Positions 1 through 32,672 of a stretch of DNA of 32,672 bases are shown here, one piece after another. Numbering within the stretch: position 1 is the stretch's first letter; every line of letters starts with the position of its first letter. The notes beneath the pieces were generated by a model, which did not search any database, had not been told where the DNA came from, and was given only the letters and a program-made list of their open reading frames with translations. Source of the DNA: Clostridia bacterium (lineage in GTDB: Bacteria; Bacillota; Clostridia; Oscillospirales; Acutalibacteraceae); NCBI GenBank assembly GCA_017454815.1, contig JAFTCG010000055.1, positions 1 to 32,672 on the forward strand, read 5' to 3'. Both the position numbers and the translations under genes were made by a program.

Positions 1-632
1 CTTACGATATCGGCTACGGCGGACTCGATCATGTACTTGCATCAGGCGAAGATGTAAATGTATTCGTACTTGATACCGAAGTATATTCCAACACAGGCGG
101 TCAGGCCTCCAAGGCTTCTCAGATCGGCCAGGTAGCACAGTTCGCGGCGGCAGGTAAGGCGATAGCAAAGAAGAGCCTTGCAGAGATAGCAATGTCCTAT
201 GGTTATATTTACGTTGCACAGATCGCTATGGGCGCAGACCAGAATCAGACGCTCAAAGCTATCGCTGAGGCCGAAGCTTATAACGGCCCGTCGCTCATCA
301 TCGGCTACGCTCCCTGCGAGATGCACAGCATCAAGGGCGGCATGGTCAACTGCCAGAAGGAAATGAAGAAAGCTGTTGACTGCGGTTACTGGAATATGTT
401 CCGCTTCAACCCGGCTCTCAAAGCGCAGGGCAAGAATCCGCTTACGATCGACAGCAAGGAAGCCAAAGAGGACTACAAAGAATTCATCCTCGGCGAAGCA
501 CGTTATTCTTCGCTCACACGTTCCTTCCCCGAAAGAGCAGAACAGCTCTTCGACAAGGCTGTTGAAAACTCCAAGGAGCAGAGGAAGCATCTTGAAAAAC
601 TTGCAGAGCTCTACGCTCCCGACGCTGAATAA
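1..632 (+). CDS. nifJ: Pyruvate:ferredoxin (flavodoxin) oxidoreductase, 3' part
   Basis: Open from the window edge (reading frame starts at base 3) to a TAA at 632, so only the last ~209 residues are seen. PFOR oxidatively decarboxylates pyruvate to acetyl-CoA and passes electrons to ferredoxin in the cytoplasm of anaerobes. The visible part is the C-terminal thiamine-diphosphate-binding domain. It holds the family segment DTEVYSNTGGQASKA near the start, then GYIYVAQIAMGADQNQ and the GPSLIIGYAPCEMHSI stretch, and ends with the usual helical tail (RYSSLTRSFPERAEQLF). It is followed by a strong terminator, so it is the last gene of its transcript. Family assignment is firm; which PFOR paralogue it is cannot be told. 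Confidence 0.95.
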   Translation, partial: YDIGYGGLDHVLASGEDVNVFVLDTEVYSNTGGQASKASQIGQVAQFAAAGKAIAKKSLAEIAMSYGYIYVAQIAMGADQNQTLKAIAEAEAYNGPSLIIGYAPCEMHSIKGGMVNCQKEMKKAVDCGYWNMFRFNPALKAQGKNPLTIDSKEAKEDYKEFILGEARYSSLTRSFPERAEQLFDKAVENSKEQRKHLEKLAELYAPDAE

Positions 633-651
633 GCGAACAAAGCATATCAAA

Positions 652-684
652 GCAGGCCGCGATTTTTCGCGGCTTGCGTTTTTT
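652..684 (+). terminator. Rho-independent terminator of the PFOR gene
   Basis: A 10-bp stem (GCAGGCCGCG pairing with CGCGGCTTGC, one G-T) around an ATTTTT loop, followed by TTTTTT at 679-684, 20 bases after the stop codon. Confidence 0.9.
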
Positions 685-715
685 CAAAGACAAAAGAATT
701 TTTCAAAAAAAATGC

Positions 716-744
716 TTGATTTTTCTTTTAAAGTGTGATAATAT
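716..744 (+). promoter_or_regulatory. Promoter of tRNA-Arg
   Basis: TTGATT (716-721), a 17-base spacer and TAATAT (739-744). The predicted start near 751 lies 18 bases before the tRNA. Seen by match to the sigma-A consensus only. Confidence 0.6.
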
Positions 745-768
745 ATGTAGTGCTGTAAAACAGAATAT

Positions 769-845
769 GCGCTGCTAGCTCAGTTGGATAGAGTGTTTGG
801 CTACGAACCAAAAGGTCAGGGGTTCGAATCCCTTGCAGCGCGCCA
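769..845 (+). tRNA. tRNA-Arg (anticodon ACG)
   Basis: Cloverleaf read directly. The acceptor arms GCGCTGC (769-775) and GCAGCGC (835-841) are complementary. The D-arm has TAGCTCAGTTGGATAG. The anticodon arm is TTTGG-CTACGAA-CCAAA with ACG at 803-805, and the T-arm contains GGTTCGAATCC. Discriminator G and an encoded CCA close the 3' end (842-845). The A34 anticodon, read as inosine after deamination, decodes CGU/CGC/CGA arginine codons. It stands alone with its own promoter and terminator. Confidence 0.95.
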
Positions 846-854
846 AAGCGAAAA

Positions 855-880
855 TCCTGTCACGAAGTGGCGGGGTTTTT
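855..880 (+). terminator. Terminator after tRNA-Arg
   Basis: CCTGTCAC-GAA-GTGGCGGG stem (two or three G-T pairs) followed by TTTTT at 876-880. Its 3' half is also the first part of the direct repeat that begins at 866. Confidence 0.7.
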
Positions 881-890
881 GCGTTGTATT

Positions 891-972
891 ATTCATTTTT
901 AAGTATTCATTATTAATTATTCATTCGTGAGACAGGATTTTCTAAATGAATAATGAATACTGAAGAATGAAT
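891..972. repeat. Imperfect inverted repeat built on ATTCATTATT, copy 1
   Basis: Left arm 891-925 (made of ATTCAT/TATTCATTATT units) is the reverse complement of right arm 945-972, apart from a 7-base insertion in the left arm and two or three mismatches. The 19-base centre is 926-944. Transcribed, it would fold into a long AU-rich hairpin. It has no terminator-like T-run. The same structure recurs at 1496-1577. Confidence 0.8.
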
Positions 973-1062
973 AACCGTCTAATAAAAGCAACGGGAACAC
1001 AAGTCGTCAGCAGAATATGAATGCTTAAAAAAGAAAAGAATTATTGAAGAAAAAATGAACAA

Positions 1063-1091
1063 TTGAATTGTATTCGATAGTGTGCTACAAT
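1063..1091 (+). promoter_or_regulatory. Promoter inside repeat copy 1
   Basis: TTGAAT (1063-1068), 17-base spacer, TACAAT (1086-1091). Transcription would start near 1098, almost at the first GTG of the following gene, so the transcript has little or no leader. Confidence 0.55.
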
Positions 1092-1107
1092 AATCAGGGT
1101 GATAAAA

Positions 1108-1464
1108 GTGAAGGAAAACATACTAATTGAAAAATCAATAGATTTTGCTTCAAGAATTATCAGATTATGTAAGTATCTTGAAGAAAACAAGGAACACGTT
1201 TTGTCTAAACAGATTATCAGAAGCGGGACTTCAATAGGGGCAAACATAAATGAGGCACAGTATGGGAACAGTAAGGCTGATTTTGTTGCAAAACTTCATA
1301 TTTCTCTCAAAGAAACTGCTGAAACAGAGTATTGGCTCAGACTTTTGGCAAAATCGGAATATATTGACGATAAAATGTTCAAGTCTTTGCTTTATGATTG
1401 CCTTGAAATCAAGAAGCTGTTGATTGCTTCGATCAATACTGCGAAAGATAACAACCGTCACTGA
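1108..1464 (+). CDS. Four-helix-bundle protein (23S rRNA IVP-like family)
   Basis: 118 residues from GTG 1108, matching the usual start of the family (KENILIEKSIDFASRIIRL); an in-frame GTG at 1099 would add three residues. AGGGTG at 1096-1101 is a possible ribosome site for 1108. Family hallmarks are the SKQIIRSGTSIGANINEAQ segment in the middle, then SLKETAETEYWLRLL and a C-terminal helix ending IASINTAKDN. Members fold as a four-helix bundle and occur in 23S rRNA intervening sequences or as free genes; the related bAvd proteins serve diversity-generating retroelements. No reverse transcriptase or variable repeat is seen here. Molecular role is unknown. The stop codon lies inside the following terminator stem, and the gene is flanked by the two ~250-bp repeats, so it looks like a small cassette. 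Confidence 0.88.
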   Translation: MKENILIEKSIDFASRIIRLCKYLEENKEHVLSKQIIRSGTSIGANINEAQYGNSKADFVAKLHISLKETAETEYWLRLLAKSEYIDDKMFKSLLYDCLEIKKLLIASINTAKDNNRH

Positions 1465-1484
1465 AGATTCAGTGGCGGGGTTTT
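1455..1484 (+). terminator. Terminator of the four-helix-bundle gene
   Basis: CCGTCACTGA-AGAT-TCAGTGGCGG stem (one T-G pair) followed by GGTTTT. The stop codon TGA (1462-1464) is part of the stem. Its 3' half coincides with the start of repeat copy 2. Confidence 0.75.
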
Positions 1485-1495
1485 CGCGTTGTATT

Positions 1496-1577
1496 ATTCA
1501 TTTTTAAGTATTCATTATTAATTATTCATTCGTGAGACAGGATTTTCTAAATGAATAATGAATACTGAAGAATGAAT
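1496..1577. repeat. Imperfect inverted repeat, copy 2
   Basis: Left arm 1496-1530 and right arm 1550-1577, same layout as 891-972. It carries one arm-end base change (GAATTACC instead of GAATAACC just after the arm). Confidence 0.8.
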
Positions 1578-1664
1578 TACCGTCTGATAAAAGCAACGGG
1601 AACACAAGTCGTCAGAATATGAATGCTTAAAAAAGAAAAGAATTATTGAAGAAAAAATGAACAA

Positions 1665-1693
1665 TTGAATTGTATTCGATAGTGTGCTACAAT
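1665..1693 (+). promoter_or_regulatory. Promoter inside repeat copy 2
   Basis: TTGAAT (1665-1670), 17-base spacer, TACAAT (1688-1693), identical to the copy-1 promoter. Predicted start near 1700, at or next to the GTG at 1701. Confidence 0.55.
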
Positions 1694-1709
1694 AATCAGG
1701 GTGATAAAA

Positions 1710-3281
1710 GTGAAGGAAATAAAAATCAGAACTCAAGTCGAAGATTTTGAAAAAGCTGCAAATTTTATAGAAAAAGAATTACAGCGCAACAGAATAAGCA
1801 AGCAAATCATATCGGAAAACATTATGGTGTTTGAGGCGCTTTTTAACGACGTAATACGCCGGGAAATTTCGATCGAAGACGAAATAACCATACAGATCAA
1901 ACACAGTTTTGGAAATCCGAGCATAAACATGGGCTTTGCCGGAGACAGGTATGTTCCGTTGGGTGGGAACACCGTTGAGGATGAAGTTGAGTATAAAATC
2001 ATCAAAGCGTATGAAGATAAACTTGAATATGATTTTCACGCGTCCTACAACACTATACACCTGAATGTTAAAAGGGCGTACGGAAAGCAAACCTTTTTGT
2101 GTGTTGCCGGATTTGTCGGAGCGATAATCGCATATTTGTTTTTATCCAACACCTTGGATCCTGCAAAATCAACTGTCTTGCGCAAAAACTGGATCCTGCC
2201 GGTTGAAAGCCTGTTTACAAACGCCATGTTGATGATCGGTGCACCGATGACATTCTTTTCGATACTGAAAAACTTGCTTGAGACACGCGTTTTTTCAAAA
2301 AAAAGTTCACATGCAGCCCGGCTTCAATCAAGAACGATCGAAACTTCGACAATGGTCGTGGCGGTTGCTGTCGCCATTGGTTTTGCGATAAAACGTTTTT
2401 TGCCGTTTGTCAAGGATGTTTTTGGATATTATGAGTTATCAATCCATACCAAAAAGGACTTGCCGACGCTGATTTCGTCGCTCATACCCTCAAATGTTTT
2501 CGATCCCTTCAGGGTGTTCTCGCCGTTTCCGCTTATTATCTTATCTGTCATGATTATCGTTGCCATGCGCTCTGTAGGCAATCAGTTCGACAAACTAAAG
2601 AGCTTTATTGATGCTTGCTATGCGTTGTTTTCAAGGATACTGAACCTTGTTATGTTTTTCCTGCCGGCATTCTGTTTCCTTGCTTTCTTGGATATAATGT
2701 TGGACAAAGGATTTGCAAGCTTAAAGGGTGTGGCGCTTTGCTGGTGTACAGTTATTTTTGGTACGGTCATAGTCTTTGGGATATATTCGGTCAGTCTGAA
2801 AATCAACAAGATCAAAGTTATGAACTTTATCAGGCTTGTTTTTCCGATTCTCAAGGAAAACGTAAAAATAAACTCTGCCATTGACGCCGCGCCTTACAAC
2901 ATAAGGCAGATCGGCAGAAAATTCGGCATTGGCAGAAACCATTTGGAAGACACTATACCGGTGCTGGCGCAAATAAACCTTGACGGTAACTGTTTAGTTA
3001 TAATGGAGATCGCGATGCTTCTGATCATCTCTAACGGTGCAGCGCTCTCGTGGTGGAACTATGTTGCCTTAGCGGTTTTGGTGCTTTTTCTATCCTTCGG
3101 CGCACCGAATCAGCCGGGATCGATTTTGATTGGAATGCTTATCGTTTTTAATCATTTGGGCATAAACGGAATGATCCCGGTGGCGATTTATTGCGAAGTG
3201 TTCCTGGGCTCTGTGCAGAACCTTGTAAATGTTACCGGTGATGTTGTTATGGCGGTAAGTGAGTATCGAAAAGAAGGATGA
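1710..3281 (+). CDS. Dicarboxylate/cation symporter-like membrane protein with an extra N-terminal cytoplasmic domain
   Basis: 523 residues from GTG 1710 (526 from GTG 1701). Residues ~1-125 are soluble and do not belong to the transporter fold. The pattern of an amphipathic helix with EALFNDVI followed by beta strands is reminiscent of a GHKL/anti-sigma-type ATPase domain, but that is only suggestive. From ~130 onward there are eight or more hydrophobic segments. NLDGNCL (~424-430) matches the NMDGT motif of the glutamate/dicarboxylate (DAACS/SDF) symporters, and GAPNQPGSILIGML (~464-477) matches their conserved re-entrant region. The substrate is probably a carboxylate or amino acid taken up with Na+ or H+, but the motifs are divergent. 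The first codons come from the repeat shared with the upstream gene. It is transcribed from the duplicated promoter. Confidence 0.75.
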   Translation: MKEIKIRTQVEDFEKAANFIEKELQRNRISKQIISENIMVFEALFNDVIRREISIEDEITIQIKHSFGNPSINMGFAGDRYVPLGGNTVEDEVEYKIIKAYEDKLEYDFHASYNTIHLNVKRAYGKQTFLCVAGFVGAIIAYLFLSNTLDPAKSTVLRKNWILPVESLFTNAMLMIGAPMTFFSILKNLLETRVFSKKSSHAARLQSRTIETSTMVVAVAVAIGFAIKRFLPFVKDVFGYYELSIHTKKDLPTLISSLIPSNVFDPFRVFSPFPLIILSVMIIVAMRSVGNQFDKLKSFIDACYALFSRILNLVMFFLPAFCFLAFLDIMLDKGFASLKGVALCWCTVIFGTVIVFGIYSVSLKINKIKVMNFIRLVFPILKENVKINSAIDAAPYNIRQIGRKFGIGRNHLEDTIPVLAQINLDGNCLVIMEIAMLLIISNGAALSWWNYVALAVLVLFLSFGAPNQPGSILIGMLIVFNHLGINGMIPVAIYCEVFLGSVQNLVNVTGDVVMAVSEYRKEG

Positions 3282-3314
3282 TCGCGAGCCTTGTTTATCT
3301 CTACTCAGCGTAGG

Positions 3315-3343
3315 TTGCGTTCTCTTTTCCGATGTATTATCAT
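3315..3343 (+). promoter_or_regulatory. Possible promoter of the XRE-desulfoferrodoxin gene
   Basis: TTGCGT (3315-3320), 17-base spacer, TATCAT (3338-3343), just ahead of the strong AAAGGAGG ribosome site at ~3352-3360. Weak -10 match. Confidence 0.4.
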
Positions 3344-3366
3344 AGATAGCGAAAGGAGGAGTTGCA

Positions 3367-3954
3367 ATGAATCAATATGTAACCGGCGCCATGATAAAGC
3401 GCTTGCGTGAAAGCAGAAACCTGACGCAGCTCCGGTTGGCGGAAAAACTGAACGTCAGCGACAAAACCGTTTCAAAATGGGAGACGGGCAGAGGTTATCC
3501 CGACGTTTCGCTCATAGAGCCGCTCGCCGCCGCTTTGGGAGTTTCCGTGATCGAATTATTCTCCGGCGAAAACGTCGTCAACACAAACCGTTCGTTCAAC
3601 ATGACAAGGTCGAGGTTTTATGTTTGCCCGATCTGCGGCAACGTCATTCACAGCGCGGGAGAAGCTGTCGTCAGCTGTTGCGGAATAGTTTTGCCCTCGC
3701 TCGAAGCTGAGGACGCCGACGACGATCATCGCCCGAATATCGAAAGCGTTGAGGACGAATACTTTGTGTCGATCCCGCACGAGATGAGCAAAACGCACTA
3801 TATCTCTTTTATCGCCGCGCTCAGAGACGACGGCTGTGAGATCAAGAAGCTTTATCCCGAAGGAAACGCACAAGCAAGGTTCAAAATCAACCGAATCAAG
3901 TGGGTTTACTTCTTTTGCAATAAAGACGGACTATTCAAAACCAAGATAAAATAA
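3367..3954 (+). CDS. XRE-family regulator fused to a desulfoferrodoxin-like domain
   Basis: 195 residues; ATG 3367 is preceded by GAAAGGAGGAG. Residues 5-65 are a lambda-repressor-type helix-turn-helix (IKRLRESRNLTQLRLAEKLN...VSKWETG), expected to bind DNA. Residues 83-195 resemble desulfoferrodoxin/superoxide reductase. FYVCPICGN (C87, C90) plus SCCG (C104, C105) reproduce the four-cysteine rubredoxin-like iron centre I. IPHEMSKTHYISFI (H138, H144) and FCNKDGLFK (C184) reproduce part of the catalytic centre II. Two centre II ligands appear replaced: the first His aligns with V128 and the final His of the CNLHGLW motif is D187. A redox- or oxygen-sensing repressor is a reasonable inference; enzyme activity is doubtful. 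It has its own promoter and ends at a terminator shared with the converging gene. Confidence 0.85.
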   Translation: MNQYVTGAMIKRLRESRNLTQLRLAEKLNVSDKTVSKWETGRGYPDVSLIEPLAAALGVSVIELFSGENVVNTNRSFNMTRSRFYVCPICGNVIHSAGEAVVSCCGIVLPSLEAEDADDDHRPNIESVEDEYFVSIPHEMSKTHYISFIAALRDDGCEIKKLYPEGNAQARFKINRIKWVYFFCNKDGLFKTKIK

Positions 3955-3972
3955 TTCCACAAAAATCAAAAA

Positions 3973-4010
3973 AACAGCTCGCCTAAGATTTCTTAAGCGG
4001 GCTGTTGATT
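3973..4010. terminator. Bidirectional terminator
   Basis: Stem AACAGCTCGCCTAAG (from 3973) pairing with TTAAGCGGGCTGTT (to 4006), with G-T pairs and a short loop. GATTTTTGG follows on the plus strand and AAAAATCAAAA precedes it, giving T-runs in both directions. It lies between the convergent genes 3367-3954 and 4023-5378. Confidence 0.8.
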
Positions 4011-4022
4011 TTTGGCTTGAAA

Positions 4023-5378
4023 CTACTTGAATTTGCAATCGACGACAACGGGGTAATGGTCGGAGATGTAAAGGTCGCCGTTTTTGTCGGTCAGCACGTT
4101 GTATTTGACCGGCGTTATGCTCTTGTTGACGAAGATGTAATCGACAACACACTGCTCGCCGACTCCGAAGCCGTTGTAGGTGTTTTCGTTGACGATGTCT
4201 TCGCAGACGTATTTTGAATCGCGCAGAACGCCGCTGTTCACGACGATGTTATAATCCCTGCCGCCTTCCTTGATGTTGAAGGTTCCTGTGACGAAAGTCG
4301 GAAGAGTGTTGAGCCCCCTGACCTTCTTAACGATGAGCTTCATGCCCTCGTTTACGGCAACTTCGCCGACGTGATCGGCGTGAGTGTTCATGACGACAAA
4401 TTTTCTCGTCGTGTAAAGATCCTTTAATATCGCCCAGGTGCAGATGCGGTTATATGCGCCGTCCCAGCCGAGGGACGCTTCGTCGGGCGTTTCGGAAAGC
4501 CAGAAACGGCCGCTGTTGCGCAGAAGGAACCTGTTGCGGCTGTAGAAAATGGCGGAAAATTCGCCTTTGTTTTTTCCGTCGTCGCGTCCGACGCCGACGC
4601 AGTTATAGTTGTTGAGCGAGGCTTTGAGGTACTCCATCCACTCCGGCGTGGCCTCCTGGAAGCCGATGACGTCCGGGGCTTCGCGCCTGATCAGTTCGAC
4701 AACGTGCGGCGCTCGCTTTTCGCGGGCATATTCGCCTTCGCCGCGGCAGAGGATGTTAAAGGACATGACTTTGATGTTGTTTTCGAGGTCTTCCGCCTCT
4801 TTGACAACGTCCCCGCAGGAGTCGTTGACGTCCTTGGATTTCACGACGTTGACGAAAGTTTTGACGAGGATGGTGAGATCCATCCAAAGCGTATGATTTT
4901 CAACGTATTCCTTGTCGTAGAGGGCTTTGCGCTCGTCGGTGAGGTTGTCCCTGCCGTTGACCTGAGCAAGTCCCGTGATGCCGGGCTTTACGGAAAAGAC
5001 GTTGTATTGCTCGCGAAGGTTACGGATCTTTTTTTCCTGCGGAATGAGCGGACGCGGCCCGACAAAACTCATGTCGCCCTTCAGGACGTTAAACAGCTGG
5101 GGCAACTCGTCAAGGCTGAGCTTCCTCAAAACCTTGCCGATTCCGGTCACCTGGCTGTCGATATCTTTCAAGAGGGCGGTCGCTTTTTCTTTCGTCCCGT
5201 TTTTCATGGTGCGGAACTTGTATATATAGAAGCACTGGTTTTTGTATCCGACTCTTTTTTGGTAGAAAATCACAGGCTTGCCGTCGAAAATGAGGATGAC
5301 GGCAACGATCGCCAGCATCAGCGGCGACAGAATTATGATCAGCAGAAGGCTGAACAAAAAATCTAAAAATCCTTTCAC
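4023..5378 (-). CDS. Fusion: polyprenyl-phosphate sugar-1-phosphate transferase + EEP-nuclease-like domain
   Basis: 451 residues from GTG 5378, with GAGGTGG just upstream. Residues 1-~190 are a complete small monotopic phosphoglycosyltransferase: an N-terminal membrane hairpin (4-31), KRVGY, YKFRTM, the catalytic Asp-Glu pair (D90, E91 in LSLDELPQLFNVLKGDMS), SFVGPRP and KPGITGLAQVNGR. Such enzymes load a sugar phosphate on undecaprenyl phosphate to start a surface glycan. Residues ~202-451 form an endonuclease/exonuclease/phosphatase domain: MSFNIL (N208), GFQEA (E242), NTHADHVG (H333), VDYIFV (D413) and SDHYPVV (D440, H441). The GDFN catalytic motif reads GTFN (T366), so the Asp expected there is absent. 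The frame is continuous with no sign of an assembly join. The fused module may process the product, or be a binding relic. Confidence 0.85.
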   Translation of the reverse strand: MKGFLDFLFSLLLIIILSPLMLAIVAVILIFDGKPVIFYQKRVGYKNQCFYIYKFRTMKNGTKEKATALLKDIDSQVTGIGKVLRKLSLDELPQLFNVLKGDMSFVGPRPLIPQEKKIRNLREQYNVFSVKPGITGLAQVNGRDNLTDERKALYDKEYVENHTLWMDLTILVKTFVNVVKSKDVNDSCGDVVKEAEDLENNIKVMSFNILCRGEGEYAREKRAPHVVELIRREAPDVIGFQEATPEWMEYLKASLNNYNCVGVGRDDGKNKGEFSAIFYSRNRFLLRNSGRFWLSETPDEASLGWDGAYNRICTWAILKDLYTTRKFVVMNTHADHVGEVAVNEGMKLIVKKVRGLNTLPTFVTGTFNIKEGGRDYNIVVNSGVLRDSKYVCEDIVNENTYNGFGVGEQCVVDYIFVNKSITPVKYNVLTDKNGDLYISDHYPVVVDCKFK

Positions 5379-5419
5379 GTTTCCACCTCATAAAGGGCAA
5401 ATAAGAATAAGTACGCGGT

Positions 5420-6022
5420 TTATTTTTCTTTTATCAGGATCGCTCTTGCCGGCGCAGACTCAAGCCCGACGGATTTTATCGGCAGTGCAACAAGGCTGTA
5501 GTTGCCCTCGGGCACGTTCTCGAGGTCAAGGCCTTCGAGAATGCCGACGTTGCCGTAGAAGAAAGTTCTGTAAACGGCGGATCTGTTGCGCTCGGCGCCG
5601 ATGCAGGCGGAGTCTATGCCGATCATTTTATATCCCAGATTCACCGCGCAAAGCGCGCCGTGGTCTAAGAAACAGGCGGAGCTGTCGCTCTTTATGATGA
5701 GCCTCTGACAACCTCTCGGGAAATTGTTTTCAACGTATTCGCCCGTGATGGGGCCTTCCGGCACCTTGATGACCTTGCAGCTACCGACGAAAACCGATAG
5801 ATCAAGCTTGTCGACTGTGAGCCCGTCATCGAGGCAATACGATGGGGCGACGATATGAGTGCCGCCGTGGGACGAGGAGAAAAAGGCGCTGACGTTGCAT
5901 TCGTCGCCTTTTTCGAGCTGCTTTAAAAAAGTGCTTTTGCCACGGGGAAAATCGTCGCAGCTGCTTTCACAGAAAACGTCGGATGAAATGTCAAAAATCT
6001 CCATTTTTCCACATCCCGTCAT
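5420..6022 (-). CDS. Cyclase-family (kynurenine-formamidase-like) protein with altered metal motif
   Basis: 200 residues from the ATG at 6022, which overlaps the prfB stop (ATGA). An ATG seven codons in (6004, start MEIFDIS) aligns better with the family start. Cyclase-family proteins are small metal-dependent amide/lactone hydrolases with the motif HxGTHxDxPxH. Here SHGGTHIVAPSY keeps H52, G54-T55-H56 and P60, but the Asp is V58 and the last His is Y62. Downstream, FLDHGALCAVNLGYKMIGIDS and EGNYSLVALPIK fit the family fold. With two metal ligands changed the activity may be lost or altered. It is translationally coupled to prfB, which says little about function. Confidence 0.7.
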   Translation of the reverse strand: MTGCGKMEIFDISSDVFCESSCDDFPRGKSTFLKQLEKGDECNVSAFFSSSHGGTHIVAPSYCLDDGLTVDKLDLSVFVGSCKVIKVPEGPITGEYVENNFPRGCQRLIIKSDSSACFLDHGALCAVNLGYKMIGIDSACIGAERNRSAVYRTFFYGNVGILEGLDLENVPEGNYSLVALPIKSVGLESAPARAILIKEK

Positions 6023-7131
6023 ATGTTTTGCAAGCTCTCTGCTTTCAGATATGCGTTGATGAATCCGTCGATGTCTCCGTCCATTACGGCGTTGATGTTG
6101 CCGGTTTCGTAGTTGGTGCGGTGATCTTTTGCCATCGTGTAGGGCATGAAGACGTATGAGCGGATCTGGCTTCCCCAGGCGATCTCTTTCTGAACGCCCT
6201 TGATGTCCTCGATCCTCTCAAGATGTTCGCGCTCTTTGATCTCGAGGAGCTTTGATTTGAGCATCCTCATCGCCACCTCACGGTTCTGGTGCTGGCTTCG
6301 TTCGACCTGGGAAGCAACGACGATGCCCGTTGGGATATGCGTCAGGCGAACGGCTGACGAGGTTTTGTTGACCTTCTGGCCGCCTGCGCCGCTGGCGCGG
6401 TAGACGTCCATTTTGATGTCCTCGGGGCTGATCTCGACTTCGATCGTGTCGTCGATCTCGGGCATTACTTCGATCGAAGCGAAAGACGTATGCCTTCTGC
6501 CCGAAGCGTCGAACGGAGAAATGCGGACAAGGCGGTGAACGCCGGACTCGCTTTTCAGGAAGCCGTAGGCGTTTTCTCCTTCGACGAGCAACGTGGCGGA
6601 TTTGAGCCCCGCTTCATCGCCGTCAAGGAAATCCGCCATGGTGACCTTGTAGTTGTGGCTTTCGCCCCAGCGGGTGTACATTCTGACGAGCATTGCGTTC
6701 CAATCCTGCGCTTCGGTTCCGCCTGCGCCGGCGTGGAAAGTCAGAATGGCGTTCTTTGAGTCGTATTCACCCGTCAGCAATGTGCCGAGCGTCTGTTTTT
6801 CAAGCTCTTTCTCGACCTCATCAACGCCTTCGCGACATTCGTCAAAGAGGCTGAGGTCTTCTTCCGCGTCGGCGAGCTCGATCATAACGAGAGCGTCCTC
6901 GTAGTTTCCGCAGAGTTTTTCGTAGGATTCCACTTTGCTTTTGAGCGCGCTCGTCTTTTGAACGATTTTCTGGGATTGTTCAATGTTGTCCCAAAAACCG
7001 TCCTGCGCCGACATTTCTTCAAGCTTTGCGATCTCGCTTTTCAACCTGTCGATTCCGAGCGCTTCGCAAAGTGCGTCAAGACTTTCTTTTTTTTCAAGGA
7101 GCTCAAGTCTGAGCTGTTCGTACTGTATCAT
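6019..7131 (-). CDS. prfB: Peptide chain release factor 2
   Basis: 370 residues from ATG 7131 with AGGTGG upstream. It recognises UGA and UAA stop codons and triggers peptide release in the ribosome. SPF at 205-207 is the class-defining RF2 recognition tripeptide (RF1 has PxT). GGQ at 250-252 is the catalytic loop. The N-terminal helical domain (1-~110) and the AGAGGTEAQDW segment are standard. Unlike many bacterial prfB genes it has no programmed +1 frameshift. The usual CTT-TGA site corresponds to CTT-TGC (Leu21-Cys22, complement of 7071-7066), so the gene reads straight through. It is in the same direction as the hydrolase upstream (48-base gap) and overlaps the cyclase-family gene downstream. 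Confidence 0.97.
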   Translation of the reverse strand: MIQYEQLRLELLEKKESLDALCEALGIDRLKSEIAKLEEMSAQDGFWDNIEQSQKIVQKTSALKSKVESYEKLCGNYEDALVMIELADAEEDLSLFDECREGVDEVEKELEKQTLGTLLTGEYDSKNAILTFHAGAGGTEAQDWNAMLVRMYTRWGESHNYKVTMADFLDGDEAGLKSATLLVEGENAYGFLKSESGVHRLVRISPFDASGRRHTSFASIEVMPEIDDTIEVEISPEDIKMDVYRASGAGGQKVNKTSSAVRLTHIPTGIVVASQVERSQHQNREVAMRMLKSKLLEIKEREHLERIEDIKGVQKEIAWGSQIRSYVFMPYTMAKDHRTNYETGNINAVMDGDIDGFINAYLKAESLQNI

Positions 7132-7179
7132 TCGAAGCCACCTGTTAAATATTATTATTTTTCTTCTTAAAAATATAGC

Positions 7180-8136
7180 TTACAAAACGTATTTTGCCAT
7201 CATTTTTTCAAACATATCGTCGTAAGCGTCGGATTTTTCGGCGTCAAGAGCATCCCTGCAGCAATGGGTGCCGTAATCGAAGCAGGTGTAGTAGTGATCC
7301 ACGCCGACGGCGTTGAGCATTTCATCCAGCCTGTCGCCGTTGGAGACGGGAACGAGGACGTCTTTTCCGCTCGAGCTGAAGATCGTTGCCGGCACGTCCG
7401 CAGAAACATAGCAGCAGGGAGACACAGCCCAAAGTTTTTGCTGAACGTCTTTAGTGCCGTAGTTGATGAGGTAGACGTCTTTGCCGATGAGCGCGCCGTA
7501 GAGCTTCATCATGTCTTTTCTTGAAATCGCCCAATCTTTTTGGAGATAATTCCTGTCCGTCAGATCCGTAGGGCCGCAGTTGCTTTCGACAAGCCCGATG
7601 TGGACGGGGGAGCTGTTTTTGTAAAGATAAGAATAAAGCAAAGCAAGGTGACCGCCCGCAGAATCCCCTCTGACGAGAGCGCTTTTGAGGGTGATGCCTT
7701 TTTCAAGGCAAGTTTCCCGGACGGCTTTCATGGCGTTGTCGATGTCTTCAAGGAGAGTTTTGCAGCTGAGCCTGTGATTGCCCCTCTTGTTGGCAAGGAG
7801 CCGATAGTCGATCGTTACTCCGACGATATTGTATTTCTTCGCGGCCGCCACCGCAAGCTCTTTGCCGTAGGATTTGTCGCCGCCGACCCATGCGCCGCCG
7901 TGGATGTGGAAGAAAAGGCTTGTTTCGCCGGCAGTGTTTTCCGGGATAATGATGTCAACGGTTTGCTGAGCGTCGTTTCCGTACGGGACGTTATCCATGA
8001 AAAGAAGTCCGTCCTCAACGTAGGTTTTCAGCTCAGGCATTTTCGGGGCGGGATCGTCTTTGCCGATGCTGATGCCCAAGAGAGAAAGAACAAAGGTCAC
8101 GATCCCCATGATAAAGCTTGTAATTTTGGAAAACAT
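7180..8136 (-). CDS. Membrane-anchored alpha/beta hydrolase (sixth relative of the 18-23 kb array)
   Basis: 318 residues from ATG 8136 with GAGGTGAT upstream. Residues 1-~24 are hydrophobic (SFIMGIVTFVLSLLG) with no clear cleavage site, so the protein is probably tethered outside the membrane. The hydrolase domain belongs to the hormone-sensitive-lipase/BD-FAE type: HIHGGAW oxyanion motif (78-83), GDSAGGH with S159 as nucleophile, D259 (SGKDVLVP) and H291 (GTHCCRD) as the rest of the triad. It shares the array's RLSCKTLLEDIDNAM, NCGPTDLTD and C-terminal KYV features. The DVLVPVSN region is closest to the first array member (18071). The substrate is not known. It lies 19 bases after the membrane protein gene, downstream of dnaA. 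Confidence 0.85.
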   Translation of the reverse strand: MFSKITSFIMGIVTFVLSLLGISIGKDDPAPKMPELKTYVEDGLLFMDNVPYGNDAQQTVDIIIPENTAGETSLFFHIHGGAWVGGDKSYGKELAVAAAKKYNIVGVTIDYRLLANKRGNHRLSCKTLLEDIDNAMKAVRETCLEKGITLKSALVRGDSAGGHLALLYSYLYKNSSPVHIGLVESNCGPTDLTDRNYLQKDWAISRKDMMKLYGALIGKDVYLINYGTKDVQQKLWAVSPCCYVSADVPATIFSSSGKDVLVPVSNGDRLDEMLNAVGVDHYYTCFDYGTHCCRDALDAEKSDAYDDMFEKMMAKYVL

Positions 8137-8155
8137 GTGATCACCTCACTATTTA

Positions 8156-8887
8156 TTACCACACAAGTTCTTCATAGTATGGTTCAAGCTCATTCACGTC
8201 CACGTTTTCGATATATGAAACCATATATCTGAAGGTAAAGGTTTTGTCGTTGAACGCGAAGGCAATATGGTCAAGAGTAGTCTTTTTTTCATCGCTTAAA
8301 AAAACGATGCAGTAGTCGCCGACTTCTTCAACTTCGGCGTTGGGGAAGAGTGAAACAAGACGCTGTTTTTCCGAATTGTACTCCGATCTCGGCAGCGTCC
8401 ACTGGGCGAATATGTCGTAGTTGAGGTCGGGATAATTGCGGTAACGGTAAAAATAGCGGACGTTTTCCGCGCCGGAGGGTATCTGCCCCGGGAACATATC
8501 CCCGTAAGTTATGAAATAAGCGGGGCAATCCTCGTCGAATGCGAGGTAGTCCCCTGCGTCACTCGTAACGGAAGCGCACGGCGGCATGATCGAAAAAGCG
8601 ATCAGGAAAACGAAAGAAAGCACAACGCTTGTAGCAAGCAGGGCAAAAAGCACGGTTTTTGTTTTCCTGCCGAATCTTTTGTAAAAAACGATCATCAGCA
8701 CGCCGACAACTGTCGGGAGCAAAACCATCAGCGAATAGAAGATCATCCTGCCCGGAGAAATGACTTTGAAACAGGAGAACTGCCTGTGCAGGCCGATCAG
8801 AACGAGCATATAGGCGACCAGGCCGGCGGCGGACAGCAGTGCGCAGATAATATACGGGATCGGCGACTTCTTTTTTGGAGCCTCCAT
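8156..8887 (-). CDS. Uncharacterised membrane protein with C-terminal soluble domain
   Basis: About 243 residues. The ATG at 8887 overlaps the dnaA stop by one base (TGATG); a TTG at 8890 is also possible. GGGAGGT inside the dnaA 3' end is the ribosome site. Three hydrophobic segments (about 10-34, 46-68, 78-102) are followed by a ~140-residue soluble region (DYLAFDEDCPAYFITYGD... to the end), rich in aromatic and acidic residues and probably extracytoplasmic. I do not recognise the family. Coupled translation with dnaA and the adjacent hydrolase suggests one transcript. Confidence 0.75.
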   Translation of the reverse strand: MEAPKKKSPIPYIICALLSAAGLVAYMLVLIGLHRQFSCFKVISPGRMIFYSLMVLLPTVVGVLMIVFYKRFGRKTKTVLFALLATSVVLSFVFLIAFSIMPPCASVTSDAGDYLAFDEDCPAYFITYGDMFPGQIPSGAENVRYFYRYRNYPDLNYDIFAQWTLPRSEYNSEKQRLVSLFPNAEVEEVGDYCIVFLSDEKKTTLDHIAFAFNDKTFTFRYMVSYIENVDVNELEPYYEELVW

Positions 8888-10182
8888 CAATCGCGTACCT
8901 CCCGGACATTTTTGATGATGTCCTCGACGGTATTCCTCAGGGCGGAGTTGCGCTCCATCTCTTTTTTGACCTTTTTGACGCCGTAGAGGACGGTGGAGTG
9001 GTCTTTACCGCCGAATTCGTCACCGATCTGGCCGGAGGAAAGGCCGGTCGTTTCCTTGATCACGTACATCGAGATCTGGCGGCACTTGGACGTGGTGGCA
9101 TCCTGACGCTGGGAGCGAATGTCATCGGGGGAAATGTTGAAAGTTCTGGCAACCTCGGCGATGATTTTTTCAACCGTGATCACAGGAGGCTGTTCGTCGT
9201 GAAGGATGTCTTTTATGGCATTCTGCGCCATTGCGATGTTGGCGGGGGAGCCGAGGTCGATGCTCGCCTTCATCCTCTTGACCGCGCCCTCAAGCTGACG
9301 GATGTTGCTCTTGAGCTTTTCGGCGATGTACATGACGACGTCGTCTTTGAGCTTTATGTTGAGCGAATCCGCCTTGCGCTCGATGATGACGATCCTGGTT
9401 TCGATGTCGGGCGGCTGGATGTCCGCGAGCAAGCCCCATTCAAACCTTGTGCGAAGACGTTCGTCGAGCCTTGCGATCTCTTTCGGGGGACGGTCGCTCG
9501 TCAGAACGATCTGTTTTCCGGCGTCGGTCAGCTCGTTGAACGTGTGGAAGAATTCTTCCTGAGTTGTTTCTTTGCCGCCGATGAACTGGATGTCGTCGAC
9601 CAAAAGGACGTCGCTGTTTCTGTATTTCTCGTGGAAGAGATCCATTTTGCTGAGTTTAAGGTGTTCGATCAGCTCGTTGGTAAAGGTTTCTCCCTTTGTC
9701 GAAACGATGTTCGCCGAGGGGTTTGACTTGCTGATCTCGTTGCAGATGGCGTTGAGCAAATGCGTTTTGCCCAGACCCGAGTGGCCGTATATGAAAAGCG
9801 GGTTGTAGGCTTTTCCGGGGTTGTTTGCGACAGCCATTGCGGCGGCGTGAGCGAACTTGTTGGAAGAACCGACAACGAAAGTTTCAAAAGTGTTGTCGCT
9901 GTAGCTGTCAACCGAAGGGACGTCCTTCTGCACGGCGGTGGATGTAACGCTCACGTCAACAGGAAAACCGAAAACCTTTTCAAAAGCGTCCTGCAGAACG
10001 CCCTTGAATTTCGCGTCGATGATCTTCTTCTTGAATTCAACGGTGGACAAGATGGCGGTGTTGTTTTCTCCGTCAAAATCAACGAACTCCAGATCCTTGA
10101 ACCAAAGGTCAAAGATCGCTTCGGAGATGTTGTTCTGACACTCCTTTTTTACATCTTCCCAAAGGGGTTCAAAAGATTGCAT
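8887..10182 (-). CDS. dnaA: Chromosomal replication initiator DnaA
   Basis: 431 residues, ATG 10182 behind CGAGG. DnaA is the AAA+ protein that opens oriC. Domain I is at 1-~85, a short linker follows to ~98, then the ATPase core with Walker A GHSGLGKT (133-140), Walker B VLLVDDIQF (192-200) and the sensor/arginine-finger region RLRTRFEWG (242-250). Domain IV has ISMYVIKETTGLSSGQIG and GGKDHSTV (391-398), the DnaA-box-reading helix. Length and motifs are those of a working DnaA. The setting is odd: the neighbours are tarJ upstream and a membrane protein plus hydrolase downstream, with no dnaN or recF and no cluster of DnaA boxes seen. It could be the sole dnaA moved away from the origin, or a paralogue. 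Confidence 0.95.
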   Translation of the reverse strand: MQSFEPLWEDVKKECQNNISEAIFDLWFKDLEFVDFDGENNTAILSTVEFKKKIIDAKFKGVLQDAFEKVFGFPVDVSVTSTAVQKDVPSVDSYSDNTFETFVVGSSNKFAHAAAMAVANNPGKAYNPLFIYGHSGLGKTHLLNAICNEISKSNPSANIVSTKGETFTNELIEHLKLSKMDLFHEKYRNSDVLLVDDIQFIGGKETTQEEFFHTFNELTDAGKQIVLTSDRPPKEIARLDERLRTRFEWGLLADIQPPDIETRIVIIERKADSLNIKLKDDVVMYIAEKLKSNIRQLEGAVKRMKASIDLGSPANIAMAQNAIKDILHDEQPPVITVEKIIAEVARTFNISPDDIRSQRQDATTSKCRQISMYVIKETTGLSSGQIGDEFGGKDHSTVLYGVKKVKKEMERNSALRNTVEDIIKNVREVRD

Positions 10183-10231
10183 AAAATAACCTCGTTTAAT
10201 CTGTATATAACAATTCAGCGGTGAATATGAT

Positions 10232-11272
10232 TCAAAATACCATTTTCATAATTCTCTTGCCGAGCGCCTGGGATTTTGCGGCGTCGTCAAACGCACGGTA
10301 ATAACCGTTGACGTTGTCGATAACGTCGATGCCTTCGACGAGACGAAGGATCCTTTCGCGAAATTCGGGGAGAGTCAGAAGTCCGACCGCCTTTTCAAAG
10401 TCACAGCGGACGCTTCTGGTCGTTCCCATGAGGGTGAGACCGTGCTCGAGCACCATTCTGGTGTTGATGGGAGCGTTGTCATTGGACACGCCGCTGAGGA
10501 TGATCTTTCCGCCCGAACAAAGCTTGTCGATCGCCTGATTGACGGCGGAAGCGGCGGCGTTGCCGCCAACGGCTTCGATCGCAACGGAGACGTTGGGCAT
10601 GGATTCGATGTTGTTGACAAAATAAGTGTCGGCGAAATCGAACTTCGCGAGCTTTTCGGGGCTCAGGCCGACAACGCTGACGTCGGCGCCGATGCCGTAT
10701 TTTGCGACGAGGGAAATGATATATCCCATGATCCCGTCGCCCCAAACTGCGATTTTCTTTTCCTTCTTTTCCCAGAGCCCTGCCCTTCTCATCGCGCAGC
10801 AACCGACGGAGATGAGTTCGCTGAAAACAGCCTCCGCGCCGATGCCGTCGGGGATCTTTATAAGATATTCAGATTCGGTGTTGATGATCTCCTTGCTGAA
10901 GCCGTCGAAGTTGCTTGAACGGAAGCGGGATTCGGGGCAATAGTTGTCAAGGAGCTTGTCGTCGTTGCGCACGCATTTGATGCATTTTGTGTTGTCGCAG
11001 TCCGCTTTCAGGCACGGGAGCATAACAACGCGCTGCCCGGGCTCAAATTCGCCGGACTTGTCCCTGATGACAACGCCCGTCGCCTCGTGGATCAGGCTCA
11101 TTGGGAATTTCTTTTTCAGAACGTTTACGTCACGGTTTCCGAGGTAATACCTGATGTCGGCTTTGCACACGGCGAGGTATTCCGGGCGGACAAGGATGCC
11201 GTCGCAGTTGAGGTCTTCGATAAAAATCTCAAACCTTTTCGGCTCGGTGATCTTATAACTTTTAACAAACAC
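10232..11272 (-). CDS. tarJ: Ribulose-5-phosphate reductase (TarJ-like zinc alcohol dehydrogenase)
   Basis: 346 residues from GTG 11272; AGAGGTG lies 7-8 bases upstream. TarJ reduces ribulose-5-phosphate to ribitol-5-phosphate with NADPH, for CDP-ribitol and ribitol teichoic-acid-type polymers. It has the medium-chain dehydrogenase layout. C36 and H62-E63 are the catalytic zinc ligands. KADIRYYLGNRD (37-48) and LIHEATG are typical of the TarJ group. A cysteine cluster near 87-112 may hold a second zinc. The Rossmann motif is VWGDGIMGYIISLVAKYG. It follows tarI by 18 bases and shares its promoter. The pairing supports the TarJ role over a general alcohol dehydrogenase. Confidence 0.85.
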   Translation of the reverse strand: MFVKSYKITEPKRFEIFIEDLNCDGILVRPEYLAVCKADIRYYLGNRDVNVLKKKFPMSLIHEATGVVIRDKSGEFEPGQRVVMLPCLKADCDNTKCIKCVRNDDKLLDNYCPESRFRSSNFDGFSKEIINTESEYLIKIPDGIGAEAVFSELISVGCCAMRRAGLWEKKEKKIAVWGDGIMGYIISLVAKYGIGADVSVVGLSPEKLAKFDFADTYFVNNIESMPNVSVAIEAVGGNAAASAVNQAIDKLCSGGKIILSGVSNDNAPINTRMVLEHGLTLMGTTRSVRCDFEKAVGLLTLPEFRERILRLVEGIDVIDNVNGYYRAFDDAAKSQALGKRIMKMVF

Positions 11273-11290
11273 TAAACAGCACCTCTTTGT

Positions 11291-11998
11291 TTATCTGTTG
11301 GCACGGATCATTGATTTGATCAAAAGAAGGTCTTCCATGGTCGTCAACTTCAGGTTTGTTCTGTCGCCGAGGGCAAGACCTATCTTTTTGCCGCCGTGGA
11401 GAACAAGTCCGCAGTCGTCGGTCATCGACGGACGCTCGTCTTCGGGGAGAGAAAAATAGCTGTCGTAGGAATCCCTGATGATTTTGTAGGTGAACGACTG
11501 GGGAGTCTGACCGCGGTAGAATTCCTTCCTGGGCGGGATCGAGTCGATGTATTCGCCGTCAAGGCTGGTGATTATTGTGTCGACAGCGGGGATGACGGTG
11601 TCGCAGGCGCCGTATTTTTTGACTTTTTCGATGTTGTCGTTGATGATCCTCTGGGAGACGAGCGGGCGCGCGGCGTCGTGGATGACAATGATATCGTCGT
11701 CGGAAACGGAATCTTTTATTGCGTCAAGCGCGTTGAGAGAGGAATGCTGTCTCGTCTTGCCTGCGTCGGTGATCCAGCGCACTTTTCTGATGTCGTATTC
11801 TTTCAGCCAGACCTTGAGATCGTTTTGCCACTCTTTGACGCAGACGACGCAGATGGCGTCGATGTTTTCGTTCACGTCAAACGATTCCAGGGTGTGGATC
11901 ACAACGGGTTTTCCGTAGATTTCCAAAAACTGTTTGGGCATATCGATGATGCCCATACGGGATCCTTTCCCGCCGGCAAGTATAACTGCAACATTCAT
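11291..11998 (-). CDS. tarI: Ribitol-5-phosphate cytidylyltransferase (TarI/IspD family)
   Basis: 235 residues from ATG 11998, with AAAGGAGAT upstream. It joins CTP and ribitol-5-phosphate to give CDP-ribitol. ILAGGKGSRMG (7-17) is the nucleotide-binding signature and DMPKQFLEI follows. VIHDAARPLV and RGQTPQSF are the conserved active-site blocks of the IspD/TarI family. The family also includes IspD of the MEP pathway; the adjacent tarJ and the MPKQFLEI form favour TarI. First gene of a two-gene unit with its own promoter. Confidence 0.85.
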   Translation of the reverse strand: MNVAVILAGGKGSRMGIIDMPKQFLEIYGKPVVIHTLESFDVNENIDAICVVCVKEWQNDLKVWLKEYDIRKVRWITDAGKTRQHSSLNALDAIKDSVSDDDIIVIHDAARPLVSQRIINDNIEKVKKYGACDTVIPAVDTIITSLDGEYIDSIPPRKEFYRGQTPQSFTYKIIRDSYDSYFSLPEDERPSMTDDCGLVLHGGKKIGLALGDRTNLKLTTMEDLLLIKSMIRANR

Positions 11999-12037
11999 AT
12001 TCCCGATCTCCTTTTTCGGATTTTTGAGTCAAAATTA

Positions 12038-12066
12038 ATAATACAACTTTTTCATTCTTTTGTCAA
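12038..12066 (-). promoter_or_regulatory. tarIJ promoter overlapping the end of the GH13 gene
   Basis: On the minus strand TTGACA (complement of 12066-12061), exactly 17 bases, then TATTAT (complement of 12043-12038). The -35 box lies within the last codons (Leu-Thr) of the GH13 gene. Predicted start near 12031, 33 bases before tarI. Confidence 0.75.
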
Positions 12067-13917
12067 CAGAACTATAGCGGCGCAATCGCCGTCAACCTTG
12101 ACGCAGCAGCCTTCGGACGGCGCGCCCGAAAGCACTTTTTTAACGGCGTATCCTTCGGGGAGATTGTAGTCGATCGCGTGCGGGTTTCTGTTGGCGATAG
12201 TCATGACGTGATCGCGTTCGCCGTGACGGATAAATGCTATGCAGCCGCACACGTCGGACACAAGCTCAAAGTCGCCCGTTTTAAAGCAATCATGGTCTTT
12301 TCTGATCTTGCCGAGGGTGCGATAATAATCGGTCAGATCCTCGTCCTCCTCGCCCCAGGGGAAAAACCTGCGGTTGAACGGATCGGCGTATCCGGAGAGC
12401 CCCGCCTCGTCACCGTAATAAATCGAGGGGATGCCGGGCAGGGTGAACTGGATCGCTGCGGCGATCTTCAGGAGCTTTTTGCCGCGTTTGAGCTGTTGGG
12501 AGCTCATGGGATGCTCGGACTGCCACTTCCTGTCGCGCCCCTGCGAGTTTTCCCCCGCGAGAACGTTGACGATCCTTGAGGTGTCGTGCGTGCCGATATG
12601 ATTCATCAGAACGTCAACGCATGGCTTCGGATAGTTTTCCAGGACGGTCAGGATCATGTTGCCGAAACCGTTCGTGTCGCCGGTGCGAACAAAACGGCAG
12701 ATCGCCTCGCAGAACGGATAGTTCATCACTCCGTCAAGCTGATCGCCCAGGAGATATCGCCTTCTTTGGGAATAGCTCGTCTTGTTCGACGCGTCCTCCC
12801 AGACTTCGCCGAGGATGTAAGCTTCCCGGTTTTCCTGCTTTACGGCGAGCCTCAACCTGTCGAGGAAAACGTCGGGCAGTTCGTCCGCAACGTCAAGCCT
12901 CCAGCCGGAAGCTCCGGCGCGAAGCCACTTGCGGATTATTCCATCCGGCCCGGAGATGTAGTCGAGATATTTTTCGTCGTCCTCGTTGATCTCGGGCAGG
13001 ATCCTGATTCCCCACCAGCTGACGTAATCGTCCGGCCAGTTTTTGAACTTGTACCAATCGTAATACGGCGATTCCTTCGACTGATATGCGCCGACGGAGT
13101 CATAATTGCCGTAAAAATTGAAGTATTTGCTGTCGATGCCGGTGTGGCTGAAAACGCCGTCAAGGATGATCTTTATGTTTTTATCCTTTGCTTTTTTGCA
13201 AAGGGATCTGAAATCCTTTTCGGTTCCGAGCAGGGGATCGATGAGCTCGTAATCCCCGGTGTCGTACCTGTGGTTTGACTGCGCCTTAAAAATGGGATTA
13301 AGGTAGATGCAGGTAACGCCGAGCGAGGAAAGATAGTCCAGCTTTTTTTCAATGCCCTTGAGGTCGCCGCCGAAGAAATCGTTGTTGTGGACGATCCCGT
13401 TTTCATCCGGAGCCCATTTGGGCATGGCGAAGATGTCGTTTTGCATGATTCTGTCCGGGGGCACGTCCTTTTTCGCCGAGCCCGAAGCGCAGAACCTGTC
13501 GGGGAAGATCTGATATATCACCCCGCCCTTGAAGCTATCGGGAGTTTCAAAATCCTTGTCGAAAACGGTGAGCTGCCAGTTTTCACCGCTGTCGGACAAA
13601 GCGCCCTGACAGCCGTTGATTTTTGTAATAGTCTGCCTGCCGGAAGGGGTGTCGTATTCGAAACGGTAGAAATACAGTCCTTTTTCGTGCACGCAGTGGG
13701 AGAGCCTCCACCATTCCTCGTGTTCGCCCTCCATGCGCTCCCAGTCAAATCCGATGCGGTGGCATCTGCCGTTGTCGTTGAAGAGAAGGAGATAAACTGC
13801 GCTGACCTGATAATATCTCGGCATCACGATGCGAAAAACGATCTCCTCGCCTTCGCGCACTGCACCGAATTTGCTTTTGTGATAGCTGAGCCTTGAATTG
13901 TATGCGATGTGTTCCAT
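12052..13917 (-). CDS. GH13 alpha-glucanase (neopullulanase/cyclomaltodextrinase-like), cytoplasmic
   Basis: 621 residues from ATG 13917 (a GTG two codons earlier, 13923, is less likely). No signal peptide, so it probably acts on imported maltodextrins or glycogen in the cytoplasm. An N-terminal beta-rich domain (~1-125) precedes the (beta/alpha)8 barrel. GH13 regions, numbered from the GTG: I DGVFSH (255-260), II GWRLDVAD with nucleophile D344, III ILGEVWED with acid/base E373, IV NHIGTHDTSR with D447. VIYQIFPDRF and the insert KWAPDENGIVHNNDFFGGDLKGI are typical of neopullulanase-type enzymes. A C-terminal beta domain ends the protein. It lies 13 bases after the small membrane protein gene, so it is probably co-transcribed with it. 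Exact substrate preference is inference. Confidence 0.88.
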   Translation of the reverse strand: MEHIAYNSRLSYHKSKFGAVREGEEIVFRIVMPRYYQVSAVYLLLFNDNGRCHRIGFDWERMEGEHEEWWRLSHCVHEKGLYFYRFEYDTPSGRQTITKINGCQGALSDSGENWQLTVFDKDFETPDSFKGGVIYQIFPDRFCASGSAKKDVPPDRIMQNDIFAMPKWAPDENGIVHNNDFFGGDLKGIEKKLDYLSSLGVTCIYLNPIFKAQSNHRYDTGDYELIDPLLGTEKDFRSLCKKAKDKNIKIILDGVFSHTGIDSKYFNFYGNYDSVGAYQSKESPYYDWYKFKNWPDDYVSWWGIRILPEINEDDEKYLDYISGPDGIIRKWLRAGASGWRLDVADELPDVFLDRLRLAVKQENREAYILGEVWEDASNKTSYSQRRRYLLGDQLDGVMNYPFCEAICRFVRTGDTNGFGNMILTVLENYPKPCVDVLMNHIGTHDTSRIVNVLAGENSQGRDRKWQSEHPMSSQQLKRGKKLLKIAAAIQFTLPGIPSIYYGDEAGLSGYADPFNRRFFPWGEEDEDLTDYYRTLGKIRKDHDCFKTGDFELVSDVCGCIAFIRHGERDHVMTIANRNPHAIDYNLPEGYAVKKVLSGAPSEGCCVKVDGDCAAIVLLTKE

Positions 13918-13930
13918 GTTCACCAGAGCC

Positions 13931-14344
13931 TTATTGCAAAATATTTGAGTCGGAAGACGCGCCGGTCTCCCCGACTTCGCCCTGAACGTCCTGCGAGGGC
14001 TGATCCTGTTCGGAGCGTTCGCGGATCATGTCGATGATGTCCCCGTCGGTGACGGTGTACGTTTCGGAAACGGTCGTCGCGCCGACGCTGTCAAGCCCTT
14101 CCACGCTTTCGTGGGAAATACCAATCACGGTGAAGACGACGAAGTACGACAGCAGGAAACACAGCAGGACCGCAAGGACGATCAGAAATCTTCTGAGAAA
14201 GATCCTTTTTCCATCAAGCTCGTAAGTTGTGCTGCTGCGCTTGCTTTTGTCGTAGCGCGTGCCGGGGTAATCCTTGGAGAAGTCGTAAAAACATTTTCTT
14301 CTCCTCAACGTTTTCATGCTGTTTTCTTCAAACTTGTCAGACAT
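13931..14344 (-). CDS. Small single-pass membrane protein, unknown
   Basis: 137 residues, ATG 14344 with AAGG further upstream. A basic cytoplasmic N-terminus (~1-50, with LRRRKCFYDFSKDYPGTRY) is followed by one long hydrophobic segment (~52-75, FLIVLAVLLCFLLSYFVVF). A ~60-residue acidic, Ser/Gln-rich low-complexity tail then lies outside. The tail contains VTDGDIIDMIRER. No family recognised. It is the first gene of the unit with the GH13 enzyme and lies divergent from mecA across 108 bases. Confidence 0.7.
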   Translation of the reverse strand: MSDKFEENSMKTLRRRKCFYDFSKDYPGTRYDKSKRSSTTYELDGKRIFLRRFLIVLAVLLCFLLSYFVVFTVIGISHESVEGLDSVGATTVSETYTVTDGDIIDMIRERSEQDQPSQDVQGEVGETGASSDSNILQ

Positions 14345-14382
14345 AATTGCACCAAACCTTGAAAAATCCCAGATTTTTTGTA

Positions 14383-14411
14383 TTGCGAAACGATCGCACC
14401 GGTAATATCAT
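14383..14411 (+). promoter_or_regulatory. Possible mecA promoter
   Basis: TTGCGA (14383-14388), 17-base spacer, TATCAT (14406-14411) in the divergent 14345-14452 spacer. Weak match; TATAAG at 14417 is an alternative -10 without a good -35. Confidence 0.35.
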
Positions 14412-14452
14412 AGTAATATAAGAACAAATATAAAGGTGACGGAGGCGTGAGA

Positions 14453-15010
14453 ATGAAAATCGAGTCCCCAAATGCGTCGAAGATAATTGTCGAGCTGTCG
14501 GACGAAGACATGACCATGCTCGACATAACATATGAAGAGCTTGACTATTCAAACATAGATACGAGACGGGTAATATGGACCATACTCGCAAAGGCGAGAA
14601 AACTTCTCGGGCGGGACATTGACCCGTCGGGGAAGATGACGATAGAAACACTGCCGTGCGCAAAGGGCGGATGCATCATCCTTTTCACTGTGCCGGACAT
14701 GGGCAGGGACGGTGTCGGTAGACTGCCAGTGAGGATGTGCAGTGAAAAACCCGTTTATGAATTTCGCAACATCGACGACGTGATCGACCTCTATTCCTGC
14801 CTTAGGAAAATGGAAGTCACGGATTGCCTGAAGGCAGGGCTGTACTACGATGGAAAGGAAAAATACCGCCTCGTTTTCGAGAGGATCCCGGACATCGGGG
14901 GAATAAAAAACCGCGTCAGAGAATATGCGCTTTTCTGCGGCCAGGGCAGCGCTTCCGTTGCTCACACAAAGGAATATTGGGGGAAGGTTTGCTCCGACTT
15001 ATTCCACTGA
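14453..15010 (+). CDS. mecA: Adaptor protein MecA-like
   Basis: 185 residues from ATG 14453, placed 7 bases after GGAGG (14441-14445). A GTG at 14447 is too close to that site. MecA proteins hand substrates to the ClpC/ClpP protease. The N-terminal block ELSDEDMTMLDITYEELDY with NIDTRRVIWTIL is the family's N-terminal domain signature. The rest is shorter and more divergent than in Bacillus (about 218 residues) but has the expected C-terminal pattern (YEFRNIDDVIDLYSCL). It ends convergently with rpe, overlapping it by 12 bases. Confidence 0.8.
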   Translation: MKIESPNASKIIVELSDEDMTMLDITYEELDYSNIDTRRVIWTILAKARKLLGRDIDPSGKMTIETLPCAKGGCIILFTVPDMGRDGVGRLPVRMCSEKPVYEFRNIDDVIDLYSCLRKMEVTDCLKAGLYYDGKEKYRLVFERIPDIGGIKNRVREYALFCGQGSASVAHTKEYWGKVCSDLFH

Positions 15011-15652
15011 CTTTTTGAGCATGGCAATGGCTTTCGCCCTGTCGTTCGCCCCAAAAACGCCGCTTCCGACGGCGAAGCATCTGACGCCCGCGTCGTAGAG
15101 CGCTTTGATATTGTCTTCGCCGATCCCGCCGTCAGCCTGGATCATCACGTCGAGGTTGCGGCGGTCGATCTCGTCTTTTATCTTTTTGATCTTCGGCAGC
15201 ATATCCGCCATGAATTTCTGGCCGCCGAACCCGGGCTCGACCGTCATGACGAGCACCATGTCGACCTTGTCGAGGAGCGGAAAAACCGCTTCGGCAGGGG
15301 TGGACGGTTTGATGCTGACGGACGGCTTTATCGACAGGGAGCGGATCTTTTCGACGGTCTCGATGGCGTCGCTGTCGCTTTCGAGGTGGAAGGTTATCAG
15401 GTCTGCGCCGGCTTTTTTGAAGTCATCGATATATTTATAGGGATCCTTTATCATGAGGTGGACGTCAAAGATCTTGTCGGAATATTTCCTGATCGCGCCG
15501 ATGACGGGCGCGCCGAAAGTGATATTTGGCACAAAGACCCCGTCCATAACGTCCAGGTGGATCATGTCGGCGCCGCACAGGGAGATGTTCTTCGTTTCTT
15601 CTCCCAAGCGGGAAAAATCGCACGAGAGCATTGATGGCGAGATGAGAACCAT
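14999..15652 (-). CDS. rpe: Ribulose-phosphate 3-epimerase
   Basis: 217 residues from ATG 15652, where AAAGGA lies 10 bases upstream and the sequence starts MVLISPSMLSCDF as in the family. An upstream ATG (15700) would run through a terminator stem and is rejected. It interconverts ribulose-5-phosphate and xylulose-5-phosphate in the pentose phosphate pathway. TIM-barrel motifs: HLDVMDGVFVPNITFG, DVHLMI, VLVMTVEPGFGGQKF and IQADGGI, carrying the metal-binding His/Asp residues. It may also supply ribulose-5-phosphate for TarJ. Confidence 0.96.
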   Translation of the reverse strand: MVLISPSMLSCDFSRLGEETKNISLCGADMIHLDVMDGVFVPNITFGAPVIGAIRKYSDKIFDVHLMIKDPYKYIDDFKKAGADLITFHLESDSDAIETVEKIRSLSIKPSVSIKPSTPAEAVFPLLDKVDMVLVMTVEPGFGGQKFMADMLPKIKKIKDEIDRRNLDVMIQADGGIGEDNIKALYDAGVRCFAVGSGVFGANDRAKAIAMLKKSVE

Positions 15653-15689
15653 TTGTTGCACGTCCTTTGCGTTGGTTTCGGGAAAATCA

Positions 15690-15722
15690 AAGACGGACAA
15701 TTAGCCGTTGCCCGTCTTTTTT
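15690..15722. terminator. Bidirectional terminator between rpe and the membrane-protein operon
   Basis: AAGACGGACAA (15690-15700), loop TTAGCCG, TTGCCCGTCTT (15708-15718), one mismatch, with T-runs on both strands. On the minus strand it ends the 17853-15731 operon. Confidence 0.75.
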
Positions 15723-15730
15723 GAATAAAA

Positions 15731-16249
15731 TCAGAGGAAAATTATCAGCGCCGCGATCGCGAGGTTGGTCCAGAAGGTGACCGTATATTTTTCGCAGAAT
15801 GCGCCGATTTTCATGATTATCGCGCCGAGGAAGAACAGGGCCCTGAGTCCTGTTCCGAACTCCAGATAGTTCTCCCACATGACCATTGCGTCCTCCACGC
15901 TCGGGAAAATGTTCGTGAGCATTGAGACCGCGAGATAAAGCAAAACGTAGCACACGCTCCTGACGGGAGTCGACGAAACGTCGAGGATGAACAGGTCAAC
16001 GAGCGGCGGGATCAGGCATACAACGCCCATGACAAACGTCAGCAGCCCGGGGATGAAGGTGAAGAAAAAGCCTTTTGCTTTTCCGGGCGACATCTCGTGC
16101 TCGATGTGACCGCACATTTCGTTTGTCTGGAGACATTTGTTGTTTTCGATGGGGAGCTTATTGAGCTTGCACATAAACTGTTCCCAGAAGCATCTCAAAA
16201 AAGCGCCGGGGAAAGTCAGATATTTTGTAATCACGTAAAGAGCTGTCAT
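15731..16249 (-). CDS. Uncharacterised membrane protein
   Basis: 172 residues from ATG 16249, whose ATGA overlaps the stop of the TPR gene; an ATG at 16258 would add three residues. The N-terminal part (~1-55) contains LTFPGAFLRCFWEQFMCKLNKLPIEN in two pieces and the Cys/His-rich NEMCGHIEHE. Three or four hydrophobic segments follow (~62-85, 95-112, 130-150, 155-172). No enzyme motif was recognised with confidence; the CGHIEHE stretch could bind a metal. Tight coupling with the zinc-ribbon/TPR gene suggests they act together at the membrane. Confidence 0.7.
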   Translation of the reverse strand: MTALYVITKYLTFPGAFLRCFWEQFMCKLNKLPIENNKCLQTNEMCGHIEHEMSPGKAKGFFFTFIPGLLTFVMGVVCLIPPLVDLFILDVSSTPVRSVCYVLLYLAVSMLTNIFPSVEDAMVMWENYLEFGTGLRALFFLGAIIMKIGAFCEKYTVTFWTNLAIAALIIFL

Positions 16250-17853
16250 TCGTACCATGCCACCTTTCCGTCAATTAAAACTTCTTCAAGCGTTTTGGCG
16301 CCGCTGATGTATTCGTCGCAGATCGCCGGGATCGTCATTTCGTACTGAGCCAGCATATTGACGACTTCGTCATACGCTTCGTCGTTGCCGTTCTTCTTGT
16401 TGATCATGGCGTAAAGGTAGGCCGAATCGAGCGTGAGCTGACCCTGATATGCCTTGTCGATGGCGTCCTGAGCCTTTTTCATGTCGCCCTTAATGCCATA
16501 GATGATCGCTTGTTCAAGGTATACCGGGTGACCGTAGGTGACGTCCGGCGAAGAGCCGTCCGAAGAATCGGTGTAGATATCTTTCGCAAGGCTGAGAGCT
16601 TCTTGCGAGAGAGCCAAAGCCTCGTCGTATTTTTTCTGACGGCTGAGGGCTCTGATCTTAAGTCTCCAGCTCGTAAAATCTTCAACGTCGTCCTTGAGCG
16701 CAAGGTCGCAATATTCGATACACTTTTCGTAGTCGCCCATGTAGAGGTAGGTGCTCGCGAAGCTGGAAATGTAGAAGATCTTAAGCTGAGGAGCTTCTTC
16801 TTTGAGCTTTTCGAGGTATTCGAGCTGAAGGTCGAAGCCGTCCTGCAGCATAGTGGTAACATAATACTGATAATATGTCAGATAAATGGGGTCGAGCGAT
16901 TCGTCGTCTTTCATTTTTTCAAGCTCGGCGATCGCGTTGTCGGCCTCATCTTTGGTGATCGTGCCCTGGAAAGCGGCGACAATGCTCGTCGCCCTGTTGC
17001 CGACGTCGTAAAGCCCCTTAACAGCGTCGCTGATCGGCTTTATGTCCGAATTCTGCGGTTTCTCAAAGTCGTCTTCGGAGTAGTAAGTGTCCAGAACCGT
17101 TTTGAGCGTTGAGAGATCTCCGCGTTGGAACAGGACCTTGACGTAATCCCTGATCGTGTTTTCGCCGGGGTTCACGCCGAAAAAGTCTTTGAGCGAAAGC
17201 GGCGCATAGGAGGAGTCGCCCGAAGAAGACGCAAGGAGCGTCGAGTATGCGTTGGACGCCGAGACGAGCTTTTTCTGCTCGGTGAGCGAGGCGGCCTTGC
17301 TGACTCCAAGAGAGTTGATTATCGCAACGGCGCTGAGCGCAACGGCAAAAACGAAAACAACGCAGGAGAGGATGAACGTGACAACACTTTTCCAGTTGTA
17401 GCTTGTTTCCAGGAGCTCGTTGCGGCATCTTTTGCAGTATTCGTAGGTGACGCCGTCTTTTTCCAACTTGAGCCTGCGGTGGCAGATGCTGCAAAGACGT
17501 TCGTCGTCCTCGTCGATCTCCATGACCTCGATCTGTTCGATTTTTTCTTCGCTGATGTCGGAGGATTCGTTGAGCACGAAATCCTCTGCGTCCTGGCGGG
17601 AGTCGTCAACAAGTCCGCTCCAGTCCTGAATGTCGTTCTTGAGGATCCATTCTTCGTTTTTAGCCTTCAGCTGAGAGACAAGGTCGTCGAGCTGCGACTC
17701 GATCAACGATTTGTCGTCGAGCGGTTCGCTTTCCGGAGCTGTTTCCTCCGGAACAGGCGAAGCTTCCTTCTCTTCGGCGGGAGCTTCGGGTGATTCGGTT
17801 TTTTCCGGTTCGTCGTTTCCGTCAAAAACGTTTTTGTTTTCCTGATCGTCCAC
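16246..17853 (-). CDS. Zinc-ribbon, single-pass membrane protein with TPR-like repeats
   Basis: 535 residues from GTG 17853; AGGAGGT sits 7 bases upstream. Residues 1-115 are acidic low-complexity sequence (runs of Glu, Pro, Ser). C121-x2-C124 and C140-x2-C143 form a zinc-ribbon-like knuckle. A membrane helix follows (~155-180, VVTFILSCVVFVFAVAL). From ~185 the protein is helical, with TPR-like units around 385-500 (YLYMGDYEKCIEYCDLALK, KYDEALALSQEALSLAK, GDMKKAQDAIDKAY), likely outside the cell. Such repeats bind partner proteins. Function unknown. Own promoter; coupled to the downstream membrane protein. Confidence 0.75.
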   Translation of the reverse strand: MDDQENKNVFDGNDEPEKTESPEAPAEEKEASPVPEETAPESEPLDDKSLIESQLDDLVSQLKAKNEEWILKNDIQDWSGLVDDSRQDAEDFVLNESSDISEEKIEQIEVMEIDEDDERLCSICHRRLKLEKDGVTYEYCKRCRNELLETSYNWKSVVTFILSCVVFVFAVALSAVAIINSLGVSKAASLTEQKKLVSASNAYSTLLASSSGDSSYAPLSLKDFFGVNPGENTIRDYVKVLFQRGDLSTLKTVLDTYYSEDDFEKPQNSDIKPISDAVKGLYDVGNRATSIVAAFQGTITKDEADNAIAELEKMKDDESLDPIYLTYYQYYVTTMLQDGFDLQLEYLEKLKEEAPQLKIFYISSFASTYLYMGDYEKCIEYCDLALKDDVEDFTSWRLKIRALSRQKKYDEALALSQEALSLAKDIYTDSSDGSSPDVTYGHPVYLEQAIIYGIKGDMKKAQDAIDKAYQGQLTLDSAYLYAMINKKNGNDEAYDEVVNMLAQYEMTIPAICDEYISGAKTLEEVLIDGKVAWYE

Positions 17854-17885
17854 GTAAATGACCTCCTGATCGTTTGATAAAGTAT

Positions 17886-17914
17886 ATTATACAACTTTTA
17901 TTCACCAATATCAA
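17886..17914 (-). promoter_or_regulatory. Promoter of the zinc-ribbon/TPR operon
   Basis: Minus strand TTGATA (complement of 17914-17909), 17 bases, TATAAT (complement of 17891-17886). Start near 17879, with the AGGAGGT ribosome site and GTG 17853 just downstream. Confidence 0.75.
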
Positions 17915-17983
17915 TAAGAAAATACAACTCATTTGTAAATTTTTATTCTCCGAAAAAAGATCGTATTCAATTGATTCGGTGTG

Positions 17984-18012
17984 TTGATTTTGGCTCAAGA
18001 AGGTGATATAAT
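17984..18012 (+). promoter_or_regulatory. Promoter of hydrolase array, first unit
   Basis: TTGATT (17984-17989), 17-base spacer, TATAAT (18007-18012). The leader carries a GCGGGA-CGA-TCCCGC hairpin at 18029-18043, then AAAGGAG. Confidence 0.75.
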
Positions 18013-18070
18013 GGTAATTGATCTCACGGCGGGACGATCCCGCTGATCATTGCAAAAGGAGTCGGGAAAA

Positions 18071-18943
18071 TTGAGCGGACCGAGTGATATTTTTAACAAC
18101 GAAAAAAAATATAAAATCTTCGAGGACGTGCCGTACGGCGACCATGAGCTTCAGAAGATCGACATTGTCATCCCCCGAAAGGCGCAAAAGCAGGCGGATC
18201 TCTACGTCAGGATCCACGGGGGCGCATGGATCGGCGGCGACAAGAGCGACGTCACGGAGTCGTTGGAGCCGTTCGTGAAAAAGAGGAATATGATCGGCGC
18301 GAACTTCAACTACCGTCTCCTGAAGGACGGGAACTATGACGTCGACTGCAGCTGTATCATGGACGACATCCATGCCGCGATGAAGAAAACAGTTGAGATT
18401 TGCAAAAAAGAAGGCTATGAGCTGAAGAAAGCCGTGCTCGAAGGCGAGTCGGCGGGCGCGCACGTTGCGCTGATGTATGCCTACAAATTCAAGGACGAAA
18501 GCCCCGTGGACATCGTCCTCGTTTACAGCGATTGTGGCCCGACCGACATGAACGACGACGCATATTTTAACCCCCCGATAGAGATCTCGAGGAAAGATAT
18601 GCTCATGCTCAAAAGCCTGCTCATTGGCAAAGAACTTACCTACGAAAGTATGAAGGAGCCGGAAAACGTCGATATGCTCAAAACGGTATCTCCCGTGACC
18701 TACGTTACAAAGGACGTGCCGCCGACGATCCTGAATTCGTGCGGAAAGGACGTTCTCGTTCCGGTCTCCAACGCCGTGACGCTTGAAAAGGCGCTCGAAG
18801 AAAACGGCGTCGACCATTACTACGACTGCTTTGACAATTCAAAGCATTGCCGCAGAGACAAGGCTGACAGAAAAAAGGTCAAAGTTTTTGAAAAAAAGTT
18901 TAAACAAATGACAGACAAATACGTCTGCGGAAAGGATCGATAA
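18071..18943 (+). CDS. Alpha/beta hydrolase, array member 1 (no membrane anchor)
   Basis: 290 residues from TTG 18071, 9 bases after AAAGGAG; the TTG at 18050 overlaps that ribosome site. HGGAW (49-53), GESAGAH with nucleophile S127, D227 (CGKDVLVP) and H259 (SKHCRRD) give a complete Ser-Asp-His set of the hormone-sensitive-lipase/BD-FAE type. Unlike the other members it starts directly at the hydrolase domain, so it should be cytoplasmic. The tail is basic (KYVCGKDR). The next gene starts 2 bases after its stop, so both are translated from one message. Substrate unknown; carboxyl-ester cleavage is the family's usual activity. Confidence 0.85.
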   Translation: MSGPSDIFNNEKKYKIFEDVPYGDHELQKIDIVIPRKAQKQADLYVRIHGGAWIGGDKSDVTESLEPFVKKRNMIGANFNYRLLKDGNYDVDCSCIMDDIHAAMKKTVEICKKEGYELKKAVLEGESAGAHVALMYAYKFKDESPVDIVLVYSDCGPTDMNDDAYFNPPIEISRKDMLMLKSLLIGKELTYESMKEPENVDMLKTVSPVTYVTKDVPPTILNSCGKDVLVPVSNAVTLEKALEENGVDHYYDCFDNSKHCRRDKADRKKVKVFEKKFKQMTDKYVCGKDR

Positions 18944-18945
18944 AA

Positions 18946-19884
18946 ATGTTGAAAGTACAAAGTTTTTTGCTGGCGGTCGTCATGACTGTCGTTTCGCTAT
19001 TCGGCTCGATACAGCTGAAGCTTGATTTTACGAGGAAAATCCCGAAGGGATACAAGGAGCTGACGGACGTTTCCTACGGCGAATCGCCCCAGCAGGTTTT
19101 TGACATCACGTTCCCCGAGGGGATCGGCAGCGATCTGAGCCTTTCCGTCTACATCCACGGCGGCGCATGGTGGGGCGGCGACAAGAACACGTCCTACAGC
19201 ATCCTTTACGGATATTTCAGCGACAGGAAGATGCTCGACGACATGATCTGCGCGAGAGTCAACTACAGGCTTCTTACGGAATCGGATCCGGGAATAAACT
19301 GCGAAGCCCAGCTTCAGGACATCGACAATGCGTTAAAGAAGATCGTTGAGGTCTGCAAAGAAAACGGCTATAACGTCACGAAAGCCATGCTCTGGGGCGA
19401 ATCAGCCGGCGGTCATCTTTCCACGATGTATTGCTATAAATACAAGAAAACAAGCCCGGTCAACATAGGGCTTTGCTACAGCATCTGCGGCCCGACCGAC
19501 CTGACCGACAACTGGTATTTCACGACCTGCGAGATCAAAGGCCGGGAAATGGCGACGCTCCAGAAGCTGCTCACGAGCGCCGACATCACGCTCGACAACT
19601 ACACCGGCGAAGCCGCGATCGAAGCAAGGAAGAGTGTGTCGCCCCTCTACTACGTCACGCCCGACAGCGTCCCCACGCTTTATTATTCCGGAGGGAAAGA
19701 TCCTCTTGTTCAAACATCCGACGGCGAAAAGCTTGCCGCCGCGCTCAAGAAAAACGGCGTGGATCACTACTATATGGAATTCCCGAACTCGCCGCACTGC
19801 GGAAGAGTCAAAGACGATTACGGCTATTGCAAGCTGTTCGACCTGCACCTTGAATCAATGCTTAAAAAATACGTAAAACGATAA
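18946..19884 (+). CDS. Alpha/beta hydrolase, array member 2 (membrane-anchored)
   Basis: 312 residues from ATG 18946, with GAAAGGA inside the end of member 1. The first 21 residues (KVQSFLLAVVMTVVSLFGS) form one hydrophobic helix with a single basic residue and no evident signal-peptidase site. HGGAW (71-75), GESAGGH (S153), D252 (GGKDPLV) and H284 (SPHCGR) are the oxyanion motif and triad. The conserved CGPTDLTD follows the nucleophile region. It ends in KKYVKR, the family tail. Member 3 follows after 30 bases. Confidence 0.85.
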   Translation: MLKVQSFLLAVVMTVVSLFGSIQLKLDFTRKIPKGYKELTDVSYGESPQQVFDITFPEGIGSDLSLSVYIHGGAWWGGDKNTSYSILYGYFSDRKMLDDMICARVNYRLLTESDPGINCEAQLQDIDNALKKIVEVCKENGYNVTKAMLWGESAGGHLSTMYCYKYKKTSPVNIGLCYSICGPTDLTDNWYFTTCEIKGREMATLQKLLTSADITLDNYTGEAAIEARKSVSPLYYVTPDSVPTLYYSGGKDPLVQTSDGEKLAAALKKNGVDHYYMEFPNSPHCGRVKDDYGYCKLFDLHLESMLKKYVKR

Positions 19885-19914
19885 AGAGAGAAAAACAGAA
19901 GGAAGGTAAAAACA

Positions 19915-20817
19915 ATGATCTCCAAAATAGCAAGCTTTTTTATGATGCTGACGATCTCGTTTCTTGCGGTTTTCGGCGTGGGCGTGCCGCATCCGTCGGG
20001 CTATGACGTGATGACTGACGTAGCCTACGGCGACGAGGAGGGACAGACGCTCGACCTGATCATCCCCGAAGGGCTCGGCAAAGAGCTCAGCCTTGCCGTT
20101 TTCATCCACGGCGGCGCATGGTTTGGCGGCGACAAATCCTACGAAACGGATAAGACGCAGTATATGGCGGAAAAAGGCATGATCTCCGCCAACGTAAACT
20201 ACAGGCTCCTTAGCGCTGAAAGGAAAGAGCTCACCTGCGACACCCAGCTTCAGGACATTGACAACGGCGTCAAAAAGATCGTTGAGATCTGCAGCGAAAA
20301 AGGCTATTCGATCAAAAGGGCGATCATCTGGGGCAAATCTGCCGGCGGTCACCTGTCTTTGATGTACGCTTACACTTATAAGGACAAAAGCCCGGTTGAC
20401 ATCGGACTTGTCTACAGCATCTGCGGCGCAACAGACCTGACCGACACAAACTATTTCTCCAAAACCGAGTTCACCACCGAGCAGGTGCTTCTTTTCCAGA
20501 GCGCCCTATCGGGCAAAGAAGTTACGGCGGAGAATTTCCTCGCCGAGGAAACCCAGAGCGAGCTCAAAAGAGTGTCTCCCGTGTATTGCGTGACTTCGGC
20601 GAGCGTGCCGACGATCTTCAACTCCTGCGGAAGAGATCCCCTCATCCCCCTGTCGAACGCGCAGCGCCTTGAAAAAGCTCTCAAAGCAAACGGCGTCGAC
20701 TATTACTACGACAACTTTGCGAACTCAAACCATTGCGGAAGACACGGCTTTGATTTCTTCACCTACACCGCTTTCGATTACCACCTGAACAAGATGATCG
20801 ACAAATACGTAAAATGA
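19915..20817 (+). CDS. Alpha/beta hydrolase, array member 3 (membrane-anchored)
   Basis: 300 residues from ATG 19915, with GGAAGG upstream. Hydrophobic N-terminus (SKIASFFMMLTISFLAVFG, 3-21), then a short linker and the domain. HGGAW (65-69), GKSAGGH (S142; Lys instead of Glu before the nucleophile), D241 (CGRDPLIP) and H273 (SNHCGR) complete the triad. CGATDLTD is the array's CGPTDLTD block. Ends DKYVK. Last gene of the first transcription unit; only a weak hairpin follows it, so read-through to member 4 is possible. Confidence 0.85.
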   Translation: MISKIASFFMMLTISFLAVFGVGVPHPSGYDVMTDVAYGDEEGQTLDLIIPEGLGKELSLAVFIHGGAWFGGDKSYETDKTQYMAEKGMISANVNYRLLSAERKELTCDTQLQDIDNGVKKIVEICSEKGYSIKRAIIWGKSAGGHLSLMYAYTYKDKSPVDIGLVYSICGATDLTDTNYFSKTEFTTEQVLLFQSALSGKEVTAENFLAEETQSELKRVSPVYCVTSASVPTIFNSCGRDPLIPLSNAQRLEKALKANGVDYYYDNFANSNHCGRHGFDFFTYTAFDYHLNKMIDKYVK

Positions 20818-20868
20818 CAATTGCAACAAAATGAGCTGAAAACGAGCAATATTTTTGTATAAAACCGA

Positions 20869-20897
20869 TTGACAATTTGAAAAAATAGTCATATAAT
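20869..20897 (+). promoter_or_regulatory. Consensus promoter of array member 4
   Basis: TTGACA (20869-20874), 17-base spacer, TATAAT (20892-20897): both boxes match the sigma-A consensus exactly. Predicted start near 20904. Confidence 0.85.
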
Positions 20898-20903
20898 TGG
20901 TAT

Positions 20904-20936
20904 GCTCCGGGAAGTCCCGGCTTTCGGGCGCGGAGC
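20904..20936 (+). promoter_or_regulatory. Structured leader with two alternative hairpins
   Basis: Fold 1: CCGGG (20907-20911) with CCCGG (20916-20920). Fold 2: GCTCCG (20904-20909) with CGGAGC (20931-20936), enclosing CCCG (20916-20919) with CGGG (20925-20928). The folds share bases and exclude each other. The leader starts at the predicted transcription start and ends 25 bases before the ATG of array member 4. Confidence 0.45.
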
Positions 20937-20961
20937 AGGATCTGTGAAAGAAGGTAATATT

Positions 20962-21912
20962 ATGGCAGCAATTTCAAGCATTATCGTGGCTATCATTATG
21001 GCAATACTTTCAATTTTCGGAGTCGGTGGCGGCAGTAGCGGCGGCGGAAGCAACAACGGCGGCACAACTCCCGTCAATACAACTCCGACCGGCTATGACA
21101 TTTCCGCAGACGTTTCATACGGCCCGCACGAGCAGCAGAAGCTGGACATCGCTTTTCCTCAGGGCGTCGGCACAACGCTCGGTCTCGCCGTTCATATCCA
21201 CGGCGGCGCATGGTTCGGCGGCGACAAATCTCAGAAAACCGACGAGGTCATGACCTATGCGAAAGAAAAGAATATGATCACGGCGAACGTAAACTACCGT
21301 CTTCTTCTCCTCGACAGCCCGCAGTACACCTGCCAGACGATCCTTGAAGACATCCAGGCGGCGATGAACAAGATCGCTGAAGTCTGCAGGTCGAAAGGCT
21401 ATGCGGTCAAAAAGGCGATGGTCTGGGGCGAATCCGCCGGCGGACATATCGCTCTGATGTATTCTTACACCTACAAGGACAGATGCCCCTTCACGATCGG
21501 GCTTTGCTACAGCATCTGCGGCCCGACAAACCTGACCGATGCAAAATACTATACCGACAACGACATCCCTCCGGCGCAGATGCTTCTTCTCCAGTCGCGC
21601 CTTACGGGGCAGGACATCAACGCCGGAAATCTCCTGACCGAGTCCACGGCGAATGCGCTGCTCAGGGTTTCTCCGGTAAACTACGTCAATGCGGGAACGG
21701 TTCCGACGATCTTCAATTCCTGCGGCAGAGATAAGCTCGTTCCCAAATCGAACGGCGACGACCTTGAAAAAGTTCTCAAGATGTATGGCGTCGACTACTA
21801 TTACGCCGAGTTCGCCAATTCCAACCACTGCGGCAGGAGCGACCTCGACTATGCAACGTACACAGCCCTCGACAACAAGCTCGACCAGATGATCAACAAA
21901 TATGTAAAATAA
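20962..21912 (+). CDS. Alpha/beta hydrolase, array member 4 (membrane-anchored, Gly/Ser linker)
   Basis: 316 residues from ATG 20962, 6-8 bases after AAGAAGGT. The upstream ATG at 20902 lies at or before the predicted transcription start. N-terminal hydrophobic helix (2-20, ISSIIVAIIMAILSIFG) without any charged residue, then a Gly/Ser/Asn linker (21-34) and TTPVNTTPTGYDIS shared with member 5. HGGAW (80-84), GESAGGH (S158), D257 (CGRDKLVP) and H289 (SNHCGR). Ends INKYVK. Own consensus promoter and terminator, so it is expressed as a single gene. Confidence 0.87.
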   Translation: MAAISSIIVAIIMAILSIFGVGGGSSGGGSNNGGTTPVNTTPTGYDISADVSYGPHEQQKLDIAFPQGVGTTLGLAVHIHGGAWFGGDKSQKTDEVMTYAKEKNMITANVNYRLLLLDSPQYTCQTILEDIQAAMNKIAEVCRSKGYAVKKAMVWGESAGGHIALMYSYTYKDRCPFTIGLCYSICGPTNLTDAKYYTDNDIPPAQMLLLQSRLTGQDINAGNLLTESTANALLRVSPVNYVNAGTVPTIFNSCGRDKLVPKSNGDDLEKVLKMYGVDYYYAEFANSNHCGRSDLDYATYTALDNKLDQMINKYVK

Positions 21913-21930
21913 TCAGAGCTTTGTTTTTTG

Positions 21931-21967
21931 TCCACTCTCTCTTGCGGGGAGTGGATTTTTTTGCGCC
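21931..21967 (+). terminator. Terminator of array member 4
   Basis: CCACTCTC pairing with the GGGGAGTGG arm (21932-21954), followed by a TTTTTTT run to 21962. Confidence 0.85.
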
Positions 21968-22032
21968 GCACGGATTTCGGAAATTATGAATAATTGACAC
22001 AAAAAACAAATATAGAATCTTCCTGCATATCA

Positions 22033-22062
22033 TTGACAAACAGGGGAACCGAGGGCTATAAT
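22033..22062 (+). promoter_or_regulatory. Promoter of array member 5
   Basis: TTGACA (22033-22038), 18-base spacer, TATAAT (22057-22062). The leader has a small GGCG-AAAA-CGCC hairpin at 22077-22088. Confidence 0.8.
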
Positions 22063-22127
22063 GAAAATAGGGAAATGGCGAAAACGCCGATGAATTTTTT
22101 TGATTTTTCCGGAAAGAGGGAATGAAC

Positions 22128-23075
22128 ATGGCAATAGCAAGTTTTATCGTATCAATCATTATGGCGATACTGTCGATCTTCGGCATCGGAGGCGGCAACA
22201 GCAGCGGCGGAAACAACGGCGGCGGAAGCACGCCCGTCAACACGACGCCCACAGGTTACGACATCTCCGTCGACGTCGAGTACGGCTCCGACGCACAGCA
22301 GAAGTTTGACCTCATGATCCCGCAGGGCATAGGCAGCAGGCTGAGCATTGCGATCTTCATCCACGGCGGCGCATGGTCTTACGGCGACAAGTCCGAGGAG
22401 ACCGAGCTGATTACGCCTTATGCGAAAGAGAAGAACATGATCTCCGCTAACATCAACTACCGTCTTGTAAAGCTTGACGACGGCTCGATCAACTGCCGGA
22501 CGATGCTCGAAGACATCAACAACGCTGTCAAAAAGATCGTCCAGGTCTGCAGCTCCAAGGGCTATCAGATCAACAAAGCCATGGTATGGGGTAAGTCTGC
22601 GGGCGCGCACCTTGCGATGATGTATTGCTACACCTATAAGGACAAGAGCCCTGTCAACATCGCCCTTTGCTACAACATCTGCGGCCCTGCGAACCTGACC
22701 GACAGCGGCTTCTTCAAGGGCAACGACATCCCGGCGTATTCAATGATGACGATTTTCAGCCGTCTTGCCGGACGCGACATCAACCTCGACAACCTTCTCA
22801 GCGCCGAAACTTCGCAGGCTTTGCTTGCGATCTCACCCATCAGCTATGTAAATGCGTCAACGGTTCCGACGATCTTTAACTACTGCGGCGAAGACAAGAA
22901 AGTTTTCAAGTCCAACGGCGACGCACTTGAAAAAGTCCTCAAGGCATACGGCGTCGACTACCACTATTCCGTATTCCCGAACTCAGGCCACTGCAACAGG
23001 AGCGCGCTTGATTATTCGGTTTACACCGCGTTTGACAACAAGCTCGATCAGATGATTAATCAGTATGTAAAATAA
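22128..23075 (+). CDS. Alpha/beta hydrolase, array member 5 (membrane-anchored, Gly/Ser linker)
   Basis: 315 residues from ATG 22128, 7 bases after GAAAGAGGG; an ATG at 22122 is too close to that site. N-terminal helix (AIASFIVSIIMAILSIFG, 2-19), Gly/Ser/Asn linker (20-35), then STPVNTTPTGYDIS as in member 4, its closest relative. HGGAW (79-83), GKSAGAH (S157), D256 (CGEDKKVF) and H288 (SGHCNR). The Asp region lacks the LVP seen in the others and is the most diverged. Ends INQYVK. Single-gene transcript with its own promoter and terminator. Confidence 0.87.
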   Translation: MAIASFIVSIIMAILSIFGIGGGNSSGGNNGGGSTPVNTTPTGYDISVDVEYGSDAQQKFDLMIPQGIGSRLSIAIFIHGGAWSYGDKSEETELITPYAKEKNMISANINYRLVKLDDGSINCRTMLEDINNAVKKIVQVCSSKGYQINKAMVWGKSAGAHLAMMYCYTYKDKSPVNIALCYNICGPANLTDSGFFKGNDIPAYSMMTIFSRLAGRDINLDNLLSAETSQALLAISPISYVNASTVPTIFNYCGEDKKVFKSNGDALEKVLKAYGVDYHYSVFPNSGHCNRSALDYSVYTAFDNKLDQMINQYVK

Positions 23076-23093
23076 GAAAACAAAAAGCAACAT

Positions 23094-23121
23094 GCACCCG
23101 CCTTTTGGCGGGCGCTTTTTT
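23094..23121 (+). terminator. Terminator of array member 5
   Basis: GCACCCGCC-TTTT-GGCGGGCGC stem with one mismatch, followed by TTTTTT (23116-23121). Confidence 0.9.
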
Positions 23122-23283
23122 AACAGTCTTCAAGAGAGAAAAACATCGTTTTCATCTGAATGCGGCTGTTCCCATCCGTTTTGCCGTTGGTGATTTTGTA
23201 AAAAAATGAGTTGTATTTGACGGGCGTTATCGGCTCCAAATGAAAAAAGATTGAAAATATTTTAAAAAAGAATGTTCCCGTGC

Positions 23284-23312
23284 TTGAATTGACCGACAAA
23301 ATAATATATAAT
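23284..23312 (+). promoter_or_regulatory. Promoter of the cysK - asnB-like - glnN unit
   Basis: TTGAAT (23284-23289), 17-base spacer, TATAAT (23307-23312), 35 bases before cysK. The rest of the 23122-23283 spacer shows no gene. Confidence 0.7.
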
Positions 23313-23346
23313 AAAATGTAATATTATTTGAAAAGGCGTTTTAGAT

Positions 23347-24291
23347 ATGATTTATGATAACATTTTGCAATCAATGGGCAACACACCGCTCATCAGGCTC
23401 AACAGGATGACCGACGGTGACAGCGCCGAGATACTTGTAAAATTTGAAGGTCTAAATGTCGGCGGCTCGATCAAAACGAGGACCGCCTATAACATGATTC
23501 TTCGCGCCAGGGAGCAGGGGCTACTCAACGAGAACACCGTCATCGTTGAACCGACGAGCGGAAACCAGGGCATAGGCCTTGCGCTGGTCGGCGCGGTTTT
23601 GGGTTATAAGGTCAAGATCATTATGCCCGATTCGGTCAGCGAGGAAAGGAGGCTTCTTGTCAACCATTACGGCGCCGAAGTTATCCTTGTCCACGACGCG
23701 GGCAACATCGGCGAATGCATCGAGCAGTGCCTGGAGCTTGCGATGAAGATGAAGCGCGAAGACGAGAACGTTTTCGTCCCCCAGCAGTTTGAAAACCCCG
23801 CCAACCCCGAAGTCCAGAGGGACGTTACGGGAATGGAGATTATAAAACAGGTCGACGGGCCGATCCACGGCTTCTGTTCCGGCATCGGAACGGGAGGAAC
23901 GATCACGGGTATCGGGCAGACCTTGAAGAAATATAACCCCGACATCACGATCTGGGCGGTCGAGCCGGAGGACGCCGCGATCCTTTCCGGCGGATCGATC
24001 GGAACCCACGTCCAGATGGGCATCGGCGACGGAGTTATCCCGAAGATCCTCGACACGGAGATATTCGACGACATCTGCATCATAAAGGATCACGAGGCGC
24101 TCCAGACGTCGAAAGACCTTGCCGCCAAAGAAGGCATAATGTGCGGCATCAGCAGCGGAACGAACGTCGCCGCCGCCATAAAGCTTGCCAAAAAGCTCGG
24201 CAAAGGCAAGACAGTCGTGACCATTTTGCCTGACACGGCGGAACGATATTTTTCAACGCCGCTGTTTGAGGCGCCGCCTTCGGCAGACTGA
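23347..24291 (+). CDS. cysK: Cysteine synthase family (O-acetylserine sulfhydrylase)
   Basis: 314 residues from ATG 23347, with AAAAGG upstream. A PLP enzyme making cysteine from O-acetylserine and sulfide. MGNTPLIRL (10-18) is the conserved start. K43 in GGSIKTR is the PLP lysine. EPTSGNQGIGLA (67-78) is the substrate loop and GTGGTITG binds the cofactor phosphate. The YFST motif near the end (YFSTPLF) is also present. The KTR in place of the usual KDR after the lysine is a little unusual. First gene of a unit with the AsnB-like protein and glnN, which suggests amino-acid or nitrogen assimilation control. Confidence 0.9.
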   Translation: MIYDNILQSMGNTPLIRLNRMTDGDSAEILVKFEGLNVGGSIKTRTAYNMILRAREQGLLNENTVIVEPTSGNQGIGLALVGAVLGYKVKIIMPDSVSEERRLLVNHYGAEVILVHDAGNIGECIEQCLELAMKMKREDENVFVPQQFENPANPEVQRDVTGMEIIKQVDGPIHGFCSGIGTGGTITGIGQTLKKYNPDITIWAVEPEDAAILSGGSIGTHVQMGIGDGVIPKILDTEIFDDICIIKDHEALQTSKDLAAKEGIMCGISSGTNVAAAIKLAKKLGKGKTVVTILPDTAERYFSTPLFEAPPSAD

Positions 24292-24317
24292 AAGATTTGC
24301 GTAAAGGATTGAGAAAG

Positions 24318-25850
24318 ATGCAAAACGATTTTTGCCTGAAAGTCAACATTATCTCTCGCGAGAAGGAGACCGAAGTTCTGAAAAACGTCAACAGCGTTTT
24401 CCAAACGGAGACGATCACGCTTGCGCTGACAGGCAACATTTTTGACAAAAGCGGGAAGGCGCTGAGCTACTCGGAGATCGTCGGGCTTTACAAGATCCAC
24501 GGCTTGAACATAACGGAGATCTTTGACGGGCTTTACAACCTTGTCGTCATCGACAGGAAAATCGAAAAAGCCTTCATCTTCCATGACCACCTTTGCGGCC
24601 AGAGCCACGTTTTTTATCATTTTGACGGAGAGGACGTTTACATTTCTTCTTCGATAAAAAATATCATAAACCATGCCGCCGAAACCGACTGGTACCTCGA
24701 CGAGGACAGCATCGGCGAATTCATCGACAAAGGCTATATCGGCGACAACAGGACGCTCGTTTACGACGTTTTCAAGGCGGCATACATGAAATATACGGAG
24801 ATCAACCTCAGAAGCGGCTACATCGCCGAGAGGGCGGCGCAGAACATCGAATACCACAAAAGAGATAACGTCACGGCGGAGAGGTACGACAGGATCTTCG
24901 ACGACGAGGTCATAAAATGCAAAAAAGGCAAATACGCCGTTGATTTCCGCGGCGATTATGATTCGACTTACATAATCCACCACGCGCGGTTGAACGACCC
25001 GCCCAGGAGGCACGTTCGCGCATACTGCTGCACCTTCAACGCGGAAAAGAAGCGCGGTACGCTCGAAAAGATCTGCGACAGCTTCAAGAACACGGATCTG
25101 ACGTTGGGCGAGATCGGAAAAGACGTGCTCAACTATCTTCCCCTGCTCGTTTTCATCACGGAGGGAACTGCGTTCGATCCGAACGCTTTCCGCGACGTTG
25201 AGATAGCGAAAGCGCTGAAAAAGGACGAGGTGACAAACCTCGTCTCAAGCGACGGAACGGGCGGACTTTTCAGCAAATATTTCTTCCTCGGCACCGGGAA
25301 AAGCACCGACAGGATTCAGCAAAAGGTTTTTTCCGCCGCCGACTCGCTCAGACACGCCGAAGCCGAAAAGGAAAGGGCGGAGAGGCTCATCAATCTCTCC
25401 GTCGACCAGAGCGGAATGATCATGAACTATTTTGACATCGCTTACCACAACCCGTACCTGATGAAAAAATTCGTCAAAACGGTTTACAAGAAAGAAAAAA
25501 CCGGTCAGCCCAGGCAGTTCCACTGCAAGACGATCGAATCCAACCTGCCCGAACAGGCGGCGGCGCTCGCCACAAAGCAGTCACCGAGGATCGACGTGCT
25601 TTCGCTTTTTGCCGGAAGCTTCAGCGCAAAAACGATTTCCGAAATAGCTTCCAACAGCTATTACAGGAAGAAGTTCGCCCGCCGGTTTACCGACAACAGG
25701 GAAAGAGCGATATATTGCCTGAGGATCATCTATGTGGAGCTTTTTCAGACGATCTTCCTGGGCAGGAACAAAAGCAAATTCCTCAACGCCGACAAGTTTA
25801 ACTACAGCCTGAAAGCGTTTTTCCCCAACTATTTTAAGAAGGAGAACTGA
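24318..25850 (+). CDS. Degenerate asparagine-synthetase-like protein
   Basis: 510 residues from ATG 24318, 9 bases after AAAGGA; the TTG at 24297 would add seven. Residues ~30-180 resemble the glutaminase half of AsnB ([41 protein letters not shown]), but the N-terminus lacks the catalytic Cys-Gly start. Residues ~185-510 resemble the synthetase half. Its ATP-binding SGGxDS loop reads RGDYDS (211-216), and the GDGGDELFGGY block reads [13 protein letters not shown] (310-322). Both active sites therefore look impaired, though the reading frame is intact and the protein is full length. It could be a regulatory or repurposed homologue. It sits between cysK (26-base gap) and glnN (1-base gap), so is translated with them. 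Confidence 0.78.
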
Positions 25851-25851
25851 C

Positions 25852-27948
25852 ATGACAAAAGTACCTGAACTTTTCGGAACGCTCGTTTTTAACGACAAAA
25901 CGATGAAAGAAAGGCTCCCGAAAGAAACTTACAAAGCACTCCACAAGACCATCGAAAACGGCAAATCCCTCGATCCCAACGTCGCAAACGTCGTGGCGAA
26001 CGCCATGAAGGACTGGGCGGTCGAAAAGGGCGTGACCCATTTCACCCATTGGTTCCAGCCGATGACAGGGATCACTGCCGAGAAGCACGACAGCTTCATC
26101 TCCCCGATCGACGACGCAAACGTCATCATGGAGTTTTCGGGCAAGGAGCTCATTAAGGGCGAGCCGGACGCTTCTTCTTTCCCGTCGGGCGGGCTGCGCG
26201 CGACTTTTGAAGCGAGGGGATATACCGCTTGGGACCCGACTTCCTATGCGTTCATCAAGGACGACACGCTTTGCATCCCGACGGCGTTTTGCTCCTACGG
26301 CGGCGAAGCTCTTGACAAAAAGACTCCCCTGCTTCGCTCCATGGAAGTCATCACAAAGCAGGCGAAAAGGATCCTCAAGCTTTTCGGCAATGAAGACGTT
26401 ACGATGGTCAAGACGACCGTCGGACCGGAGCAGGAGTATTTCCTCATCGACAAGGAATATTATGACAAACGTCCCGACCTCGTCTACACGGGCAGAACTC
26501 TCTTCGGCGCAAAACCCCCGAAGGGACAGGAACTGGAGGATCACTATTTCGGAACGATAAAACCCCGCGTCAGTGCATATATGAGAGAGCTCGACGAGGA
26601 GCTCTGGAAGCTCGGCGTGCTCGCAAAAACGGAGCACAACGAAGCCGCTCCGGCACAGCACGAGCTTGCACCGATCTATTCCACGACCAACATCGCGACC
26701 GACCACAACCAGCTGACGATGGAGATGATGAAAAAGGTCGCCTCGCGCCACGGGCTTGTCTGCCTTCTCCACGAAAAACCGTTCGAGGGCATCAACGGCA
26801 GCGGCAAACATAACAACTGGTCGCTTTCCACCAATACCGGCATGAACCTGCTTGAGCCCGGCGACACTCCCCACCAGAACGCGCAGTTTTTGATCTTCCT
26901 TTGCGCGGTGATCCAGGCCGTTGACGAATATCAGGGTATGCTCAGGGCTTCCGTCGCAGGCGCGGGGAACGACCACCGTCTGGGCGGCAACGAAGCTCCT
27001 CCCGCGATCGTCTCGATCTTCCTCGGCGAAGAGCTGACGGAGATACTTGAATCGATCGAAAAGGACGAACAGTACGACTCCAAAGAACAGTCGATCATGA
27101 AGATCGGCGTACATACAATGCCGAAATTCCCGCGCGACACGACTGACAGGAACAGGACTTCTCCTTTTGCTTTCACCGGCAACAAGTTTGAGTTCCGTAT
27201 GCTCGGCTCGGCTCATTCGATCTCCAGCCCGAACACTGTCATCAACACCGCCGTTGCGGACGTACTTTCGAGATATGCGGATTTCCTCGAAACAGCGCAG
27301 GGTGATTTCAACGAAAACCTCCACAAGCTCATCAGGAAAGCCATCAAGGAGCACAAGCGCATCATCTTCAACGGCAACGGCTATGATGCGTCATGGGTGG
27401 AGGAAGCCAAGAAGAGAGGACTTCTCAACCTCGAGACAACTCCGGACTGCGTGAAAGCGTATATCGACCCCAAAAACGTCGAGCTTTTCACAAAGCACAA
27501 GGTTTTCACGAAGACCGAGATGGACGCAAGATACGAGATATATCTTGAAAACTACAGCAAGATCGTCAACATCGAAGCGCTCACCATGCTCGACATGGCG
27601 AGGATGCAGATCCTGCCCGCCGTTATCGCCTTCTCGAAAGAGCTCGGCGACACGGTCAACACCAAAACCGCGGTCAGCAGCAAGATCAATACAACTGCCG
27701 AAGTCGAACTCCTGACGAAGATATCTTCTCTGAGCGCAAAGCTTTACAAAGACATCGAGGCGCTTCAGGCGGACGTCGACGGCGCAGCGGACATCGGCGA
27801 CGCCGAGGAACTCGCGTTCTTCTATAAGGACAACGTCCTGGCGAAGATGAACGCCCTCAGGCAGACGGCCGATAAGCTCGAAACGATGACGGACAAAAAA
27901 TTCTGGCCGTTCCCGTCGACGGGCGACATCATTTTCAGCATAAGATAA
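25852..27948 (+). CDS. glnN: Glutamine synthetase type III
   Basis: 698 residues; ATG 25852 is one base after the previous stop with AAGGAG upstream. It makes glutamine from glutamate, ammonia and ATP in the cytoplasm. The length (~700) and the start [17 protein letters not shown] are typical of GSIII, which is found in Bacteroides and many Clostridia and is much longer than [29 protein letters not shown] (metal-binding glutamates), [14 protein letters not shown] and [13 protein letters not shown] are the family blocks, and NRTSPFAF lies in the ATP site. It is probably the last gene of the unit. Confidence 0.97.
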
Positions 27949-27961
27949 TTTTATAAAAATC

Positions 27962-27993
27962 GGGGACAATGCGAAAATCGTTGTCCCCTCTTT
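27962..27993 (+). terminator. Terminator after glnN
   Basis: 10-bp stem GGGGACAATG-CGAAAAT-CGTTGTCCCC (27962-27988, one T-G pair) followed by TCTTTA; the T-run is short. Confidence 0.65.
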
Positions 27994-28009
27994 AAAAGGA
28001 TGAATTAAA

Positions 28010-29473
28010 ATGAAAAGAGTATTAGCGTTTGATTTCGGTGCTTCGAGCGGAAGAGCAATAATTGGAAAATATGAAAACGGCATTGTTTCTCTTGAAGAGG
28101 TGCACCGTTTTTCAAACGACCCCGTGACAGTCAACGGAGTGATGTATTGGGACGTTCTCAGACTTTTTCACGAGATAAAGCAGGGAATCCTCAAGGCAAA
28201 GAACGCCGGCGGATTCGACAGCATCGGGATCGACACCTGGGGTGTCGACTTCGGGCTTATCGACAGCAACGGAAACCTGCTTGGAAACCCCGTCCACTAC
28301 AGGGACAGGAGGAATTCCGGCATGATCGCCATCGCCGAAAAGCTCATGCCAAAAAGGGAGATATACGAAAAAACGGGAATACAGTTTCTCGAATTCAACA
28401 CGCTGTATCAGCTCCTTTCGTTGAAGGAAAACGACCCCGAAACGCTCCGCAGAGCCGACAAGATCCTGTTCATGCCAGACCTGTTTTCATATTTCCTGAC
28501 GGGCAACGCCGTGTCGGAATATTCCGTTGCCACAACGTCGCAGATGATCGACGTCAACAGCGGCAAATGGGACAAAGATCTGCTCGAAATGGTTGGAATC
28601 AGCGAGGAAAAATTTGCCCCCATCGTAAAGAGCGGAACAGTTGTCGGCATGCTTCGCGATGAGATCTGCGAGGAGCTTGGCTTGAAGAGTGTTCCCGTTA
28701 TAGCCGTCTGCGGCCACGACACCCAGTCAGCCATCAGCGCCGTGCCGAAAGCACAGGGCGACATCGCCTTCATCAGCTGCGGAACGTGGTCGATCTTCGG
28801 AACGGAGCTCTCAAAACCTGTTGTCAACGACACGACCTACGAGATGAGCGTCACCAATGAGGGCGGCTTCGGCGACGCCATCGGGTTTGTGAAGAACATC
28901 GCCGGGCTCTGGCTCATCCAGGAGAGCAGAAGGCAGTGGAAAAAGGAAGGCAGCGACTATTCCTTCGCCGACCTTGAAAAGGCGGCGCTTGAAAGCGAGA
29001 GCTTCCGCTGCTTCATCGACCCGGACGACCCGATCTTTGCGTCTCCCGGGAATATGCCGCAGAGGGTAAAGGATTATTGCAAAAAAACCGGTCAGCCCGT
29101 GCCCGAAACGGTCGGGGAGATCATGAGATGTATGTACGAAAGCCTTGCGATGAAATACAGGCTCGTTTTTGAAAAAATTAAAAAATGCGTCGCCAAAGAT
29201 TATGATACGATCAACATGATCGGCGGCGGCACGAAGGACACGCTCCTTTGCAAAATGACCGCCGGAGCCTGCAACACAAAGGTCGTCGCCGGCCCGGTCG
29301 AAGCGACTGCGTTGGGCAACGTCTGCGTTCAGCTGATCGCCTGCGGAGAGCTCGACGGCATATCACAGGCGAGGGAGACCATAGCGCAGTGCGAGACGCT
29401 CAAAACCTACGAGCCTGCGGACGCTGACAAATGGGAAAAAGCGTTTGAAAGGTTTAAAGCGATCGTTAAATAA
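28010..29473 (+). CDS. rhaB: Rhamnulokinase-type FGGY sugar kinase
   Basis: 487 residues from ATG 28010 with AAAGGATG upstream. It phosphorylates L-rhamnulose (or a related ketose) with ATP. FDFGASSGRAIIG (8-20) is the phosphate-binding start typical of RhaB. IDTWGVDFGLID and YRDRR are substrate-side motifs. CGHDTQSAI holds the catalytic Asp, SCGTWSIFG follows, and MIGGGTKDTLLCKMTA is the adenosine-binding loop. No rhamnose isomerase or aldolase is adjacent, so the substrate is assigned by family only. It stands alone between two terminator/promoter regions. Confidence 0.88.
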   Translation: MKRVLAFDFGASSGRAIIGKYENGIVSLEEVHRFSNDPVTVNGVMYWDVLRLFHEIKQGILKAKNAGGFDSIGIDTWGVDFGLIDSNGNLLGNPVHYRDRRNSGMIAIAEKLMPKREIYEKTGIQFLEFNTLYQLLSLKENDPETLRRADKILFMPDLFSYFLTGNAVSEYSVATTSQMIDVNSGKWDKDLLEMVGISEEKFAPIVKSGTVVGMLRDEICEELGLKSVPVIAVCGHDTQSAISAVPKAQGDIAFISCGTWSIFGTELSKPVVNDTTYEMSVTNEGGFGDAIGFVKNIAGLWLIQESRRQWKKEGSDYSFADLEKAALESESFRCFIDPDDPIFASPGNMPQRVKDYCKKTGQPVPETVGEIMRCMYESLAMKYRLVFEKIKKCVAKDYDTINMIGGGTKDTLLCKMTAGACNTKVVAGPVEATALGNVCVQLIACGELDGISQARETIAQCETLKTYEPADADKWEKAFERFKAIVK

Positions 29474-29478
29474 AATGT

Positions 29479-29507
29479 TTGACAAATATGATAATATTTG
29501 TTAAAAT
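29479..29507 (+). promoter_or_regulatory. Promoter of the P-type ATPase with an internal palindrome
   Basis: TTGACA (29479-29484), 17-base spacer, TAAAAT (29502-29507). ACAAATAT-GATA-ATATTTGT (29482-29501) is a perfect inverted repeat filling the spacer, a candidate repressor site. Confidence 0.75.
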
Positions 29508-29515
29508 ACTCCTGT

Positions 29516-29636
29516 TAGTTCCTGAAGGGGAGTAGCTTTGAAAATCCGGAGGTCAACACTCGCCGTTTACGGCTGGCTTTCGGACCGAATTTACGGAAGC
29601 AAGACCTTTGGCAGTTATGCTGCCAAGGGTCTTTTT
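29516..29636 (+). promoter_or_regulatory. yybP-ykoY (manganese) riboswitch with terminator
   Basis: GGGGAGTAGC (29527-29536) and GCAAGACC (29599-29606) are the two conserved ends of the yybP-ykoY aptamer, separated by stems such as CGCCGTTTACGGC and GGACC-like elements. Directly overlapping the 3' end is a 14-bp terminator hairpin: AAGACCTTTGGCAG (29601-29614), loop TTATG, CTGCCAAGGGTCTT (29620-29633), then TTT. The closing stem (GAAGG 29524-29528 with CCTTT 29605-29609) uses bases of the terminator's 5' arm. Binding of Mn2+ would therefore hold the terminator open and turn the gene on. The family is known to control Mn/Ca exporters. Confidence 0.88.
29601..29636 (+). terminator. Riboswitch-controlled terminator
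   Basis: 14-bp stem with one T-G pair and a T-run, located 28 bases before the ATPase start codon; the expression platform of the riboswitch above. Confidence 0.88.
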
Positions 29637-29663
29637 CGACAGAACATGAAAGGATGCGTACGC

Positions 29664-32366
29664 ATGAAGCACTATCTTGAAGAAGCCAAAGAAGTGATGC
29701 AGTCCCTCAACACGAGCGAAAAGGGATTGACGTCCGAACAAGCCGAAAAAAGACTTGCCGAAAACGGAAAAAACAAGTTGAAAGAGGCTGAAAAAGAAAG
29801 TTTGTTCAAAAAGTTTATCGGCTCGCTTGCAGACCCGATGATCATAATGCTTATCGTCGCCGCGGCGATACAGGCTGTCGTCGCCGTGATCGAGGCGAAG
29901 GGCGTTCCGAAGCTTTCGGATTTCGCGGACGTTCTGGTTATCCTTGTCGTCGTAATAATCAACACGATCATGAGCCTTGTCCAGGAGAGCAAGGCGGAGG
30001 CGGCGATGGATGCGCTCATGGAAATGACCGCCGCAACGAGCAAGGTGCTGCGCGACGGAGAAGTTGTCGTAATAAAGAGCGAGGACGTTGTTTTGGGCGA
30101 CGTTGTTCTCTTTGAAGCGGGCGACGCCGTTCCCGCGGACTGCCGCATTATCGAAAGCCACTCCATGAAGGTCGAGGAAGCGGCTCTGACGGGCGAAAGC
30201 GTACCCGTCAGCAAAATCGTCGACGTCCTGATGTGCAAAGACTCTGACGCCGACGTGGCTCTGGGCGACAGGAAGAATATGCTCTACAGCGGCTCGACCG
30301 TCGTTTACGGACGAGGCAAAGCCGTCGTCACCGGAACCGGAATGGACACCGAGATGGGCAAGATCGCCGACGCGCTTTCCCAGGCGGAAAAAGAGCAGAC
30401 TCCTCTCCAGAAGAAGATGGCGGAGCTCTCCAAATTCCTCACAAAGCTCGTCCTCGGCATATCCGTGCTCGTCTTCATTGTAGGAATAGTTGAAAACTTT
30501 ATCGGCGGTATCCAGACGAGCGAAATATTCGATATAATAATAAAGGTATTCATTTCAGCCGTAGCACTCGCCGTCGCTGCGATCCCCGAGGGACTTCCGG
30601 CGGTCGTCACGATCATCCTTTCCATCGGCGTTACCGCGATGAGCAAGCGCCAGGCGCTCATCAGAAAGCTTACTGCCGTTGAAACTCTCGGCTGCACCCA
30701 GATCATCTGCTCGGATAAGACCGGAACTCTCACGCAGAACAAGATGACGGTCGTCGACGAATTTACGTCCGACAAGGAGCTGCTTGCTAAGGCTATGGCG
30801 CTTTGCAGTGACGCCGAGATAAAACCCGGCGAAGAAAATTCAACGGGCGAGCCGACGGAATGCGCGCTCGTAAACTTCGCTAACAAGCTCGGCATGCCGA
30901 AATATGAGCTCGAAAAAACCGCTCCCCGTATCGGCGAAGCTCCGTTCGATTCCGGCAGAAAGATGATGTCGACCGTCCATAACGTCGACGGTAAGATCAT
31001 CCAATATACAAAAGGCGCCTGCGACGTCATGCTTGAAAGATGCACCGGCTTCCTGAAAGACGGCAAAGTTGTCCCCATGACGCAGGAGCTCAAGGATGAG
31101 ATCAACGCTTCCAACAAATCGTTTGCGGACAAGGCGCTCAGGGTGCTTTGCGCCGCATACAGAGAATATGAAGCCGTTCCGTCTTCGTTTGAACCGCAAG
31201 AGCTTGAAAAAGACCTTATCTTTATCGGCGTTGTCGGCATGATCGACCCCTGCAGACCGGAGGTTTACGAAGCGATCAAAGAATGCCGCGAAGCCGGCAT
31301 CAGACCGATCATGATAACGGGCGACCATAAGGACACGGCCGTTGCCATAGGCAGGGATCTCGGGATCATCTCCAACCCCGACGAAGCCGTAGTCGGCGCA
31401 GAGCTTGACAAATATTCCGACGAAGAGCTCATCGAAATTGTGCCGAAATATTCCGTTTATGCCCGCGTTCAGCCCGAACACAAGACCAGGATAGTCAAGG
31501 CGTGGAAGGCGAGAGGCTACGTCACCGCCATGACGGGCGACGGCGTAAACGACGCTCCGTCGATCAAGGCTTCCGACATCGGCATCGGAATGGGCATCAC
31601 CGGCACAGACGTAACGAAAGGCGTTGCGGACATGGTGCTCGCGGACGACAACTTTGCCACGATAGTCAACGCCGTTGAAGAGGGCAGAAAGATCTACGAC
31701 AACGTCTGCAAGGTCCTCCAGTTCCAGCTTTCGACAAATATGTCCGAAGTGCTGATCATGTTCTTCGCCTCGCTTTTCCACTTCAACATCCTTTCACCCG
31801 TCCACCTTCTCTGGGTCAACATGGTGACCGACTCGCTTCCCGGACTTGCGCTCGGCATGGAAAAAGCCGAAAAGAACATCATGAAGCGCAAACCCAGGGC
31901 GACGACCGACGGAATTTTCTCCGGCGGCGCAGGCTTCGACATGGTATGGCAGGGCATCTACCTTGCGATCATCGAGATCGGTGCTTATGTGATCGGCTAC
32001 TGGCTTGAAATGAAGAGCTTTGCCGGATTCTTCTCCGGCAAGGATTGCGTCAACGCTATGGCAATGGCGTTCCTGACGGTCAACTTTGCCGAGATGATGT
32101 GCGCCATCAACATGCGCTCGAGAACGGGCTCGATCCTCTCAAAGGAAATGTTCAAGAACATGAACTGGTGGCTCGTCGGCGCATTCGTTGCGACGACCGC
32201 CATGACGCTTGCCGCGATCTATGTTCCCGGTCTCAATTCGGTGTTCGGGATCGAAAACGGCAGCTTCCAGCTCAACGAGCTTCTCATCTCAGCCCTTCTT
32301 GCGCTTTCGACCGTTCCGGCGTTCGAGCTCGGCAAGGCGATCAGACGTCGACTTTCAAAGGCATAA
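29664..32366 (+). CDS. P2-type cation ATPase (PMR1/SERCA-like Ca2+/Mn2+ exporter)
   Basis: 900 residues from ATG 29664, 7 bases after AAAGGATG. An in-frame start at 29538 would translate the riboswitch and is rejected. It pumps divalent cations out using ATP. N-terminal cation-ATPase domain (1-~50), membrane helices about 52-75 and 86-105, TGES actuator loop (176-179), PEGLP on helix 4 (308-312), phosphorylation site DKTGTLT (D351), the KGAC nucleotide-binding motif, TGDHKDTA and TGDGVNDAPSIKASDIG hinge, then the C-terminal helices. PEGLP and overall order place it in the P2A group with PMR1/SERCA, which move Ca2+ and in PMR1 also Mn2+. The manganese riboswitch favours Mn2+ export. Ends at a strong terminator. 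Confidence 0.92.
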   Translation: MKHYLEEAKEVMQSLNTSEKGLTSEQAEKRLAENGKNKLKEAEKESLFKKFIGSLADPMIIMLIVAAAIQAVVAVIEAKGVPKLSDFADVLVILVVVIINTIMSLVQESKAEAAMDALMEMTAATSKVLRDGEVVVIKSEDVVLGDVVLFEAGDAVPADCRIIESHSMKVEEAALTGESVPVSKIVDVLMCKDSDADVALGDRKNMLYSGSTVVYGRGKAVVTGTGMDTEMGKIADALSQAEKEQTPLQKKMAELSKFLTKLVLGISVLVFIVGIVENFIGGIQTSEIFDIIIKVFISAVALAVAAIPEGLPAVVTIILSIGVTAMSKRQALIRKLTAVETLGCTQIICSDKTGTLTQNKMTVVDEFTSDKELLAKAMALCSDAEIKPGEENSTGEPTECALVNFANKLGMPKYELEKTAPRIGEAPFDSGRKMMSTVHNVDGKIIQYTKGACDVMLERCTGFLKDGKVVPMTQELKDEINASNKSFADKALRVLCAAYREYEAVPSSFEPQELEKDLIFIGVVGMIDPCRPEVYEAIKECREAGIRPIMITGDHKDTAVAIGRDLGIISNPDEAVVGAELDKYSDEELIEIVPKYSVYARVQPEHKTRIVKAWKARGYVTAMTGDGVNDAPSIKASDIGIGMGITGTDVTKGVADMVLADDNFATIVNAVEEGRKIYDNVCKVLQFQLSTNMSEVLIMFFASLFHFNILSPVHLLWVNMVTDSLPGLALGMEKAEKNIMKRKPRATTDGIFSGGAGFDMVWQGIYLAIIEIGAYVIGYWLEMKSFAGFFSGKDCVNAMAMAFLTVNFAEMMCAINMRSRTGSILSKEMFKNMNWWLVGAFVATTAMTLAAIYVPGLNSVFGIENGSFQLNELLISALLALSTVPAFELGKAIRRRLSKA

Positions 32367-32387
32367 TTCAGTTTCATATAACGCCAA

Positions 32388-32428
32388 AATCCGCAGGAGA
32401 ACTCAGAATTTCCTGCGGATTCTTCTTT
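32388..32428 (+). terminator. Terminator of the P-type ATPase
   Basis: AATCCGCAGGA (32388-32398) pairs perfectly with TCCTGCGGATT (32411-32421), followed by CTTCTTTT. Confidence 0.9.
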
Positions 32429-32475
32429 TGAAAAAAAGAAACACGGGAAACTTTATTAAAAAAATTAAATTATGC

Positions 32476-32504
32476 TTGAAAAAGTTAATTTACTGTGATA
32501 GAAT
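32476..32504 (+). promoter_or_regulatory. Promoter of the last gene
   Basis: TTGAAA (32476-32481), 17-base spacer, TAGAAT (32499-32504). The leader contains a hairpin, TGCATAA (32525-32531) with TTATGCA (32563-32569), with GGCG/CGCC inside. Confidence 0.65.
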
Positions 32505-32595
32505 ATAAACACCATCTACAATTGTGCATAATGGCGCGCGGAAATCAGCGTTTTCGCCGTTTTATGCAAAAAAATTGCTTTGGGAGGAGAAAAAC

Positions 32596-32672
32596 ATGGA
32601 AAGAAAAACATTTAAGCTTCTGGCTCTCGTGATGGCGATGATCATGGCGCTCTCTATTGCGCCTGTTTCCGC
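32596..32672 (+). CDS. Secreted protein, N-terminal signal peptide only (partial)
   Basis: ATG 32596 follows GGGAGGAG by a few bases and is open to the window edge, giving 25 residues. They form a classic Sec signal peptide: positive start (ERKTFK), hydrophobic core (LLALVMAMIMALSIA) and a PVSA-like end at the edge. The mature protein is not in the window, so no function can be given. It has its own promoter and a structured leader. Confidence 0.75.
   Translation, partial: MERKTFKLLALVMAMIMALSIAPVS

Follow-up and report, generated by a model that had tools for sequence, protein, structure and literature searches.

In PMC8165983, the BD-FAE family is described as including a characterised feruloyl/acetyl esterase, BD-FAE, which sits in a xylan PUL. 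For Ruminiclostridium cellulolyticum, PMC11127375 reports a cytosolic CE20 acetyl esterase, XuaJ, working with a second cytosolic esterase, the feruloyl esterase XuaH, both encoded in one operon. Given these two precedents, the statement of the earlier note that the array of hydrolases treated here is not explained by known pathways was too strong. Among the titles and abstract beginnings listed from one open-access literature collection, none dealing with such an array or with the N-terminal module described below was noticed.

The window analysed here is a stretch of 32,672 nucleotides of contig JAFTCG010000055.1 from a member of the Acutalibacteraceae. At 18071-23075 it holds five consecutive intact + strand open reading frames that make up a tandem array of alpha/beta-hydrolases, as claimed in the earlier note. 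They belong to the BD-FAE family (PF20434), and all five share invariant HGGAW and GxSAGxH motifs and an invariant Asp and His. M1 (18071..18943) lacks an N-terminal hydrophobic segment and is probably cytosolic. M2 (18946..19884) begins 2 nt past M1 and M3 (19915..20817) 30 nt past M2, followed by M4 (20962..21912) and M5 (22122..23075), all on the + strand. The number of five paralogues stood for the array itself, but a sixth copy had been missed: M6, dispersed on the − strand at 7180..8136, keeps the same invariant motifs and belongs to the array clade. The longest open reading frame of M1 begins at 18050, and with AGGAG located upstream of TTG 18071 the latter is the probable start. The best start for M4 appears to be ATG 20962 and not ATG 20902, since transcription would be expected to start close to the latter.

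Three promoter-like sites were present as previously proposed: TTGATT-17-TATAAT ahead of M1-M3 (17984..18012, 10/12 with an extended −10), TTGACA-17-TATAAT ahead of M4 (20869..20897, 12/12) and TTGACA-18-TATAAT ahead of M5 (22033..22062, 12/12). Terminator-like stems follow M4 (21930..21956) and M5 (23097..23114), and all five of these + strand sites are consensus matches only. On both strands of 17850-23400, 15 promoter-like sites matching in at least 9/12 positions were counted, where 50 shuffles gave 5.2 on average (sd 2.5), and terminator-like sites as a class numbered 13 versus 7.9 (sd 2.8). Judged by spacing only, M1-M3 are predicted to share one transcript.

M1-M5 matched PF20434 with E values from 7.1e-26 to 2.6e-22 and 79.8-91.5 bits against a curated cut-off of 26.8, and all five also matched Abhydrolase_3 above its curated cut-off. 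M6 reached 77.4 bits to PF20434 in the genome search, likewise over the cut-off. The Ser, Asp and His triad residues were found at aligned positions in all ten members of the array clade, and the gene tree and the gene order agree. An origin of the array as a whole by recent tandem duplication was rejected on the domain identity among M1-M5 (41-62%) and on dS, which is at least 0.8 or saturated (nine pairs). Recent tandem duplication was accepted only for the pairs M4/M5 (dN 0.27, dS 1.37) and G5b/G5c (dN 0.23, dS 0.82), with tree support of 100/97 and with dN well below dS. At E ≤ 1e-40 such genes, in multiple copies, turned up in 2 of the 98 related genomes, one of the two being the own genome. 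BD-FAE places numbered 21 in the own genome (20 over the cut-off) versus 10 in the sister species RGIG397, 4, 2, 3, 3 and 1 in the remaining five genomes of the genus and no more than 10 in each of a further 53 genomes searched. Single-copy housekeeping esterases, an alternative raised in the earlier note, were rejected on these counts.

RGIG397, from cattle colon, belongs to the same genus and is the nearest named relative. Its array occupies the matching position and most probably has four members compared to five, which bears on the synteny and copy number asked about earlier, and all four RGIG397 matches at E ≤ 1e-40 fall inside its array. The conserved flank consists in the window of cysK (23347..24291, TIGR01139 over cut-off), a divergent asparagine-synthase-like protein (24297..25850) and a type III glutamine synthetase (25852..27948), all on the + strand. 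In RGIG397 the order is array, cysK, Acyl_transf_3, asparagine-synthase-like gene and GlnA-III, the cysK and GlnA-III counterparts being assigned by eye.

The first member of the RGIG397 array is a 1021-aa SASA-BD-FAE fusion in which no signal peptide was visible by eye. Over 280 aa its BD-FAE part shares 52% identity with M1, and its SASA/SGNH part is related to a solved CE20-type enzyme, 9h4u ('Carbohydrate esterase FI8', 7e-46), with query residues 16-248 aligned to 24-235 and 236-494 to 388-634. The inserted ancillary domain of CE20 had no counterpart in the fusion, about 150 residues of the 9h4u chain being unmatched, and the fusion partner is filed as CE20-like SASA only. By its name, 9h4u is probably Fl8CE20_II of PMC12313940. 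The fusion and the acyltransferase of the array locus were each observed in a single relative. On contig C22 of the own genome, Acyl_transf_3, BD-FAE and SASA genes follow in succession; this SASA protein is 37% identical to the fusion over 714 aa, and the BD-FAE protein does not belong to the array clade and sits on a long branch (2.42). SASA domains are rare, with 3 matches in the own genome and 4 matches in 3 frames in RGIG397.

Compared to BD-FAE (PDB 6TKX/6XYC), the array proteins share the Pfam family, the motif order oxyanion-GxSxG-Asp-His and a similar domain size, but they differ by being tandem paralogues, by the membrane module and by HC-x-R after the catalytic His, and no GH10 was found in the genome. 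As described in PMC11127375, XuaH and XuaJ are two cooperating cytosolic esterases, whereas the fusion unites CE20-like and BD-FAE domains in one protein, and the Xua operon contains an importer and glycosidases which the array lacks; this comparison is by function and gene context. The own genome harbours another tandem array on contig C37, of five large BD-FAE proteins that have the GxSAGxH nucleophile motif as well. Unlike M1-M5, these are secreted proteins of 751-927 aa with a signal-peptide-like start, with a dockerin in the two scanned, and they fall outside the array clade. All 5 large BD-FAE proteins scanned in the own genome and RGIG397 carried a dockerin, and cohesins gave 3 weak matches in the former and none in the latter. 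Two further loci of the same bacterial family, G100:C15 (three genes) and G014:C19 (two full genes and the start of a third), also display tandem BD-FAE genes with the same N-terminal module, but without HCxR, and cysK was not in the short flanks seen. The array appears to be a variant, specific to this lineage, of an already known enzyme family and not a novel type of system.

The surroundings of the active site set the array clade apart. HCxR after the catalytic His was found in exactly the ten array-clade proteins among 123 open reading frames with HGG and GxSAG that were distinct by their 200-residue core, these being a similarity-gathered sample since, of 370 encoding stretches in the contig scan, the 80 best were kept. 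Ahead of the catalytic Asp the clade has S in 9/10 and C in 8/10 members, in contrast to H in 47/56 and G in 53/56 of the other aligned BD-FAE domains, of which three (L052, L105, L108) are duplicates omitted from the tree. Because the residues next to the triad are unlike those of the other 56 domains, the clade may differ in specificity from BD-FAE. All ten members have Cys in alignment columns 184, 228 and 364. In place of the Cys of 'SCG', M2 has G and M6 has S, and in another Cys column G5b and G5c have Tyr. Given these varying columns, no Cys pair of the array clade could be assigned to a conserved disulfide with any certainty. A disulfide is reported for BD-FAE (Cys186-Cys242; PMC8165983). 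In the solved-structure profile search, BD-FAE itself (6tkx, 6xyc) and the GH43-CE structure 6mly were among 29 sequences at E ≤ 1e-5.

The graded N-termini previously noted were all recovered: no hydrophobic segment in M1, a plain one in M2 and M3, and one followed by a Gly/Ser/Asn linker in M4 and M5. The segment constitutes a module of about 20-24 hydrophobic residues in which basic residues are few or absent; it lacks an AXA site and usually has an LFG end, as in M2. With approximate ends, it is encoded at 18946..19014 (M2), 19915..19983 (M3), 20962..21027 (M4) and 22122..22190 (M5) on the + strand and at 8068..8136 (M6) on the − strand. In related Clostridia, the module also occurs on GH16, GH18, GH78, lipase, subtilase and phosphatase proteins. 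Searching 60 genomes of the bacterial family with the module yielded 23 matches at E ≤ 1e-4, spread over 9 genomes with the own among them. Leaving the own genome aside, the other 18, several assigned by eye, comprised 12 BD-FAE and 2 GH16 proteins and one each of GH78, alkaline phosphatase, lipase and chagasin-like protein. A column-permuted profile matched in 0/60 genomes versus 9/60 for the real one, which argues against mere hydrophobicity, although this control covers composition only: a profile so permuted can have no real relatives, Met was lost from a few rows, and an empty outcome proves nothing unless a positive control accompanies it. The family matches, the aligned triad and a module common to export-type hydrolases support the earlier description of the array as a graded set of esterase-like, putatively surface-located enzymes.

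The six genes probably encode BD-FAE serine carbohydrate esterases that de-acylate glycans, with M1 cytosolic and M2-M6 membrane-held. Beside the observed family, triad residues, clade, synteny, fusion and shared module, acyl type, glycan, export, orientation and the division of labour between compartments may be depicted as follows: M1-M6 would remove O-linked acyl groups from glycans, acetyl being most likely and feruloyl possible. M2-M6 would be exported and kept at the membrane through the hydrophobic N-terminal module they have in common, with a flexible Gly/Ser/Asn arm in M4 and M5, and would take acyl groups off pieces of glycan outside the cytoplasm. M1, without the module, would finish the de-acylation of imported oligosaccharides in the cytosol, and in the sister species its position is taken by the single polypeptide with a CE20-like SASA esterase and a BD-FAE domain. 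The array was probably present in the ancestor of both species and then enlarged by tandem duplication in each. Glycan de-acylation, one of the possibilities suggested before, is the best reading because of the SASA fusion, the BD-FAE/SASA gene pair on C22 and the XuaH/XuaJ pair published in PMC11127375.

The genomic context bears on the substrate and on other readings. The genes directly next to the array encode neither a transporter nor a glycoside hydrolase, which weighs against the preferred reading. The earlier statement that no polysaccharide gene lies beside it holds for the direct neighbours but not further out, as a D-ribitol-5-phosphate cytidylyltransferase gene (11291-11998, over the NCBIfam cut-off) is located about 6 kb upstream and a sugar-transferase domain at 4023-5378. 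These two, with M6 about 3 kb from the cytidylyltransferase, the Acyl_transf_3 genes in the RGIG397 array locus and ahead of the C22 pair, and the lack of any diet-type enzyme directly adjoining the array, agree with an editing of the cell's own envelope, in which membrane-held esterases would strip O-acyl groups set by membrane O-acyltransferases on a teichoic-acid-like polymer or exopolysaccharide. This has a modest chance of being right: Acyl_transf_3 genes are few (4 in the own genome, 2 in RGIG397), the array here has no adjoining acyltransferase, and a cytosolic M1 and cytosolic SASA fusion would be ill-suited to an outer polymer. The position of M6 near envelope genes is not shared by RGIG397 either, because its four matches all lie in its array.

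That the proteins are general carboxylesterases or lipases for scavenging or detoxification, with no role on glycans, is unlikely in view of the SASA-domain fusion, the dockerins on the large BD-FAE proteins and a lineage-specific expansion under dN below dS. It would fit the best solved-structure matches, which are other, general esterases (4n5h with a six-sequence profile, 5ao9 with a 55-sequence profile), the hits to NCBIfam models of the hormone-sensitive-lipase type, every one far short of its cut-off, and the low substrate specificity frequent in carbohydrate esterase families according to PMC8165983. For the diet, xylan and sialic acid are both unsupported since GH10 and NanE were absent from the own genome (79.7% complete) and RGIG397, NanE matching in 8 of 14 control genomes. 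A xylan-utilisation context, a trait of the nearest BD-FAE homologues and not of the Pfam family as such, was not found: the scanned neighbours included no xylanase, and for xylan GH10 was the one family searched in both genomes. The absence of NanE also makes it very improbable that the enzymes are sialate O-acetylesterases acting on host mucin glycans, and the best solved match of the SASA part is the carbohydrate esterase 9h4u. A SASA domain in the fusion, solved relatives with sialate-esterase names (such as 9ega, 7kmm and 8f9o), the gut habitat of the sister species and a conserved Arg after the catalytic His that could bind a carboxylate point towards sialate, but 7kmm is presumably the xyloglucan esterase XacXaeA and counts against it.

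Beyond the preferred reading of carbohydrate esterases on both sides of the membrane, it is possible, though rather doubtful, that the module is an undescribed export-and-retention signal for many hydrolases and that the array works as a de-acylation relay spread over two compartments, its HC-x-R / SCG-x-D active-site surroundings giving a specificity new to the BD-FAE family. If only the ordinary reading is true, the array would be one more lineage-specific expansion of carbohydrate esterases. If the wider one is true, glycan de-acylation would be arranged across the membrane in gut Clostridia without a PUL-type gene cluster, and BD-FAE enzymes would be tied to CE20-like esterases through direct fusion. 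The ten related enzymes would then serve for the mapping of specificity, and the module would provide a sequence tag for membrane-held hydrolases of uncultured Clostridia.

Five ORFs on the + strand of the window (contig C29 of a 1.7 Mb assembly that is 79.7% complete) matched both PF20434 (BD-FAE) and Abhydrolase_3. These ORFs, M1 to M5, span positions 18071-23075. All five retained HGGAW, GxSAGxH, the Asp and the His, while their domains had diverged to pairwise identities of 41-62%, in agreement with the earlier note. The tandem array described there also stands, but its number of paralogues must be raised to six, as another copy, M6, was found on the - strand at 7180-8136 (39-46% domain identity to the array members in the alignment). 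M1 starts with a TTG at 18071 (+), and M2 and M3 follow on the same strand, starting 2 nt 3′ of M1 and 30 nt 3′ of M2, respectively. A 12/12 promoter-like site was located ahead of M4 and another ahead of M5, with terminator-like stems 3′ of both genes, and the proposed division of the array into three transcripts is kept as predicted units. By eye, a short G+C-rich hairpin seemed to lie between promoter and start in the leaders at 18013-18070, 20898-20961 and 22063-22121; the stem at 22076-22089 was the only one of these listed by the terminator-like/stem site search.

Elsewhere in the window, a single ORF at 4023-5378 (-) displayed the odd combination of a bacterial sugar transferase (PF02397) and an endonuclease/exonuclease/phosphatase domain (PF03372). 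At 8887-11998 (-), dnaA (TIGR00362, above cut-off) adjoins genes for a dehydrogenase and a D-ribitol-5-phosphate cytidylyltransferase, and no dnaN was recognised by inspection of these neighbours alone.

Matches to M3 at E<=1e-40 were present in only two of 98 related genomes, the genome under study itself and RGIG397 (G005), a Clostridia MAG of the same genus from dairy cattle colon. In G005, two anchored paralogues are followed by cysK, Acyl_transf_3, an Asn-synthase-like gene and a type III glutamine synthetase gene (cysK and glutamine synthetase assigned by eye), which is the flank order of the window except for the added acyltransferase gene. Contig C99 (JAFOEP010000113) of G005 encodes a 1021-aa fusion protein with a SASA domain followed by a BD-FAE domain, and another anchored paralogue comes after it. 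Since the far end of C99 repeats the end of contig C63 (JAFOEP010000081) over the last 131 bases printed, the G005 array is most likely continuous across both contigs. The position of the array is kept in G005, with most likely four members there versus five in the window. The divergent asparagine-synthase-like protein (weak Pfam matches) lies directly 5′ of the type III glutamine synthetase in both species, at 24297-25850 in the window and at L101:2983-4512. A profile search located 21 BD-FAE places in the genome under study, 10 in G005, between 1 and 4 in each of the five further members of the genus and no more than 10 in any of the 53 remaining genomes searched. On one other contig of the genome under study (L103, C37:5000-20000), five BD-FAE genes in tandem encode proteins of 751-927 aa whose starts resemble signal peptides, and a type I dockerin was detected in both of the two scanned. 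Cohesin matches in this genome were only three and weak.

The tree with homologues from related genomes suggested by the earlier note was made for 63 domains (L052, L105 and L108 were omitted from 66 rows as duplicates), and placed the six window proteins and the four G005 proteins, namely G5a, G5b, G5c and the fusion, in one clade (support 99/99, branch 0.89). Within the clade, the groups were (M1,(fusion,M6)) with support 92/83, (G5a,(M2,M3)) with 85/89 and ((G5b,G5c),(M4,M5)) with 87/75, the G5b/G5c and M4/M5 pairs each reaching 100/97. This grouping matches the gene order of first position, middle and end. Read most simply, at least three genes stood in an ancestral array and duplications followed in each species, though support for the intermediate groupings is moderate. 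In all nine pairs printed dN was lower than dS, which was saturated in three.

When the clade was compared with the 56 remaining aligned BD-FAE domains (of which three are duplicates), a Cys immediately after the catalytic His, an Arg two residues beyond that Cys and a Met near the C-terminal end were each found in 10/10 clade members and 0/56 others. At column 184, which lies between the nucleophile and oxyanion motifs, a Cys was found in 10/10 versus 2/56. Ahead of the catalytic Asp, the clade had S in 9/10 and C in 8/10, both 0/56 in the others, where the same positions held H (47/56) and G (53/56). Exactly the ten clade proteins carried HCxR C-terminal to the nucleophile motif among 123 distinct BD-FAE-like ORFs, a sample that is not random since its loci were gathered by similarity, from the best 80 of 370 encoding stretches.

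At the N-terminus of M2 to M6 lies a hydrophobic segment of about 20 residues that has an LFG-type end and no more than one basic residue among the first six, and no AXA site was seen there by eye. M1 has no hydrophobic N-terminal stretch, so the graded N-termini described earlier were recovered, with M6 resembling M2 to M5. A2, a profile built from 19 N-termini of this kind, matched 23 places at E<=1e-4, spread over 9 of the 60 bacterial-family genomes; five of these places are in the genome under study. The 18 carriers elsewhere were 12 BD-FAE, two GH16, one GH78 rhamnosidase, one alkaline phosphatase, one lipase and one chagasin-like protein, the last and some of the BD-FAE being called by eye and one BD-FAE ending with its contig after 64 residues. 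A column-permuted A2 profile, controlling for composition only, matched in 0/60 genomes. Within the genus (seven genomes), the unpermuted profile reached E<=1e-4 at 21 places, and the 17 read comprised 11 BD-FAE proteins of the array or elsewhere, an S8 subtilase, two lipases (one scanned, one by eye) and three proteins lacking a Pfam match (L110 and L115, both scanned in part, and L116). The module is also present on two GH18 proteins from other Clostridia loci (local E-values 1.6e-5 and 0.0012). As the identifiable carriers are of kinds normally working outside the cytoplasm, the distribution supports export of M2 to M6, in which the module, in its presumed orientation, could either stay as a membrane anchor or be cut. 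The chagasin-like carrier is a small protein encoded by a 152-aa ORF on the - strand of L138 (G020, C157). Another tandem trio of module-bearing BD-FAE genes (L145; G100, C15) is followed by a type I glutamine synthetase-like gene (by eye), the downstream glutamine synthetase of the window array being type III.

BD-FAE itself is reported to release ferulic acid as well as acetate from substrates of the xylan type (PMC8165983), but the top-scoring solved structures for the array profiles were other esterases (4n5h, 5ao9). For the SASA domain of the fusion protein in G005, the nearest solved structure was the carbohydrate esterase 9h4u, but the domain lacks about 150 mid-chain residues of 9h4u where CE20 enzymes have an inserted domain; as outlined in the report describing that domain, earlier work on CE20 found de-O-acetylases only (PMC12313940). 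Separate from the array, contig C22 (L120, 1957-6209) of the genome under study contains the run Acyl_transf_3, BD-FAE, SASA, with a gap of about 15 nt between the latter two; over 714 aa, this SASA protein shares 37% identity with the fusion. In Ruminiclostridium cellulolyticum, an acetyl esterase of CE20 and a feruloyl esterase, both cytosolic, are reported to work together (PMC11127375). A GH38 gene lies near two other BD-FAE genes of the genome under study, adjoining one and separated from the other by a GDSL-type gene. Together, the family, the fusion, the C22 run, the R. cellulolyticum pair and the GH38 neighbours make glycan de-acylation the likely role, with acetyl as most likely the group removed. 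Neither GH10, the sole xylanase family covered, nor NanE was found in G005 or in the 79.7% complete genome under study.

The array enzymes might instead edit a polymer of the cell's own, a reading sustained by O-acyltransferase genes adjoining two of the loci and by the window's ribitol-phosphate cytidylyltransferase gene. It is also possible that they are plain carboxylesterases. Loss of catalysis appears unlikely given the invariant triad residues. The array is real, conserved and lineage-specific, and consists of paralogues of a carbohydrate-esterase family. Least expected are that BD-FAE is directly fused to a CE20-like domain, that residues flanking the triad are specific to the clade among the sequences compared, and that unrelated export-type hydrolases have the N-terminal module in common.
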